From Desulfobulbus sp. (GTDB taxonomy: Bacteria; Desulfobacterota; Desulfobulbia; Desulfobulbales; Desulfobulbaceae), in the NCBI RefSeq assembly GCF_030824455.1, contig NZ_JAVBXR010000124.1, forward strand, positions 62,001 to 126,000: a stretch of DNA of 64,000 nucleotides. Direction: 5' to 3'. The notes beneath the pieces were generated by a model. It had not been told where the DNA came from. It ran no database searches and saw nothing but the letters and a program-made list of their open reading frames with translations. Position 1 is the first letter of the stretch, and the number at the start of each line of letters is the position of its first letter. This document shows positions 1-64,000 of the stretch, piece by piece. A program made the translations under genes and the position numbers.

Positions 1-252
1 CGCACCCTCGACAGGCAAACGGAAGAAATGCTGATTCCAGCAACCCCGGCGGACAAATTGCTGACCCGCGAAGTCGTCCAACTGGTTCTCGGCAAGGAGG
101 TCTTGCCCACCCTGGGAGGACGTCTGGCAACGCGAACCATCGACGCCGCAAGCAATGTTGCCAATTGGAGTTTTTCAAAAATCACTCTTATGCTCGGTGA
201 CCATGAAACAGCCATTGCCCCAGACCATTCACAGAATACTTGGCAGCAATAA
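1..252 (+). CDS. C-terminal end of an unidentified protein (partial)
   Basis: The frame is open from the left edge of the window to a TAA stop, giving about 83 residues, so this is probably the tail of a gene that starts outside. I do not recognise it: there is no clear motif, only a mildly hydrophobic stretch containing GKEVLPTLGGRLATRT. It overlaps the start of the ParB-like gene by about 50 bp, which is longer than a usual translational-coupling overlap. Either the downstream gene starts later or this frame is open by chance. Confidence 0.4.
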   Translation, partial: RTLDRQTEEMLIPATPADKLLTREVVQLVLGKEVLPTLGGRLATRTIDAASNVANWSFSKITLMLGDHETAIAPDHSQNTWQQ

Positions 253-1972
253 CATCCTTCTCGTCGTGACCGACGGCTACAATGCGCCGGCGAATGAGCA
301 GGAGGGCAACTTCGTAGCCAACCTGGCCCTGACGCTGGCGGCCCAACTCAACTGTTATGCAGTCGTCAACACCAAATACAAACGAGAGATCATGGATCTC
401 TCCGACATCGTCGCCATTCAGGCCCGCCCCAAGGTGCGCGAATCTTTTCTCACGCCCATCAGGAACTTCAAGGAAGAAATCTCCAGCAACGGACTGCTTC
501 CCCTGGTGCTCGTCCTGCAGGCAATGCCGCCCCAGCAGCGCGGCGAAGAAATGATCCTGTTCGGATACGGCCAGGGAGAACGGGCCTCGCTGGAGGCCCC
601 GCACCGCCCCACCATCTCGCCGTCGCTCCTCTCCAGGATTCGAGTGGCCGTCGAGGATCAACATCTCAAGACGGCGGTCGCCCCGACTGATTCCCCTTAT
701 TGCGGCAGAGATGAACGGCACATCAATCAACTGTTTCGACAGAAGCAGTGTGAGGGGTATTACGACCCGAAAGTGCGCTCCCTGCTGCTCTCGGTGCGCC
801 ATGATTTAATCAGCCAAGAACAGACGGCGGAGTCCATCGCGTTGATGCTGGTTCCCGCTCTGGAACAATTCCGCCTGGCAATGGCCCTGGTGCGCAATAT
901 CGACATCAACAATATTGACACAACCAGTTCCGAGGATCTGCAATACATCTTCCGCCTTCAGGGCGACACCCGGTACGCCGATTTGATGCGGGAATCCTAT
1001 ATCGACGAACTGGCAGGTTCCATTGACCGCAACGGCCTGCTGCATCCGCTGGTGTTGCTAAAGAAAAATGACGGCCGATACAAAATCCTGTGCGGTTTTC
1101 GCAGATTTCAGGCGATGAAACGGCTTGATCGGCCCTTGGTTGAAGCCAAAATCTACCAGGAGAGTGATTTCTCACCCGAGGATTTTTTCAATATTTCGCT
1201 GGCGGAAAACACCAAACGCAGGAATCTCAACCCTATTGAGATTGGAAATTTTCTTGAATCAGCCAGTTGTGCGCTGGGGTTGAACAACGCCGAACTGGCG
1301 GAACAATTTGGCGGCACGCTCGGCATCGGCAAACCTGGGCAAAGGGTTTCGCATTCCACCATCCACAAATACCGCAAGGTCAATCAAATTCGGATTCGCG
1401 GCGAATCGCCTGAAATAATTGCGGATGTAGTCAATGAAAAGCTGCAGTTCTCCGTTGCCTCCGAGATGCTGGCGCCGATTAAAAAAAGCGCAGACCGAGA
1501 CGCCCTGTATCTGCAGATTATCAAACCCTTGGCGCCAACCCGGCCGCAACTTGCCAAGTTGCTGACGCTGCTTGCGCAAAGATCGCCAGACCTGACCGAA
1601 GCGATTGCCGACAAGGGGGTGCAACAGGCCATCGCCAAGGCAACCGCCTCCCCTCAGCCTGCGGCAACCCTGCTGAGGCTGCTGTCGAAGAAAAACGACC
1701 TCCCGCCAGCGACTCGGCGATTGGGTTTTGAAAACCGGGTGGTCGCAATACGCCGCGCCTATTTTGGCGACAAGGCAACCAAACGCGATTTCAACATTGC
1801 CCCCGCCTCGCCAACCAACCACAGCGAATTCATTGTTCAATTCCGTTTTAAAAAAGAGGACGGGCAGCGCACCCTGGAACAACTGGCCAAGGCGCTTGAA
1901 CAAAACGACCTGTTTGCCGAGGCCTCGACAACACCGGAGGAGCCCCGTTCAACAACGGCTTCGGACGAGTGA
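203..1972 (+). CDS. ParB-like nuclease-domain protein with an extra N-terminal domain
   Basis: This is a 589-residue protein. Residues about 245-360 resemble a ParB/Srx N-terminal domain: SIDRNGLLHPLVLLKK, then GFRRFQAMKRL in place of the usual GERRxRA box, then LAENTKRRNLNPIEIG. A helix-turn-helix-like stretch follows (about 360-400: NNAELAEQFG, SHSTIHKYRKV). The first 230 residues are not part of ParB. They contain VVNTKYKREIMDLSD and LLLSVRHDLISQEQ, which weakly recall N-formylglutamate amidohydrolase-like folds; I would not claim that activity. No ParA or parS-like repeat lies beside it, so it may be a stand-alone regulator or partition-like factor of an integrated element rather than the chromosomal ParB. 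The start at 203 is the first ATG after the likely end of the upstream gene; its ribosome-binding site is weak and 155 is an alternative. Confidence 0.65.
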   Translation: MKQPLPQTIHRILGSNNILLVVTDGYNAPANEQEGNFVANLALTLAAQLNCYAVVNTKYKREIMDLSDIVAIQARPKVRESFLTPIRNFKEEISSNGLLPLVLVLQAMPPQQRGEEMILFGYGQGERASLEAPHRPTISPSLLSRIRVAVEDQHLKTAVAPTDSPYCGRDERHINQLFRQKQCEGYYDPKVRSLLLSVRHDLISQEQTAESIALMLVPALEQFRLAMALVRNIDINNIDTTSSEDLQYIFRLQGDTRYADLMRESYIDELAGSIDRNGLLHPLVLLKKNDGRYKILCGFRRFQAMKRLDRPLVEAKIYQESDFSPEDFFNISLAENTKRRNLNPIEIGNFLESASCALGLNNAELAEQFGGTLGIGKPGQRVSHSTIHKYRKVNQIRIRGESPEIIADVVNEKLQFSVASEMLAPIKKSADRDALYLQIIKPLAPTRPQLAKLLTLLAQRSPDLTEAIADKGVQQAIAKATASPQPAATLLRLLSKKNDLPPATRRLGFENRVVAIRRAYFGDKATKRDFNIAPASPTNHSEFIVQFRFKKEDGQRTLEQLAKALEQNDLFAEASTTPEEPRSTTASDE

Positions 1973-2268
1973 AGCGTGTTTTTTCGCATGCGAAAAGGTA
2001 CGCATAGCCGTAAAATCAGTGCATTTCAAAAAAACACTCACTCGGCCCTCAACAGGATCGCGCTGTCAGGCAACAGCTTCAGGTTCGGTCTCCATGGAGA
2101 GCGCGTGCTTTGCATGCACGTTGAACGCTCTAAAACCCCTCATTGTGCGTCGCACAAGCATCCAAACAGGTCGCCTGCCCCCTGCAACAGGCAGTCCAAG
2201 GCAACGCGGGCGCAATGTTCAACGATTGCTTACGACATTTATCCCCCTTTTATTGCGCACACGTCACC
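1973..2268. other. Intergenic region with a 16-bp perfect palindrome
   Basis: This stretch of about 300 bp lies between the ParB-like gene and the transglycosylase gene. It opens with the perfect palindrome TTTTCGCATGCGAAAA at 1981-1996, directly after the ParB-like stop codon. This could be a weak terminator stem or a binding site. A second small inverted repeat, CGTGC-N7-GCACG, lies near 2104-2120. I see no convincing promoter. Confidence 0.4.
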
Positions 2269-4167
2269 ATGCCTTTTCCAACCACAGTCCGAGCCGTTGC
2301 CTTGTTTGCATTGCTCCTCATTGCGCCCTCTTGGTCCTGGGGAGAGTCGTTACAGTTACCGCTGACCATCCCCTTGCCGCTGCTCAGGAATTTGATTGCA
2401 CAGGCCGCCTACCCGCTCGCCGGTGAAAAAGCTAAGATCCTCGACGCCGCTCACGGCTGCAACCAAATCGTTCTCTCGCATCTGCAGCTTTCCGAAGAAC
2501 GCGGCTATCTCCGGTTCCAAACCAAGGTGTCCATGCATTGGGGCACTCCGGTGGTCGATTCCTGCCTGACGCCTTTCACCTGGGAAGGGTCGGTGGTTCT
2601 ATGGCAACGTCCGCGCATAGACGGCAATTGGCGACTTTCCTTTGCAACCGCCGATTCCGCCGTCTTCGACAAAAACAACCAACCAATGCACGCCGTTGAT
2701 CTGTTGTGGAGCCTGATCAAGGACCATGTGCATGCATACGTCGACAAAATCACCGTTGACCTCGCGCCCCCGGTTTCCGACGTCAAGGCCGCCCTGTTGC
2801 CTATGTTTGATCGTGATCATCAGGCAACGGCGCTCCAGTTTCTCGCCGGCATGCAGCCTGATCGGCCCCTGGTGCACCCCGAGAGTTTGAGCGTCAACAT
2901 CCTGGCCGACATTGCCCTGCCCCGGCAAACCGTTAACGACCAACCAGCGCCGCAACTCAGCCCACAGGACTACTCCCGGGTGTTGTCGCTCTGGCGAGCC
3001 TGGGATGATTTTCTCGTTCTCCAACTCAAACAATTTGCCGGCGCTCCCTTAAGTGAAGAAGAGCGCCGCATCCTGCTCAACACCATGTTGACGACGCGGT
3101 ACGCGTTCACCGATGCCATCGAGCAGAACCAACTCTCCACGCTGTTCGTCCGCCAACAGTTCCTCTGGGGCTGGAGCCAATTGGAGCCGATTTTTCGCAA
3201 TCATCTGCTCGGCGGTTCGCAGACCAATATCCTGGGATACCTTGCTTTCTTCACCGCCAACGACGCTTTGCGCATTCTCGATTCGCTGGGACCGGCAGTT
3301 GGGGTTGAAATCAGTGAGGATGGTTTTCGTCGTTTGGCCGCCCTGATGAGCACCGAATCTTTGCAACCGGGCCCGCCTTCCTCTGCAACCGATCAGCGAC
3401 TTCGTCAGGTCCTCGGCCTCGATCCCCTCCCGGACGAACCCTTGCCGACTGACAAGCCGATTCCCCTGCCCGCAGCCGAGGAAAACGATCCCACCTCCCT
3501 GCTACAACCTTTCCCCTGGCGACGTTTCACGCATTATTTTGGTCTGTCTTCCGCCCTTGCAGCCGACCAAGCCGCAGGGCAACAGGACATCAGGGAGTGG
3601 ACGCCGGAGTTCGTCCCGGCCGCTGAGTTGCTGCCCAAGGTTCGCGACTTGCTCCACGGCGCAGCCACGACGCAGCAGGACAAATTAGCGGCTCCCGCCG
3701 GCACGGACGACTGGTTTGTAACCATGATTCTGGCCTCCGCCTGGCAAGAAAGCTGCTTCCGCCAATTTCGGATCCTTAACAAAACCATTACTTACACCCT
3801 CTCCTCGAATCAAACCTCGGTCGGCATCATGCAAATCAACGAGCAGATTTGGCGGGGAGTGTACAACACCAAGCAACTGCGCTGGAACATCGGCTACAAC
3901 AGCCAGGCAGGCTGCGAGATCATGGCCCTGTACCTTCGCGACTATATGCTCAAGGAAAAGGCCCCGGTGGATTTGACCACTCCGACGGGGCAGCGGTTCC
4001 TGGCCGCGTGGCTGTATGCGCTCTACAATGGCGGCCCGGCACAGATGAAACCGTTTCTCCAGCGGTACAAAAAAGAAAACCTTTACCGCGCCGAACAGTT
4101 GTTTCTCGCCAAGTTTGACGCCGTCGCCACTGGAGAATGGACCGAGGCGGTTCATTGCCTCCCCTGA
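2269..4167 (+). CDS. Exported lytic transglycosylase (SLT-domain) with a long N-terminal region
   Basis: This 632-residue protein is predicted to cut peptidoglycan in the periplasm. The chosen ATG gives a good Sec signal peptide (TTVRAVALFALLLIAPSWSWG); longer in-frame starts would bury it. The C-terminal domain (about 480-610) carries the SLT hallmarks: the catalytic glutamate in SAWQESCFRQF (about E494), then SVGIMQINEQIW, then AWLYALYNGGPAQMKPF. The first 460 residues are unlike the short housekeeping transglycosylases and I do not recognise them; they may position the enzyme at a secretion or conjugation machine. It follows the ParB-like gene on the same strand, a pairing also seen in integrated mobile elements, but nothing else here confirms one. 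It converges on glcF, with a terminator between them. Confidence 0.8.
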   Translation: MPFPTTVRAVALFALLLIAPSWSWGESLQLPLTIPLPLLRNLIAQAAYPLAGEKAKILDAAHGCNQIVLSHLQLSEERGYLRFQTKVSMHWGTPVVDSCLTPFTWEGSVVLWQRPRIDGNWRLSFATADSAVFDKNNQPMHAVDLLWSLIKDHVHAYVDKITVDLAPPVSDVKAALLPMFDRDHQATALQFLAGMQPDRPLVHPESLSVNILADIALPRQTVNDQPAPQLSPQDYSRVLSLWRAWDDFLVLQLKQFAGAPLSEEERRILLNTMLTTRYAFTDAIEQNQLSTLFVRQQFLWGWSQLEPIFRNHLLGGSQTNILGYLAFFTANDALRILDSLGPAVGVEISEDGFRRLAALMSTESLQPGPPSSATDQRLRQVLGLDPLPDEPLPTDKPIPLPAAEENDPTSLLQPFPWRRFTHYFGLSSALAADQAAGQQDIREWTPEFVPAAELLPKVRDLLHGAATTQQDKLAAPAGTDDWFVTMILASAWQESCFRQFRILNKTITYTLSSNQTSVGIMQINEQIWRGVYNTKQLRWNIGYNSQAGCEIMALYLRDYMLKEKAPVDLTTPTGQRFLAAWLYALYNGGPAQMKPFLQRYKKENLYRAEQLFLAKFDAVATGEWTEAVHCLP

Positions 4168-4207
4168 TTGATTCGCTTCGGGCCGAGTTCTTCGGGACGC
4201 CAACAAT

Positions 4208-4242
4208 AAAAAAGGGGGAAAGGATTTGGCATCCTTTCCCCC
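4208..4242 (-). terminator. Rho-independent terminator of glcD-glcF
   Basis: A perfect 12-bp stem (GGGGGAAAGGAT at 4214-4225 with ATCCTTTCCCCC at 4231-4242) has a 5-nt loop. On the minus strand it is followed by a run of six T (4213-4208). It lies 26 bp past the glcF stop and also separates it from the convergent transglycosylase gene. Confidence 0.85.
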
Positions 4243-4267
4243 TTGGCGCGTTATGACCAGACGCTGC

Positions 4268-5626
4268 TCAGGAACGCGAGCCTTTGTCTGTCTTTTCCTT
4301 GCGGTAGGACTCCGCAAGCAGGGAAATAAAGTGGGTGATCTCTTGCTGGCCGCCGGCACGGTGGACGTTGTCCAGCAGTTGCATCATGCAGGCCGGGCAT
4401 CCGACAGAAACGGTGTCGGCCTGGGTGCGGTTGATGTCGTCCGCCTTTTTGCGGCCAATGGCGGAGGAGGTTTCATAGTGCGAGAGCACAAATGAACCGC
4501 CGCTGCCGCAACAGGCGTCCGGGGCCGACATCTCCTTAAAGGTGAGGCCGGGAATCGATTTGAGAATCTCGCGCGGCTCGGCAAAGACCTTCATCGACTT
4601 CTTGAGGTGACAGGAGTCGTGGTAGGTCACCACCCGCTCCACCCTGCCTTTCGGCTCCCGGAGCTTGATGATCCGGGTGAGGAAGGTGGAGACGTCGTAG
4701 GTCCGTTTGGCCCAGTATTCGGCCTTGGGCCCGTAGACCGGATCGGCCGCCAAAATATCGACGTAATCATGCTGCCAGGCGCCGCCGCAGGAACCGCAGC
4801 CGGTGATCAGATACTCGCAGCCGGTTTTGTCAAAGGTGTCGATGTTGTTGCGGGCCAGGGTTCGCACGGTTTCCACGTCGCCGTGGACCAGCACCGGCAC
4901 CCCACAGCAGTTCTGCGCCTTGGGGATGTGGACCTCGATGTTGTTGGCTGTCAGGACGTCAATCAAATCCTGGCCGGCGTCCGGGTAAAAATAGTTTAAC
5001 GAGTCGCCGGTAAAAAAGGCCACCTTGAGCACAGCGCCTGGCGCTTTCACCACCTCGGGAACGCGTTCGCGCAGCGGCGTGACGTTCAGGCCTGGCATCT
5101 GCCGTTCCTCGTCAAAACCAATCGCACCGCCTACCCGGGCAAAGGGCGAGCGGGGCGAGATGGCCTTGCCGCCTTTGTCGGTTTTGAAGGCGAGGCCCTG
5201 CATGGCGGCGCCGATGCGGAGTCCGGCGTCGAAGAGTTTCGGGTGTTTGAGGGTCGAAAAGATGGCCTTCTTCAACCAAGGCAATCCATTCTTGCGCACC
5301 AGGGCCGCCCGCAGAGCGAGGATGATCCGGTCGAAATTAACCTTGGTCGGACAGTTGGTCATGCAGGATTTGCAAACCAGACAGTTGAACAACATCGCAT
5401 AGACCTGCGGGTCGTCCAATTCCAACTCGCCGGCCAGCACCGCCTCGGCCACAGCAATCTTTGATCGGGTCACGGCGGTTTCCACCTTGTCCGCGCCATA
5501 CACCGGGCACACCGACATGCAGTTGCCGCATTTCATGCACTTGTCGAGTTCCTCGCGCACAATCTCGAGGTCGTCGTGGTAGGTTTTTCCAGCCCGCACC
5601 ACCTGGGCCTTGTCGGTTGTCGCCAT
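4268..5626 (-). CDS. glcF: GlcF-type iron-sulfur subunit of D-lactate/glycolate dehydrogenase
   Basis: This 452-residue electron-transfer subunit partners the FAD protein encoded just upstream. Two 4Fe-4S ferredoxin motifs lie near the N-terminus (CMKCGNCMSVCP and CLVCKSCMTNCP, about 30-100). Two CCG (heterodisulfide-reductase-like) domains follow, with NCCGVPVLVHG, TGCGSCGG, YHDSCHLKKS and DACCGSGGSF; they probably bind a further cluster that passes electrons towards the quinone pool or heterodisulfide-type partners. It starts 3 bp after the glcD stop, so the two are co-translated. The context (permease, L-lactate enzyme, Pta, AckA) favours D-lactate over glycolate as substrate, as in the Desulfovibrio region that carries the same gene pair. 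Confidence 0.88.
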   Translation of the reverse strand: MATTDKAQVVRAGKTYHDDLEIVREELDKCMKCGNCMSVCPVYGADKVETAVTRSKIAVAEAVLAGELELDDPQVYAMLFNCLVCKSCMTNCPTKVNFDRIILALRAALVRKNGLPWLKKAIFSTLKHPKLFDAGLRIGAAMQGLAFKTDKGGKAISPRSPFARVGGAIGFDEERQMPGLNVTPLRERVPEVVKAPGAVLKVAFFTGDSLNYFYPDAGQDLIDVLTANNIEVHIPKAQNCCGVPVLVHGDVETVRTLARNNIDTFDKTGCEYLITGCGSCGGAWQHDYVDILAADPVYGPKAEYWAKRTYDVSTFLTRIIKLREPKGRVERVVTYHDSCHLKKSMKVFAEPREILKSIPGLTFKEMSAPDACCGSGGSFVLSHYETSSAIGRKKADDINRTQADTVSVGCPACMMQLLDNVHRAGGQQEITHFISLLAESYRKEKTDKGSRS

Positions 5627-5629
5627 GCT

Positions 5630-7024
5630 TCAGTTCTCCCGTAGGGGCACCATCTTGCCCGGATTGAGGATGTATTCGGGGTCGAGCGCTTCCTTGATGT
5701 TGCGCATCAGGTTGAGCCCGCTCTGGCCGAGTTCGTCGCCCAGATACTTCATTTTGGCCACACCGATGCCGTGCTCGCCGGAAAGGGTGCCGCCAAAACG
5801 CAGGGCTACCTCAAAAATCTCGTCGACCGCCTTGTGCACTCGGGCGACCTCCTCCTGGTTGCGTTTGTCGCAGAGGATGGTGGGATGGAGGTTGCCGTCG
5901 CCGGCATGACCGAAGGTGCCAAGGGTCAGGTTGTATTTTTTGCCGATGTCCTGACAGGCGATCAGCATGTCGGTGATCCGCGAGCGGGGTACGGTGGCGT
6001 CTTCCAGGACGACCATGTTGTTGAGCGAGGCCAGGGCCGGCAGGGCGTTGCGGCGCGCAGTCCACAACTGATCGCGCTCCTGGTCGGTTTCAGCGGTCTT
6101 GAGATCGCCGTTGTTGCCGGTCACCACCTGCATCACCGCCTCAGCCTCGGCGCGGACCACGTCCTCGGACATGCCGTCGACCTCGATCAGCAGCAGTGAC
6201 TCGGCGTCCACCGGCAGGCCGATGTGGGCGAAATCCTCGACCGTGCGGATAGTCATCCGGTCCATGATTTCCAGGGTGGCGGGAATGACCTGGGCGGCAA
6301 TGATGCCGGCCACGGCGTTGCCGGCGTCGGCCAGGGACTTGAACACGCCCATCATGGTGCGGCGATACTTGGGGGCCGGAATCAGCTTGGCGGTGAGTTC
6401 GGTGATGATCCCCAGGGTTCCTTCGGAGCCGACAAAGAGGTTGGAAAAATCATAGGCCGTGACGTTTTTCACCGTCTTGCCGCCAAAGCGCACCTTCTCG
6501 CCGCTGGCCAGCACCACTTCCATGCCCATGATGTAGTTCTTGGTGACGCCGTATTTGAGGCCGCGCAGACCGCCGGAGTTCTCGGCGGCCGATCCGCCCA
6601 TGGTGGCGGTGGCGACCGTGCCGGGATCGGGCGGGTAGATCAGGCCGTGTTGGGCAACGGCGGAGTTGAGGGCGGCAATGACCACGCCCGGCTGAACCAC
6701 GGCGGTGAGGTTGGCGGCGTCGACCTCAAGGATGGCGTTCATCTTCTGGAACGAGAGGACAATGCCTTTTTTCAGCGGCACGGCACCGCCGCTGAGGTTG
6801 GTGCCGGCCCCACGGGGATAGATGGCGATTTTATTGCGGCGGGCCAGACGGACAATCTCCTGCACCATTTCGGCGCTGGTCGGCAAGACGACCACGTCCG
6901 GCATCTGTCGGGGCAGATCGGCGGTGGCGTCGTAGCTGTACGCCACCAGGTCGACCTTGCCGGTCAATACGTTTTCTTTTCCTACCAGGGCCTCGAGTTG
7001 TTCAATGATGTTCTGGTCAAGCAT
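5630..7024 (-). CDS. glcD: FAD-linked D-lactate/glycolate dehydrogenase (GlcD family)
   Basis: This 464-residue flavoprotein oxidises a 2-hydroxyacid, most likely D-lactate to pyruvate. The PCMH-type FAD domain (about 30-215) shows YPRGAGTNLSGGAVP and MGGSAAENSGGLRG. The C-terminal FAD-oxidase domain has FGHAGDGNLHPTILCD and the signature SGEHGIGVAKMKYL. The start at 7024 has a strong AAGGAGA site 8 bp upstream; a longer frame reaching 7081 lacks one. It is the first gene of the glcD-glcF operon. A predicted promoter and operator matching those of lctP and lutC lie about 100 bp upstream, so it is probably induced by lactate through the regulator encoded next door. Confidence 0.9.
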   Translation of the reverse strand: MLDQNIIEQLEALVGKENVLTGKVDLVAYSYDATADLPRQMPDVVVLPTSAEMVQEIVRLARRNKIAIYPRGAGTNLSGGAVPLKKGIVLSFQKMNAILEVDAANLTAVVQPGVVIAALNSAVAQHGLIYPPDPGTVATATMGGSAAENSGGLRGLKYGVTKNYIMGMEVVLASGEKVRFGGKTVKNVTAYDFSNLFVGSEGTLGIITELTAKLIPAPKYRRTMMGVFKSLADAGNAVAGIIAAQVIPATLEIMDRMTIRTVEDFAHIGLPVDAESLLLIEVDGMSEDVVRAEAEAVMQVVTGNNGDLKTAETDQERDQLWTARRNALPALASLNNMVVLEDATVPRSRITDMLIACQDIGKKYNLTLGTFGHAGDGNLHPTILCDKRNQEEVARVHKAVDEIFEVALRFGGTLSGEHGIGVAKMKYLGDELGQSGLNLMRNIKEALDPEYILNPGKMVPLREN

Positions 7025-7116
7025 ATCAACAGTTCTCCTTGGATGCGATTGCACATGCGGGATGCACTCTCTCCGCCGCAAACGCCTGTTGCTGCCTGTT
7101 TATTCAGCGGAGGTAT

Positions 7117-7131
7117 TGTTGTCTTACCAAT
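7117..7131 (-). promoter_or_regulatory. Predicted GntR/FadR-type operator of glcD
   Basis: Read on the minus strand this is ATTGGTAAGACAACA, close to the PdhR/LldR-type consensus ATTGGTNNNACCAAT in its first half. It overlaps or directly follows the glcD -10 box, the position expected for repression. Its TGGT starts 21 bp after the TTGACA box, the same distance as at lctP. Confidence 0.6.
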
Positions 7132-7156
7132 TATCATTTGGAAAATGATCTGTCAA
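7130..7156 (-). promoter_or_regulatory. Predicted glcD promoter
   Basis: On the minus strand a perfect -35 TTGACA (7156-7151) is followed after 15 bp by GATAAT (7135-7130). The short spacer is unusual, and a 17-bp spacing gives TAATTG instead. The rest of the 300-bp gap to the regulator gene (7157-7325) shows no gene. Confidence 0.55.
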
Positions 7157-7325
7157 ATAAAATATCGCAAACAAAGGCTTGACCGCATTCATCCGCTGAC
7201 CAATGAGGCACAACGGATGGATGCGGCGAATGGGCGATGGAGAAAAAACGACTACAAAAGGGAAACCGTCGATTCGGGACGGACAATCCCGATCAACGGC
7301 GACGAGAAAAAACGAAAAGAGGCGT

Positions 7326-8072
7326 TTACGCCGGCTGACGGGCAACGTAGACGGTGCTGCGCTGCTCGGCAAAGGTGAGGTGGTCCATCATGGCGCTGCG
7401 GGCGCCTTCGGCGTCTCGGGCCCGGATGGCGGCAACGATGCCGGAGTGATGGCTGTACAGCAAATTGTGGTCTTCCAGAGTGAGATAAACCGCCCGCCAA
7501 ACGCTGCGCTGAAACTCCTTCATGGCGTCAAACAGGCTCTGCATCAGGTGCAGCCAGACAATGTTGTGGGTGGCCCGGGCAATAACGATGTGGAGGTTGG
7601 CGTCCAGATCCTCGGAAGGCAGCTGTCCTTCCAGATTCTTCTCCATGTTCGCCACAATCTCTTCCATGCGGCGCAGGTCTTCAGGGAGGGCACGCTGGGC
7701 CGCGTAGTAGGCGGTCCAGGACTCCATGCACTTGCGCACTTCAATCACTTCCAGGGCACGGTCCTGTTGGCTGCGGATCAACTCGCTCAGGGCGTTGCCC
7801 TGCCCGGCGTCGACCAGCGACAACACCACGGTGCCGCCGCCCTGATACGACATAACCAGACCGGCTGACGACAGGATGTTGAGCGCCTCGCGCACCGAAG
7901 GGCGGGACACGCCAAACATCTCGGCCAACTCGCGCTCAGGCGGCAGCTTGTCGCCAGGGGAGAAATCCCCGGCAAGAATCGACTCGCGAATCTGGTCGGC
8001 GATCTGACTGGAAACTTTTTTGGGCTTGATCGGTTTAAAGCGCATGGTCATCCAATTCGGTAAAGAAAACAT
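7326..8072 (-). CDS. GntR-family (FadR subfamily) regulator of the lactate genes
   Basis: This is a 248-residue DNA-binding repressor or activator. The winged helix-turn-helix (about 10-75) contains SQIADQIRESILAGDFSPGDKLPPERELAEMFGVSRPSVREAL, split here only by prose: GDKLPPERELAEMFGVSRP, then SVREALNILSSAGLV. The FCD ligand-binding domain (about 90-230) has helical segments with an aspartate and histidines suited to metal and ligand binding. Family members such as LldR and PdhR sense lactate or pyruvate. It sits between glcD-glcF and lctP, and its expected operator type occurs at three promoters of this region. The start at 8072 has AAGGA 7 bp upstream; a longer frame to 8177 does not. It is separated from lctP by a terminator, so it must have its own promoter; I see no operator copy there. 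Confidence 0.85.
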   Translation of the reverse strand: MFSLPNWMTMRFKPIKPKKVSSQIADQIRESILAGDFSPGDKLPPERELAEMFGVSRPSVREALNILSSAGLVMSYQGGGTVVLSLVDAGQGNALSELIRSQQDRALEVIEVRKCMESWTAYYAAQRALPEDLRRMEEIVANMEKNLEGQLPSEDLDANLHIVIARATHNIVWLHLMQSLFDAMKEFQRSVWRAVYLTLEDHNLLYSHHSGIVAAIRARDAEGARSAMMDHLTFAEQRSTVYVARQPA

Positions 8073-8193
8073 ACAACCGTCCTTTTCTACTCCATAACCT
8101 ATGGGAATGCAATTCATTGTCGCAACAAGCGCGCAGCAAGTCGCAGGGGCGATCAGCCCAGTCAAGCAGGCGAACACGCCAACGCGTTTTCAC

Positions 8194-8222
8194 AAAAAAA
8201 GGGAGACGCCAGAGCGTCTCCC
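8194..8222 (-). terminator. Rho-independent terminator of lctP
   Basis: A 9-bp perfect stem (GGGAGACGC at 8201-8209 with GCGTCTCCC at 8214-8222) has the loop CAGA. On the minus strand seven T follow (8200-8194). It stops lctP transcripts before the regulator gene. Confidence 0.85.
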
Positions 8223-8355
8223 GAACACAGAGGGCTCCGGGCGGCCCGACTGCTGCCGCCCGGAGTTGCGCGTGCCTTTCTCCTCCAGGGGGGCGAGTCG
8301 TTCAGGCAGGGGGAATTGCCGGAACGACTCCAGGAGGAGCAAGACAAGGAGAGTG

Positions 8356-10302
8356 TTACGGAATCATCCACTGCAGATGATAGGCCTGGAGATAGACCAT
8401 CACGCAGACGATGAGGGTGAGAAAGATCGAATGCTTCAAGGTGAAGCGGAACAAAGTGCCCTCTTCGCCGACCATGCCGCAGGCGGCGGTGGCCACTGCC
8501 AGGGATTGGGGCGAGATCATCTTGCCCATAACGCCGCCGCTGGTGTTGGCGGCGCCGGTGAGAATCGGGTTGATGCCCAACTGCTCCGCCGTGGCCTTCT
8601 GCAAACCGCCGAACAGAACATTGCTCGAAGTGTCGGAACCGGTGAGGAACACGCCCAGCCAGCCAAGAATCGGAGCCAGGAAGGGGAACCAGTGGCCGGT
8701 CTTGGTAAAGGCCAGACCGAGGCAGTTGGTCATGCCCGAGGCGTTCATGATGTAGGCCAGGCCCAGCACCGAGGCTACGGTGACGGCAGGAAAGCGCATG
8801 TCAACCAGGGTCTTGCCGGCAATCTTGAGCACGTCGCCAAAGCCTACGCCGCAAACCAGGGCGGAGAGCAAGGCTGCAATCAGGATGGCGGTGCCGGCGG
8901 CGGACATGAAGTTAAAGGTGTACTTGGCCGGTACTTTGGCCGGCAGTTGGTCGTTCAAAGCCTTGGTCAGGGCGCCGAACTTGTCCTTGGCCACCACCTG
9001 ATCTTTCACCAATCCCTTAACGGCGTCCTGCAACTCGGCGCTCTTCTTCATCACCGGCTCAAGAGCGGCAAGCCGTTCCGGCGGCAGAGACGCGCCCTGG
9101 CCGGTCAGCTTCTGCTCAACGGTCAGCAACTGTGCTTCCAGGTTTTTCAACTCGCCAAGCTTGCCAACCACGCCGCTGAGCTTGGCGTCGCCGACCGGCA
9201 GAGAGGCAAGGGTTTTGTCGATTTCAGCCACGGCTACAGCCAGCTTCGCTGCGCCCACTTCCGGGGTGGCGACTTTCTTGATAATCATGTTGTCCAGGCC
9301 GGCAATCGGAATGATCATCTTGCTCTTGTCGAGCCCGGCCTTGATCGAGGGGATGCCCCAGAGCAGCACCATCAGGGTGAGGAACACATACGGGGTCCAG
9401 GCGCGGAAGATCTGGCCGGCGGTGTAGCTGTGTTCTTCCTTGGTCGCGGCCTGTTCGTGATCAAAGACAAAGTTCTCCTTGGGCTGCCAGACGCGCAGCA
9501 ACAGCACCAGGGCGGCCATGGCCGCCAGGGAGGCGGTGATGTCCGGCAAGTAGGGACCAACATAACTGGCGGTCAACCACTGCGCGATGGCAAAGGTGAC
9601 GCCGCAGACCAGGATGGCCGGCATGACCTCGAAGGCCTTTTTAATCCCAGCCATCATCACGATGACATAGAAAGGAATGAAAACCGAAATAAAGGGCAGC
9701 TGATGGCCGACCATTTTAGAGAGTTTCATCATACCGACATCGTCATAGCCCATAACCGCAGACAGGGCGACGACCGGAATACCGATGGCGCCGAAGGCTA
9801 CAGGCGCGGTGTTGGCCACCAGGCAGACGCCGGCGGCGTACAACGGACGGAAACCAAGGCCGACCAGAGTGGCGCCGGCAATGGCCACCGGGGTGCCGAA
9901 ACCGGCGGCGCCCTCGATGAAAGCCCCAAAACAGAAGGCGATCAGCAGGGCCTGAATGCGGCGGTCAGCGGTCAGACCGGCCAGGGAGGCGCGGATGACT
10001 TCAAATTGACCGCCTTTAACGGTGATGTTGTAGAGAAAAAGGGTGGTGAGCACGATGTAGAACACGGGAAAGAGACCAAAGGCGGCGCCTTGGCCGAAGG
10101 CCAGCCCAGCCAGCTTGACCGGCATTCCCCACACGCCGACGGCGATGGCCAGGGCGGAACCCACGGCCAGCAGCGCGGCCTTGTGGGCCTTCATCTTTAC
10201 AACCGCCAGACAGAGGAAGATGACCACCAGGGGCACGGCGGCGAGCAGAGCGGACCATCCAAGGCTTCCCGCGGCAGGGGTGTACGTTTGTATCCAGGGC
10301 AT
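8356..10302 (-). CDS. lctP: L-lactate permease (LctP/LldP family) with a large hydrophilic insert
   Basis: This 648-residue inner-membrane transporter imports lactate with protons. Family features include FGAFIEGAAGFGTPVAIAGA (about 125-144), LVANTAPVAFGAIGIP (about 161-176) and, near the end, LTGSDTSSNVLFG and TSGGVMGKMISPQSLAVA. It is about 100 residues longer than E. coli LldP (551). The extra length is a polar, helical segment at about 345-455, between a transmembrane helix ending near 320 and the helix starting at FNFMSAAGTAIL (464). It is rich in Lys, Glu, Ala and Leu and could form a coiled coil. A strong AAGGAGT lies 7 bp before the ATG. It is transcribed divergently from lutC, away from a shared 330-bp control region. 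Confidence 0.92.
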   Translation of the reverse strand: MPWIQTYTPAAGSLGWSALLAAVPLVVIFLCLAVVKMKAHKAALLAVGSALAIAVGVWGMPVKLAGLAFGQGAAFGLFPVFYIVLTTLFLYNITVKGGQFEVIRASLAGLTADRRIQALLIAFCFGAFIEGAAGFGTPVAIAGATLVGLGFRPLYAAGVCLVANTAPVAFGAIGIPVVALSAVMGYDDVGMMKLSKMVGHQLPFISVFIPFYVIVMMAGIKKAFEVMPAILVCGVTFAIAQWLTASYVGPYLPDITASLAAMAALVLLLRVWQPKENFVFDHEQAATKEEHSYTAGQIFRAWTPYVFLTLMVLLWGIPSIKAGLDKSKMIIPIAGLDNMIIKKVATPEVGAAKLAVAVAEIDKTLASLPVGDAKLSGVVGKLGELKNLEAQLLTVEQKLTGQGASLPPERLAALEPVMKKSAELQDAVKGLVKDQVVAKDKFGALTKALNDQLPAKVPAKYTFNFMSAAGTAILIAALLSALVCGVGFGDVLKIAGKTLVDMRFPAVTVASVLGLAYIMNASGMTNCLGLAFTKTGHWFPFLAPILGWLGVFLTGSDTSSNVLFGGLQKATAEQLGINPILTGAANTSGGVMGKMISPQSLAVATAACGMVGEEGTLFRFTLKHSIFLTLIVCVMVYLQAYHLQWMIP

Positions 10303-10403
10303 AATGGGTACTCCTTAGTTGATGAATGGTTGACGCACACCCCAGGGGCCGGGGGGCGCTTACGGATTTCCAGGAAGAGCGCGCATCACCTCTTGGCTTC
10401 GTC

Positions 10404-10420
10404 AATTGGTATTACCAGTT
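10404..10420. promoter_or_regulatory. Operator at the lctP promoter
   Basis: AATTGGTATTACCAGTT is a near-perfect palindrome and the best match in the window to the PdhR/LldR-type ATTGGTNNNACCAAT. It overlaps the predicted lctP -10 box, so binding should block transcription. Confidence 0.7.
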
Positions 10421-10444
10421 ATTCCATTCCGAAAAAGTTGTCAA
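10416..10444 (-). promoter_or_regulatory. Predicted lctP promoter
   Basis: On the minus strand there is a perfect -35 TTGACA (10444-10439), a 17-bp spacer, and a weak -10 TAACTG (10421-10416). The operator TGGT begins 21 bp after the -35 box. Confidence 0.55.
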
Positions 10445-10475
10445 CATTTTTTTCAAAAACATCCAAAAAAGCATG

Positions 10476-10505
10476 TTGACAAGGGGTGATGCTTTGCAAT
10501 ATGGT
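10476..10505 (+). promoter_or_regulatory. Predicted lutC-lutBA promoter
   Basis: There is a perfect -35 TTGACA at 10476-10481, an 18-bp spacer, and TATATG at 10500-10505. The predicted transcript starts near 10512, with a leader of about 120 nt before lutC. Confidence 0.6.
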
Positions 10506-10531
10506 TAGACGTAATTTGGTTTTACAATTTA
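10502..10531 (+). promoter_or_regulatory. Two tandem operator-like sites at the lut promoter
   Basis: The first site (10502-10516, TATGGTTAGACGTAA) overlaps the -10 box, with TGGT 22 bp after the TTGACA box. The second (10517-10531, TTTGGTTTTACAATT) follows directly. Both keep the GGTNNNAC core but are less symmetrical than the lctP site. Confidence 0.5.
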
Positions 10532-10632
10532 AAAAAAGATGACCAGTGCTGTCAGAACGGCTCCGGAACGGCCGACGAAATAGCCGGTCAACACTTCAAC
10601 CGGACGCAAAACCGGGGGAGAGGGAGGAGGAG

Positions 10633-11181
10633 ATGTTCAATCAATTCAAGACTAGGGCCGAGGGCGTCAGCGCCGAGGTGCATCGTTTTTCAACCCCAGC
10701 CGAGGCGCTTGATTTCCTGGTCGGCTTTGTCCGCGCCGAGGGCGTGGCTGATCAGCCTGGCCAGTACGGCGTTTTTGCCGACTGTCCGTTCCTGGCCGCC
10801 GTTGACCGGCAGCAGCTTGAGGCCGTGGCTGGGATGAGCTTTGCGGTCACCCGCGAGCAGGCCGCCGGGGCGAAGGTGGGCATCAGTCAGCTCGATTGGG
10901 CCTTGGCCGACACCGGCACCCTGGTGCAGGACGCCACCGCCGTTGACAAGCGGCTGGTGAGCACCCTGCCGACCATTCACGTCGCCCTGATCGCGACCTC
11001 CGGCCTGCGGGCCGACATGCCCGCCTGGCTGGCCGAGATCAAACCCGAGAGCGCCAACTACATCGCCATGATCACCGGCCCGAGCCGGACCGCCGACATT
11101 GAGCGGGTCTTGACCATCGGCGTCCACGGGCCGGAACGGCTCGTGATTGTTTTCATCGACCAGCTGGGAGGAGCCCACTGA
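10633..11181 (+). CDS. lutC: LutC/YkgG-type LUD-domain subunit of L-lactate dehydrogenase
   Basis: This 182-residue LUD-domain protein belongs to the LutABC (LldEFG) L-lactate oxidation complex. The LUD signature is present: ISQLDWALADTGTLV in the middle and ITGPSRTADIERVLTIG followed by HGPERLVIVFID near the end. The domain binds no cluster of its own; in the family it acts with the iron-sulfur subunits to oxidise L-lactate to pyruvate. The ATG at 10633 is preceded by a GGGAGGAGGAG stretch; a longer frame to 10546 is not supported. The stop overlaps the next start by one base (TGATG), so it is co-translated with lutBA. The same pair (a short LutC and a long fusion) is found in the lactate region of Desulfovibrio. 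Confidence 0.9.
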   Translation: MFNQFKTRAEGVSAEVHRFSTPAEALDFLVGFVRAEGVADQPGQYGVFADCPFLAAVDRQQLEAVAGMSFAVTREQAAGAKVGISQLDWALADTGTLVQDATAVDKRLVSTLPTIHVALIATSGLRADMPAWLAEIKPESANYIAMITGPSRTADIERVLTIGVHGPERLVIVFIDQLGGAH

Positions 11182-13322
11182 TGCAGCAGGAATTCAAGCA
11201 ATCCATCGACAAGGCCCTGCACAACGCCAATCTCACCGGCGCGCTGGGCAAATTTTCCGAGGCCTACAAGGTCAACCGCGCCAAGGCCTACGAGGGCATC
11301 GACTTCGAGGCCCTGCGCACCACCATCGCCGGACTGAAAGGCTACGCCGCCTCGCATCTCGAGGAACTGTCCGACCAGTTCCAGAAGAACGCTGAGGCCA
11401 AAGGCGCCAAGGTCTTCCGCACCAACGATCCGGCCAAGGTTCGCGAGTACATCCTCAAGGTGGCCCAGGAAAACGGCGTCAGGTCGGTGGTCAAATCCAA
11501 GTCCATGGCCACCGAGGAAATTCATCTCAACCCCTATCTGGAGAAGGCCGGGATCGAGGTCGGCGAGACCGATCTCGGCGAGTGGATCATCCAGCTGGCC
11601 GGCCAGACGCCCTCGCACATGGTCATGCCCGCCATCCACATGACCAAGGAGGAGGTGGCCGATCTCTTTTCCAAGGAGGTCGACGAGCGGCTGGCTTCCG
11701 ACATTCCCCGCCTGGTCAAGGTGGCGCGCAACGAACTGCGCCCCAAATTTCTCAAGGCGGACATGGGCATCTCCGGCGGCAACATGGCGGTGGCCGAAAC
11801 CGGCTCGATCGCCCTGGTGACCAACGAGGGCAACGCCCGCCTGGTGACCTCGCTGCCCAAAATTCACATCGCCGTGGTCGGCATCGAAAAGCTGGTCGCC
11901 AAGTTCAGCGACATCGGCCCGATCCTCAAGGCCCTGCCGCGCAGCGCCACCGCCCAACTGCTTACCAGCTACGTCTCGATCATCTCCGGCCCGACGCCCA
12001 ACAGCGACGGCAGCATGAAGGATCTGCACATCATCCTCATGGACAACCGCCGCAGCGAGATGGCGGCCGATCCGATGTTCAAAGAGGCCATGCAGTGCAT
12101 CCGCTGCGCCTCCTGCCTCAACGTCTGCCCGATCTTCCGCCTGGTCGGCGGGCACGTCTTTGGCAAGGTCTACACCGGCGGCATCGGCACCATCCTCACC
12201 GCCTGGTACGACGAGTTGAAAAGCTCGGAAGACATCCAGGGCCTGTGCATCCAGTGCGGGGCCTGCAAGGACGTCTGCCCCGGCAAGATCGACATCCCCG
12301 GCCTGATCATGGAGCTGCGCCGCCGGCTGGTCAAGGAACAGGGCGTGCCCCTGGTGCAGAAGTCGATCTACGCCGTGGTCAACAATCGCCGTTTGTTCCA
12401 CGGCATGCTCCGCGCCGCCTCAGTGGCCGGCAAACCCTTCAGCAAGGGCACCAAATTTATCCGTCATCTGCCGATGTTCCTGGCCGATCTCACCGACGGC
12501 CGCAGCCTGCCGGCAATCGCCGCCAAGCCCTTCCGCGACGTGTTCAAAACCATTGAACAGCCCAAGGGGCTCAAGGAAAAGGCGGTGTTCTACGGCGGCT
12601 GCCTGATTGATTTTGCCTACCCCGAGATGGGCGTGGCCCTGGTGAAAATCCTCAACCGCGCCGGCATTGAGGTGCTGTTTCCCGAAGGCCAGACCTGTTG
12701 CGGCGCCCCGGCCCGCTACAACGGAGCCTACGAAACCGCTGCCGGCAATGCGGCCGACAACATCGAGGCCCTGCTGGCCGAACCCGCCGACTACGTGATT
12801 TCCGCCTGCCCCACCTGCACCGTGGCCCTGGATCACGAGTTCATCGCCACCTTTGAGAGCCTGGGCCGGAAAAAACTGTTGCCCCAGGCGCGGGAACTGG
12901 CCGCCAAGACCATCGATTTCTCCACTCTGGTGAAAAAGCTGGTCGACAAGGGCCGCCTGAGCCTCAAGGAAGGCCAGCAGCTGGGCGCGATCACCTACCA
13001 CGACTCCTGCCATCTCAAACGCACCCTCAAGGCCGATCAGGCTCCGCGCCAGTTGCTCGCCCAGGCGGGTTACGAACTGACCGAGATGTTTGAATGCGAC
13101 ACCTGCTGCGGCATGGGCGGTTCCTATTCGCTCAAGCTGCCGGAGATCTCCGCGCCGATCCTGCAGCGCAAGCTGAAAAACATCAAGGACACCGGCGCCC
13201 CGGTGGTGGCCATGGACTGCCCCGGCTGCGTGATGCAGATCCGCGGCGGCATGGACCAGGACGGCGCAGCGGTCCGGGTGCAACACACAGTTGAACTGAT
13301 CGCCGTTCAATTGAAGGATTGA
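11181..13322 (+). CDS. Fused LutB-LutA iron-sulfur subunit of L-lactate dehydrogenase
   Basis: This 713-residue protein combines two proteins that are separate in Bacillus and E. coli. Residues 1-300 form a LUD domain (ISGGNMAVAETGSIALV, then IAVVGIEKLV). Two 4Fe-4S motifs follow: CIRCASCLNVCP starting at C306 and CIQCGACKDVCPG starting at C356. From about 465 the LutA-like half has two CCG domains, with YGGCLIDFAYP, QTCCGAPARYNG, SACPTCTVALDHE, HDSCHLKRTL, DTCCGMGGSYS and DCPGCVMQIRGG. It probably contains the electron path from L-lactate to a membrane acceptor. Such fusions are normal in sulfate reducers. It is co-translated with lutC and followed after 219 bp by pta. Confidence 0.9.
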   Translation: MQQEFKQSIDKALHNANLTGALGKFSEAYKVNRAKAYEGIDFEALRTTIAGLKGYAASHLEELSDQFQKNAEAKGAKVFRTNDPAKVREYILKVAQENGVRSVVKSKSMATEEIHLNPYLEKAGIEVGETDLGEWIIQLAGQTPSHMVMPAIHMTKEEVADLFSKEVDERLASDIPRLVKVARNELRPKFLKADMGISGGNMAVAETGSIALVTNEGNARLVTSLPKIHIAVVGIEKLVAKFSDIGPILKALPRSATAQLLTSYVSIISGPTPNSDGSMKDLHIILMDNRRSEMAADPMFKEAMQCIRCASCLNVCPIFRLVGGHVFGKVYTGGIGTILTAWYDELKSSEDIQGLCIQCGACKDVCPGKIDIPGLIMELRRRLVKEQGVPLVQKSIYAVVNNRRLFHGMLRAASVAGKPFSKGTKFIRHLPMFLADLTDGRSLPAIAAKPFRDVFKTIEQPKGLKEKAVFYGGCLIDFAYPEMGVALVKILNRAGIEVLFPEGQTCCGAPARYNGAYETAAGNAADNIEALLAEPADYVISACPTCTVALDHEFIATFESLGRKKLLPQARELAAKTIDFSTLVKKLVDKGRLSLKEGQQLGAITYHDSCHLKRTLKADQAPRQLLAQAGYELTEMFECDTCCGMGGSYSLKLPEISAPILQRKLKNIKDTGAPVVAMDCPGCVMQIRGGMDQDGAAVRVQHTVELIAVQLKD

Positions 13323-13331
13323 CGGTCGGCT

Positions 13332-13369
13332 GTTCCCGGTCCGGCTTGTCGCGAGCCGGAGCCGGGAAC
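13332..13369 (+). other. Strong hairpin between lutBA and pta
   Basis: GTTCCCGG (13332-13339) and CCGGCT (13341-13346) pair with AGCCGG (13354-13359) and CCGGGAAC (13362-13369), with one bulged G. No T run follows, so it is not a standard terminator. It may protect the 3' end of the lut mRNA or set the lut/pta ratio. Confidence 0.5.
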
Positions 13370-13395
13370 GGCAGCCCCGACGATCCCGATTTGAT

Positions 13396-13422
13396 TTGAT
13401 AGATATCTGAAAGAGTTATACA
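13396..13422 (+). promoter_or_regulatory. Possible internal promoter for pta-ackA
   Basis: TTGATA at 13396-13401 and TATACA at 13417-13422 are 15 bp apart, in an AT-rich island between GC-rich flanks. The short spacer makes this tentative. It would allow pta-ackA expression when the lut promoter is off. Confidence 0.35.
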
Positions 13423-13541
13423 CTACCTACACAACCCAAACGCCGGTCCCCGCCTGGAGCAGCACCACTGTTCCGGCCGGGGCCGGTCCGTTTTACCAAC
13501 ACTCCTCCCGCGGTCCAGCGGGAGCGCGAGGTTCAACTCCC

Positions 13542-15659
13542 ATGGCAAACAATCTCTACGTCACCGCAGCAGAAGAACGGAGCGGCAAGTCGGCCATCAT
13601 TCTCGGGGTCATGCAGGTGATCCTCAAGGAAATCAGCCGGATTGCCTTTTTCCGTCCCATCATCAACGACCATATCTTTGGCCGGGTTGACCACGACCTC
13701 AACCTGGTCCTCAAATATTTCAAGCTCGATATCCCGTACGAAGACACCCACGCCTACACCCTCAGCCAGGCGCGGCAGCTGATCACCTCCGGCCAGGAAG
13801 AGATCCTTTACGAAAACATCCTCAAAAAATACAAGCAGCTCGAAGCCAACTACGACTTCATCCTCTGCGAGGGCACCGACTTTCGCGGCAAGGACCCGGG
13901 CTTTGAGTTCGATCTTAACGCCAACATCGCCGCCAACCTCGGCGCGCCGGTGCTGATCGTGGCCTCGGGCCGGGACAAATCCACCGAGGAAATCTGCACC
14001 CACACCGCCATCACCATCGACACCCTGGAGGAAAAAGGGGTCGACATCGCGGCCTGCATCATCAATCGCGCCCCGGACACCTTCCTCCGCGACACCGCCA
14101 GCAACGCCAAGTGCCGCGAGCAGTTCGGCCGTGCCTTTCCGCTCTACGTGATCCCGGAAAACAAGGCCCTGGGCAACCCGACCATCGACGACGTCAAGCG
14201 CTGGCTGGGGGCCGAGGTGCTCTACGGCAAACCGAGCATGCTCAATCTGGTCAACAACTACCTGGTGGCCGCCATGCAGATCAGCAACTTCCTCGACTAC
14301 ATCAAGGAAGGCAGCCTGATCATCACCCCCGGCGACCGTTCGGACATCATCATCTCCAGTCTGGCCAGCCGGATTTCCTCGGCCTACCCCAACATCGCCG
14401 GCATTCTCATTACCGGCGGCCTTGAGGTCAGCCCCAGCGTCCAGCGGCTGATCCAGGGCTGGACCGGCATCCCGGTTCCGGTTCTTTTTGTTGAATCGCA
14501 CACCTACGACACGGTGCAGAGCGTCAACGAACTCTATGGCCGGATCGAGCCCACCGACACCAAACGCATCGCCACCGCGCTCGGCTGGTTCTCCAAATAC
14601 GTCAACGTCTCCGAGATGACCACGCGGGTGGTTTCCCAGCGCTCCACCAAGATCACCCCGCGCATGTTCGAGTATTCGCTGGTCGAGAAGGCCGCCGCCA
14701 ACCGGCAGCACATCGTCCTCCCCGAGGGTCTGGGCGAGCGCATCCTCAACGCCACCGACATCATCCTCCGGCGGGGCATCGCCGACATCACCCTCCTGGG
14801 CAAGGCGGACGAAATCCGGGCCAAGGCCAACAAACTCAACCTCAACATCGAAGGCGCGCAGATCATTGATCCCAGCGCCTCCAGCTACTACGACGACTTC
14901 GTCCAGACCTATTTCGACATCCGCAAGTCGCGCGGCATCGTCATGGACGTGGCCCGCGACCGCATGTCCGACCCGACCTATTTCGGCACCATGATGGTCC
15001 ACAAGGGACTGGCCGACGGCATGGTGTCCGGCTCGGTGACCACCACCGCCCAGACCATCCGCCCTGCCTTCGAGTTCATCAAGACCAAACCCGGCGTGTC
15101 GGTGGTCTCCTCGATCTTCATCATGTGCCTGCAATCCAAGGTGCTGGCCTTTGGCGACTGCGCCGTGGTGCCCAACCCCGACGCCCGTCAATTGGCGGAA
15201 ATCGCGATCAGCTCGGCCGAGACCGCGCAGATCTTCAACATCGACCCCAAAGTGGCGCTGCTCAGCTACTCCACCGGCATCTCCGGCTCCGGCCAGGATG
15301 TGGAGAAGGTGGTCCAGGCCACCGCCATTGCCAAGCAGTTGATGGCCGAACGCGGCCTCACCTTCCCGCTCGAAGGCCCCTTGCAGTACGACGCCGCCTT
15401 CGACCCCGAGGTGGCGGCCCTCAAGTCGCCGGATTCGCTGGTGGCCGGGCAGGCCACGGTCTTTGTTTTCCCGGATCTCAACACCGGCAACAACACCTAC
15501 AAGGCTGTCCAGCGCGCCGCCCACGGCGTGGCCATGGGCCCGGTGCTCCAGGGCTTAAACAAACCGGTCAACGACCTGTCGCGCGGCTGCACCGTGCAGG
15601 ACATCGTCGACACCGTGGCCCTGACCGCCATCCAGGCCCAGGTGGCCAAAAAACACTAA
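13542..15659 (+). CDS. pta: Phosphate acetyltransferase (long, DRTGG-domain type)
   Basis: This 705-residue enzyme converts acetyl-CoA and phosphate to acetyl phosphate. It has the three-part layout of long Pta proteins: an N-terminal P-loop-like AAA_26 domain (about 1-210, beginning NNLYVTAAEERSGKSAIILG), a DRTGG regulatory domain (about 215-330), and the catalytic PTA domain (about 375-700). The last contains IVLPEGLGERILNATDIILRR split as VLPEGLGERIL and ATDIILRRG, then MMVHKGLADGMVSGSVTTT and LSYSTGISGSGQD. It lies after the lactate dehydrogenase genes and 28 bp before ackA. Together they yield ATP from lactate-derived acetyl-CoA. The ATG is preceded by a GC-rich stem and a modest GCGAGG site. 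Confidence 0.93.
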   Translation: MANNLYVTAAEERSGKSAIILGVMQVILKEISRIAFFRPIINDHIFGRVDHDLNLVLKYFKLDIPYEDTHAYTLSQARQLITSGQEEILYENILKKYKQLEANYDFILCEGTDFRGKDPGFEFDLNANIAANLGAPVLIVASGRDKSTEEICTHTAITIDTLEEKGVDIAACIINRAPDTFLRDTASNAKCREQFGRAFPLYVIPENKALGNPTIDDVKRWLGAEVLYGKPSMLNLVNNYLVAAMQISNFLDYIKEGSLIITPGDRSDIIISSLASRISSAYPNIAGILITGGLEVSPSVQRLIQGWTGIPVPVLFVESHTYDTVQSVNELYGRIEPTDTKRIATALGWFSKYVNVSEMTTRVVSQRSTKITPRMFEYSLVEKAAANRQHIVLPEGLGERILNATDIILRRGIADITLLGKADEIRAKANKLNLNIEGAQIIDPSASSYYDDFVQTYFDIRKSRGIVMDVARDRMSDPTYFGTMMVHKGLADGMVSGSVTTTAQTIRPAFEFIKTKPGVSVVSSIFIMCLQSKVLAFGDCAVVPNPDARQLAEIAISSAETAQIFNIDPKVALLSYSTGISGSGQDVEKVVQATAIAKQLMAERGLTFPLEGPLQYDAAFDPEVAALKSPDSLVAGQATVFVFPDLNTGNNTYKAVQRAAHGVAMGPVLQGLNKPVNDLSRGCTVQDIVDTVALTAIQAQVAKKH

Positions 15660-15687
15660 GCCTCCCCCTTATACCGGAAACGCGATT

Positions 15688-16896
15688 ATGAAATTTTTTG
15701 TTATCAATTCAGGAAGTTCCTCGATCAAATATCAGGTGATCGAGATGAAGACGGAAACCGTGCTGGCCACAGGCCTGGTGGAGCGGATCGGCGAAGAAAC
15801 CGGCCGTCTGAAAAACACCTTTCTGCCGGGAACCGCCACCCAGCGGGAAACCGTGCTCGAACAGCCGATTGAAGATCATTACAACGGCATGATGCTGGTC
15901 ATTGGGCTGCTTACCGACAAGGAGCACGGCGTCATCGCCGACGCCTCCGAGATCAGCGCCATTGGCCACCGGGTGGTGCACGGCGGCGAGGATTTCCGCG
16001 AATCCACCCGAATCACCCCCAAGGTAATCGAGGCCATCCAGCGCAACATCCCGCTGGCGCCGCTGCACAACCCCGCCAACCTCGACGGCATCCGGGTCGC
16101 CATGGAGATTTTTCCGGCGGTCTTCCAGGTGGCGGTGTTTGACACCGCCTTCCATCAGACCATGCCGCCGCACGCCTTCATGTACGCCCTGCCCTACAGC
16201 CTCTACGAGCAGGACCGGGTGCGACGCTACGGCTTCCACGGCACCTCGCACCGCTTTGTCGCCGGCGAATGCGCCCGGTTGCTGGGCAAACCGCTGCCCG
16301 AGTGCAACCTGATCACCGTGCATCTCGGCAACGGGTGCTCCATGACTGCGATTGAAAACGGCTGCAGCGTCGACACCTCGCTGGGCATGACGCCGCTCGA
16401 AGGCCTGGTGATGGGCACCCGCTCCGGAGACCTCGACCCGGCCATGCACCTGTTTTTGAAGCAGAACAAAGGGATGGAGCTGGAAGCAATCGACGTGATG
16501 CTCAACAAGGAGTCCGGATTAAAAGGCCTCTGCGGCATGAACGACATGCGCGACATCCATCAAGCGGTGGCGGACGGCAATGCACGGGCGGCCCTGGCTC
16601 TGGACGTGCAGACCTACCGCAACCGCAAGTACATCGGCGCCTACATGGCGGTGCTGGGGCGGGTGGACGCGATTGTCTTCACCGCCGGCATCGGCGAGAA
16701 CGACGACATCGTCCGCGCTGAATCGCTGAAAGGGATGGAGGTCTTTGGCGTGCGAATTGACGCCGAGAAGAACGCGCAGCGTTCCAAAGAGGCCCGCTGC
16801 ATCAGCACCCAGGACAGTTCAGTGCAGGTGTTTGTGATTCCCACCAACGAGGAATTGGCTATTGCCCGAGAAGTTGCCAATGTAATTCGAGGATAA
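15688..16896 (+). CDS. ackA: Acetate kinase
   Basis: This 402-residue enzyme of standard family length converts acetyl phosphate and ADP to acetate and ATP. The N-terminal signature FFVINSGSSSIKYQVIE binds nucleotide phosphate. IGHRVVHGGEDF, then GFHGTSHRFVA, then HLGNGCSMTAIENG and VMGTRSGDLDPA match the acetate kinase motifs, and the C-terminal VFTAGIGEND closes the nucleotide site. It is translationally downstream of pta and ends in a strong bidirectional terminator. It is the last gene of the lactate set. Confidence 0.95.
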   Translation: MKFFVINSGSSSIKYQVIEMKTETVLATGLVERIGEETGRLKNTFLPGTATQRETVLEQPIEDHYNGMMLVIGLLTDKEHGVIADASEISAIGHRVVHGGEDFRESTRITPKVIEAIQRNIPLAPLHNPANLDGIRVAMEIFPAVFQVAVFDTAFHQTMPPHAFMYALPYSLYEQDRVRRYGFHGTSHRFVAGECARLLGKPLPECNLITVHLGNGCSMTAIENGCSVDTSLGMTPLEGLVMGTRSGDLDPAMHLFLKQNKGMELEAIDVMLNKESGLKGLCGMNDMRDIHQAVADGNARAALALDVQTYRNRKYIGAYMAVLGRVDAIVFTAGIGENDDIVRAESLKGMEVFGVRIDAEKNAQRSKEARCISTQDSSVQVFVIPTNEELAIAREVANVIRG

Positions 16897-16962
16897 GGCG
16901 GATGCGTTTGCTGTAAAGCGGAGGGAGGGCCCAGCGTCTTCGGGACGCTGGGGTCGACAAAC

Positions 16963-16999
16963 AAAAGGCGATTTCAAGGGAACTTGAAATCGCCTTTTT
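16963..16999. terminator. Bidirectional terminator between ackA and the TPR gene
   Basis: A perfect 16-bp stem (AAAAGGCGATTTCAAG at 16963-16978 with its complement at 16983-16998) has the loop GGAA. T runs occur in both directions. A second GC-rich hairpin (about 16931-16950, TTCG-type loop) lies just before it on the ackA side. Confidence 0.9.
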
Positions 17000-17031
17000 C
17001 ATTGGGATCGGAGTAAAAACACTTACGGCTT

Positions 17032-17664
17032 CTATTTTTTTTGTGTGGTCAACTGAAGGAATTCGCCAGCTTTTTCAGGGCTGAGTCTTCGCAGTTTTTC
17101 GGAGATTTCCTGAACGCCGGCACGGTTGCCGGACATAAAATAAACAAACCCGAGATCACTCAAACAGTCGACGTCTCCAGGGCGAATGCGCAAAGCGTGG
17201 AGATATGATTCAACCGCGTCGTTGTAGCGCTTCAGCTCAGCATAAACAAACCCGAGATTGCTCCAGCCGTCAGCATCTTCAGGATTGACGCGCACTGTCT
17301 GCAGGTACGCTGCAATAGAGTCATTGTACTGTTTCACATTGAGATAGCCATACCCGAGGCAATGCCACGCCGAGGAGTCGTTCGGTTCGCTCTTTGACCA
17401 TTGTTGACACCAAGCAAGCATCCCCTTCCAGTCGGACGCTTCTTCAAAGGCTTGAGAGCCTTTCAGCCACTCGTCGTGATTCCTGGGAGATACAGGCCGT
17501 TGTTCTCCGTTATCTTGTGGCGCTAAAGAGCCCGAGGCAGCGGGTGGAGATATGGCTGAGCCGGGCGCAGAGCCGCCATTCATGGCTGCATGCGCTGCAA
17601 CGGGCAGCATTGCCGGCAACAACAGCGTAATCAACCAGAACATCATCGCCACAACAAATTTCAT
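17032..17664 (-). CDS. Exported TPR-repeat protein
   Basis: This 210-residue protein has a Sec signal peptide ending near PVAAHA. A low-complexity Ala/Ser/Pro linker follows, then at least three tetratricopeptide repeats (about 85-195), for example SAWHCLGYGYLNVKQYNDSI and DGWSNLGFVYAELKRYNDAV. TPR proteins of this kind act as protein-binding scaffolds in the periplasm; the partner is unknown. The ATG at 17664 is preferred over a TTG four codons upstream, but neither has a clear ribosome-binding site. The IS1380 element begins 165 bp upstream and may have separated the gene from its original promoter. Confidence 0.7.
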   Translation of the reverse strand: MKFVVAMMFWLITLLLPAMLPVAAHAAMNGGSAPGSAISPPAASGSLAPQDNGEQRPVSPRNHDEWLKGSQAFEEASDWKGMLAWCQQWSKSEPNDSSAWHCLGYGYLNVKQYNDSIAAYLQTVRVNPEDADGWSNLGFVYAELKRYNDAVESYLHALRIRPGDVDCLSDLGFVYFMSGNRAGVQEISEKLRRLSPEKAGEFLQLTTQKK

Positions 17665-17823
17665 TTGTATCAGCAAGGTTAATTGGTCGGGGTAAGGTTA
17701 TATTCCCCGGCTCCTCCATTCTGTCAGGCTTCCCCGTTTGTGCGGTTACTTACCGCGCGGCGAGCGCCTAAATTTCTTCTTTGAATTGATCGTTGCAGTC
17801 TTGGTTCAATGGGGATAGGACGT

Positions 17824-17828
17824 TTAAA
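17824..17828. repeat. Target-site duplication, left copy (TTAAA)
   Basis: TTAAA flanks the left end of the IS element and recurs at 19465-19469. A duplication of 4-5 bp is usual for IS1380-family insertions. Confidence 0.7.
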
Positions 17829-19464
17829 CCTGAAAACGGCAGTTGAATAGTGTCTGTTTTCGTGTAACGTTCTTTGGTAGCGATATAAATTCACTCAATA
17901 TATCCACCGAGGTATTCACCAAATGGGTGAGCAGCACGAATTGATGGTTCCATCCGATGAGCGTGTCCGTTTAGACACCTACGCCGGCAAGGTCCATGTG
18001 GAATGGGATCCGCAGGCGGCGGTCACACCACTTGGGCAGCTGCCCTTTTTCATCTCCTTTCTCAAGGTCAGCGGGTTGTATGACGACTTCGTCGCCTCCT
18101 GTCCCTTGTCGTACACCAGCCCCAACGCCCCCGGCCAAGCGGGATGCGCTTGGCACTCTGCTGATGTCGATCCTGGCCGGTCACCACCGCTACGCACACA
18201 TCACCTCGTTGCGCTTCGATGCGGTAAACCCGGAACTCTTGGGAATGAGCAAGGTGATCAGCGAGGATGCCACCCGAAGGGCACTCAAGGCGATGGACGA
18301 GGAAGCTGGCATCGCCTGGCTCGATGCCCAGTTGCACACCTCCACCGCATCTGCCCTGTCGCTGGCCTCCTGGATTCTTGACACCGACACCACGGTCAAG
18401 TGTCTCTACGGCAAACAGGAGGGGGCGGTTGTCGGCTACAATCCGCAGAAAAAAGGCCGTCCTTCCCACAACTACCACTCTTGTTTTATGGGCAATACCC
18501 GCCTGGCCCTGACCGTGGAGGTCAATCCCGGCAACCGTCAGGCGGCCTCCCATGTGACGCCATCTTTGTGGCGATACTACGACGGGTTGGCGGACAATCA
18601 GAAGCCCGCGCTAATCCGCGGCGACCTCTTTCTCGGCAACGAGGGGTTTCTGGCTGCGGCCGAACAACGGGGCGCCCACTATCTCACCAAACTCCGTCTA
18701 ACCACCGGCGTCAAACGGTGCATGACCCGGCTGTTTCGCCAGGCCGACTGGGTCGATGCCGGCAAGGGTTTCGAGGGGGCCGAGTCCCGACTCAAGCTCA
18801 CCGGCTGGACCCAGGAGCGGAGGGTGATCGTCCTGCGTCGGCCGCTGGCCGGCGAGGTAGCCCTGGCCGACGAAGGCCCAGTCCAGTTACACCTGGCCTT
18901 TATCGACGGCCCTGCGACCATGCGCCGTTATGAATATGCCGTGCTGGTGACCTCATTACCCTCGGAGATACTTACCTTGGCCCAGCTGTACCGCGATCGG
19001 GCCGATTGCGAAAACTGTTTCGATGAACTCAAAAACCAGTGGGGCTGGGGTGGTTACACAACCAAGGATCTCAAGCGCTGCCGTCTGACCAGCCGGCTTG
19101 TTGCCCTGGTCTACAACTGGTGGAACCTGTTTGTTCGCCTTGCTCAACCCAAGAAGCATGCCGAGGCGATCACCAGCCGGCCTTTGCTCCTCCATGGCGT
19201 AGCCCGACAGACCAGACACGCTGGCCAAACCACCTTAACGATCACCAGCAGCCATGCCAGATCCCAGACCGTTCAGTCCGCACTGCGAGTACTGACGCGA
19301 TTCCTCGACCTGTTGCAGGGTGCTGCGGAGCAGTTGCGGTCTTTGGATCGCCTCGGGCTCATCACGCAACAGGCATTCCGCTATTTGTTGGACAAACGGG
19401 CTGCCATTGCGGGACTGCTGCCACCACCGGCAGCTGCTTTTACTGGGTAACTGCCGTTTTTAGG
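17829..19464 (+). mobile_element. IS1380-family insertion sequence, 1636 bp
   Basis: The left end CCTGAAAACGGCAGTT (17829-17844) and right end AACTGCCGTTTTTAGG (19449-19464) form 16-bp terminal inverted repeats with one mismatch. TTAAA is duplicated on both sides. The element holds one transposase gene, which is frameshifted. It lies between the TPR gene and the helicase gene and breaks neither coding region. The intact ends and duplication suggest a fairly recent insertion. Confidence 0.85.
17923..19450 (+). pseudogene. IS1380-family DDE transposase, frameshifted
   Basis: The N-terminal part starts at 17923 in one frame (MGEQHELMVPSDERVRLDTY, through VASCPLSYTSPNAP). The protein then continues in the next frame from about 18130 (AKRDALGTLLMSILAGHHRY) to the stop at 19450. 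The shift lies in or near a CCCCC run at about 18127-18133. The DDE residues are intact in the second part: ILDTDTTV, IRGDLFLGNEGF, and YRDRADCENCFDELKNQWGW with the Y-R-E-K spacing of this family. Family members are normally a single ORF of about 460-500 codons. This is therefore a one-base insertion or a sequencing error rather than an expected programmed frameshift. Confidence 0.8.
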
Positions 19465-19469
19465 TTAAA
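19465..19469. repeat. Target-site duplication, right copy (TTAAA)
   Basis: This matches the left copy at 17824-17828. The following 87 bp up to the helicase stop codon show no gene or clear terminator. Confidence 0.7.
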
Positions 19470-19556
19470 CTGTTTATGATCAGGGTCAGCAGCAGGGGCC
19501 AGAGAAACAAAATCCCTGGCGGCCAAGACAGTCTTTCCCCTGATCCCCGCGCTAAT

Positions 19557-21002
19557 TTATCCCCTTCCCCGCCGTTTCCCCTGCTTCAGCGATTGCGAAC
19601 CGCTTGCCCCTGACCGGGCCGGCGGCCGGCCGCTCTTGTCGTTTCTTCGTCCGGTGGATGGTTTAGGGCCTGTGCTCGCGCGCCGGCCGGAGCCTTTTGC
19701 CGCCCCTCGCCCCTCTTCGGTCTTTCCCTGCGGCTTGGCCCCGCTGGTCGATTTGGCCGATTTTGCGGCTTTGGCCGCAGCCCGACCGGCCACCAACTCT
19801 TTGATCGCCTTGCCCGCCTTTTTCTCGCTGGCGGCATTGTTGGGCCGATAGAGCACATAGTCCGGGACGTCGGTCCCTTCCGAATAGCCGGTGACGATTT
19901 CCACCGGAATCTTCTGCCCAAGCAGGGTTTCGATGGCCTGCAGATGTCGGTTTTCCTCATGACTCACCAGAGAAACTGCGATGCCGGTTTCGCCGGCGCG
20001 ACCGGTGCGGCCGATGCGGTGGACATAATCCTCGGCAATGGTCGGCATGTCGTAATTGACCACATAGGGCAGATTGACGATGTCCAGGCCCCGGGCCGCC
20101 ACATCGGTGGCCACTAAAATGCGGACGTCGCCGCGCCGAAATTCCTCCAGGGTCCGCGTCCGCAGCGACTGGCTCTTGTTGCCGTGCAAGGCGGCGGCGC
20201 GCAGCCCCTGCTCAACCAATTTTTCGGTGATTCTATTGGCCCCGTGTTTGGTGCGGCAAAAAACCAGCACCCGGCTCCATTTGCCCGAGGCGAGCAGGTG
20301 GATCAGCAGGGCGCGCTTGTTGGCCTGTTCGACCAGATGCACCTTCTGCACCACCGATTCAGCGGCAGTGGCCGTGGGCGTTACCTCGACGCATTCCGGA
20401 TCCTTGAGCAGGATCGCGGCCAGATTGCGAATCTCCTGGGTGTAGGTGGCGGAAAACAGCATGGTGCGGCGTTCCGTGGGCAGGAGTTCGAGAATCTGGG
20501 AAATTTCCCGGCTGAAGCCCAGATCGAGCATCCGATCCGCCTCGTCAAACACCAGAAACTCGATCCGGGAGAGGTCCAGATGTCCCTGCCCCGCCAAATC
20601 CAACAAGCGGCCTGGTGTGGCGACCAGAATATCGACTCCGCGATGCAGCCGCTCGATCTGCGGTTCGATGTTGATCCCGCCGTAGACCACGGTGCAACGC
20701 AGCGAAACCCGCCGGGCATAGGCCTTGATGCTCTCGCCCACCTGCAGCGCCAACTCGCGCGTCGGGGCCAGGACAAGGGCGCGGGGATGGCGCTCGCCAT
20801 AGATGTGGCGGCTGAGGATCTCAACCATGGGCAGGGCAAAGGCGTCGGTTTTGCCGGTGCCGGTCTGGGCGCGGGCCAGGATGTCGCGCCCTTCGAGAAT
20901 CACGGGAATGGCCCTGGCCTGGACCGGAGTGGGAGCGACGTACCCTTTGGCGACAACCGCTTTCAGCAGTTCGTCCCGAAGGTCAAGTTGATCAAATGAC
21001 AT
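19557..21002 (-). CDS. DEAD-box RNA helicase (RhlE-like)
   Basis: This 481-residue ATP-dependent RNA helicase probably acts in ribosome assembly or RNA decay, often in the cold. The core (about 1-375) shows every expected motif: the Q motif (YVAPTPVQARAIP), AQTGTGKT, PTRELALQV, VATPGRLLDLAG, DEADRMLDLGF, SAT, VATDVAARGLDIVNL and HRIGRTGRAG. The last 100 residues are a basic Lys/Arg/Ser/Gly tail, typical of RhlE-type proteins and likely to bind RNA. The ATG at 21002 has AAGGA 7 bp upstream; longer in-frame starts lack support. It stands alone, with the IS element just beyond its 3' end. Confidence 0.9.
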   Translation of the reverse strand: MSFDQLDLRDELLKAVVAKGYVAPTPVQARAIPVILEGRDILARAQTGTGKTDAFALPMVEILSRHIYGERHPRALVLAPTRELALQVGESIKAYARRVSLRCTVVYGGINIEPQIERLHRGVDILVATPGRLLDLAGQGHLDLSRIEFLVFDEADRMLDLGFSREISQILELLPTERRTMLFSATYTQEIRNLAAILLKDPECVEVTPTATAAESVVQKVHLVEQANKRALLIHLLASGKWSRVLVFCRTKHGANRITEKLVEQGLRAAALHGNKSQSLRTRTLEEFRRGDVRILVATDVAARGLDIVNLPYVVNYDMPTIAEDYVHRIGRTGRAGETGIAVSLVSHEENRHLQAIETLLGQKIPVEIVTGYSEGTDVPDYVLYRPNNAASEKKAGKAIKELVAGRAAAKAAKSAKSTSGAKPQGKTEEGRGAAKGSGRRASTGPKPSTGRRNDKSGRPPARSGASGSQSLKQGKRRGRG

Positions 21003-21670
21003 AAGCGTATCCTTCATGGTTGTGCACAAGCTTTGGGGCGACGCCAATACACTGGAAAAACAGCCGACAATACAAGCCGGAGTTCCAGTGGCGTTGCGCT
21101 CCAAAAGGGGAAGTCAGGAGGGAATCTGACGGTTTCACAATGAATGGGGCAGAGACGAGAATCCGGGGAGAGAAAGAACGGCCCCTGCTTTGTTTGCAGC
21201 CTACCCTATTTGCAGCCGGAATGACAGCGAGTTGGTGGGCGAAAGCAAGCAAAAACAACCGCCCGGACAAAAAATCCCGGGATTGGCGCTTGGCTCGAAC
21301 GCATCCGTCGGATGCACGCCTTTTCCCTCTCACCGCCTGCGCATCAACCCATCCTCATACCCATGAGATCCGGTCGGCGCAGGGCAGAACGGCGCAGCCT
21401 GGTGCGAGCGTCATGCCCCGTCGCTCCGGCAGGAGTTTGGCAAGGCCTTGCCTTGTCATGCTCGCTCGTGATCATTATCTTTTGATAATACCACAGGGTA
21501 GCATGATAAAAATTTGAATTTCATTTATTATTGATCAGTTGTCAACACCATGACCAGCAATTCAATCTATTGCAAATCGTCTTCAAGGGCAAGCGGCGCA
21601 GCACAGGCAAGACGATTTTGGGAATACGGCCGGAAAGCACTCGATCAACATCCATCCCCAGGAGGACTGC
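21003..21670. other. 668-bp region without a convincing gene
   Basis: This region lies between the divergent helicase and ferritin-REC genes. Open frames here have no recognisable motif or ribosome-binding site. The left two-thirds is GC-rich and featureless to me. The right end (21470-21545) is AT-rich and holds the promoter noted separately. Confidence 0.5.
21482..21510 (+). promoter_or_regulatory. Possible promoter of the ferritin-REC gene
   Basis: TTGATA at 21482-21487 is followed after 17 bp by GATAAA at 21505-21510. The transcript would have a leader of about 150 nt. Confidence 0.4.
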
Positions 21671-22531
21671 ATGAAGGAACTCATCGGTTGGCTCAAAGAC
21701 ATTGAGCATCTGGCAAGCGTCGCCTATCGGCAGGCGGCGGCGTTGCATGCGGAGGACGCCGAATTCAGCGCCTTTCTCTCCCGTATTGCCGACGACGAGG
21801 CTTGGCATTGCCAAGTCATGGGCAACGCGGCGGATTTCCTTGCCTCCGGCGAGGAGCACCTTCCAGCCATCGCCGTCGACGTGGCGACCAGTGAGCAAAT
21901 CAAAGGGTATTTTGAGGAAATGCAGCAGGGGTTGGATCAACAAACCCTTTCCAAGCAAGGGCTGATCGAAAAAATCATGGAGGCCGAACTCTCGGAATGG
22001 AACAAGATCTTTCTGTACGTGGTCAGCCAGCTCAAGGAAAAAAACAGCGAATTCAAATATCCGGCGGCGCGGATTCAAGCCCACATCCAGGAAATTGAGC
22101 GATTTGCCGCGACCCTGGCGGGAGGCGCGCAAATTGTCGAACAAATCCGGGCGCTGCCCAAGGTCTGGGTCGAGAACATCCTGATTGTGGACGACGAGGC
22201 AACCATCACCCAACTGATCCGTTCTCTCCTGGAAGGCGCAGGCAACATCGACGTCGCCGGCAACGGTCAGGAGGCCTTAGAGTTGATTGACCGCACCTAT
22301 TACAAACTGATCATCAGCGACATGAGCATGCCGGTAATGGACGGCGAGCGATTGTTTGAGCATGTGGCGGCCCGATTCCCAGACGCCAACAAGCGGTTTC
22401 TCTTTATGACCGGGGAACTCACCTCTGAGCGGGCGGACTTTTTTAAACGCCGTCACCTGCGCTACATGACCAAACCCATGCACATCAAAGATCTCAGGGA
22501 GGAGGCGGCGGCCATTCTCCGCTCCATCTAA
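21671..22531 (+). CDS. Ferritin-like domain fused to a response-regulator receiver domain
   Basis: This 286-residue two-domain protein begins with a four-helix ferritin/rubrerythrin-like bundle (about 1-150). Candidate di-iron ligands are E12, E43 with H46 (DDEAWH), E105 or E109, and H138 with E141 (AHIQEIE). Residues 167-286 are a complete receiver domain: ILIVDDEA at the start, the phosphoacceptor D217 in IISDMSMPVMDG, T247 in FMTGE, and K268 in TKPM. A metal or redox sensor controlled by, or controlling, phosphorylation is a fair guess. No kinase or output gene is adjacent. An AGGAGG site lies 5 bp before the ATG (CCCCAGGAGGACTGC). Confidence 0.75.
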   Translation: MKELIGWLKDIEHLASVAYRQAAALHAEDAEFSAFLSRIADDEAWHCQVMGNAADFLASGEEHLPAIAVDVATSEQIKGYFEEMQQGLDQQTLSKQGLIEKIMEAELSEWNKIFLYVVSQLKEKNSEFKYPAARIQAHIQEIERFAATLAGGAQIVEQIRALPKVWVENILIVDDEATITQLIRSLLEGAGNIDVAGNGQEALELIDRTYYKLIISDMSMPVMDGERLFEHVAARFPDANKRFLFMTGELTSERADFFKRRHLRYMTKPMHIKDLREEAAAILRSI

Positions 22532-22549
22532 AATCTTATCCTTGCCGGC

Positions 22550-22583
22550 GGCCGGGTTGGAGGTTTTCTTCACCAACCCGGCC
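22550..22583 (+). terminator. GC-rich hairpin after the ferritin-REC gene
   Basis: GGCCGGGTTGG (22550-22560) pairs perfectly with CCAACCCGGCC (22573-22583) across a 12-nt loop. There is no strong T run after it, so termination is plausible but not assured. Confidence 0.5.
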
Positions 22584-22688
22584 GTTCAACAACGCCTGAG
22601 CAAAACGCAAGGGCCGCAGCGCCATCAGGGTTTACGGCATAATTCGTTGACCGTTGCCGCCAAGATCCGCCCCTTTGGGGGAACCCGG

Positions 22689-23015
22689 CTACCACCGGTC
22701 GCGGTCCGAGTGATGATGCCGATGATGCGGCCGCCGGTATTCATAGTTATACACCGGGGGAGGAGGCGGGTAATGCCGCCAACCCCTTGCCCGGTAATGC
22801 GGAGGCGGCGCCGGGCGCCACCGATCCCAACCGTAATACTGGGGCGGAGGTCGATGGTGGACATAGCGGGGTCCGTAATCGTAGTACGGGGTCGGGGCGC
22901 CGACATTAAAGCCCACATACACGCTACTGCCGGCGGCGGCCGGTTTGGGCTGACTGGCCATGGTCATCAGGGCGCACAGCAACATGCCGGCAACAACCAT
23001 CATTCTGCTCTTCAT
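22689..23015 (-). CDS. Small exported Tyr/Pro/His-rich protein
   Basis: This 108-residue protein has a Sec signal peptide (about 1-28, ending PAAAG). The mature part is dominated by Tyr, Pro, Arg, Trp and His, for example VHHRPPPQYYGWDRWRP, and ends in the His-rich tail RRPHHRHHHSDRDRW. Such proteins are common in proteobacterial genomes but have no firm function; metal binding or envelope association is possible. GAGGAG lies 8 bp before the ATG. It converges with the ferritin-REC gene, and no direct functional link can be shown. Confidence 0.7.
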   Translation of the reverse strand: MKSRMMVVAGMLLCALMTMASQPKPAAAGSSVYVGFNVGAPTPYYDYGPRYVHHRPPPQYYGWDRWRPAPPPHYRARGWRHYPPPPPVYNYEYRRPHHRHHHSDRDRW

Positions 23016-23462
23016 TTTAATGCTCCTCTAGGTTGGATTATTTGCGTTGCCGTCTTCGGCAACCGTCGCGCAGCTTCTTTTTGACCGCTCGATTACAGCC
23101 GTCGACCGGGCCTGCCCCGATCCTTTGCCTCCAACGTAGCCCTGCTTTTCAACCCTGTCAGTGGACATCGGGCGATTTGGGACCCGACGCCGGGCCATGT
23201 CGGGTCCATGTCGTGGTCCCATCATTTTAATATTACGCCAATTTCACAAAACATGGCCGTTGCCCGCAAACACCGCCTGTTGCCGACGGATCGGCGTCCA
23301 CAGACGATTACGCCACCGAAATACGACTGGCGCAGCCGATCCGCACGGTGGGTCACCGCCATAAAACGCCAGCCAAGGGTCTTTCTAACCAGAGTGGGAT
23401 ATGGTAAGGAAAACGGCGTGTCAGAGGGGCGATTCCAACAATTTTCAGGGGAGACAACAGCG
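23016..23462. other. 447-bp intergenic region with a hairpin
   Basis: This region lies between two divergent genes. It contains the perfect 9-bp inverted repeat GGACCCGAC (23180-23188) with GTCGGGTCC (23199-23207), followed by an AT-rich patch (TTTTAATATTACG). The coding frame of the downstream gene remains open through much of this region, but the residues before 23463 look random (many Arg, Pro, Thr). Confidence 0.45.
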
Positions 23463-23972
23463 GTGAGCCATCAGCAGCAAGAGCGATTTATCTACATTGT
23501 CGGCGAACAACAAAACGGCATTATTCCCGAGAACCCCGAGGTGTTTGCCTACGCCAGGGAGTCGATGCAGCAGATCGACACCAAGGAACTGGCCATGGTC
23601 ATTGCCAACGTCTTTGCCAAGGGGCAGTACTTCCCCGGCTCCGACGGCGCCCTGGCCTCGGTGATCCATGAATTCGCCAGCCGGTCTGATCGATTCAACC
23701 GCGAGAAAGCCAAACGAAAAAAAGGCCGCTGCACCATCATCACCGCCTTTAAACGCTTAGACGGCGAGATATCGGTCAAGGTCGCGGCGGTGACGGCCGT
23801 GACCCCGGGCGCGCTGAAGATGGATGCGCCGGAAGTCTTCCACGACCTGCTGGTGGCCACCCTGCCCGAGTATCAGGAGGCCTTCACCGAGGAAGCCTAC
23901 GCCCCTGATTCAAAAATTATCGACATTATTAAGGAAACCACCCTGCATCACATCACCGGCAAACTGCAGTGA
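23463..23972 (+). CDS. Conserved-looking cytoplasmic protein of unknown function
   Basis: This is a 169-residue protein that I do not recognise. It has no signal peptide or membrane segment. It starts SHQQQERFIYIVGEQQNGII and has alternating charged and hydrophobic segments typical of a compact alpha/beta fold, including KKGRCTIITAFKRLDGEISVK split at GRCTIITAFKRL and DGEISVKVAAVTAV. I chose the GTG at 23463 because AGGGGAG lies 9 bp upstream; the frame extends to 23208 without support. It precedes ftsH by 211 bp on the same strand and could share its transcript. Confidence 0.55.
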   Translation: MSHQQQERFIYIVGEQQNGIIPENPEVFAYARESMQQIDTKELAMVIANVFAKGQYFPGSDGALASVIHEFASRSDRFNREKAKRKKGRCTIITAFKRLDGEISVKVAAVTAVTPGALKMDAPEVFHDLLVATLPEYQEAFTEEAYAPDSKIIDIIKETTLHHITGKLQ

Positions 23973-24183
23973 GGGGCCTCCCGGTTTCCGGGTTGCCGCC
24001 GGCCGGTTTCGCGCCCCCGCCTCGGCGGATTTCGCTCTATTGACCGCGCCTCTGCCCCTGTCCTGGAAACGGCGTCTACCCTAGCGAGAAAACAGGAAAT
24101 TTTACTGGCGCCCCGAAGGCCCGGCGGTTATTCTTGCAAACACCTTTTACCCGATTCTGCAGCATCCCTTTGCCGAGCATGCC

Positions 24184-25998
24184 ATGGAAAACAAACATAA
24201 ATACAATGTGATTTTTGCAATTTTCGCCGCCTTCGGCATCCTGATCATTCATGAAATCTGGGTTGAGCAGCAAAGCATCAGCCCGGTGCCCTACAGCGAG
24301 TTGGAAACCCTGCTGCAGCAAGGCAAGGTGGCGGAACTGACCATCCGGGAAAAATACATTGTCGGGGAATTGAAGGAACCGGAACAGAACGGCAAGAAGA
24401 TCGTTGTCGCCAACCGGGTCGAACCCGGCTTGGCCGAGCATCTGTCGCAATACCGCGTGCCCTACACCCAGGTGTACGAGAGCAAGGTGCTGGTGACCCT
24501 GCTCTCCTGGATTGTCCCGGCGCTGATTTTTTTCGGCATCTGGATGCTGATTTTTCGAAAATTCGCGGACAAACAGGGCATGGGCGGCGGCTTCATGAAC
24601 ATTGGCAAGTCCAAGGCCAAGGTTTATGTGGAGCACCAGACCGGGGTGAGTTTCGCGGATGTGGCAGGGGTGGAGGAAAGTAAGGCGGAATTGCAGGAGA
24701 TTGTCGATTTCCTCAAGGCGCCGGACGATTACGGCAAGTTGGGCGCGAGGATGCCCAAGGGCGTGCTGCTGGTGGGTCCTCCCGGCACCGGAAAAACCCT
24801 GCTGGCGCGGGCGGTGGCCGGCGAGGCCGGGGTGCCGTTTTTTTCGATCAGCGGTTCGGAATTTGTTGAGATGTTCGTGGGCGTGGGCGCGGCTCGGGTG
24901 CGCGATCTCTTTGAGCAGGCGCGAAAATCAGCGCCGGCAATCATCTTCATCGACGAACTCGACGCCCTCGGCCGAGCCCGATCCGCCGCCGGCCTGGGCG
25001 GCAACGACGAACGCGAACAGACCCTCAATCAGCTATTGGTGGAACTGGACGGCTTTGACGTCACCAGCGGATTGGTGCTGCTGGCCGCCACCAACCGGCC
25101 GGAAGTGCTTGATCCGGCCCTGCTCCGCGCCGGCCGCTTCGACCGCCAGGTCTTGGTCGACCGGCCGGACAAACTCGGCCGCATCGCCATCCTCAAGGTG
25201 CACATGAAAAAAATCGAGATGGGCGACGACGTTGACGCCAGTCAGGTGGCCGATCTCACCACCGGTTTTTCCGGGGCCGATCTGGCCAATCTGGTCAACG
25301 AGGCGGCCCTGCTGGCCACCCGGCGTCAGGCAACCGAAGTCCGAATGGAGGACTTCACCCAGGCCATCGAGCGGATTATCGCCGGCCTGGAAAAGAAGAA
25401 CCGACTGCTTAACCCCCGGGAGCGGGAGATTGTGGCCTACCACGAGGTCGGCCACGCCTTGGCCGCCCTGGCCCTGCCGGGAACCGATCCGGTCTATAAA
25501 ATCTCGATTATTCCACGGGGCATTGGCGCCTTGGGCTACACCCTGCAGCGACCGACCGAAGACCGCTTTCTGATGACCAAGGAAGAATTGGAGCACAAAA
25601 TTGTGGTCCTGCTCGGCGGCCGTGCGGCGGAAAAGCTCATCTTCAACCACCTGTCCACCGGCGCCGCCGACGACATCGCCCGGGCCACCGACATTGCCCG
25701 AAACATGGTCACCCGCTACGGCATGGACCCGGCCATCGGCTTTGTCGTGTATGAGGAAAACCAGCAGACCTTTCTCGGCCAGCACGGCCACGGCATCAAC
25801 GGCTGCCAGATCAGCGACGGCACGGCCCAGCAGATCGACGTCTCGGTGCGCAAGATCATTGACGACACCTTTGCCGTGACCTACCGGATTATGGAAAACA
25901 ACCGTCCGGTCCTGGAGCGGTGCGCCAAGGTGCTGCTCGAAAAGGAAACCCTGCTCGAGAAGGAACTGCTCGAAATGACCGGCGATCTCCAGCGCTAA
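24184..25998 (+). CDS. ftsH: ATP-dependent zinc metalloprotease FtsH
   Basis: This 604-residue membrane protease degrades unfolded and short-lived membrane or regulatory proteins. There are two N-terminal transmembrane helices (about 8-25 and 103-124) with a short periplasmic part between them. The AAA domain has Walker A GPPGTGKT (198-205), Walker [13 protein letters not shown] and the second region of homology [19 protein letters not shown]. The zinc protease site is HEVGH (420-424). The pore motif [11 protein letters not shown] is present. It is slightly short against many FtsH proteins and lacks a long C-terminal tail. It may be one of several copies in the genome, since an insertion-free periplasmic domain is typical of accessory paralogs. 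Confidence 0.93.
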
Positions 25999-26016
25999 AC
26001 GCCAGCGCTAAAACGC

Positions 26017-26053
26017 AAAAAGCCGGAAGGATGGCCTCCTTCCGGCTTTTTTT
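26017..26053. terminator. Bidirectional terminator between ftsH and the CBS gene
   Basis: AGCCGGAAGGA (26021-26031) pairs perfectly with TCCTTCCGGCT (26037-26047). An A run before it and a T run after it serve both convergent genes. Confidence 0.9.
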
Positions 26054-26069
26054 GATGGACGAAAATCGG

Positions 26070-26753
26070 TTAGGCCGCGGCCTGCGAGGGCAGGAAGGGG
26101 CGCAGATCCTGCTCGTACCGGGTCAGCACCTTAAACCCGTTGGCTTCCAGGGCGGCAATCGCCTTGTCGCCGTCCGCCTTGGCCACCCGGATCACCAGAT
26201 GTGAGATGTCGGGATAGCCCTTAGCCGGCCAGCAGAAAAAGCTCTGCAGATTGATCCGCTGCTCCTTGAGAATGGCGGTAACTTCGGCCAGTCGACCAAT
26301 CCGGTCGTCAACCAGCACCCCAAGACGCACGCTCTCCTCGCTCATGCCGATGGCCTGCAGCAACACCGCCATGACGTCGGTGCTGGTGACGATGCCGACC
26401 AGTTGGTCGCCGACCATCACCGGCAGCGAACTGATGTTCTCGGTCTGCATGATGTAGGCCGCCCGTTCGATGGTGGTGTCGGGGGCCACGGTCTTCACCG
26501 TCTTGACCATAATCATCGCCACCTCCACCTTTTGCAGCAGGTAATGCAATTCGTGGGCGCTGAGCGAGGTGGCGGGCGAGGCCCAGTTCTGCTTCAAATC
26601 CCGATCCGAGACCATGCCGACCAGTTTTCCCTTTTTATTGACGATCAGCAGATGCTCGATCTGGTGTGCGTCGATCAGTTCGCGGGCCTCGACCAGGGTG
26701 GTTTCCGGGGGTGCGGTGACAAGGTTGGTGTGCATGATTTGGCCGATATACAT
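26070..26753 (-). CDS. Tandem CBS-ACT domain protein (AcuB-like)
   Basis: This 227-residue cytoplasmic regulatory protein has two CBS domains forming one Bateman module (about 5-60 and 78-135, each with a HLLIVNKKGKLVGMVSDRDL-type core). An ACT-like domain follows (about 140-215, RLGVLVDDRIGRLAEVTAIL). CBS pairs bind adenine nucleotides and ACT domains bind amino acids or similar metabolites, so this is a likely energy or metabolite sensor; the AcuB name reflects layout only. AAGGAG precedes the ATG by 6 bp. It is followed by a terminator shared with ftsH. Confidence 0.8.
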   Translation of the reverse strand: MYIGQIMHTNLVTAPPETTLVEARELIDAHQIEHLLIVNKKGKLVGMVSDRDLKQNWASPATSLSAHELHYLLQKVEVAMIMVKTVKTVAPDTTIERAAYIMQTENISSLPVMVGDQLVGIVTSTDVMAVLLQAIGMSEESVRLGVLVDDRIGRLAEVTAILKEQRINLQSFFCWPAKGYPDISHLVIRVAKADGDKAIAALEANGFKVLTRYEQDLRPFLPSQAAA

Positions 26754-26792
26754 AGGGTGCTCCTTTCTTAAAAACCACTGCGGTTGACAGTT

Positions 26793-27176
26793 TTAATAAC
26801 TGATTTTCCTCACCACCAACGATCCGTTCTCGGGATGGCGATAACTGATTTCGCCTTGCAGCTGTTCTTCCGCCACCTGCCGGGATAGCTGCATCGACAG
26901 GATGAGGGAGCCGGGCCGGGGCCGTTTGACCAGCCACTTCACCGTGGCGCCGTCCTGCACGAAGCCTGAAGGGGCCGGCGAGGCCGAGGTCATTTTCACC
27001 CCCGGCGGAATCTGCTGCAGGACAATAAAGGCGGCAGGCACCGGCTTTTGGATGGTCAGCAGCATCTGCACGTCGCTGCCGCCGCCGGCCAGATACCGCC
27101 CAACCACGCCGCTCTCCGCAGCCGCCATCCCCCCAAAAATCAGCGCCAACAGGATCTGCACAAGGAAAGGTCGCAT
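26793..27176 (-). CDS. Small exported protein, unknown, paired with the membrane HTH gene
   Basis: This 127-residue protein has a Sec signal peptide (MRPFLVQILLALIFGGMAAA). The rest looks like a beta-sandwich, with QMLLTIQKPVPAAFIVLQQI and SLILSMQLSRQVAEEQ. A similar run (IQKPVPAAFIVxQxIPPG) is seen in proteins with a cohesin- or Ig-like fold, but I cannot name a family. It starts 9 bp after the HTH-membrane gene stop, so the two are an operon and may act together across the membrane. Confidence 0.6.
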   Translation of the reverse strand: MRPFLVQILLALIFGGMAAAESGVVGRYLAGGGSDVQMLLTIQKPVPAAFIVLQQIPPGVKMTSASPAPSGFVQDGATVKWLVKRPRPGSLILSMQLSRQVAEEQLQGEISYRHPENGSLVVRKISY

Positions 27177-27185
27177 CGAAAGCTC

Positions 27186-28163
27186 CTATTCCTTGCCGTC
27201 CGCCAGCGAGGAGGGGACAAAGGTTTGCGTTTTTTTGTTCCAGGCGTATTTGCCGGCCAGCCACAACTCTTCAATGGCCGTAAAATTAATCAGATTTTCA
27301 CCGGGAATGGAATAGGTTTCGTAGGCCTTGAGAATTTCACTGTCGCTGATGACGGAGTCTTTGTCGCTGTCCACCCAATGATAGGGGGCAATCACGATCC
27401 GCGTCGGGCCGCCGATGGCGTCGCCGGCGCTCTGCCCTTCCCGGGAGATGACGTCGCCGGAAAAGCCGATCTCCTCGTCGGGCCGCAATTTCTTGCCCGG
27501 CTCGACCAGATAGAGGAAGACGGCCTTGCCGTTGCTCAACTTGCCGATCCATCGGGGATTTTTGCCGAATTGCTTCGCTGCGCCTTCGTCGGCCGGACCC
27601 ACCGCCTCGCAGTCGCCGAGCAGTTCCTCCCGGATCAGCAGGGTGTTGTGGGCCTCAACTGCGCCTGTGGTCTGAATCAGCACCGGAAAGGGAAGATTGG
27701 GGGCTGTATGCGTGGGCATGGTCCTGGTGGCGCGGATGTCGGAGCGATTGGACCACACGGCGAACCCGACCATGACAACCACCGCGAGCAGACCGCCGCC
27801 AACGCCGATCCACAGCCTTCGGCGGGCGAGCAATCGCTGCAGCCTGCCCGCGGCAATCGGCGCAGCCGATGTTTCCGTCGCGGTTTGGACGGCGGCCGAA
27901 TCGGCGCCTTCGGCAACAGATCCATCCTCCCCCTCGGCCCCGGCTTCCGCTTCCAGCAGTTCCTCAAGGGATACTTCCAGGGCCTCGGCCAGTTTTTTCG
28001 CGTTTTCCAGCTTAATCGAGGGATAACGGCGGTTTTCCCACCGGGAAATGGTGTCCGTGGTCACGCCCACCACGGTTGCCAGATAGAGCTGGGTCAACCC
28101 CTTCTGCTCCCTGATCAACCGGATGGCATTGCCGTTGACGTCTACGCTGTTGCTGCTGTTCAT
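27186..28163 (-). CDS. XRE-type HTH protein with one membrane helix and an EF-hand-like loop
   Basis: This is a 325-residue protein. Residues about 12-70 are an XRE helix-turn-helix (IRLIREQKGLTQLYLATVVG, then TTDTISRWENRRYPSI). An acidic linker follows, then one transmembrane helix (about 118-138, LWIGVGGGLLAVVVMVGFAV), placing the rest outside the cytoplasm. The outer part ends with DSDKDSVISDSE, whose Asp/Ser/Glu spacing fits an EF-hand or dockerin calcium loop. The layout resembles RodZ but the outer domain differs. It could carry an outside signal to DNA. The start at 28163 gives a tidy HTH, but no good ribosome-binding site is visible; frames to 28409 add only Arg/Pro-rich residues. Confidence 0.7.
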   Translation of the reverse strand: MNSSNSVDVNGNAIRLIREQKGLTQLYLATVVGVTTDTISRWENRRYPSIKLENAKKLAEALEVSLEELLEAEAGAEGEDGSVAEGADSAAVQTATETSAAPIAAGRLQRLLARRRLWIGVGGGLLAVVVMVGFAVWSNRSDIRATRTMPTHTAPNLPFPVLIQTTGAVEAHNTLLIREELLGDCEAVGPADEGAAKQFGKNPRWIGKLSNGKAVFLYLVEPGKKLRPDEEIGFSGDVISREGQSAGDAIGGPTRIVIAPYHWVDSDKDSVISDSEILKAYETYSIPGENLINFTAIEELWLAGKYAWNKKTQTFVPSSLADGKE

Positions 28164-28407
28164 CGCATATCGTGTGAAGGAAAGCGTCGAAGCAGTCAGC
28201 TCCGCGCGCGCTTGTCGCCGGCGTGGCCATCTGCCGACCTCAACAGGAACGAACACTCTGCCGCCCCTATCCCCTGCTTCCAATGGCCCATTATAAGCGA
28301 ACCGCCAGCTGAAAGCTACCTGCGCCGCAGGGAAACGCCGAGCATGTACGCAGCAACCCGCCCCTGGCCGTGAGCCCCGCACCGCAAGCAAGCCGTTCGC
28401 CCTCGCC

Positions 28408-28438
28408 AAAAAAAGGGCGCTTCCGAAGAAGCGCCCTT
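28408..28438 (-). terminator. Rho-independent terminator of glnA
   Basis: GGGCGCTTC (28415-28423) pairs with GAAGCGCCC (28428-28436) around a CGAA loop. Seven T follow on the minus strand. Confidence 0.9.
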
Positions 28439-28466
28439 GCCCAACAGCGTCAGATGATCAAAAAGA

Positions 28467-29795
28467 TCAATATCTGCTCAGATAGGTGTCCAACTCCCAA
28501 TCGGTGACGGCGGTGCGGAAGGCGTCCCATTCCTTCTCCTTGCCCTCGATGTATTTCTCGAGGATGTGCGCGCCCAAGGCTTCCTTGGCAATCGGATTGG
28601 CCTTCAGTTCCTGGATGGCCTCGTACAGGTTGGCCGGCAGGCTGGCAATCCCGGCTTCCTCTTTCTCGGCGGCGGTCATCTCGAAGATGTCGACATTGAC
28701 CGAATCCGGCACCGGCAGGTTGTTCTTGACGCCGTCCAGACCGGAATTGAGCATCATCGCAAAGGCGAGATATGGGTTGCAGGTGGGATCCGGGCAACGC
28801 ACCTCGGTCCGGGTGCCCAGACCGCGGGAGGCCGGGATGCGGACAAGCGCGGAACGATTCGACGCCGACCAAGCCACATAGACCGGGGCCTCGTAACCGG
28901 CCACCAGACGTTTGTAGGAGTTGACCAGCGGGTTGGTGACGCCGCAGAAGCCCTTGGCGTTCTTCATGATGCCGGCGATGTACTTGTAGGCCACCTCGCT
29001 CAGCTGCAGCGGACCCTTTTCGTCAAAGAAGGCGTTGGTGCCGTCGACATTGAACAGCGACTGGTTGGTGTGCATGCCGGAACCGTTGATGCCGAACACC
29101 GGTTTGGGCATGAAGGTGGCGTGCAGGCCGAACTCGGCGGCGATCGAACGGACAACCCACTTGAAGGTGACGGTGTTGTCTGCGGCGGTCAGGGCGTCGG
29201 CATACTTGAAGTTGATCTCATGCTGGCCTTCGGCCACCTCGTGATGGGAGGCCTCGATCTCAAAGCCCATCTCCTCCAGGGTCTCAATGATGGCGCGGCG
29301 GCAGTCGATGCCGGCGTCATCGGGCTCGACGTCGAAATAGCCGGTAACATCGTCGGTGATGGTGGTAGGGTGGCCCTCGTCGTCGCGGCGGAACAGGAAA
29401 AATTCGCACTCGGTGCCGACATTCATGGTGTAGCCCATGGTTTTGGCGTCGGCAAGCACGCGTTTGAGGTTGTTGCGGGGGCAGCCTGCAAAAGGGGTGC
29501 CGTCGGCTTTGTAAACGTCGCAGATGATGCGGGCGGCGTTGCAGCCGTCTTTTTCACGCCACGGCAGGACCACAAAGGTGTCGTAATCCGGCTTGAGGTA
29601 CATGTCGGACTCGTTGATGCGAACGAATCCCTCGATGGAGGAACCGTCGAACATAATCTTGCCGTCCAACGCTTTTTCGATCTGGCTGAGCGGCATGGCG
29701 ATATTCTTCATGGCGCCGAAGATATCGACAAACTGGAGGCGGAAGAAATTGACGTTCTTCTCTTTGATGATTTTCATAATTTGGTCGCGGGTCAT
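28467..29795 (-). CDS. glnA: Glutamine synthetase type I, short (GSI-alpha-like)
   Basis: This 442-residue cytoplasmic enzyme makes glutamine from glutamate, ammonium and ATP. Motifs: [36 protein letters not shown], the ammonium/glutamate loop [13 protein letters not shown], and the arginine box [10 protein letters not shown]. It is about 25 residues shorter than the enterobacterial GSI-beta enzyme and lacks the NLYDLPP adenylylation tyrosine loop. Control by GlnE adenylylation is therefore not expected; feedback inhibition is more likely. AAGGAG lies 7 bp before the ATG. It follows the GSIII gene on the same strand after a terminator and 478 bp, so it is probably transcribed separately. Confidence 0.93.
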
Positions 29796-30216
29796 AATTC
29801 TGCTCCTTATTCTTTGTGGATTCTGATTGCCAACAAACTGCAGCCAGGGTCAGCAGGCGCTGGGGGCTCGGCTGGGTGTGCAGTTCGCCATAAGCCAACC
29901 GGTCAGCCACGGGCCTCCAGCTGAAACCGGCAATTGCAACGATAACAACATTGTCGTTTCCGCAACGAGATGCGAACGACGTTCTTGAACATGGAAAAGA
30001 TCAATACCCGACCTTAATCATCAGCTACAGTACGAGAGTTGCGCAGGCAGGTCAACCACCAATAGGGGTTGGGAGTGCGGTTCACGGATCTGATCCTCGC
30101 TCGTGCGCGGGACGAATGGCGCCGGCGGATTCGGCCGCGTTGGCCTCAAGCGGGCTCTGGCTGACGAGGGGGGAAACTGCGCGGCAGTCTGGCGCGAAAG
30201 GCCGCCTTGCGCACGA
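29796..30216. other. Upstream region of glnA, no gene seen
   Basis: About 420 bp lie between glnA and the GSIII terminator. It is expected to hold the glnA promoter. I looked for a GG-N10-GC sigma-54 site on the minus strand and found none, and no clear -35/-10 pair stands out. Confidence 0.4.
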
Positions 30217-30248
30217 AGAAAAGGCCGCCCCCTGCTGGGAGCGGCCTT
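30217..30248 (-). terminator. Probable terminator of the GSIII gene
   Basis: AAGGCCGC (30221-30228) pairs with GCGGCCTT (30241-30248) over a 12-nt loop. On the minus strand it is followed by TTTTCTTC. It lies 25 bp past the GSIII stop. Confidence 0.65.
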
Positions 30249-30273
30249 GAACGTTTTCGTGATGCAGCCGGGA

Positions 30274-32454
30274 TCAGCGGATGAACAGCATCTCCTGGTA
30301 GGAGGGCAGCGGCCACAGATCGTCAGCCACCACGGACTCCAGAGCGTCGGCGTAACCGCGAACCGCCAGCATGGCGGGCAGCACCTTGTCGCACATGTAC
30401 TTGGCGTGGGTCAGGGTGTCGCCGCCCTCATGGGCCAGCAGCTTCTCCAGTTTGTCCACTTCGACCTGCATGGCGCGCAGGTTGGTGGTGACTTCCTCCA
30501 GGGTGACCATCTTGAAGTCGTGACCAATGGCCTGCATGCTGGCGCAGGTCTCAGCCAGCTGGCCCTGGTAGCGCATCGCGGCCGGAAAGATCACGGTGCG
30601 GGCCATACGGATCACCAAGTTGGCCTCGGTGGCGACGGTCTTGACGTACTGCTCCAGGTAGATCTCCTGACGGCTCTTCAGTTCGGCCTCGGAGAGGACA
30701 TTGTACTTGGTGAAGAGTTCCACCACGTCCTTGCTGGTGAGCACGGGCAGGGCTTCGGGGGTGGTCTTCAGGTTGGGCAGTCCGCGCTTGGCCGCTTCCT
30801 TGTGCCAGGCGTCGGAGTAGCCGTCGCCGTTGAAGATCACGGCGTCGTGCTCCTTCATGATCTTCTGCAGCAGCATCTGCACGCCTTCGTTGAACTGGGT
30901 CTTGTTGACTTTGCCCAACTTCTCCAATTCGGTTGCCACGTAATCAAGCGATTCCGCCATCATCGTGTTCAGGGCCACCTGGGCGCCGGCGATGGAGTGG
31001 GAAGAACCCACGGCGCGGAACTCGAAGCGGTTGCCGGTGAAGGCAAACGGGCTGGTGCGGTTGCGGTCGCCCGGATCCATGGGCAGCGGCGGCAGGGTGT
31101 CGACGCCGATGTTCATGATGCCCTTGGTCTTGGACCCCTTAACCTCGCCCTTCTTGATCTGCTCGAAGACATCGGCCAATTGCTCGCCCAGGTAGGCGCT
31201 CATGATGGCCGGCGGGGCCTCGTTGGCGCCCAGGCGATGGTCGTTGGAGGCGGAAGCCACGGTGGCGCGCAGCAGAGCGCCGTGCTTGTGCAGGGCGCGG
31301 AGGGCGGCGGCGCAGAACACCAGGAACTGGGCGTTGGAGTGGGGGGTTTCGCCCGGATCAAACAGGCTGCCCAACTCGGCGTTGCCCAAGGAGTAGTTGA
31401 GATGCTTGCCCGAGCCGTTGATGCCGGCAAAGGGCTTCTCGTGGAGCAGGCAGATCATGCCGTAGCGCTTGGCCACGCTGCGCAGGGTGGTCATGACCAG
31501 CTGGTTGTGGTCGGTGGCCAGGTTGCCCTGCTCATAGATCGGGGCGATTTCGAACTGGGCCGGGGCCACTTCGTTGTGGCGGGTCTTGACCGGCACGCCC
31601 AGCTTGAAGAGCTCCCGCTCAACTTCCATCATGAAAGAAAGCACGCGGCGATTGATCACGCCAAAGTACTGGTCCTCGAACTCCTGGCCCTTGGCCGAAG
31701 GCGCGCCAAACAGCGTGCGGCCGGCGATGAGCAGGTCGGGACGGGAGAACACAAAGTTGCGGTCAACCAGGAAGTATTCCTGCTCGGGACCAGCGTAGGA
31801 CCCGACCGGCAGTTTGGTGTTGACGCCGAAGAGACTGAGCACGCGCTTGGCCTGCTTGTTCAAGGCCTGCTGGGAGCGCAGCAGCGGGGTCTTCTTGTCC
31901 AGGGCCTCGCCGGTCCAGGAAACAAAGGCGGTGGGGATGCAAAGGAAGGTGCCGTTAGGATTCTCAAGGATGTAGGCCGGGCTGGTGACGTCCCAGGCGG
32001 TGTAGCCGCGGGCTTCAAAGGTGGCGCGCAGTCCGCCGGAGGGGAAGCTGGAGGCGTCGGGCTCGCCCTGGATGAGCAATTTGCCGGAGAACTCGGCCAT
32101 GGCGCCGCCGTCGCCGTCGGGAACCAGGAAGGCGTCATGCTTTTCAGCGGTGAGGCCGGTCAGGGGGTAGAAAACATGGGTAAAGTGGGTCGCGCCCTTC
32201 TCAATGGCCCAGTCCTTCATGGCGTTGGCGACCACGTCGGCAACCGAGGCGTCGAGTTTCTCGCCAAAGGCGATGGTGTTCTTCAGCGACTTGTAGACAT
32301 GCTTGGGCAGACGTTCCTTCATGATCTTGTCATTGAAGACGTTGGAACCAAACACGTCGGTGGGTTTTGTTTCGCTGAAATTCAGGGGGGCATGGGATGG
32401 CTGGTAGTTGATGATTGCCGAAATGGCGTTCAGACGGGCCTGGATTCCACTCAT
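30274..32454 (-). CDS. glnN: Glutamine synthetase type III
   Basis: This 726-residue enzyme is the long class of glutamine synthetase found in anaerobes, cyanobacteria and Bacteroides. Characteristic features are the N-terminal [19 protein letters not shown], the glutamate/metal site [10 protein letters not shown], the block [17 protein letters not shown], and [14 protein letters not shown] in place of the type I loop. A C-terminal domain of about 200 residues is specific to this class. It starts 112 bp after the glnD stop on the same strand, so it may belong to the amt-glnK-glnD transcript. A GGAG site lies 8 bp before the ATG. Two synthetases side by side suggest use under different nitrogen conditions. 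Confidence 0.93.
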
Positions 32455-32566
32455 AGTGCACGCTCCATAATGGGGTTGAAAAGGTAATACCTACAGCTCG
32501 GAAATTAGCTTGTGGATTGATGTAAAACCCGGCCGCTGCCGGATACTGTTGCTCTTGCGGGCGGCG

Positions 32567-35154
32567 CTACAAGCCGGCGGGTTCGGGTTCCGCCTCCTCC
32601 GCGCCGATGATCCGCATCAGGGTCATGCTGATTTTCCCCTTGGTGTCTTCATCGGTCAGCTTGGCGCCGCTTTGGGTGCTGACATAAAAGATGTCGATCA
32701 GCTGTTCGACCTCTGTGGCGATGTGGGCCCGGTGAATGGTCAGGCCGAAATCCGCCAGGGTCTGGGTCAGCCGATAGAGCGTCGCCCGACTGTCGCCGCC
32801 GTACACCTCAACAAGGGTGTACTGTTGCGAGGTCTGGTTGTCGATCACCACCTTGCGCTCCAACTGCTGCACCAGGCGAGCCCCGCCGTAACTCTGCGGC
32901 TGGCTGCGCTCGCTCAGCTGATAGCCGACGTCCAGACGATAGTTGATCGCCAGATTCAAATCCCGCTCCACCGCCGGCCAATCCAGCTCGTCAAAACTGC
33001 GCGAGGTGGCGGGCACGACCTCAAGGGCGTCGACCACCGTTCCGTCCGGCCAGGTGAAAATCTGCGCCGACAACACCGTCAGGTTGTGCAGGGCGAGCAC
33101 GCCGCAAAACTTGGCCAGCAGCCCCACTTTGTCTGGGCCCATGATCAGCAGCGACCAGGAACGACTGCCCATTTCGGCAAAGAGCAGAATCTGCTGTTTG
33201 AGCCGGACCGCGTTTTCGGTGTGCAGCGCCAAGTGCTGCAACACCGCCTCCAGACTGAAACTGAGCAGATAGTCGGCGGGCAGCTGCGCGATCTCGATGC
33301 GGGTAGGGCGGCCGTCCAATTGAGCCAAAATCTGATCCCGGAGCCAACTGACCCCCTGGGCCTCCTCGCCCTCGTCCACCTGCTCGACATGGCAGTCGGC
33401 GCCAAGGCAGGCTTTAAGATTCAGGTACAGCTCGGAGAGCAGGCTCGATTTCCAATCCGACCAGGCCGACGGACCGGTGGCCTTGGAATCGGCGATGGTC
33501 AACAGGTACAGCATGGTCAGACGCTGGGCGTCGCCAATCAATTCCGCCGCCTGCCGAATGAATTCGCGGTCGCTGAAATCGCGGCGCATCGCATTCTCCG
33601 GCAGATACAGGTGGTGGCGAATAAGAAAGGCCAGGGTTTCGCACTCTTCCGCCGAAAACCGCAACCGGGCGCCGATGCCGGCGGCCATTTCCGCGCCCAG
33701 GACCGAATGGTCGCTCTGCTTGCCCTTGCCGATGTCGTGCAGCAGGGCCGCCAGAAAAAGCGCGTCCGTATCCGTGAGCTCGGCAAACAGTTCAGGGTTG
33801 CTCTTTTGCAGCAGCCGCAACTCGACCACGGTCTGCAACTGGTGCCGGTCAACCGTGTATAGATGGTACAGATCGTGCTGGGCCAGCGATTCCACCCCGG
33901 CAAATTCCGGGATATAGCGGGTCAGCAGGCCAGTGGCGAGCATGGTTTCCAGCACCGCAAAAATTCCGTCCGCCTGGGCCAGCACTTCAAGAAACACCTT
34001 GGCCACCCGTTTGGAGCCGCGAAAATGCTCATCCACCAGGTCCAGGTGGTTGGCGACGACCTGCCGGGTGCGGTGATGCAGCGGCAGCCCCGTGCGCCCG
34101 GCCTGGAGGAAAAGGCGCATCAGCAGGTAGGGGCGTTCCGCCAGATCTTCCAGCGAGGTCAAACGGATCGTGCCGCCCCGGACGACTATGGAGCGTTCCA
34201 GTTGCTGTTCCACCGCCAAGCCGCCGGTGAGCCCCAGGACCTCATGCACGTGTTCAAAAAACAGGTCGGTGACCATGGAAACCGTCTGCAGATGACCGTA
34301 GACGTCGCGCATGAAATGCTCGACCCCCAGCATGCCGCCTTCGTCCCGGTAATCAAAGGCCGAGGCGGTCTCCTGCTGCAACTCAAAGATCAGATGATCG
34401 TTTTTTCGACGGCAGAGCAGATGCAGCCGATTTCTAATCTTGGTCAGCATGGACCAGGCATTTTCAAAGGCCTGCCGGTTGACGTCCTCCAGCATGCCCG
34501 ACGACTGGATGGCGTCGAGATCCTGCAGACCAAACACGCCCTTGGCCACCCAGCACATGGCTTGGATGTCGCGCAGGCCGCCCTTGCCTTCCTTCACATG
34601 GGGTTCCAGCAAGTAGGTGTGGCTGCCGTATTTCTGCCAGCGCTCCAGCTTGAAGGCATCCATGGTGCGGACAAATTCATGCCGCCGGCCGTCAAACACC
34701 TTTTTCACATACCGCGACTGCAACTCGGCAAAGAGTTCCTGGGAGCCGGTCAGCAAGCGGGCGTCCAGCAACGACACCTGAAAATGGAAATCATCCAGGG
34801 CAAACTGCACCGCGTCCTTGACCCCGCGCACACTGTGCCCGACCTCAAAGCCCTCATCCCACAGGGGATAGAGTAGGGCCTCGGCCACTGCCTGCATCGA
34901 CTTTTTCGACCACCAGTCGTGTAACAGGAGGAGGTCGATGTCCGAATGCGGATACATTTCACCGCGGCCATAACCGCCCAGGGCAATAACGGCGATCGAA
35001 CCCCGCGCCTTCTGGACCGCCGGGGCGCTGTTAAACTGACGGATGATGAATTCGTCCACCAACGCCGCCGAGCGTTGCAGGATCTCCTGACCGCTGAGGC
35101 CCTGTCGCCAGGCGTCGACCAATGCTTCCTGCTGCGACCGCAAGGTTGAGGCCA

Positions 35155-35155
<1 letters not shown>
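32567..35155 (-). CDS. glnD: PII uridylyltransferase / uridylyl-removing enzyme
   Basis: This 862-residue bifunctional sensor of glutamine adds UMP to, or removes it from, PII. The nucleotidyltransferase domain begins with ALGGYGRGEMYPHSDIDLLL (about 58-77). A PII-UR linker follows. The HD domain (about 450-600) has LAALLHDIGKGKQSDHS for UMP removal. Two ACT domains at the end (about 680-760 and 790-855) bind glutamine. Length and order match family members. Its ATG overlaps the glnK stop by one base (TGATG), so the enzyme and its substrate are co-translated. That is unusual compared with enterobacteria, where glnD is separate. Confidence 0.93.
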
Positions 35156-35523
<368 letters not shown>

Positions 35524-35553
35524 TCAAGTCGACGCTTCGCCGCCAGACCCGCC

Positions 35554-36774
35554 TCAGTTGTAGGCGGTCTCCGAATGTTCGGTGTAATCCAGCCCCTGAT
35601 GCTCGGCTTCCTCGGTGATCCGCAGCCCCATGGTCGCATGCACGCCCTTGAGGATCAACCAACTGACCACAAAGGCATATCCGCACACCACGCCCACGCC
35701 GATGCACTGAGCGAGCAACTGCGCCCCGTTTCCGGCCAGCAGACCGTCCACACCCGCCGGATTGACGGTTTTGTCGGCAAAAACGCCCAACAACAGGGTG
35801 CCGGTGACGCCGCCCACGCCGTGGATGCCGACCACGTCAAGCGAGTCGTCGAACTTGAACTTGCTTTTCATATTGACTGCCAGATAGCAGACAATTCCCG
35901 CGATCAACCCTATAACAATCGCCGCGTTCGGTCCAACAAAACCTGCCGCCGGGGTAATGGTGGCCAGACCGGCAACGGCGCCGGAAGCCGCGCCCAGAGT
36001 GGTGGGTTTGCCCAGTTTGATCCACTCCATGACCGTCCACATCGCCATCCCGGACATGCCCGCCAGATGGGTGGCGACAAAGGCCGCGGCCGCCGTTTCA
36101 TTGGCCGCCAGGGCGCTGCCGCCGTTGAAGCCGAACCAGCCAAACCACAGCAAGCCGGTGCCGAGCACGGTCATCGGCAGATTATGGGGCATGAAATTGG
36201 TCTGCCCGTAGCCTTTGCGCGGACCGATCACCATCACCGAGGCCAAGGCTGCAGCGCCGCAGGTGGCGTGCACCACCAACCCGCCGGCAAAATCGAGCAC
36301 GCCCAGTTTGGCCAGCCAACCGCCGCTGCCCCAGATCCAGTGACACACCGGATTATAGACCAACACCGCCCACAGGAGACTGAAGACGACAAAAGCGGGA
36401 AAACGCACCCGCTCGGCAAAGGCGCCGGCGATCAGGGCCGGGGTAATGACGGCAAACATGCACTGATAGATCATGAAAACCGTGTGCGGAATGGTGGTCG
36501 CGTAGGTGGCGCTCGGCGCGTTGCCCACGCCCTTGAGGCCCACCCAGGACAGGTCGCCGATGAAGCCGCCCACGTCGGGGCCAAAAGACATCGAATAACC
36601 CAAATACACCCATTCCAGCGAAATCAGCGAAATCAGAATGAGGCTTTGCATCATGGTGCCCAGCACATTCTTGCTCCGCACCATGCCCGCGTAAAACAGA
36701 GCCAACCCAGGCGTCATCAGCAACACCAAGCCAGCTGCCGCCAGAACAAACGCAGTATCCGCGCCGTTGATCAT
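35554..36774 (-). CDS. amt: Ammonium transporter
   Basis: This 406-residue inner-membrane channel has about 11 transmembrane helices. Signature segments: DTAFVLAAAGLVLLMTPGLA at the start, FAGGLVVHATCGAAAL (the histidine of the pore), and GVGGVTGTLLLGVFA towards the end. The ATG at 36774 is preceded by GGGAGGGGGAG; a frame reaching 36858 lacks a site and would spoil the first helix. It is the first gene of amt-glnK-glnD and has a near-consensus promoter. Confidence 0.95.
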   Translation of the reverse strand: MINGADTAFVLAAAGLVLLMTPGLALFYAGMVRSKNVLGTMMQSLILISLISLEWVYLGYSMSFGPDVGGFIGDLSWVGLKGVGNAPSATYATTIPHTVFMIYQCMFAVITPALIAGAFAERVRFPAFVVFSLLWAVLVYNPVCHWIWGSGGWLAKLGVLDFAGGLVVHATCGAAALASVMVIGPRKGYGQTNFMPHNLPMTVLGTGLLWFGWFGFNGGSALAANETAAAAFVATHLAGMSGMAMWTVMEWIKLGKPTTLGAASGAVAGLATITPAAGFVGPNAAIVIGLIAGIVCYLAVNMKSKFKFDDSLDVVGIHGVGGVTGTLLLGVFADKTVNPAGVDGLLAGNGAQLLAQCIGVGVVCGYAFVVSWLILKGVHATMGLRITEEAEHQGLDYTEHSETAYN

Positions 36775-36803
36775 CTCCCCCTCCCTGTATATTACATTCT
36801 TGT

Positions 36804-36816
36804 GTAAAAATTTTAC
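36804..36816. promoter_or_regulatory. Palindrome at the amt transcription start
   Basis: GTAAAAATTTTAC is a 13-bp palindrome about 4-16 bp downstream of the amt -10 box. It could be an operator for nitrogen control, but the protein is unknown. Confidence 0.35.
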
Positions 36817-36819
36817 GCG

Positions 36820-36848
36820 ATTGTAACAAAGGAGGAAAAAATATTCAA
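36820..36848 (-). promoter_or_regulatory. Predicted amt-glnK-glnD promoter
   Basis: On the minus strand TTGAAT (36848-36843), a 17-bp spacer and TACAAT (36825-36820) form a good sigma-70 promoter. I saw no sigma-54 site, although sigma-54 control of amt-glnK is common elsewhere. Confidence 0.6.
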
Positions 36849-37177
36849 GCTGTTCCAAGGAACTTTTTCATTGTCAAAGAACTGCGTCAGGCATGACAAA
36901 AGGCTCCGGCAGCAAATAACGGAGGGGGTCGCAAAAGCAGCCAGGTTCCCATAATCAACACAGCCCAACCTCTCGCCAGCGAGAGCCGCAATAATGTGCT
37001 GGTTGCTGCGTATTTACAAAAAAGGCGCCATCCCCAAAAAAACATCACAACCATTGAAAACACATACATAAAATCATTCCACCACACGCAAACCGGCCGG
37101 AAACAGCTCTACATATTTGTCATAGTTAGCGACAAAATAAACAAAATTGTCCGCCATCACCTTTTCCTGCAGGTTGA
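36849..37177. other. Intergenic region between amt and the PilZ gene
   Basis: This region of about 330 bp lies between divergent genes and is AT-rich on both sides. It holds the inverted repeat TTTGTC-N9-GACAAA at 37115-37135, upstream of the PilZ promoter. A 66-codon hydrophobic frame on the minus strand (36887-37087) lacks a proper ribosome-binding site and is not called. Confidence 0.4.
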
Positions 37178-37206
37178 TTTGACAAAGCAAAATGCAACCT
37201 GTAGAC
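37178..37206 (+). promoter_or_regulatory. Predicted promoter of the PilZ gene
   Basis: A perfect TTGACA at 37178-37183, a 17-bp spacer, and TAGACT at 37201-37206. The leader would be about 100 nt. Confidence 0.6.
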
Positions 37207-37312
37207 TTGATTCACGAATTTTGTTTCTGCACCTTCAATTCACTTGCACGACACGACAAGCCGCACCGGGAACGAGCGGCAATATTGTCTTGTGCAAGCA
37301 CTCTGCACAGGC

Positions 37313-37702
37313 ATGAACATGACCACGGAACGCAGACAATACATCCGGCCCGAAGCTTTGAATTTACTCGATTATCTCGTGGTCGACGAACAGGGACGCC
37401 AGGGAGAGTACTCCATGGCAAGAACCCTGAACGTCAGCAAGGGCGGCATTTTAATGGAAACACACATGCCGCTGCCGCAGGGGCAACAGGTGATGATCAC
37501 GCTGGGCCTGAAGGACCAACTGATCGATGTGATGGGACGCATTGTATATACGACCAACGCGTCTGGTCGTTATCAGAATGGGGTGGAGTTTTTTCACGTC
37601 TCCGACAACGACAAGCGCGTTCTCGACGACTATGTGGCGGCGTTTCACAAATTGTACGCCGGGGACACCGCCCAACACCCGCTGCCGGGCGAGACGCGCT
37701 GA
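37313..37702 (+). CDS. PilZ-domain protein (likely c-di-GMP binding)
   Basis: This is a 129-residue single-domain protein. It opens with TTERRQYIRPEALNLLDY, giving the RxxxR arginines of PilZ, and continues with TLNVSKGGILMETHMPL, matching the N-x-S-x-G-G motif. Both halves of the c-di-GMP site are therefore present. It may link the second messenger to the polysaccharide or surface genes nearby, but the target is unknown. Two closely spaced ATGs (37313 and 37319) are possible starts. It converges on manC with only 49 bp between them and no visible terminator. Confidence 0.8.
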   Translation: MNMTTERRQYIRPEALNLLDYLVVDEQGRQGEYSMARTLNVSKGGILMETHMPLPQGQQVMITLGLKDQLIDVMGRIVYTTNASGRYQNGVEFFHVSDNDKRVLDDYVAAFHKLYAGDTAQHPLPGETR

Positions 37703-37751
37703 TCGCCTCAACCTCCAGGCAGCGGGGCGACCAGCGCGAAACGGCGGGCGT

Positions 37752-39161
37752 CTACCCTTGCACCCGGCCGTATTCGTCGTCAAAACGGACGATATCGTCT
37801 TCGCCTAGATAGCTGCCAATCTGCACCTCAATCAACTCCAGGGGAATCACCCCTGGATTTTCCAACCGATGCACCGTGCAACTCGGGATGTAGGTTGCCT
37901 CGTCTTCCTTGAGCAGGATCGACAGTTTGCCGTTCTGTACCTTGGCGGTTCCCGACACCACCACCCAATGTTCATGGCGATGGTGGTGCATCTGCAGGGA
38001 GAGCCGCGCCCCCGGATTAACGGTGATGCGCTTGATCTGGAAACGATCCTGCATCTCCAGGGTGGTGTAACTGCCCCAGGGTCGATACACGGTGCGGTGC
38101 ACATGGTATTCCGGCCGCTTTTCCCGTTTCAGCCGGTCGACAATTTTTTTCACATCCTGGGAGCGATCCATCGGCGCCACCAGCACCGCGTCGGCAGTTT
38201 CCACCACCAGGGTGTCGCGAAGCCCGACCGTGGCCACCAGGGTGTGCTCGGAACGAACCAGGGAGTTGTGTACATCCTCAAGCAAAACGTCACCGTAAAC
38301 CGCGTTGCCCTGGTCGTCCTTGGCGGCAACCTCCCACAGCGCCCCCCACGAACCGATGTCGCTCCAGCCGATGTTGGCCTCCACCACCGCAGCCTGATCG
38401 GTTTTTTCCATCAGGGCGTAATCGATGGAATCCGACGGACAGGCAGCCATGGCCTCGGCGCCAAAACGGAAAAAGACGCCATCCGGTTTTCCCGTCGCCA
38501 CCGCCTCGGTCATGCACTCGACAATCACCGGGGCATGCTTGTGCATCTCGGCCGCCAGGGCGTCGGCGGTGAAGGCGAACATGCCGCTGTTCCACAGGTA
38601 GTTGCCGCTGGCCAGATACTGTTTGGCCGTCGCCAGATCCGGCTTTTCGACAAAGCTCTCCACCTGAACGCCCTGCCCCCGCGCAATGTAGCCGTAACCG
38701 GTCTCAGGATGATCGGGCACAATGCCGAAGGTGACGATCCGCCCCTGCCGGGCAAGAGCCGCAGCCTCGGCCACCGCCTGTGCAAAGGCCTCGGCCTTGG
38801 CGATGAGATGATCGGCCGGCAGCACCAAAAGCACGTCGTCGCCGCGCCCCTGGCCGATTACATAGGCTGCGGCGCCGCAGATGGCCGGGGCGGTGTTTTT
38901 GCCCATCGGTTCCAACAGAATATGGAAATCAGCGGCAAGCCCCAAGGCCTGAATCTGGGTTTTGGTCAAGAACCGGTGCTCTTCGCCGACCACGATGATC
39001 GGGGCCAACACGCCGTCCAGCGCGGAAAGGCGCTGCACCGTGGTCTGCAACAGGGAAAAATCGCCGGTCAAACTGATCACTTGCTTGGGATAGAGTTCCC
39101 GTGAAAGCGGCCAGAGCCGGGAGCCGGTGCCGCCGGCCAGAATAATGGGTTGAAGAGCCAT
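37752..39161 (-). CDS. manC: Mannose-1-phosphate guanylyltransferase / mannose-6-phosphate isomerase
   Basis: This 469-residue bifunctional enzyme makes GDP-mannose for surface polysaccharides. The N-terminal nucleotidyltransferase has ILAGGTGSRLWPLSRELYPK and VEKPDLATAKQYLASGNYLW. The C-terminal cupin (about 350-465) carries RPWGSYTTLE and HHHRHEHWVVVSGTA, the metal-binding isomerase part. The ATG at 39161 has GAGGTG 5 bp upstream; a TTG one codon earlier is less likely. It follows manB after 50 bp on the same strand. Confidence 0.93.
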   Translation of the reverse strand: MALQPIILAGGTGSRLWPLSRELYPKQVISLTGDFSLLQTTVQRLSALDGVLAPIIVVGEEHRFLTKTQIQALGLAADFHILLEPMGKNTAPAICGAAAYVIGQGRGDDVLLVLPADHLIAKAEAFAQAVAEAAALARQGRIVTFGIVPDHPETGYGYIARGQGVQVESFVEKPDLATAKQYLASGNYLWNSGMFAFTADALAAEMHKHAPVIVECMTEAVATGKPDGVFFRFGAEAMAACPSDSIDYALMEKTDQAAVVEANIGWSDIGSWGALWEVAAKDDQGNAVYGDVLLEDVHNSLVRSEHTLVATVGLRDTLVVETADAVLVAPMDRSQDVKKIVDRLKREKRPEYHVHRTVYRPWGSYTTLEMQDRFQIKRITVNPGARLSLQMHHHRHEHWVVVSGTAKVQNGKLSILLKEDEATYIPSCTVHRLENPGVIPLELIEVQIGSYLGEDDIVRFDDEYGRVQG

Positions 39162-39211
39162 CAAATCACCTCAGGGTTGTTGGTCGTTGTTCGCGATGTC
39201 TGCAAAAATGT

Positions 39212-40585
39212 TCAGGCCCGAATCAGCTGGAGCAGTTCTTCAGTCTTGTCCCGCAACAAATGTTCGTTGCCGCGGGTTTCGACATTGAGCCGCAACACCG
39301 GCTCGGTGTTGGATTTGCGCAGGTTAAAACGGTAGTCGGGGTATTCGATGGAGACGCCGTCGGTGAAGTCCCGCGCGCCGTCGGCGTACCTGCGCTCTAT
39401 GCGGGCGATGACCGCGTCGGGATCAGCCACCTTGGAGTTGATTTCGCCGCTCACCGGATAGGCGGCCATCCGCTCGTCGCAGAGTCGCGACAGCGGCTGT
39501 CCGGAAAGACTCATCAGACGGCAAACGAGCAGCCAGGGCAGCATCCCGGAGTCGCAGTAGCCAAAGTCGCGGAAATAGTGATGGGCCGACATTTCGCCGC
39601 CGTAGACTGCGTCCAGAGCGCGCATGTTCGCCTTGATAAAGGCGTGCCCGGTCCGCGTCATGGCGGGCGTGCCGCCGGCGGCCAACACCATTTCCCGGGT
39701 GTTCCAGATCAGACGTGGGTCGTGGAGGATGGTTGCGCCCGGCTGCTGCTGCAACAGGGCGGTCGCCAGGAGACCGACGATGTAGTAGCCCTCGATGAAT
39801 CGGCCGTTCTCGTCGTAGAGAAAACAGCGGTCAAAATCGCCGTCCCAGGCGATGCCGAGATCGGCGCCGTGTTCGCGCACGGCCTGGGCGGTGGCCTCCC
39901 GTTTCTCCGGCAGCAGGGGATTGGGCACGCCGTTGGGAAAACTGCCGTCAGGCTCATGCTGCATGCGGATGAATTCAAACGGCAGGTGCGGCGCCAACAG
40001 ATCAACAACAGGCCCGGCGCAGCCGTTGCCGGCGTTGACCACCAGCTTCAACGGCCGCATCACCGTGCAATCGACCGTGGCCAAGAGATGCTTAATATAG
40101 GCCTGCTTGTCGGCAACCTGGGTACATACCCCGGGCCGGGCGGGCGTTTGCGCGCGCAGTTCGCGCAGCCAACCTTCGTCTCCGGCCATGCGGGCGATGT
40201 CCTCAAGGCCGCTGTCGCAGGACACTGGACGAGCGCCGCGTTCCACGATTTTCATGCCGTTGTATTCGGCTGGATTGTGGCTGGCGGTGATCATGATCCC
40301 GCCCTCGATTCCGGCAGCCTCGCCGCTGAACACGGCATGATAGACCTCCTCCGTGCCGCAGAGGCCGATGTCGACGACGTCAATTCCCTGATCGAGCAAA
40401 CCGGCGATGATGGCCTTGGCAAGCTCGGGGCTGGTCAAACGCATGTCGCGACCGATCACCATCTTGCTCACCCGGCAGTGCCGGGCAAAGGCCAGGGCGA
40501 TCCGCAGGGCGATCTGAGCGTCAAAATCCTCCGGAATCCTGCCGCGAACATCATAAGCCGTGAAACAGCGCAGCGACGTTGTCAT
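39212..40585 (-). CDS. manB: Phosphomannomutase / phosphoglucomutase
   Basis: This 456-residue enzyme converts mannose-6-phosphate to mannose-1-phosphate (and probably the glucose equivalents), feeding ManC. It begins FTAYDVRGRIPEDF. The phosphoserine loop is ITASHNPAEYNG, the metal loop DGDFDRCFLYD, and the sugar-binding loop GGEMSAHHYF is intact. The C-terminal phosphate-binding RKSNTEPVLRLNVE is present. The start at 40585 is preceded by GGGTGAG; extending to 40636 adds residues unlike the family. It is likely co-transcribed with manC and perhaps cvpA (102 bp upstream). Confidence 0.93.
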   Translation of the reverse strand: MTTSLRCFTAYDVRGRIPEDFDAQIALRIALAFARHCRVSKMVIGRDMRLTSPELAKAIIAGLLDQGIDVVDIGLCGTEEVYHAVFSGEAAGIEGGIMITASHNPAEYNGMKIVERGARPVSCDSGLEDIARMAGDEGWLRELRAQTPARPGVCTQVADKQAYIKHLLATVDCTVMRPLKLVVNAGNGCAGPVVDLLAPHLPFEFIRMQHEPDGSFPNGVPNPLLPEKREATAQAVREHGADLGIAWDGDFDRCFLYDENGRFIEGYYIVGLLATALLQQQPGATILHDPRLIWNTREMVLAAGGTPAMTRTGHAFIKANMRALDAVYGGEMSAHHYFRDFGYCDSGMLPWLLVCRLMSLSGQPLSRLCDERMAAYPVSGEINSKVADPDAVIARIERRYADGARDFTDGVSIEYPDYRFNLRKSNTEPVLRLNVETRGNEHLLRDKTEELLQLIRA

Positions 40586-40687
40586 ACACTCACCCAAACC
40601 GTATATTTGAAAGAAACAGGGAAATGCGGTATACACCGCAAGTTCTAAGCCATGGTCCGCTCCCTCGCGAGAGCGGCAAAATCCTTG

Positions 40688-41278
40688 TTATTGCCGCGCC
40701 GGCTTGCGGGCCTCCGGCTGCTTCTCGCCGCCCTGGCCCGGCAACAGCTCGGAGAGAATCGCCGGCTCCTTCTGGGCAAAATACTTGCGCAGGCGGGGGT
40801 CGTCAATGAACGAGCGCAACAGTTCCGACCCCTGCCGCAGATACGGCGTTGAACAGGAGGCGCGCAGCAATTCGTTGGTTGCCGACAGACTGGACGCCAG
40901 GAACATGTACAGCAACGAGGCGACCACCGCCGCCTTGACCGCGCCGACGCCCAGCCCGGAGAGCCGATCCAGCCAACCGAGCAGAGTGATCTGGAGGAAG
41001 CGGTGCAGCACCTTGCCAATCAGGGTGAAAACGATGGCGGCAACGATAAAAATAAGGCCAAAGCTGACCAGAAAGGTCAATTTCGGATTATCGACAAAGC
41101 GCTCGGTCAAGGGCAGAATCGCATCCGCATACTGGCCGGCCAGATAGTAGCCGCCCACCAGAGCAAAAAAAGCGGCCAACTGGCGCACGCAACCGATCCA
41201 CAGCCCCCGAACCAAAAAAAACAGAAAAATACAAGCAACCACCAGATCAAAATAGGTCAACTCAGCGAACGTGGGCAT
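40688..41278 (-). CDS. cvpA: CvpA-family membrane protein
   Basis: This 196-residue inner-membrane protein has four predicted helices (about 10-26, 32-50, 66-88 and 105-128). It has the family start FDLVVACIFLFFLVRGLWIG and the second-half segment LSGLGVGAVKAAVVASLLYM. CvpA homologs were first tied to colicin V production and more recently to envelope integrity; the exact role is unsettled. The C-terminus is polar and basic. It is divergent from the phosphopantetheinyl transferase gene, with about 100 bp between starts. Confidence 0.85.
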   Translation of the reverse strand: MPTFAELTYFDLVVACIFLFFLVRGLWIGCVRQLAAFFALVGGYYLAGQYADAILPLTERFVDNPKLTFLVSFGLIFIVAAIVFTLIGKVLHRFLQITLLGWLDRLSGLGVGAVKAAVVASLLYMFLASSLSATNELLRASCSTPYLRQGSELLRSFIDDPRLRKYFAQKEPAILSELLPGQGGEKQPEARKPARQ

Positions 41279-41375
41279 GGCGATAATTTTTTATGGATAC
41301 AAAGGTGGAGATGCAGGTTGTGGTTGCGACGCCCCGGCAGGCGCAAACTTTTCGATTATACCGGATCTCTTGGTT

Positions 41376-42164
41376 ATGACAAGGATTTGTCCTGATTCTG
41401 CACCGAAATCAGGGTTGGCGCTGTTGGCTTCGATGGAGGCATTGGCCCTTCGATTCGCGCCTGTGGCGCCTGCAAACGGTTGCCTTTCATTGCTTGACTT
41501 GCGGCAACTGCAGAACCTCCTCTCCAAGCAGGAAGGCGTCGAATTCTTGACCAGCCTGCTTTCACCCGCCGAAGCAGCCCTTTGGACCAATTTCACCTAC
41601 CCAAAACGCCGACTGGAGTGGTTGGGCGGCAGGCTGGCGGCCAAGCACAGCCTGGGCAGACTGCTCGGTCGCGAACCGGCCCCGCTGTACCGCGACTACT
41701 CGCTCCTGCCCGACGAACATGGCCGGCCCTCCCTGGAACCGCTGCCTGGCATCAACGCAACCCCTCATGTCTCCATTTCCCACAGCCGCGACTACGCCGC
41801 CGCCCTGACCACCGCCACTGGGCGCTGCGGCCTGGACATTCAGCAAAAAAACGCCCGCCTGAGCACGGTGCAGGAACGGTTTGCCAGCGCAGAAGAGTTG
41901 GCCCTGCTGGCCGCGCTCCCCGACCCCTTGACCCGCCTGTGCCTGCTCTGGACGGCCAAGGAGGCGGTCAAAAAATGTTGTCTCTCCGACCAACCGACGT
42001 TTTTTGGCTCGATCAAACTGGTCGCGCTCTCCCCTGTGCCGACGGACGGCGCGTGGACGGCCCTAGTGCAGGTGCAGGGCGACGCCTCGGCCGAAATCGA
42101 GGTCTGCGTCGCGGAGTTCGAAGAGTATTGCATTGCCTGTGTCGCAGAGGAGCGCCATGCCTGA
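41376..42164 (+). CDS. 4'-phosphopantetheinyl transferase (Sfp-type)
   Basis: This protein of about 262 residues attaches phosphopantetheine from CoA to carrier proteins. Conserved parts: RRLEWLGGRLAAKHSL, TPHVSISHSRDYAAAL, GRCGLDIQQKNARL with the metal aspartate, and LLWTAKEAVKKCC matching WxxKEAxxK. The Sfp type is usually larger and broader than AcpS, which suggests a role for a specialised carrier protein. The start is uncertain: a longer frame reaches into the cvpA start, and 41376 is the first ATG clear of it but has a weak site. It overlaps mutM by 8 bp, so the two are co-transcribed. Confidence 0.82.
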   Translation: MTRICPDSAPKSGLALLASMEALALRFAPVAPANGCLSLLDLRQLQNLLSKQEGVEFLTSLLSPAEAALWTNFTYPKRRLEWLGGRLAAKHSLGRLLGREPAPLYRDYSLLPDEHGRPSLEPLPGINATPHVSISHSRDYAAALTTATGRCGLDIQQKNARLSTVQERFASAEELALLAALPDPLTRLCLLWTAKEAVKKCCLSDQPTFFGSIKLVALSPVPTDGAWTALVQVQGDASAEIEVCVAEFEEYCIACVAEERHA

Positions 42165-42990
42165 ATTGCCGGAAGTGGAAGTGACCCGACGTGGACTGCT
42201 GGAGCAACTGCCGGGCAGGACCGTAACCGCAGTTTCCTGGAGTGCGCATCGCCTGCGCAGCGCAATCCCCCACCAGTTGCTGCGGGAGGAAATTGCCGGC
42301 CAACAAATCCGCACCGTCGACCGACGGGCCAAATATCTGCTGGTGCGGATGGCAAGCGGCGCGGTCTTGGTGATCCATCTGGGCATGACCGGCAAGCTTG
42401 GCGTGATAGAGCGGCAAACCGCGCCGCACAAACACGATCACCTGCTGCTGGAATTGGACAACGGGCTGGATTTGCGATTCAACGACAGCCGCCGATTTGG
42501 CGTGGTCCTCGTCTGGCTGGCGGAAAAGGCCGCCCAGTGCGAGGAAAACTTTTCCCTCAAAGAGGGCCTGGAACCCTTTGGCGACGACTTCACTGCGAAA
42601 ACCCTGCACGCCCTGGCCCAACATCGGCGGATTCCGGTGAAGGCCTTGCTCATGACCAGCCGGCTGATTGCCGGTATCGGCAATATCTACGCCAACGAAA
42701 TTCTGTTCGCCGCCAGAATCCATCCCCTGACGCCAGCCAATCAGCTGCCCCCGGCGGCGTGGCGGCTCGTTGTCAAAGAGACCCGACGCATCCTGCAACA
42801 AGCCATCGACGCCGGCGGTTCAACCATCTCCGACTTCCTCGGGGCCAGCGGCCATCCGGGCTACTTCCAACTGCAACTCGCGGTGTATGGGCGCAAGGAT
42901 TCGCCCTGCCTGCGGTGCGGCCAGCCCATCGTCAAAACCACCCTGGCCGGCCGGGCAACCTTTCACTGTCCAGCCTGCCAACACGGCTGA
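42157..42990 (+). CDS. mutM: Formamidopyrimidine-DNA glycosylase (Fpg)
   Basis: This 277-residue base-excision repair enzyme removes oxidised purines such as 8-oxoguanine and nicks the site. It begins PELPEVEVTRRGL, with the catalytic proline exposed after Met removal and E3 beside it. The H2TH region includes LMTSRLIAGIGNIYANEILF. The zinc finger at the end has CLRCGQPIVKT and FHCPACQ, with four cysteines. GAGGAG lies just before the ATG. It converges with the response-regulator gene, and I saw no terminator in the 119-bp gap. Confidence 0.95.
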   Translation: MPELPEVEVTRRGLLEQLPGRTVTAVSWSAHRLRSAIPHQLLREEIAGQQIRTVDRRAKYLLVRMASGAVLVIHLGMTGKLGVIERQTAPHKHDHLLLELDNGLDLRFNDSRRFGVVLVWLAEKAAQCEENFSLKEGLEPFGDDFTAKTLHALAQHRRIPVKALLMTSRLIAGIGNIYANEILFAARIHPLTPANQLPPAAWRLVVKETRRILQQAIDAGGSTISDFLGASGHPGYFQLQLAVYGRKDSPCLRCGQPIVKTTLAGRATFHCPACQHG

Positions 42991-43109
42991 CCACAACTCG
43001 CCAGCCGCCACTGTCGCCTTACAGCAACAGCACTATTCCCTGTTTTGCCGTGGTTCCCCGGCCCGCCGCCTTACCGCTGTTGCGTAATGGCGACAACGCC
43101 CCGCCGCAT

Positions 43110-44462
43110 TCAGTCTTTATACAACGCCGGCACAATATGATGCCGGTTGAGCAGTTTGTAAAAATCGGTGCGATTGCGCTGGGCCAAGCGGGCGGCTTGG
43201 GAGACGTTGCCCTGGGTGGTTTGCAGCAATTGGATGAGATATTGTTGCTCAAACTGTCGCCGGGCCTCGAAGAGCGGCAGGATTTTCTTCTGGTGTTGCT
43301 TTATGGCGTCATAGAGCAGATCCTCGGAGATCAATGACGAGGTTGCCAGGGCCACCGCATTTTCGACCACATTGTACAACTGCCGAATATTGCCCGGCCA
43401 CGGCGCCTCCACCAGGATGTGCATGGCCTCCGGCGTGAACCGCTTTTCCAGGCCGTCGCCTTTTTCGGCGAGCAAACCCACAAAATGCTCTGCCAGTAGA
43501 GGGATGTCCTCTCTACGCTCGTGGAGCGGCGGCAAAGCAAGATTGACCACGTTTAACCGGTAAAAGAGATCCTCCCGGAAGGTGTTCTCCCGGATCGCCT
43601 CTTCCAAATTCCGATGCGTCGCGGAAATGATGCGCACATTCACTGGCACGGGGTGGGAACTGCCCACCGGTCGAATCTGCCGATCCTGAAGCACCCGCAG
43701 CAGCTTGACCTGAACATGGAGCGGCATGTCGCCGATTTCATCAAGAAAAAGCGTGCCATTGTGCGCCGACTGAAACAGGCCGGCATAGCTCTTGACCGCT
43801 CCGGTAAAGGAACCCTTGACGTGGCCAAACAGCTCGGACTCCAGCAAAGTTTCCGGGATTGCCGTGCAATTAACCGGAATAAAAGGACCTTTCCTATGCT
43901 GACTGGCCTTGTGAATGGCAATGGCCAGCAGTTCTTTGCCGGTGCCGCTTTCGCCGCGAATCAGCACGGTGGAATCGGTCTCGGCCACCAGTTTGGCGCG
44001 GGAGAGCAATTCCTCCATCACCGCGCTCTGGCACACAATATCCTGCCGCCAGGCGTCTCGCTCACCCAGGGTCTCGCCGGAGCCGCCGCCGCTCAGTTCA
44101 ATGGCCCTTTCCACCTCCGCGACCAGCGCCGCGCCTTCGATGGGCTTGGTCAAAAAGGAAAAAACCCCCTGCCGCGTGGCCTCCACCGCCTCGGGAATGG
44201 AACCGTGGGCCGTGATGATAATCACCGGGACCGATTTGTTTTGCTTGCGGATCGCTTCAAACAACGACAATCCGTCGATCCCCGGCATCCGCAGGTCGGT
44301 CAGAACAACGTCCGGCTTGAAGGCGGCAAAGGTGGCCAGCGCCTCCTCGCCGCTGGCGGCCACGGCAACGTCGTATTCGCGGCTCTCCAGGCGCAATTTC
44401 CATAAACGAAGCAGATCGGTTTCATCATCGACGAGCAGTATCTTAGAATGATGAGGCCCCAT
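43110..44462 (-). CDS. glrR: NtrC-family sigma-54 response regulator (GlrR/QseF-like)
   Basis: This is a 450-residue activator of sigma-54 promoters. The receiver domain has LLVDDETDLL and phosphoacceptor D56 in VLTDLRMPGIDG, with K at LTKPIEG. The AAA domain has GESGTGKE, the sigma-54 contact loop as GSFTGA (a Ser variant of GAFTGA), and GTLFLDEIGDMPL. The C-terminal Fis-type HTH (NVSQAARLAQRNRTDFYKLL) binds DNA. The RTDFYKLL recognition region and the gene order kinase-lipoprotein-regulator match the GlrK-QseG-GlrR (QseEGF) system. The ATG at 44462 lies one base after the lipoprotein stop. A sigma-54 promoter at 50060 is a possible target, by inference only. Confidence 0.88.
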   Translation of the reverse strand: MGPHHSKILLVDDETDLLRLWKLRLESREYDVAVAASGEEALATFAAFKPDVVLTDLRMPGIDGLSLFEAIRKQNKSVPVIIITAHGSIPEAVEATRQGVFSFLTKPIEGAALVAEVERAIELSGGGSGETLGERDAWRQDIVCQSAVMEELLSRAKLVAETDSTVLIRGESGTGKELLAIAIHKASQHRKGPFIPVNCTAIPETLLESELFGHVKGSFTGAVKSYAGLFQSAHNGTLFLDEIGDMPLHVQVKLLRVLQDRQIRPVGSSHPVPVNVRIISATHRNLEEAIRENTFREDLFYRLNVVNLALPPLHERREDIPLLAEHFVGLLAEKGDGLEKRFTPEAMHILVEAPWPGNIRQLYNVVENAVALATSSLISEDLLYDAIKQHQKKILPLFEARRQFEQQYLIQLLQTTQGNVSQAARLAQRNRTDFYKLLNRHHIVPALYKD

Positions 44463-44463
44463 G

Positions 44464-45060
44464 TCAGCGCTCCCTGTTTTTAATGATGTTCTCAATATTC
44501 TTCAGCTGTTCAATCTGGTTTTGCAGTTCATTGACGCGGTTTCGGTCTTGCGTGGCTGCTTGTTCCAACAGCTCATTGCGTTCGGCCAGATCTTTGTTTT
44601 CAGACTCCAGGCCCTCTTTTTCATCGCTGGTCTTGTTGTTCTGGGTCCAACGGATAGTCTTTTCTCTGTCAATTCGCTGCATCAACAGATAAATGCCTTG
44701 CAAGCCAGGGGCCGCGTCTGGATGATTCTGAATATAGCGGGAGAGCTGGTCCATCCCCTCTTTAAACTGCTTGTAGCCGGCATAGGGGTGCAGGCTGAGA
44801 CAGATCTGGTTGCGGGCGTCGGCGTCGCCTTTGCTTTTGGCAAAGCGTTCCGCCGCCTCGGCATAGGCGGCCTTGAACTCTTTGCGCGTCATTTTCCGCT
44901 GAGCGCCCACACAGGACAACACCGCCTCGGCGTCCGTGGGACGAAAAACCACGGTTGCCGTTTGCTGATCCGGCAGGGGCTGTTTGCCATACCGCCCGGC
45001 GCAACCCTGCGCCAACACGACCGAGACCGTCATCATCACCAGCAGTACAAAACGTTTCAT
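44464..45060 (-). CDS. qseG: QseG-like lipoprotein of the two-component operon
   Basis: This 198-residue protein has a lipoprotein-like signal (LLVMMTVSVVLAQGC, cysteine at about 20). The rest is alpha-helical and ends in a coiled coil (about 145-195, GLESENKDLAERNELLEQAA). In enterobacteria QseG is an outer-membrane lipoprotein that activates the QseE (GlrK) kinase. Position between kinase and regulator, length and coiled coil support the same role here, although sequence identity cannot be judged. It overlaps the kinase stop by 4 bp (ATGA) and abuts the regulator start. Confidence 0.7.
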   Translation of the reverse strand: MKRFVLLVMMTVSVVLAQGCAGRYGKQPLPDQQTATVVFRPTDAEAVLSCVGAQRKMTRKEFKAAYAEAAERFAKSKGDADARNQICLSLHPYAGYKQFKEGMDQLSRYIQNHPDAAPGLQGIYLLMQRIDREKTIRWTQNNKTSDEKEGLESENKDLAERNELLEQAATQDRNRVNELQNQIEQLKNIENIIKNRER

Positions 45061-46529
45061 CCTATTGCATCCTTTGTTTTCAATGACGCGGCAGGCAGGA
45101 TTGCCGCAAAGCGGGCGCCCTGACCATCACCGCCGGGCAGCAACCGAAGGGACCCGCCACAATTTTGCATATATTCTTTGCTGATGGCAAGCCCAAGACC
45201 GGACCCTTTGACAAAGGAGCGGTTCTTGTGCCTGCCTTGAAAAAAAGGGAGGAAAACCTGCGGCCGATCCTCTTCGCTGATGCCGGGGCCCGTATCCTCA
45301 ACCAGAAGCGTCACCTGACCGCCCTTGTTCTTCAACGTAACATTGATCTCGCCGTCGTCCGGGGTGAATTTCACCGCGTTGCCCAGCAGGTTGTCGATCA
45401 CGGCTTTCAGCTGTTGCGGATTGCCGCTCACGGTTGCCGGTTCCATCTGCAGGTTCAAACGGATGTTGCGCGCAAGCAAGGCGTTGCGATGATCCTCGGT
45501 TACCTCGGCAACAAGCGCGTCAACCCGAACCGCCCGGAGATCAAGGGGCATGTCCCTGGCCTGGGCCATGTTGAAGTCGAGGATGTTTTGAATGAGGCGC
45601 TGGAGCTTGCCGCAATTGCTGTCGAGAATGGCCACCACTTCGGCCTGATTGGAGCTCAGCGGGCCCACCAGGCCGTCTTTGAGCAAGCCCGCCCCCTCTT
45701 TTATAGAGGACAGCGGCGTTTTTAACTCGTGGGAAATGTGGGCCAGCATCTTCACTTTTTCCCGGTCCAGGACGTCGAGCCGCTTCCGAAGCCAGTCGAG
45801 CTTTTCGCCGATGGCTTCAAGGTCGCGGGGCCCGGACACCACAATGGGTGTTGCAAAATCGCCCTCCCCCAACCGTTCAATGCCCCGATCCATTTGGCTC
45901 ACAGGCTTCACGATCAACGAGATAAACAACACCACCAGCAACACGCTGAATCCAATTAAACCGGACACCTGCCAGACCAGGGTTTTCTTGTTGCTCTGCA
46001 CCCGTTCCTTGAGGAGGTCGACCTCCTGAATCATCAACGCGTTGCTCAACCGTTCCAGTTGCGCGGCCAAATCGCCAATCTCGCCGTACCCGGACAAGGT
46101 TGCCTCCTGCTCGCTTTTTGAGATCTCGGGATCGCTTGCTCCAGCATGCAACTGCGCCACCAACGCCTGTTCCTTGGTCTGCAGCTGTTCAATCAGGCGA
46201 GCCAGCTCGCCTTCGGTGTAAAGCCCCACAAACGGGTGCAGCAATTCGGTCAATTCGACATGTAGCTTGTCGACATCCTCCAACTGCTCCGTTTCTCCCA
46301 ACACGCTGAACAACCGTGCGGCGCGCTCTTGCCCATGCAGCACATCCGCAACCTTTTTGCTGGCCTCAATTCTGTTCACCGAGCGAAACACGGCGACTGC
46401 GCTCTGCTGGGCCAGACTGTCCAGAATCTGAATCGAACTGACCAGCGCCACGATCAAGGGCAGCGCCACAAACACAAATCCGGTCAACAACAGCGAAAAA
46501 AACGAGTGGGGACGATAGAGGCGACTCAC
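45057..46529 (-). CDS. glrK: Membrane sensor histidine kinase (GlrK/QseE-like)
   Basis: This is a 490-residue kinase. Transmembrane helices at about 12-34 and 184-207 enclose a helical periplasmic sensor of 150 residues. A HAMP domain follows (about 206-258). The HisKA box is LAHISHELKTPLSS with H267. The ATP-binding domain has NLLGNAVKFTP, VEDTGPGIS and GSGLGLAISKEY. The periplasmic part contains LHPFVGLYTEGELARLIEQL and is typical of the GlrK class. It is co-transcribed with the lipoprotein and regulator genes after it, and starts 6 bp after the VanZ-like gene. Confidence 0.9.
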   Translation of the reverse strand: MSRLYRPHSFFSLLLTGFVFVALPLIVALVSSIQILDSLAQQSAVAVFRSVNRIEASKKVADVLHGQERAARLFSVLGETEQLEDVDKLHVELTELLHPFVGLYTEGELARLIEQLQTKEQALVAQLHAGASDPEISKSEQEATLSGYGEIGDLAAQLERLSNALMIQEVDLLKERVQSNKKTLVWQVSGLIGFSVLLVVLFISLIVKPVSQMDRGIERLGEGDFATPIVVSGPRDLEAIGEKLDWLRKRLDVLDREKVKMLAHISHELKTPLSSIKEGAGLLKDGLVGPLSSNQAEVVAILDSNCGKLQRLIQNILDFNMAQARDMPLDLRAVRVDALVAEVTEDHRNALLARNIRLNLQMEPATVSGNPQQLKAVIDNLLGNAVKFTPDDGEINVTLKNKGGQVTLLVEDTGPGISEEDRPQVFLPFFQGRHKNRSFVKGSGLGLAISKEYMQNCGGSLRLLPGGDGQGARFAAILPAASLKTKDAIG

Positions 46530-46535
46530 AACAGT

Positions 46536-47483
46536 TCACTTCTCGAGGTAGACATGGTCGAGGTAGATCTCCATCGGACTGGCCTGCTGAACCACGAACA
46601 GACCGAATCCTTCGATATGCTGCATATCCATGACGCGCCCTTTGGGGGCGTTTTTCACCCGCTCCAGGGAGACCGCCAAGTCGTTCCATCCCTGCTGGAC
46701 AACAAACTGCTGGTTGAAACGGTCGGAAAACTCCGATCCATGCTCCTTGTGATGGACGTCATGGATGCGGCAATTGAGCACGAAACCAGCGGGTTGCGAA
46801 TTATAAACGCTCCAGTGCAGGGTTTGATACCCCCGCCAGTCACCGGGAAAATGCAAAAGGACCACCCCGGAATATTTAGCTGTGGACAATTGCACCCGCA
46901 TCGCCTTGCCGCCGTGGCGAACGATGGCATTTTCCTCGCGCATCTGCTGGATATTCACCCACCGATAGCGCTCAAACGGCGTTTCAAAATCAGAAAGTCT
47001 CGGAAACTGGTTGACGGCTTGGCGTTCATCTATAACCGCCCGAGCGAACGGCCAGATGGCCGCACTCATCAAGACGATCACGCCCAACTGGAGCAAGTGC
47101 CGCCGCAGACCGCTGAGAAGGGGCGGGCGGATGAAGAAGGCAAGCGCCAATAGACAGCCCAACTGATTGCGGAGCAAATCGGACAAGTCGGGAGAACGCC
47201 CGCCAGTGAACATTTGCAAGAATTCCACCAACAAGCCAATAAAAAACACAAGAATAAAAAGAGCGCAGCAGGCTCGAAGCCGCGACCACGCCGCGACCCA
47301 GGCTTGAGGGAGAGCATGAAGCCACAGAGACATGATCATAAAAAAAAGGATATGCCCCAGGTCCCACGCGGTTTGAAAAGAACGCGAGGAGTAGTAGCCC
47401 GGCCCTCCTAGAAAAAAGAAAGGGAAACCGATGAGCAGAACCACCCACAAATGAGGGAGGATCTTCGCCCTATTTGACGTCAT
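46536..47483 (-). CDS. VanZ-like membrane protein with a carbohydrate-binding-like C-terminal domain
   Basis: This is a 315-residue protein. The first 150 residues hold about four transmembrane helices in a VanZ-like arrangement (DLGHILFFMIMSLWLHALP; ILVFFIGLLVEFLQMFTGGR with the family's E-x-x-Q and following RSPDLSDLLRNQLG). Residues about 165-315 form an extracytoplasmic beta-sandwich resembling a CBM or galactose-binding fold (LHWSVYNSQPAGFVLNCRIHD; FGLFVVQQASPMEIYLDHVY). It is the first gene of the operon with the kinase, 6 bp upstream, so it may present a glycan signal to the sensor. This architecture recurs near polysaccharide loci, which fits the genes to the right. Confidence 0.75.
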   Translation of the reverse strand: MTSNRAKILPHLWVVLLIGFPFFFLGGPGYYSSRSFQTAWDLGHILFFMIMSLWLHALPQAWVAAWSRLRACCALFILVFFIGLLVEFLQMFTGGRSPDLSDLLRNQLGCLLALAFFIRPPLLSGLRRHLLQLGVIVLMSAAIWPFARAVIDERQAVNQFPRLSDFETPFERYRWVNIQQMREENAIVRHGGKAMRVQLSTAKYSGVVLLHFPGDWRGYQTLHWSVYNSQPAGFVLNCRIHDVHHKEHGSEFSDRFNQQFVVQQGWNDLAVSLERVKNAPKGRVMDMQHIEGFGLFVVQQASPMEIYLDHVYLEK

Positions 47484-47576
47484 CTTCTCGCATCTCGAGG
47501 CAATGGCAAAATTCCCTTAAAAATTATTTTCAATGCAGATTTCCTCAAAAGCATTGCGCTGCAGTCAATTTGAGTT

Positions 47577-47606
47577 TTGCACAACAATACGTCAAGAGTT
47601 GTGCAA
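47577..47606. promoter_or_regulatory. Inverted repeat between the VanZ-like and comEA genes
   Basis: TTGCACAAC (47577-47585) and GTTGTGCAA (47598-47606) are perfect 9-bp inverted repeats with 12 bp between them, about two helical turns centre to centre. They sit in the divergent control region, 10 bp before the comEA -35 box, and look like a dimer binding site or a hairpin. Confidence 0.5.
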
Positions 47607-47615
47607 TATTTCGAT

Positions 47616-47645
47616 TTGACATCGCCTGCCGCCGTTCCCTACCAT
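47616..47645 (+). promoter_or_regulatory. Predicted promoter of the comEA-like gene
   Basis: TTGACA at 47616-47621, an 18-bp spacer, and TACCAT at 47640-47645. Confidence 0.5.
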
Positions 47646-47699
47646 TGAGCAATACGGGATCTCTCCCGATTTCCATCCAACTCTATCAAAGGAGGCATT

Positions 47700-47954
47700 G
47701 TGAAAAAACTGTATCTGACCCTCATCCTCGTTCTCTTTTTTGCAACGGCTGCCTTTGCCAAGGTGAACATCAACACGGCGAATGCGGACGAGTTGGCCAC
47801 ACTCAACGGAATCGGCAAGGCAAAAGCCGAGGCCATTGTCGCCTACCGTACCGCCAACGGAAATTTCACAACCGTTGACGACCTCACCAAGGTAAAGGGG
47901 ATTGGCGACAAAATCATTGAAAAAATCAAGCCAGAGGTTACGGTCGGCGAGTAA
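47700..47954 (+). CDS. comEA: ComEA-like exported helix-hairpin-helix DNA-binding protein
   Basis: This is an 84-residue protein with a signal peptide (KKLYLTLILVLFFATAAFA) followed by a double helix-hairpin-helix: KVNINTANADELATLNGIG and TVDDLTKVKGIGDKIIEKI. Short ComEA proteins of this kind bind DNA in the periplasm and may help uptake during transformation, though many organisms carry them without proven competence. It starts with GTG and a perfect AAAGGAGG site 5 bp upstream, so expression should be strong. No other competence gene is in view. Confidence 0.85.
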   Translation: MKKLYLTLILVLFFATAAFAKVNINTANADELATLNGIGKAKAEAIVAYRTANGNFTTVDDLTKVKGIGDKIIEKIKPEVTVGE

Positions 47955-48342
47955 CGCTCCTGCGCCAGCCGTCGTCAATCACGGCTGGCGCACGTTGGAA
48001 ATGGGCGGGAATGGGCGCAAAAGCAGGTCCATTCTATCACTCCCCGTTTCCGCTTAAAAATGCCCCATCCCGCTCCCATACCATCCCGCACCCATATAGA
48101 GGTTACGCCGACTCGCCTTGATTTCCAAACCACCACATCACCCCACAGGAAAGCGAAGGGAACATCATAGGTTTTATTTCTGTTGTCCCGCAGCAGTGGA
48201 GGCGGATATCAGCTTGTACGTTGCATTTATATATAAAATCAACTCCTTGAATTCCGCCCTTTTTATTTACAAACCCACTCAAGTCGTTTAGCATTCCGCA
48301 TTGGACTGACTCTTTTTCTTCATCCCGCGTTGGAGGACTCAA
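47955..48342. other. Intergenic region between comEA and the PEP-CTERM gene
   Basis: This region of about 390 bp begins with a perfect 11-bp hairpin at 47962-47991 (GCGCCAGCCGT / ACGGCTGGCGC) with little T after it; it probably ends the comEA transcript. The rest is C-rich at first, then AT-rich near 48210-48280. I see no clear promoter or gene. Confidence 0.5.
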
Positions 48343-48990
48343 GTGCGCACTTTTCCATCAATGCTGATCGCTGTTTGGGCCGCCACTGTTATCTTCCTCA
48401 CCCCAGCCTTTGGCGACAGCACATCAGCCGAATACACAATGCTCTACGATCCAGACTTTCACCTCTACTGGTTGGTCGGCAAAACCCCTGACACCAGCAA
48501 AATGACCTGGAGTGAAGCGAATGCCTGGGCGGAAAATCTTTCCTTTGGCGGATATGACGACTGGAGCCTTCCGGATACTCCCGACGGGACATGGGGATAC
48601 GACAACAAAAACGTATCGACAAAATACAATGTCACTGAGAGCGATCTCGGTCATGTTTATTATTCGCTGCTGAAGCTCACTCCAGACAAGGGCATCAAAA
48701 CAACCTCGTCTCCTTTTACCAACCTGCAAGCCGGATATTACTGGTTTGGCAGCTTATCCAAGACCTGCGACGACCAAAACAATCCAATGGGTTGGATATT
48801 CGATTTTCGATTCGGAACACAATTCCTTGCCTCAACCAACACCAAGGCCTACGCCATAGCCGTACGCCATGCCCCAGAACCATCCACAATCTTCCTCTTT
48901 CTAGCTGGACTGTTGACACTCTGTCGCACCTCTTGCGAAAAGAAACGCCAACTCAATTCCTTAGCTGAGAAATCCCTAAACAGGGCATAA
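48343..48990 (+). CDS. PEP-CTERM sorted protein with a DUF1566-like domain
   Basis: This 215-residue exported protein has a signal peptide (about 1-24). The central part matches the Lcl/DUF1566 style: MTWSEANAWAENLSFGGYDDW followed by SLPD, and later GYYWFGS and AYAIAVRHAPE. The C-terminus is a PEP-CTERM signal: PEPSTIFLFLAGLLTL (about 178-193) then RTSCEKKR. Exosortase enzymes recognise such signals, cut them, and release the protein to the surface, usually in polysaccharide-producing bacteria. The exosortase gene is not in this window. GTG is the start, with GGAGG 7 bp upstream. The tail after the basic cluster is about 15 residues longer than usual. Confidence 0.8.
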   Translation: MRTFPSMLIAVWAATVIFLTPAFGDSTSAEYTMLYDPDFHLYWLVGKTPDTSKMTWSEANAWAENLSFGGYDDWSLPDTPDGTWGYDNKNVSTKYNVTESDLGHVYYSLLKLTPDKGIKTTSSPFTNLQAGYYWFGSLSKTCDDQNNPMGWIFDFRFGTQFLASTNTKAYAIAVRHAPEPSTIFLFLAGLLTLCRTSCEKKRQLNSLAEKSLNRA

Positions 48991-49034
48991 AAGCGCTGCC
49001 ATCCATCGCTTGCCTCCCCCCTGTTTTTTCCCTC

Positions 49035-49064
49035 TTGATTTTTCCCCGTTCCACCCCATATAAT
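49035..49064 (+). promoter_or_regulatory. Predicted promoter of the MshEN-domain gene
   Basis: TTGATT at 49035-49040, an 18-bp spacer, and a perfect TATAAT at 49059-49064. Confidence 0.6.
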
Positions 49065-49146
49065 CAAACATGGGAATGCAAAACATCACGCACTCAACAA
49101 GTTAGCAATTCCAGCTCAACCCCTTGCTTTCAATAGGAGAACCACC

Positions 49147-49935
49147 ATGTCTGAAAAAAAACGTTTGGGCGAACTCCTGATCGATGCCAGCCTGATCACC
49201 GCAGAAGACCTCAATCGGGCGTTAAAAATGCAAGTTGGCGGCAATCGCCGACTGGGGAGAATTCTGGTAAAAATGGGCGCTATAACCAGCGATCAATTAC
49301 TAGAAACGCTGTCCAGCCAATTTCAACTACCAATCATCGACCCCGACCAGGAACATGACCCGTCGACAAAAGGCGTGCTTCCGAGATATCTCTGCAGCAA
49401 ATACGAAGTATTGCCGCTGGGATTGGAGAGCGACACTATTCTCAAGGTGGCGATGGCTGACCCTTCTGACAGCGAGGCAATAACCGATATCGAAAATTTT
49501 ACCGGCAAGGCCGTGCAACCCTGCCTGGCCCGGCAGACGGAAATTCACCAGGCGATCAAGCGTCATCTTCGTTTGTCGTTGAGCGATGTTTTTAACCCGC
49601 AGAGCTATACCCGATACGCTAAGGTGGCCTCCACCCTGGCGCTCGTTTTGATTCTCGTTGTCGCCGGTTTTACCTACCGTTTTTACATCCAAGCCAAATA
49701 CGGCTCTGTCACTCGAACCGCCGAAGCAGTTATTTATAAAAATCACGATCTGATGGTTGGCATTGATCAGTCTGGAAAAGCCACCTTGCTCGGTCGTGGC
49801 GCGCACGCCAACGGTTACTATTCCATCTCTTTTGATTCCACGGCCTCGTTGGCAAAATTCATCGACAACAAAAAGGATGATCTTTCGTCCAACCAGTATG
49901 AATGGACGCAATGGGCGCTCTCCAAGGGCCACTGA
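49147..49935 (+). CDS. Orphan MshEN/GspE N-terminal domain protein with one membrane helix
   Basis: This is a 262-residue protein. Residues 1-140 match the N-terminal domain of type II secretion/type IV pilus ATPases: KRLGELLIDASLITAEDLNRA split as RLGELLIDASLITAEDL, then RRLGRILVKMGAITSDQL, then VLPLGLESDTILKVAMADP. Tandem RLGxxLxxxGxI motifs of this type bind c-di-GMP in MshE. A transmembrane helix follows (about 157-180), with an outer domain of about 80 residues and no ATPase domain. It may therefore be a c-di-GMP-responsive membrane protein. AGGAG lies before the ATG. The next gene, on the same strand, has its own sigma-54 promoter. Confidence 0.75.
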   Translation: MSEKKRLGELLIDASLITAEDLNRALKMQVGGNRRLGRILVKMGAITSDQLLETLSSQFQLPIIDPDQEHDPSTKGVLPRYLCSKYEVLPLGLESDTILKVAMADPSDSEAITDIENFTGKAVQPCLARQTEIHQAIKRHLRLSLSDVFNPQSYTRYAKVASTLALVLILVVAGFTYRFYIQAKYGSVTRTAEAVIYKNHDLMVGIDQSGKATLLGRGAHANGYYSISFDSTASLAKFIDNKKDDLSSNQYEWTQWALSKGH

Positions 49936-49975
49936 CCGGATGCTGCACACACGACGACATAAGCTCCGCAAATTT

Positions 49976-50033
49976 CAACATGGTAATCAGGCGACCCAAC
50001 ACATTTCCCCATTACCGCGCAACATGCTGTAAT
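49976..50033 (+). promoter_or_regulatory. Direct repeats upstream of the sigma-54 promoter
   Basis: CAACATGGTAAT (49976-49987) and CAACATGCTGTAAT (50020-50033) are 44 bp apart start to start. They lie 27-84 bp before the -24 box, the range of activator (enhancer) sites. Confidence 0.4.
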
Positions 50034-50059
50034 AACTGAAAAGTCGTTAAGCATCACAA

Positions 50060-50076
50060 TGGCACGATCTGTGCTT
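50060..50076 (+). promoter_or_regulatory. Sigma-54 (-24/-12) promoter of the PKD/lectin-like gene
   Basis: TGGCACGATCTGTGCTT matches TGGCACGNNNNTTGCWT at all fixed positions but one, and GG and GC are exactly 10 bp apart. Transcription should start near 50086, giving a leader of about 43 nt before the ATG at 50129. A sigma-54 activator is therefore required; the GlrR-like protein in this window is a candidate. Confidence 0.8.
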
Positions 50077-50128
50077 CCTTTCTTTCAACGACTTTTCGGC
50101 CCACACACCTCTTCATGCGGGGAAAACG

Positions 50129-52840
50129 ATGCAACTCACCCTAATCCGTTTACTTGTCGCTTTTTGCTGTTGGCTGCCATTTTTTGCCTCGGCGGCAACC
50201 CAGTCTGTCCATGTTGAATGGGGATACACCCCGCCAAGCGAGCCGGCGGTAACTGGTTTCAAGCTCTATCAAGAAGGCGTGTTCGCCTGTCAGGTCGAGG
50301 ACCCCAACGCTACAGCCATGGATTGCGAGGTTACCTTAACCGCTGCCACCACCAATTTCACCTTGACCGCCAGATTCAGCGACAGCACCGAGAGCCCGCA
50401 TTCAGCGCCCTTTGCCTTTACCACGACCGACGCAACTGTCCCGGACACCACGCCCAAGACTCCAGCTCCGGACCCCGATACCGACACAGCAACAACCGAA
50501 TCCGGCAGCAAACTGTTCACCTTTTCCTGGGGTTCAACCGCCGATCAAACCACCCTCAAAGGCTACAAAATCTACCTGAACGACGTTCCTCTTTGCGAAA
50601 CCAGCACCCCCTCCGCCACTTCGCTAGCCTGCAAGGCGGACCTCATCCGCGGCGTCATGACTTTCGGCATGACCCAGGTTGCCGCCGACGGCAGCGAAAG
50701 CGCCGTTTCCAACCTGCTGGTGTTTGACCCCACCGCCTATCCGGAACTATTCACCACCAAACTCGTCACCTTCAACTGGGAATACAGCGGAACAACAGAC
50801 ATCACCGGTTTCCGTGTTTATCAAAACAACGCGCTCATCTGCCAAACCACTGACCCGACCGCACGGCAGCTGGCCTGCACGGTAGACATCAACAGCACGC
50901 CTGTTTCCTACGGATTAACCGCCGTGCAGTCGGACGGCTCAGAAAGCATTCTCTCCAACCTGCTCACCTACACCAGCGATTCTTCCACAACCGAACCAAC
51001 CGACACCACCACCTTGAAAGCGGTAATCACCGCTGCTCCCCTTACCGGAACAGCTCCCGTGACGGTTGATTTCAACGGGACTTCTTCAACCGGCTCCATC
51101 TCATCCTTCCAATGGGACTTCGGCGACGGAGCAACCGCAACAGGCAACACCGCCAGCCACGCATACACCAATGCAGGCGCCTACACGACAAAGCTGACCA
51201 TTACCGATGCCGCCGGACAGACAAGCATAGCTTCCGCAACGGTGACAATTACCGAACCCGCCACCCCAGCGACGCCACCGACGGCGGTCATCTCTTCATC
51301 AGGCGCTGCCGGCCCTGCCCCCTTGACCGTGAATTTTGACGGTTCCGGGTCCACAGCCGCAAGCGGCGCCGCTATAACGAGCTATGCATGGAGCTTTGGC
51401 GACGGTTCTTCGGCCACCGGCACCGGTACGTCCCACTCCTTTACATCGGCCGGAACCTACGACACCACGTTGACCATCACCGACAGCAAAGGCTTAACCA
51501 GTTCAACCAGCACCCCGGTCGTGGTCACGGCGGCGATAATCACCAACAAAGCGCCGACCGCAGTCACCAGTGCCGCGCCAATAACTGGAACAATCCCCTT
51601 GACGGTCACCTTTGACGGATCACCGTCCACTGACAGCGATGGAACCATCGCTTCCTATACCTGGAATTTTGGCGACGGCAGTTCGGCAAGTGGGAAAACC
51701 GTCACTCACACTTACAGCACCGCAGCAACTTTCACCGCGACCCTTCAGGTAGCAGACGACAAAGGCGCCACCGGGTCCGCTGTCACGACAATCACCGCCC
51801 AGCCTAAAGAGCAGGAAACCTCCCAGCTCAACATGGAAACCGGAGAAATTTCCGTAACCGACAAGTGGGTTCGGGTTCCTCTGACCGGAACATTTCAAAA
51901 TCCCATTGTCATTGCCGGCCCGGTTGGATTCAACAATGCCGACCCAGGCGTGGTCCGCCTGCGCAACGTGGATAAAACAGGGTTTGACATAAAATTTGCC
52001 GAGTGGAATTATCTGGACGGAACCCATCCGGAAGAAACCCTTAGCTATCTGGTTGTGGAAAAGGGCCGCTTTACCCTGGATGACGGCTCGTCTGTTGAAG
52101 CTGGAAGCTTTGCAGGAACCACCAGTTTTAAAACGATATCGTTTAGCACAGCCTTCGCCAAAACACCGGTAATGCTCACGACCATCGCGTCGGCAAACGA
52201 AGCGGACACCATCAGCGGCCGAATCAAAAACATCGGCCTCTCCAGTTTTGCCTACTACTTCCGGGAGCAAGAGAAGAACACCAACACTCACGCCAACGAA
52301 ACAGTCAATTTCATTGCCTGGGAACCCGGCACGGGAAGCATCGGTTCGGTGCAGTTCGAGGTTGGAACCACAGCTAAAGCCGTAACCAATGCCTGGTATA
52401 GCCGCACATACCAAACATCGTTCACACAACCACCACTGCTGCTGGCAGACATGCAGACCACGGCCAATACCGACACCTCGGCACTGCGGGTGCAACTACT
52501 CACCGCAACGGAATTTCAGGTAAAGGTGGAAGAGGAAAAATCTAAGGATACCGAGATAACCCATCCTGTAGAAACAGTCGGTTACCTTGCACTCAACCAA
52601 GCGGAGGAAAAGGTGCTGGCGACCTTTGCGTGGGACTTCGACGCCGCCCAGGAAGCCAATATCACTGGATTCCAGGTTCTAGCCAATGGCGAACAAATTT
52701 GCACAACTAACGCCGCGACAGCCAGACAACTAAGTTGTGAAATAACCAAACCTGCCACTGCAAAGGCGTTTACCATCCAGTCGATTGAAAAAACGGGCGG
52801 CCTCAGTTCTCCCTCAAACACGGTCATCTACACGCCATGA
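50129..52840 (+). CDS. Large exported protein with Fn3-like, PKD and H-type-lectin-like repeats
   Basis: This is a 903-residue secreted protein. A signal peptide (about 1-23) is followed by three Fn3-like repeats (about 28-105, 131-205, 212-288), each with an FxW start, a GFKxY segment and a cysteine pair, as in TGFKLYQEGVFACQ and TGFRVYQNNALICQ. Three PKD domains come next (about 294-375, 384-470, 475-562), with WDFGDG-type cores. Three related units at about 570-820 share a pattern of F-x-x-P-V, N-x-x-D, and THPxExxxYL, as in H-type lectins. A fourth Fn3-like repeat closes the protein (about 829-903). It has no enzyme motif or sorting signal. Binding of surface glycans or adhesion is likely. 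It has a sigma-54 promoter. Confidence 0.75.
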   Translation: MQLTLIRLLVAFCCWLPFFASAATQSVHVEWGYTPPSEPAVTGFKLYQEGVFACQVEDPNATAMDCEVTLTAATTNFTLTARFSDSTESPHSAPFAFTTTDATVPDTTPKTPAPDPDTDTATTESGSKLFTFSWGSTADQTTLKGYKIYLNDVPLCETSTPSATSLACKADLIRGVMTFGMTQVAADGSESAVSNLLVFDPTAYPELFTTKLVTFNWEYSGTTDITGFRVYQNNALICQTTDPTARQLACTVDINSTPVSYGLTAVQSDGSESILSNLLTYTSDSSTTEPTDTTTLKAVITAAPLTGTAPVTVDFNGTSSTGSISSFQWDFGDGATATGNTASHAYTNAGAYTTKLTITDAAGQTSIASATVTITEPATPATPPTAVISSSGAAGPAPLTVNFDGSGSTAASGAAITSYAWSFGDGSSATGTGTSHSFTSAGTYDTTLTITDSKGLTSSTSTPVVVTAAIITNKAPTAVTSAAPITGTIPLTVTFDGSPSTDSDGTIASYTWNFGDGSSASGKTVTHTYSTAATFTATLQVADDKGATGSAVTTITAQPKEQETSQLNMETGEISVTDKWVRVPLTGTFQNPIVIAGPVGFNNADPGVVRLRNVDKTGFDIKFAEWNYLDGTHPEETLSYLVVEKGRFTLDDGSSVEAGSFAGTTSFKTISFSTAFAKTPVMLTTIASANEADTISGRIKNIGLSSFAYYFREQEKNTNTHANETVNFIAWEPGTGSIGSVQFEVGTTAKAVTNAWYSRTYQTSFTQPPLLLADMQTTANTDTSALRVQLLTATEFQVKVEEEKSKDTEITHPVETVGYLALNQAEEKVLATFAWDFDAAQEANITGFQVLANGEQICTTNAATARQLSCEITKPATAKAFTIQSIEKTGGLSSPSNTVIYTP

Positions 52841-53063
52841 ACCTCAGCGCTCATCACGCCAATATGCGCCAACGCGAGAGGATGTTCCTGACCAGAGAAG
52901 ATATAGCGAGTGTCACGAAGCCACCTCCTTGTACAATCACACGGTCATTTCGAAGCGCGAAGGCCGTTGCAATCTTAGCTCATTGCCACCAGATAGATCG
53001 AAAAAATTACCTCGCCCTCTGTACAATTACAAAAGGCCCTATAAGCACCCCAGGAGAGCACCA
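52841..53063. other. Gap before the PKD-LamG gene
   Basis: About 220 bp with no gene called. An open frame of the downstream gene extends leftwards here but has no start with a ribosome-binding site before 53064. I see no terminator after the preceding stop, so read-through from the sigma-54 promoter is possible. Confidence 0.4.
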
Positions 53064-53966
53064 ATGAAAACAACCAAGCCCACTGCCCAGGCACTCCGCG
53101 CCGTAGCCCTAACCGGCCTCCTCTCACTTGCCTTTGTCATCCCGGCAAATGCCGTCGACTTTTCCGGCAGCCTCACGGGAGTTACAATCACCGACGCCAA
53201 AGTTACCAACAGCCCCCCCGTTGCCACATTCACCTACAAGCAGGACGGCGAGACCCTCCTTTTCGACGCCAGCGGTTCATCTGATCCGGATGGCAGCATT
53301 ACGGCCTACAAATGGGACTTCGGCAGCGGCTCCGTAGCAGAAGGGGCAACCTCCTCATACACCCCCACTTCTCCCGCCAACGTTCAAGTAACGCTGACTG
53401 TTGTGGACAACAATAACGGCGTGGCCTTAAGCCAACGAACAGTGGGGCTCGCTCCTAAAGGCGTTCAAGACGATTTCTCGACCGACACTGCCGGAAATTA
53501 CACTGTTCTTAAAGGCGGACTCAAAGTGGCCGACGGCGCTATGCATTCAAGTGGCAACTGGACAACAACCTACGCCATCCACACTACCGAACTGGCGTCA
53601 GACAACCACACGGTCGAAGCAGATGTTTTTTATAGCGGATCAAGCGGAACAAGCGGGTTGCTGTTCAGATTTAATAAAGAGCAGGCTACCGGATACAGTG
53701 TTTGGTTTGCTAGCGGAAGAATCATGCTGAATGCTTACAGTAGCGGTTCAGAAAAATTCATCTCATTTTATGATGGTAAATATGCAGCAGGAATTTATCG
53801 CCTAAAAGCTGAGATATCAGGAAACCTGATCAAGATTTATGTGAACGGCACCCTTGTTTTAGAGAAGACAGACAGCACATACGGTACAGGCAAGCAGATA
53901 GGTTTAAAGATCAATCCATACGGTGACGCCACATCGGTTACTGTCGACAATTTAACTGGAAATTAG
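53064..53966 (+). CDS. Exported PKD plus LamG/concanavalin-like protein
   Basis: This is a 300-residue protein. The signal peptide ends near VIPANA (about 28). A PKD-like domain follows (about 50-130, LLFDASGSSDPDGSITAYKW, with WDFGSGS in place of WDFGDG). The rest (about 135-300) is a jelly-roll resembling LamG or DUF1080, with HTVEADVFYSGSSGTSGLLF and IKIYVNGTLVLEKTD. Such domains bind carbohydrates or calcium. CAGGAGAG lies 7 bp before the ATG. It is 10 bp before the next gene, so the two form an operon. Confidence 0.75.
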   Translation: MKTTKPTAQALRAVALTGLLSLAFVIPANAVDFSGSLTGVTITDAKVTNSPPVATFTYKQDGETLLFDASGSSDPDGSITAYKWDFGSGSVAEGATSSYTPTSPANVQVTLTVVDNNNGVALSQRTVGLAPKGVQDDFSTDTAGNYTVLKGGLKVADGAMHSSGNWTTTYAIHTTELASDNHTVEADVFYSGSSGTSGLLFRFNKEQATGYSVWFASGRIMLNAYSSGSEKFISFYDGKYAAGIYRLKAEISGNLIKIYVNGTLVLEKTDSTYGTGKQIGLKINPYGDATSVTVDNLTGN

Positions 53967-53976
53967 AATAACGCCT

Positions 53977-56229
53977 ATGAACAGGATAATTTTTCATACA
54001 TTTGCATTTATCCTGCTTGCAACTACCAGCAATGCAGCCATAGAAAATCTTGACGAAATGGCCGCGCGAAAGGAACGGCGGGCAACGAATACCTATTACA
54101 GCGGGGAATCGGCAGGGAATGGGTGGAATCGGCAACCTGAGTCTCTGATGTATGCTGACACCAGGACCGGAAATGAGGTGTGGGTGCTCTCAAATACACC
54201 TAACAAATCCAACGTGTACTATACCGACATATCCCCTGCAAACCCTTGGTCCGCAGATGGGGCAAGGGTTGGTTTTTTTAGCAACAGGCCAGTCAGCGAG
54301 TTTACACGAACTGCAGGGTCTTCTTTAGACGCTGCCATAGCTTCAACATTTACCGTTAACACTGATGGTTCACACCTTCGGGCTGCTTATGATTCTTCTG
54401 AAAGGACATATTCATCATCAGGTACACAATATTTCTACTGGAGTCCGGTTATTCCAAACACATATTATACAACTGGAGGTAGATTCAACGGTCAGTCCCT
54501 GGACTCTAGCGCCATTTACAAAAATACAGTAACTGACAAGGGTACGATTTATAGCAAATTAGTTGATTTACCAGGAGTCGACTCTGACTATTATGGAATG
54601 AAAAAGATAATCAGCCCTGATGGCCAGTATCTTCTTCCTAAAAAAGATGGAAAGTATTTCCCCGTCAGAGTTCATCCGGAAGCATCCGCAGGAATGCTGG
54701 ACACCGATGGATGGGCCGAGTACCGTGGACAACTCAACCAGTTTGCGGGAGGGGATCCGTTTGGTTGTCGCCATGATATATACTTCCCGTCACCTGATTT
54801 TATTGTAATTCTGTATTCAAACGACTGCAATTCCGCTCAACCAATACTTTACAAACTAAATATAAAGGGCACCGACCCAGACGGTGGGCCGGCGTTCGAT
54901 GACGCCGAGTTGAAGTATGCAAATTTTGGTGATTTTGAAACCGAACCATTGTGGAACTATATGCCTCCCCGCGTCCCTTGGAAGCTCGAACCAACAAATA
55001 TGAAACATTGGTGGGGACACCCAGGATTCGACAGATGGGGGAGGACCGTAACGTTTGGGGATGGCAATGGGTATCAATTGATAAACGGAAATTTATATGA
55101 ATTTGGAGGTCCTGTTACGTGGGATTATAAAGCTCGGAAACTAGAAGCGCAACCTGCCGGCACTTTACTGCCTCAAGTCCTCGTAAATAAAGGGGCTTCA
55201 TACAATGACCACAACGCATGGTCCGATTATTTCGCGCTCTCAAACACTGGTGCAGGAAAGCCAGAAGAGGATCAGTGGGTAGGAACTGCAGAGTACAACA
55301 AGACTGCGGCTAACAAGAATGATTTCAGAATGGTTTCTTATCATTACCAAAACCAAAACGGCTCAACCAGCTATACCTGGACCAGCAACAACAGAATTGC
55401 TCAAAGCCCGGACGGAACTAAAATATCTTACGCAATCACTTTTTTAACAAACATCGCAAACACAGGCGACCTCGCCTATGCAGTCGCGCACTACCCACAC
55501 CCACCTGAAATTACCAGCGTCACCGACAATAGCGGCGCCTATACGGTGCGTTTTGACTGGCGATTAGGAACGGCAACCCCGCGGGGTTACACTAAGCGGG
55601 GGTGGCCCAATGAAGCAACTGACAATCCGCCGCCGCCAAGGGAAACCAAACTGTTCCGAGTGTGGCGGTCCTGCGACAAGGTCGATGACTGGAAGCCCTT
55701 GGGCACCGTCAATGCAGATATCTTCAGCCGGTATGATTTCAGCACGGGCCAGTGGAAAGGCAATGATTATTGGGAGTTTACCGACGACTCCAAGCCTTCC
55801 GGAACGTGCTATTATGCGGTGACGGCACAAGAACATTCGGGGCTGGAATCTCGCACGTTATCAAATGTCCTGAGCACGACAGGCACGCAAACATCAGAGT
55901 ATCCGAGCGACCCCAAGGGAGCAAAACCATTCTACCTCGTTGCACCTCAATGGCCCAAACCAACAGTCAGCAAGCTTAGCACGCCCGGCCAATATCGTCT
56001 TGATTGGGAAGAACCTGCGAACGCTATGATTCGTTATTACAATATCTATTATTCAACGGATCCCATTCCCAAAGCCATTCAAAGCCAACGGATCGCATCG
56101 GTTCCTAAAGGAACCAACACCTATGTTGATTGGTTAGCTCATCCAACGAGTGAGGGCCACTATCTGATAACCAGCGTCGACAGCCAAGGGAATGAATCTT
56201 CGCTTGCCAGAAGAATGCTAACCCCTTGA
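53977..56229 (+). CDS. Large exported propeller-like protein with C-terminal Fn3 domains
   Basis: This is a 750-residue protein. The signal peptide is short (IIFHTFAFILLATTSNA). Residues about 45-500 contain repeated blocks ending in SPDG-type turns (for example SADGARVGFFSNRP, ISPDGQYLLPKKDG, QSPDGTKISYAITF), as in WD40/TolB-like propellers. Two Fn3-like domains follow (about 510-640 and 660-745, for example YRLDWEEPANAMIRYYNIYY). I do not recognise a catalytic motif; sugar binding or a lyase activity cannot be excluded. It is co-transcribed with the PKD-LamG gene. GC content drops here compared with the left half of the window, which may mark acquired DNA. Confidence 0.65.
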   Translation: MNRIIFHTFAFILLATTSNAAIENLDEMAARKERRATNTYYSGESAGNGWNRQPESLMYADTRTGNEVWVLSNTPNKSNVYYTDISPANPWSADGARVGFFSNRPVSEFTRTAGSSLDAAIASTFTVNTDGSHLRAAYDSSERTYSSSGTQYFYWSPVIPNTYYTTGGRFNGQSLDSSAIYKNTVTDKGTIYSKLVDLPGVDSDYYGMKKIISPDGQYLLPKKDGKYFPVRVHPEASAGMLDTDGWAEYRGQLNQFAGGDPFGCRHDIYFPSPDFIVILYSNDCNSAQPILYKLNIKGTDPDGGPAFDDAELKYANFGDFETEPLWNYMPPRVPWKLEPTNMKHWWGHPGFDRWGRTVTFGDGNGYQLINGNLYEFGGPVTWDYKARKLEAQPAGTLLPQVLVNKGASYNDHNAWSDYFALSNTGAGKPEEDQWVGTAEYNKTAANKNDFRMVSYHYQNQNGSTSYTWTSNNRIAQSPDGTKISYAITFLTNIANTGDLAYAVAHYPHPPEITSVTDNSGAYTVRFDWRLGTATPRGYTKRGWPNEATDNPPPPRETKLFRVWRSCDKVDDWKPLGTVNADIFSRYDFSTGQWKGNDYWEFTDDSKPSGTCYYAVTAQEHSGLESRTLSNVLSTTGTQTSEYPSDPKGAKPFYLVAPQWPKPTVSKLSTPGQYRLDWEEPANAMIRYYNIYYSTDPIPKAIQSQRIASVPKGTNTYVDWLAHPTSEGHYLITSVDSQGNESSLARRMLTP

Positions 56230-56324
56230 GCAAGAGGAAAATAAACAGCATTGAGTGTTCGCAAAGAGTCTGGGACGCGAACTCCTTCCCTTCACAGGAG
56301 AAACAACAGGCCCGTACTTCCGCA

Positions 56325-57683
56325 CTAACAAAACGGATTCTCTATTTTTGAGATGCAAAACCGATATTTCCCAGAAAGTTCAGATTGAATCGAGGCCACA
56401 TATTCAACCTGCCAAGCCATCTGGTCGCCAAAGCGTTCTCTTGCCAGCTGATCAATATCACTGACGGTATGGCTTGAGAACGCCTCCCCTTTTACTATCT
56501 TGAACACCAGCAAATCGATTTTTTCCTGAACAATCTGCATCTGTTTCACACCGGGAAGATGCATCGCAAAATTTTCTGTTAGAGAAATCCCTGATATATA
56601 CTTGCCGTCCGGCGTAACCACATAATCGGCTATCCGGCCTTCAAGAGAATCCATAATCGGATAGGTACAGCCACAGGGGCAGGCGCCCTTGACCGAAGGA
56701 ACGCCGACATCGCCGACCTTGTACCGAATGACAGGCATGCCGTAATTGGTAAGATCAGTCACAACAATGGCCCCAGGCTCACCGGGCGCCACAGGCTTAC
56801 CGTCACGAAGAAACTCAACAAGCAAAGAATCGCAATTCAAATGCATATTCCCTTGCGCACATTCACACGCAATCAGGCTGACTTCTTCACAACCGTAACG
56901 GTTAGTTACCCGGCAACCAAAAATCCGTTCAATAGTTTCACGCTCAAAATCATGCAGCACCATGCAGGTGCTTATAATGCCTTTGGGCCGAATGCCGGAC
57001 AACCCGTTTTGCTCCATAAATCGGGCAAACAGAAAAAGCGAATGGGCATGGCCAAACAGAATGACAGGCTGCTTTCTGAGTAGCGCCTTATGGTATTGCC
57101 GCATCGTCGGTTCGTCCATCTTCAAGGTGTCGAGATAGAGGTGACGATTCAGCAACATATTGCGCAGATACATCCGCCAGTTCTGGTAGCACTCCGGATT
57201 TCCCCAAATAGCGCCCACTCGCTCGCCAATGTCCCAACCGGACCAGCGGTCATAAACAATTGTCACCGCACGCTTCCACTGATTGCTGGCTTCATCCGTA
57301 TACAGTTCCACTGAAACCCCGGTGGAACCGGAGGTCTTCTTTGGCATCAAGCTGTCTTTTGGTATATTTTTGGCCGTCATACCATCTTTGTTGGCTCGGA
57401 GGTCATCCTTCGTCAACAATGGCAACCGTTGCAGGTCGGCAAGGGTGCATATACTATCCGGCGTAATGCCACATTCCGCAAAGCGAGCGCGGTAATAAAG
57501 CGTCTCCTCATAAGCATGGCGCACAAGTGATTTCAATCGCCGCAATTGATCCTCATGCACTGCCGCAATCGGCCTGCGGTGCATGTCTTCAATAATTTTA
57601 ACATAGTTCAAATATGGCGTTTGCTCCCTCATTGCCCACAGTGGGGCAATAATGCCTCGTATAAAGGTTCCTGTCATGCTCAT
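56325..57683 (-). CDS. PaaK/CapK-like adenylate-forming enzyme
   Basis: This is a 452-residue member of the phenylacetate-CoA ligase-like branch of adenylating enzymes. The phosphate-binding loop is KKTSGSTGVSVELYTDE (about 114-130). VTNRYGCEEVSLIACEC and GEPGAIVVTDLTNYGMPVIR match later core motifs, with the hinge near DSLEGRIADYVV. Members in polysaccharide loci (CapK type) are thought to activate an acid for attachment to sugars, rather than phenylacetate for catabolism. It is the last gene of the polysaccharide operon, 115 bp after the GNAT-ATP-grasp gene. AGGGGG precedes the ATG. Confidence 0.8.
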   Translation of the reverse strand: MSMTGTFIRGIIAPLWAMREQTPYLNYVKIIEDMHRRPIAAVHEDQLRRLKSLVRHAYEETLYYRARFAECGITPDSICTLADLQRLPLLTKDDLRANKDGMTAKNIPKDSLMPKKTSGSTGVSVELYTDEASNQWKRAVTIVYDRWSGWDIGERVGAIWGNPECYQNWRMYLRNMLLNRHLYLDTLKMDEPTMRQYHKALLRKQPVILFGHAHSLFLFARFMEQNGLSGIRPKGIISTCMVLHDFERETIERIFGCRVTNRYGCEEVSLIACECAQGNMHLNCDSLLVEFLRDGKPVAPGEPGAIVVTDLTNYGMPVIRYKVGDVGVPSVKGACPCGCTYPIMDSLEGRIADYVVTPDGKYISGISLTENFAMHLPGVKQMQIVQEKIDLLVFKIVKGEAFSSHTVSDIDQLARERFGDQMAWQVEYVASIQSELSGKYRFCISKIENPFC

Positions 57684-57798
57684 TACGTTTTCCCCCTATC
57701 TTTACCCAAAACACGATCCACTCAAGTGTTGTACAGGATCAAGGAAATGCCAAGGCCGGATGATGCGCAGACCGCAGTCACTTGATCATTAAGGCTCC

Positions 57799-59691
57799 TC
57801 ACCTGAGAAAATTCAAAGCTCGCATGATTTTCAAACGGACGGCATCAACCAACCAGCGAAAAAAAGGTAGTGGGTCGTCCGGTGCAAAAAGGCAGTATGC
57901 AGTCGGTCCGGGCAACGGTTTGAGCAATTCGGCCCACGTCACCTTCCCCTCACCCACCGATACTCGAACCGCCTCGATTTCTAATTGCAAATTCATGTAG
58001 GACGCAGATGGCCGGGGTGGACAGGCGAAACAAGGTTCTCCAATGGCCGCTAAGTAGGTATCCAACACGAGGTTGGTTCCGGCGATTTCCGCCAAGGGGC
58101 TAATCGCTTCAGGGCGAAAATTTGTTTCAATGTAATAAAGATCTTGAGTGCCCTGGCGTCGTTTTGCCTCAATTCCGATAAATCCTCCAATCTTAAACAG
58201 TTCGCATAGCTTTATCGACTTTTCCTCCATTTTGTCATCTTGGTGGATTACCCCTGAAGACATTAACCCAAACCCAGGAGGCTTTTGCCGTAATTTATGA
58301 CCACTCACATACGCACGCGCTCTGCCCAGAACGTCACAACTCGCCATAAATAAAAGTACATCCTGATCGGATCCAGGTATGTATTCTTGCGCAAGAAGTT
58401 TGGTGCGTTCATCATCAAAAAATTGTTTCGCTTGCTCAACAAAACCTGCCGGAGAATCATAAATGAGCACCTTCTCGAGGAAGTTGCCAACCGTATGCCG
58501 AGCAAGTGGTTTGACAATAATAGGAAATTGCATTCGTTCACATACCGCGTCCAACTCGTCAGCACTCTGCAAGACCATCGATTGCGGTACACAGAACCCT
58601 GCTTCAACTGCTGGAGGCAACTGGTTTGCCTTCTCTAAATAATGGCCGACATCACCCATGGGCAATATGGTGAAATGCTTTTCAAGAAAAGGCCGTATCG
58701 AATGCAAATTAAAAATGTCATTTTCGGTGATATGCATCATCACCGGCTTCTGCTTGCACGAACCCATGGCAGCCAACATTGCTGTCAGCCGCTGGATGAG
58801 TTCTTGGTCAGTAATGTCTCCAGTAAACTGTTCTATCCTGTGCGCATATCGCGTTTTTCCTGTGTATGTTAAGGGACCCTTCACCAACAAATACACCGGA
58901 ACCCCATTGCGCCCCAAGGCGCGTATCATACTCAGTAGGGTAGAACCGTCATGACGAACCTTGGAAACAATCACCACCGGAACAACAGGGAACGAGCCGG
59001 ATGCCAAGCGAACACCATAACGAAACACCTGAAACGGGCATCCCAGTCGGCTGCCATGAAGGACTGTCCCCAAGATTGCAAAGCCTGCTTTAAGAAAAGC
59101 GCGGAGAGAAAAAATACGCTTGGGTCGTATTAAAGCATACGCAAATGCATACCCTCTCTGCTTTGCAATATTAAGAGTATAACACAGCAGAGCCGTCGCA
59201 ATGCCCTTTCCGCGCGCTTCTGGAACCGTATACAGGCGGCTCGGCGCACAGGCTTTGCTGGCTCGTTTTTCCAAGGGCAGAACATTCGGATAATACCAAT
59301 CTCGGAGCCAAATGACGCCCAGCAGTTGATTGGTTATCGAATCGCGCGCAACAAAACAGGCTATACCAGCCTTAAAGCGTCCGTATATCTCGTTGCGCAA
59401 TACAGGGCGGGGCATCGCCGGGGTTGGAGCCGACAATTCATCAGGAAATGTTGCGACAATGTCTTCCAGATCATCGGTTTCATTCCCTTCGCGAAGAGCA
59501 AAAAATTTACCATCAAGCAATTCTTCAGCCGTTTCAGCTTGGCCCCACTCCTTCAAATTACATTCAACCAGAACACTCTCGACTCTTCGATATATCTTAT
59601 TGAGGCGCTTACGAATTTCCCAAGAATAGTTTCGGTATTTGTCATTCATATCTACGCATGGCCCCATGCAACTTGACATTTTTCTAACCAT
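57799..59691 (-). CDS. GNAT acetyltransferase fused to an ATP-grasp ligase
   Basis: This is a 630-residue fusion. Residues about 30-215 form a GNAT fold with the acyl-CoA loop PEARGKGIATALLCYTL. Residues about 230-620 are an ATP-grasp enzyme: FPIIVKPLARHTVGNF (ATP lysine), EYIPGSDQDVLLF, and the metal loop YYIETNFRPEAISPLAE with the E-x-N-x-R pattern. ATP-grasp enzymes join a carboxylate to an amine through an acyl phosphate, so with the GNAT half the protein could build or attach an N-acyl amino-acid group on the polysaccharide. Substrate is unknown. A TTG at 59697 overlaps the flippase stop (TTGA) and has the better AAGGA spacing; the ATG two codons later is given here. Confidence 0.78.
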   Translation of the reverse strand: MVRKMSSCMGPCVDMNDKYRNYSWEIRKRLNKIYRRVESVLVECNLKEWGQAETAEELLDGKFFALREGNETDDLEDIVATFPDELSAPTPAMPRPVLRNEIYGRFKAGIACFVARDSITNQLLGVIWLRDWYYPNVLPLEKRASKACAPSRLYTVPEARGKGIATALLCYTLNIAKQRGYAFAYALIRPKRIFSLRAFLKAGFAILGTVLHGSRLGCPFQVFRYGVRLASGSFPVVPVVIVSKVRHDGSTLLSMIRALGRNGVPVYLLVKGPLTYTGKTRYAHRIEQFTGDITDQELIQRLTAMLAAMGSCKQKPVMMHITENDIFNLHSIRPFLEKHFTILPMGDVGHYLEKANQLPPAVEAGFCVPQSMVLQSADELDAVCERMQFPIIVKPLARHTVGNFLEKVLIYDSPAGFVEQAKQFFDDERTKLLAQEYIPGSDQDVLLFMASCDVLGRARAYVSGHKLRQKPPGFGLMSSGVIHQDDKMEEKSIKLCELFKIGGFIGIEAKRRQGTQDLYYIETNFRPEAISPLAEIAGTNLVLDTYLAAIGEPCFACPPRPSASYMNLQLEIEAVRVSVGEGKVTWAELLKPLPGPTAYCLFAPDDPLPFFRWLVDAVRLKIMRALNFLR

Positions 59692-59693
59692 AA

Positions 59694-61220
59694 TCAAATT
59701 TTTCCTTTGAAAAAAATCTGTTGGAACCGCTGCAATACACTATTGCGTACATTTTCATCCAAAGAAAATTTCCAGATGGCCAACAGGTAAATGGCTCCAG
59801 ACACACCGATCTGAATCAAAATATTCATATAACTTTTTTCAATGAACAACATTTTAAAAATCCACAAGGAAAGACCCAACAGTAACAGAGCAGGAAAAAT
59901 GCGTATCAATGTCATGCGAAAATAGGTCCACAAGGGTATGCGCATCACAGCACAGGCCATGACCACAGTGAATATATTCCCCAGAACTGTTGTGATTGAC
60001 GTACCTGCGGCGACCCCAACCACTCCCCACAGATACCCACCACCCACGCCCAGAGGGACACTGAGCACCGAAAAAACAAGCCACATCAACGCAGGCTTGC
60101 CATGTTTACCCTGGGCGGTCAGTATACTGAAAGCATTGGTTGCAAACGAGTCGGCCACTAAACCAACCAGCAAAAGGTACAACACCAGCCGCCCGGCAGC
60201 CGAATATTCAGGCCCAATCCACAGCTCCAAAAATGTTTCGCCACAGAAAAAAATAACAATGGGCATGCCTAGCGAAACAATTTGCAAAGCCAGAGTAGTA
60301 TTTAACCAGGAGTTTTTTAACACTTCAACGTTCCCTTTACCGATAGTCGCACCGAAATAAGGGACCAGGGGAAAGCCTATCGCCCTGGAAAATCCTTTAG
60401 CATAATCAATCAAGCGGTTGGGCATGACAAAATAGACAATATGCCCCAAGCCAATCACATGCCCGATGATTAATGGCACGCTCTGATTCTGCAATCGGGA
60501 GGCAACCATCATCGCGGCACTTTTCAGACTGAAAAGCATCATCTCCCTCGCTTTCTTTCGGCTTACCGCAGATAGGGCCACGTTAGGGATGTCCCGGTCT
60601 AAAATTACAGCTCCAACAAATAATAAAACCTGAACCGCAGTATAACACGGTTGCAACAAGGCCATCACGAGCAAGCCCTTCCCAGGATACCGCAACAGCA
60701 GATAATAGGAGACTCCAGCCCGAGTGATCAGCAACACTATTCGGACACTATTGAGAAAATAATGGCGCTGCATACCGGAAAGCGTTGCGGTAAAGACCTG
60801 CAAAGGAAAAAGCATGGCAGCATTGATACCCAGTAACAGAAAAACCGTTTCGAGGTTGGCAATATCCCGTATTTCCTGGCCGGCTATCAGTCCGGGAGAA
60901 TAGCTTAACATTGAGAATAACAAGAATGCGACAACACCCACGGGAACAAAAAAAGCACACGCGGTGCTCATAGTTTGCTGCAAATCCTTCTTATCCTGCC
61001 TGCCGTCAGCAATCGAAACAAACCGCACCAGGGAACCGCCAATCCCCAGATCAAGCAACCCCATATAACCAACGACGCTTAACACCAGTTCCCACAAGCC
61101 ATAATCGCGATTTCCCAGTGCATGGATGTACACAGGGCTCATGATGAAGGCAACGACGACGTTTGCGACATAGAGCGTGGTGCCCGTCAACGAATTCAAC
61201 AGTAATTTTTTACTCATCAC
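59694..61220 (-). CDS. Polysaccharide flippase (Wzx/MATE-like)
   Basis: This 508-residue inner-membrane protein has about 14 predicted helices. It begins SKKLLLNSLTGTTLYVANVV and contains GNRDYGLWELVLSVVGYMGL, then LLDLGIGGSLVRFVS, the N-terminal pattern of polysaccharide exporters. It would move lipid-linked repeat units across the membrane for assembly by the Wzy-like protein encoded upstream. It overlaps the glycosyltransferase stop by 4 bp. Confidence 0.88.
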   Translation of the reverse strand: MMSKKLLLNSLTGTTLYVANVVVAFIMSPVYIHALGNRDYGLWELVLSVVGYMGLLDLGIGGSLVRFVSIADGRQDKKDLQQTMSTACAFFVPVGVVAFLLFSMLSYSPGLIAGQEIRDIANLETVFLLLGINAAMLFPLQVFTATLSGMQRHYFLNSVRIVLLITRAGVSYYLLLRYPGKGLLVMALLQPCYTAVQVLLFVGAVILDRDIPNVALSAVSRKKAREMMLFSLKSAAMMVASRLQNQSVPLIIGHVIGLGHIVYFVMPNRLIDYAKGFSRAIGFPLVPYFGATIGKGNVEVLKNSWLNTTLALQIVSLGMPIVIFFCGETFLELWIGPEYSAAGRLVLYLLLVGLVADSFATNAFSILTAQGKHGKPALMWLVFSVLSVPLGVGGGYLWGVVGVAAGTSITTVLGNIFTVVMACAVMRIPLWTYFRMTLIRIFPALLLLGLSLWIFKMLFIEKSYMNILIQIGVSGAIYLLAIWKFSLDENVRNSVLQRFQQIFFKGKI

Positions 61221-62359
61221 CGCCCCAATATCTGCGTTATAAGGTGTAGGAGTTTCACTGATGAAAGATTGACATCATACCGAGCGCGTGCCTCCGGTAT
61301 AAAATCCCGAAAAATTTCAGATGGGTTGTTACAGATTGAATCCAGCATCAAGTCAGTCAGAGCAACAACATTCTCAGATTGAAAAACCTTTGCCGGGGTC
61401 TCGGCAACTGTTTCCCTAAGTCCAATGCAATCAGAGGCTATCAGTGGAGCCCCCATACAGAGAGCTTCCATCGCCAACAAACCGCTCGCCTCCCAACGTG
61501 AGGGCATTACAACCACGTCTATTTGAGGATAAAGATGATGCACCATCGGTTGAAAGGGCAGAAAATGAAAAAATCTATTCAGCCCTTTTTTTCTAATAAC
61601 AGCTTGATATTCCCGCAAATAATCGCCAGAACCTATTGCCGCGACAGCGAAAGGTTTTCCATCATTTTGCTGTTGCAGGCTCAAGACAGCTTCGATCAAA
61701 AGATCGAAACCCTTTTGCGGCATAAATCGCCCTAAAAATCCAAAAATGAAGGTGGCCTGATCAATACTCAACGCCTTACGCAAAGTTAGTGGTTGTGCAG
61801 GCACAGTGTCCAACACTTTCAGCTCAATGCCATTAGGAATAACCACTGCATGTGGCCCATCAGTTTTCAATCGAGGATATTGACAGTACAAATGTTCGAG
61901 AATATCATTGCTGACCGCATATAAGACCGTTATCCGCGATAGTATCCAGCCTAGCGCCCTTCGTTTTAGTGAACCAAATTTTCCCGTAACGTACTGAGAC
62001 TCGACAATACCATGAATAGTCAATACATGGGGAATTCTGAAACACACATTTGCCAGATATACAGCTACTGATGATATGAAGCCCTGGCTGAGAATAATAT
62101 CATAGTTGCTTATTTGCAATTCCTTGAATATTGCAACGGCAAAATCGCGAGTATCTGAGGACCGTACAAGCTTCAACTCAGCATTACATGCAGTACAATC
62201 TCTGAAGAGAGCATGGTCTTCCTGAGTAGAGGCTGCCAATACGGACAACCTGCAAGAGGATGGCAAATGGCTGAACATATAACGCATATATGTTCTGATA
62301 CCCCCAAGCGGCCAACGGGCAACAACCAACACTCTGATATTCATTTTGTCAAGAGACAT
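61217..62359 (-). CDS. Glycosyltransferase family 4 (GT-B)
   Basis: This is a 380-residue enzyme. It opens VLVVARWPLGGIRTYMRYM, a GT4 N-terminal loop, and has AVVIPNGIELK and FGFLGRFMPQKGFDLLIEA. The C-terminal donor site is MPSRWEASGLLAMEALCMGAP, split at 20 residues: MPSRWEASGLLAMEALCMG, with the E-x7-E spacing. It probably adds one sugar, perhaps mannose given manB and manC in this window. The first ATG has no strong ribosome-binding site, and one at 62344 is possible. The next gene overlaps it. Confidence 0.85.
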   Translation of the reverse strand: MSLDKMNIRVLVVARWPLGGIRTYMRYMFSHLPSSCRLSVLAASTQEDHALFRDCTACNAELKLVRSSDTRDFAVAIFKELQISNYDIILSQGFISSVAVYLANVCFRIPHVLTIHGIVESQYVTGKFGSLKRRALGWILSRITVLYAVSNDILEHLYCQYPRLKTDGPHAVVIPNGIELKVLDTVPAQPLTLRKALSIDQATFIFGFLGRFMPQKGFDLLIEAVLSLQQQNDGKPFAVAAIGSGDYLREYQAVIRKKGLNRFFHFLPFQPMVHHLYPQIDVVVMPSRWEASGLLAMEALCMGAPLIASDCIGLRETVAETPAKVFQSENVVALTDLMLDSICNNPSEIFRDFIPEARARYDVNLSSVKLLHLITQILGR

Positions 62360-62382
62360 TGTCAGAAACCAAAATTCTCATC

Positions 62383-63687
62383 TCAATGGACTTGTGTCGA
62401 CAAAGGAATTGCTCTAGGCTTGCACACAATTTTCACTTCAGCAATACAGACCAAACTGCCAGACCACGCCGCCAACCATAACCACAACGTACGATAAAAA
62501 TTATGCCCAGCTAACCCCAGAAGCAGCAACAGTAACAAACTCGCCATAATAGCCCTTGCCAGTGAACAAAGAAATAATCCTTCTTCTCGAGAATAAGCGC
62601 CCAGTATTCTTAGAGCCCTCCTACTATTTTTCCAGGTAGCAAAGATCAGCCCGACAAAAAGAAGGGCGCCAGGGAGGCCAAATTCAGCAAGCACCTGACC
62701 ATACAAGTTGTGAGATTGGTGGGGTGAAGGAACAGTTCCGACAACAGCATCAACATTATGGGCCATTCGGTACCCTATAAAGTTTTTCCCACCAGGCCCG
62801 ACACCAGTAAAGGGTTTCTGTTTGAACATTTCCCAACTGACCTGCCAGCCAAATAATCTCCCCTTAGCCGAATCGGAAGCAACTTTGGGGCCGGCGTCTG
62901 TATCCCAAATGGTTCTGATTCGTTCTCGCTTATCTACAGGCATGACAGTCCAGACGGCACCCAGCGAAAATAACACGAGTAAGATCAACCATTTCTTTTT
63001 ACTGCCCTTCTGCGAACCACCCCAAAGCAGAACAAGAAAAACAAAAGCGATAGATGCAGAGCGCGAACCAGTCAAAATGACGCAGAGGATAGCTAGGGCA
63101 AAATAACTAAAGTATAACTTTCGCATGAAGGATTTCGCTTCGGAACACAGCAGCACGTAGACAAAGGGCAGCGAAAGCACGACACTGGCACCAAAGGCGT
63201 TGGGATCGTTATGAGTTTCGTCTACCCCTATCATCCTGGCGATACCCTGACGATATTCATGCCGTCCGTTATGATACTCCCAGAGTGAGTGCAGCATGTA
63301 GAACATCATCGAAAAGACAAAAGCTTTTATGAGCAGTTGCAGCGAAAACTCGTCATCAGCTACAGCAAGCATTAACAAATAAACCAAAACAGTCTTTGCG
63401 TATTCGTAATTTTGATCCAAAGTGAATTCACTGTTAAATGAAAATGGAATCAATAAAAAATGCAAACACAAAAGCGAATACACCCACTTATTCGTTGAAG
63501 AAGTTACAATTAAAAGCTTGCCGGACAACAATGAAACCAAAATCATTACTGTAGCAAATATTCGTTCTATTGGAACTCCCTCTAAATACCTAATCGATTC
63601 CCAGGGCCTTTCTGTGAGAAGGAATATGTACAAACAGACCATGACTAATGCGGAGGGGACAGTACCCCTAATTTTATCTTGAAGCAT
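62383..63687 (-). CDS. O-antigen ligase / Wzy-type polymerase
   Basis: This 434-residue membrane protein has about 11 helices and a large periplasmic loop. The family segment HQSHNLYGQVLAEFGLPGAL (about 325-344) contains the conserved histidine and lies after FTGVGPGGKNF. LTGSRSASIAFVFLVLLWGG is the second common motif. Such proteins join polysaccharide units or transfer chains to an acceptor; sequence alone does not separate the two. No ribosome-binding site is visible at the ATG. It lies 39 bp after the deacetylase-like gene. Confidence 0.82.
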   Translation of the reverse strand: MLQDKIRGTVPSALVMVCLYIFLLTERPWESIRYLEGVPIERIFATVMILVSLLSGKLLIVTSSTNKWVYSLLCLHFLLIPFSFNSEFTLDQNYEYAKTVLVYLLMLAVADDEFSLQLLIKAFVFSMMFYMLHSLWEYHNGRHEYRQGIARMIGVDETHNDPNAFGASVVLSLPFVYVLLCSEAKSFMRKLYFSYFALAILCVILTGSRSASIAFVFLVLLWGGSQKGSKKKWLILLVLFSLGAVWTVMPVDKRERIRTIWDTDAGPKVASDSAKGRLFGWQVSWEMFKQKPFTGVGPGGKNFIGYRMAHNVDAVVGTVPSPHQSHNLYGQVLAEFGLPGALLFVGLIFATWKNSRRALRILGAYSREEGLFLCSLARAIMASLLLLLLLGLAGHNFYRTLWLWLAAWSGSLVCIAEVKIVCKPRAIPLSTQVH

Positions 63688-63726
63688 ATAAAATAAAAAC
63701 TATTTCACTCAAATTTTTAATTACAA

Positions 63727-64000
63727 TTAATCAATTAAAGCAGAAACAGGCTTATTAATCTTATAATTTAGATACGAATTGGGATCGCCACCCATACCGT
63801 CCTCAGCAGCTGAAACTATATTATAAGCCTCTCTGGCTGTCACATAATGCAATTTATATTTATTATTTTTATATTTCATCTCCAAATAAGAAAAAATATC
63901 ATCAACAACAGTATTAAAAAATATTTTCTTGCTTTGAACACCATGAGTAAATGTTTTAACAAAAACCCATTCAGGGCGTCCAGATACGTGAACATTAGCT
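63727..64000 (-). CDS. C-terminal end of a polysaccharide deacetylase-like protein (partial)
   Basis: About 91 residues are visible before the TAA; the gene starts outside the window to the right. The visible part begins VHVSGRPEWVFVKTFTHGVQ, which closely recalls the WVFVKxHTHG segment of deacetylase-like proteins in exopolysaccharide loci. It later has LHYVTAREAYNIVSAAEDG. It would be an early gene of the polysaccharide operon. This stretch is clearly AT-rich. Confidence 0.65.
   Translation of the reverse strand, partial: ANVHVSGRPEWVFVKTFTHGVQSKKIFFNTVVDDIFSYLEMKYKNNKYKLHYVTAREAYNIVSAAEDGMGGDPNSYLNYKINKPVSALID

Follow-up and report, generated by a model that had tools for sequence, protein, structure and literature searches.

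A rare fusion of a GNAT domain to an ATP-grasp ligase and a PaaK/CapK-type adenylate-forming enzyme, the latter common in such loci, lie next to each other at the downstream end of an exosortase-type EPS operon; judged by their sequences, their probable role is to attach acids or amino acids to the polysaccharide. Judging from gene order in related loci, the PaaK-type enzyme is the conserved core of this arrangement and the fusion is accessory cargo in a variable slot between the Wzx and PaaK genes. The pairing of GNAT with ATP-grasp recurs in other genomes, in polysaccharide loci.

An exosortase-type operon with two candidate decorating enzymes

Throughout, the window refers to the whole stretch of DNA that was analysed (64,000 nucleotides). 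Read along its minus strand, the part of the operon inside the window comprises the 3' end of a 370-aa ORF (63727..64000; also L002 8728-9840), a Wzy/ligase-type polymerase (62383..63687; Wzy_C at 4.8e-25, and PEP_O_lig_1 at 9.8e-26, below its cut-off), a GT4 glycosyltransferase (61217..62359; Glycos_transf_1 at 1.2e-24), a Wzx-type flippase of the MatE family (59694..61220; MatE at 28.1 bits against a cut-off of 24.9), the fusion (57799..59697, 632 aa) and the PaaK/CapK-type enzyme (56325..57683, 452 aa). The operon reaches about 10 kb beyond the window end, up to an exosortase and EpsI. More specifically, this region, read as L002 (G000:C121:117000-136999), carries upstream of the 370-aa ORF an LbH acetyltransferase, five glycosyltransferases, an XrtA-system polysaccharide deacetylase, the exosortase and EpsI, and an EpsB_2-type sugar-phosphate transferase lies close to the operon. 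In L002/L003 the exosortase (TIGR03109, 219.9 bits against 208), the XrtA deacetylase (TIGR03006, 381 against 276), EpsB_2 (450 against 393) and EpsI (113 against 42.8) all exceed their NCBIfam cut-offs, which identifies the locus, at the level of profile matches, as an exosortase (XrtA-type) EPS locus with Wzx and Wzy.

The Wzx stop codon and the start of the fusion gene lie no more than about 10 bp apart, and the PaaK gene follows 115 bp downstream of the fusion gene with a purine-rich, RBS-like stretch ahead of its ATG. In the stretch read, no sugar aminotransferase was recognised as a source of amines. The 370-aa ORF is without a Pfam match and shows an HWHHG motif and an apparent membrane segment near its N terminus. 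On the plus strand, a small secreted protein (48343-48990) has a PEP-CTERM-like end, consisting of PEPST, a hydrophobic stretch and a basic tail, which fits the nearby exosortase, and a large PKD-repeat protein and other secreted proteins (50129-56229) adjoin the EPS operon; PKD relatives likewise stand next to EPS genes in L030, L031 and L072.

The fusion is annotated from a TTG start, with an alternative ATG at 59691 or another ATG further downstream. Its N-terminal half contains a GNAT core (residues ~100-222, 59032..59400) with the acetyl-CoA-binding motif VPEARGKGIA. Acetyltransf_1 matches residues 109-206 at 29.1 bits against a cut-off of 20.7, and a profile of this GNAT family leads to N-acetyltransferases in the PDB. 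The C-terminal half (residues ~240-620, 57838..58980) was assigned from alignments and profile matches to an ATP-grasp domain with its pre-ATP-grasp part. Used as a single sequence it gives a weak, below-cut-off match to the RimK family (6.6e-6; TIGR00768, 25.7 bits against 143.4) and finds glutathione synthase in the PDB at 0.0048. A six-sequence profile reaches carbamoyl-phosphate synthase, biotin carboxylase and D-Ala-D-Ala ligase, down to 5.8e-13, and in the alignments K396, Q437-E438, E524, N526 and R528, at nucleotide/Mg-binding and catalytic positions, are kept. With the family profile, membership of the ATP-grasp superfamily is clear by sequence. A structure prediction from five sequences reached a pLDDT of 39. 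A PatZ-type identity, in which an NDP-forming acyl-CoA synthetase is joined to a GNAT, was rejected, as neither PF13549 nor a CoA-binding domain matched to E = 1.

The 452-aa enzyme of the 'GHAHS' clade matches the PaaK-type ligase 4r1l in the PDB at 2.5e-26, and the family profile agrees. Its AlphaFold model (mean pLDDT 87.8) superposes at Z ~30.8 on PaaK1, BT_0428 and 2-hydroxyisobutyryl-CoA ligase and at Z ~27 on NatL2 and AjiA1, and BagE_FevW matches at 4.5e-17. Forty relatives keep TSGSTG, YGCEE, Y321/D325, R350, the SGK439 with the catalytic lysine in this C-terminal motif, and the Cys/His/Cys/Cys set C275/H281/C335/C337; GHAHS itself is invariant among them save for A/S at one position. 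Fold and motifs, the former from a predicted model, identify it as a PaaK/CapK-type adenylate-forming ligase. The phenylacetate-CoA ligase PaaK equivalog TIGR02155 was tried and fell short, with 81.8 bits against 646.3. As judged from the alignments, all three enzyme domains (GNAT, ATP-grasp and PaaK) retain their catalytic motifs.

The sequence-only reading of this DNA had described a GNAT domain fused to an ATP-grasp ligase, adjoined by a CapK/PaaK-like adenylating enzyme, inside a Wzx/Wzy-type polysaccharide operon. Each of these three descriptions holds: the two halves of the fusion are recovered by an above-cut-off GNAT match and by profile, the neighbouring gene by its PDB match, and the operon by the MatE/Wzx, GT4 and Wzy_C genes flanking the fusion and the XrtA EPS genes past the window.

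Conservation of the two genes and recurrence of the GNAT/ATP-grasp pair

The closest PaaK relatives in the class, L063 (76% identity) and L064 (67%), are both without the fusion. In L063, PaaK is flanked by the same set of Wzy, GT4 and Wzx genes; its Wzx, 64% identical to that of the window, adjoins PaaK, and a 360-bp gap takes the place of the fusion; in L064, Wzx and Wzy lie near PaaK and repeated mobile-element-like ORFs take the place of the fusion. We compared the contents of the Wzx-PaaK gap among 80 named PaaK loci. In Geobacter L1geo (L119 9326-9931) the gap is occupied by a single GNAT belonging to the same family, in L124 by a GT2 with a pyruvyltransferase-like gene and in L171 by a GT2 with a beta-helix-like protein; the pyruvyltransferase-like and beta-helix-like assignments were made by eye. 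Most matches among the 74 direct PaaK neighbours scanned were to GT2 (22), Wzy_C (10), GT4 (7) and deacetylases (5). An ATP-grasp of the fusion family occurs in 3 of the 80 loci (L132, L137 and L146). Among class genomes, ATP-grasp and PaaK do not co-occur above chance: PaaK is present in 2/7 genomes with the ATP-grasp and in 36/253 without it (Fisher p = 0.26). Since PaaK is kept without the fusion in its 67-76% identical relatives and the slot is variable, the two enzymes are probably separate decoration steps and not one obligatory pathway.

The full fusion was found in the genome of the window only, among 258 class and 395 phylum genomes (sets that partly overlap). Used as a query against genome contigs it found no relatives, its ATP-grasp alignment found none in viral contigs, and a plasmid search returned ATP-grasp proteins alone, at ~25% identity, none spanning 80% of the query. 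The same two domains are nevertheless paired elsewhere. GNAT and ATP-grasp are adjacent genes, in this order, in G457 (ATGA stop/start overlap), G437 (4-bp overlap), G587 (7-bp gap) and G479 (GNAT directly followed by ATP-grasp), and G147 encodes a fusion in the reverse order, ATP-grasp-GNAT. These five loci are all of polysaccharide type, with glycosyltransferases, deacetylases or flippases present.

In 29 Planctomycetota loci examined, no GNAT fusion was seen. The extra domains identified on long ATP-grasp ORFs there, considered as possible GNATs, turned out to be others: L257, L262, L273 and L279 carry the same ATP-grasp module joined to a methyltransferase, a radical SAM-SPASM domain or a low-molecular-weight phosphatase. 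When GNAT pairing was mapped onto a phylogeny of 39 ATP-grasp domains, parsimony required no fewer than 4 changes, and supported branches make 2 or more of these unavoidable; a single origin is not clearly rejected (p-AU 0.08), and the long branches weaken the result.

Two of the pairing loci hold further ligases. In L229 (G587:C10:8000-27000), positions 8412-19001 encode a GNAT, an ATP-grasp, a PF14397 ATP-grasp, a Mur-type ligase, a second ATP-grasp and a D-Ala-D-Ala ligase, a set that, beside EPS genes, resembles peptide building on a glycan. In L231 (G437:C3:36500-56000), one operon at 2565-13099 encodes a PaaK-type enzyme, an AsnB-like protein, two ATP-grasps, a GNAT, an LbH protein and a GT4, and also a second GNAT and a D-Ala-D-Ala-ligase-like ATP-grasp. 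The PF14397, Mur and D-Ala-D-Ala ligases of G587 and the AsnB-like and PaaK-type enzymes of G437 point to amino-acid chemistry on glycans.

Proposed roles and alternative readings

The domains, their intact motifs, the operon context, the variability of the slot and the recurrent pairing can be read from the sequences themselves. On these we build a model to which we give about an even chance, namely that two independent decoration modules, PaaK activation and GNAT/ATP-grasp N-acyl or amide formation, stand at the downstream end of the XrtA-type EPS operon. In this model, what each enzyme catalyses, on which substrates, in what sequence and where on the glycan is our inference. A lipid-linked repeat unit would be built in the cytoplasm, flipped by Wzx and polymerised by Wzy, and both decorations would take place in the cytoplasm on the lipid-linked unit, ahead of export by Wzx. 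PaaK/CapK would convert a carboxylic acid to an acyl-AMP, and probably on to an acyl-CoA, from which the acyl group would pass to a hydroxyl or an amine on a sugar. The ATP-grasp half of the fusion would activate the carboxylate of an amino acid or a uronic acid as an acyl-phosphate and link it to an amine, and the GNAT half would N-acylate, most simply N-acetylate, the resulting or starting amino group; the substituent formed would be an N-acylated aminoacyl group or an amide. It counts against the model that any acylation could come from the LbH acetyltransferase or from other transferases.

The sequence-only reading had suggested that the fusion and the PaaK-type enzyme could together make and attach an N-acyl amino acid or other acid. 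Spelt out as one linked pathway, PaaK would supply an acyl-CoA, GNAT would use it to N-acylate an amino acid, and ATP-grasp would attach the product to the polymer. All three functions do occur in one operon in the window. Moreover, a PaaK-type enzyme lies near an ATP-grasp of the fusion family or a GNAT in G437 (in the order GNAT-ATPgrasp-ATPgrasp-AsnB-PaaK), in G764 (where the PaaK-type and ATP-grasp genes overlap by 4 bp), in G250 and in L146, and in these the enzymes could share a pathway; as an observation apart, L076 (G250:C261) encodes in a row, at 6166-11155, PaaK, a FemAB-like protein, ATP-grasp, PaaK and a probable flippase. However, the partners in G437, G147 and G250 carry a GYPST-like motif in place of GHAHS, that in G764 has neither signature, and among the partners examined only L146, L137 and L132 have a PaaK of the GHAHS clade with the ATP-grasp in the same cluster. 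Because partners with the GYPST-like motif or without either signature also lie near ATP-grasp, the association, real in places, is not specific to the clade of the window as far as sequences tell. The nearest relatives, moreover, retain PaaK without the fusion, and co-occurrence across the class is not in excess. We thus find a single linked pathway unlikely: of the earlier claim, the joint work of GNAT and ATP-grasp gains from their recurrent pairing in polysaccharide loci, whereas the idea of the fusion and PaaK as one set is not supported. A search of other genomes, which that reading had proposed, gave a matching picture, with the fusion only here, GNAT/ATP-grasp pairs elsewhere, and PaaK elsewhere without the fusion.

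Two further readings separate the enzymes in other ways. PaaK/CapK might form an ester or amide straight from the acyl-adenylate, without CoA, as BagE/FevW, NatL2 and AjiA1 do, the fusion being unrelated. The matches to these synthetases of PaaK fold, and the retention of PaaK in loci without a recognised GNAT or ATP-grasp, are in its favour; the closest folds, though, belong to CoA ligases, namely PaaK1, BT_0428 (a putative acyl-CoA ligase by annotation) and 2-hydroxyisobutyryl-CoA ligase, and the LbH acyltransferase in the operon could use a CoA donor, so that we hold this reading to be doubtful. Alternatively, the fusion might make a free small molecule, such as an N-acetyl dipeptide that serves as a signal or in an osmolyte-like role, and be in the operon by chance. 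The order GNAT then ATP-grasp is that of N-acetylglutaminylglutamine-amide (NAGGN) synthetase, a single polypeptide that carries the GNAT at its N terminus and the ATP-grasp at its C terminus and yields a free dipeptide. Against this, the NAGGN synthetase family TIGR03103 (cut-off 569 bits) is not listed for the fusion at E <= 10, and across the whole genome nothing scores above its cut-off, the best being 29.8 bits at another place. An asparagine-synthetase-like amidotransferase and a peptidase, the partners of NAGGN synthetase, are absent among the recognised operon genes, which, the 370-aa ORF aside, are EPS genes only. Together with a start codon so close to the Wzx stop and with recurrent pairs all in polysaccharide loci, this makes a free product quite improbable. 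Indeed every GNAT/ATP-grasp pairing found lay in such a locus, so the predominance outside polysaccharide loci that the sequence-only reading named as counter-evidence is not what we see.

Beyond the two-module model, we can imagine, with little confidence, a dedicated GNAT/ATP-grasp route, in which the two genes became a coupled pair on several occasions and were fused in either order, that places N-acylated aminoacyl amides on EPS repeat units while CapK supplies an unusual acyl-CoA.

Comparison with known systems

Exosortase EPS loci often contain CapK/PaaK-like enzymes; our literature search found no reaction assigned to these enzymes, and its full-text part found no biochemical study on their function in polysaccharide synthesis. 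The locus and its relatives suggest acid activation as a candidate role for CapK, with acyl or amide substituents as the possible outcome, and make the GNAT/ATP-grasp pair, adjacent or fused in both orders, a candidate route for placing amino-acid-like groups on biofilm polysaccharides. Phylogenetic profiling against genomes with PEP-CTERM/EpsH ranked CapK (NE2015) 15th among the best matches (Haft et al., 2006; PMC1569441). Like the PaaK of the window, the CapK/PaaK-like (COG1541-type) proteins of exosortase/PEP-CTERM EPS loci are conserved near Wzx, Wzy, glycosyltransferases and the XrtA deacetylase, and, as far as compared by sequence, ours appears to be an ordinary member of this kind. That no pathway with this set had been described holds for the exact set within the literature searched; the individual elements are of kinds already reported near EPS.

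The fusion finds its counterparts among amidoligases. NAGGN synthetase (TIGR03103, trio_acet_GNAT) is a precedent for N-acetylation and amide ligation by one enzyme and has the same domain order. The fusion, in contrast, sits in an EPS operon, where amidotransferase and peptidase partners of the NAGGN type were not recognised; given this and the missing family match, we suggest by analogy that it may act like NAGGN synthetase and not be a member of that family. PF14397, the sugar-transfer-associated ATP-grasp, and the D-Ala-D-Ala and Mur ligases share the G587 locus with a GNAT/ATP-grasp pair, but they are ATP-grasp families that differ from that of the fusion, and none is found in the window operon. 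A further comparison is with the ATP-grasp and GNAT-fold amidoligases that Iyer et al. in 2009 reportedly predicted to help build capsules and other polymers of the cell surface, which are alike in setting ATP-grasp and acetyltransferase-like folds at a cell-surface polymer. On these sequence comparisons, the fusion/PaaK locus would be a variant of known EPS-decorating amidoligase systems.
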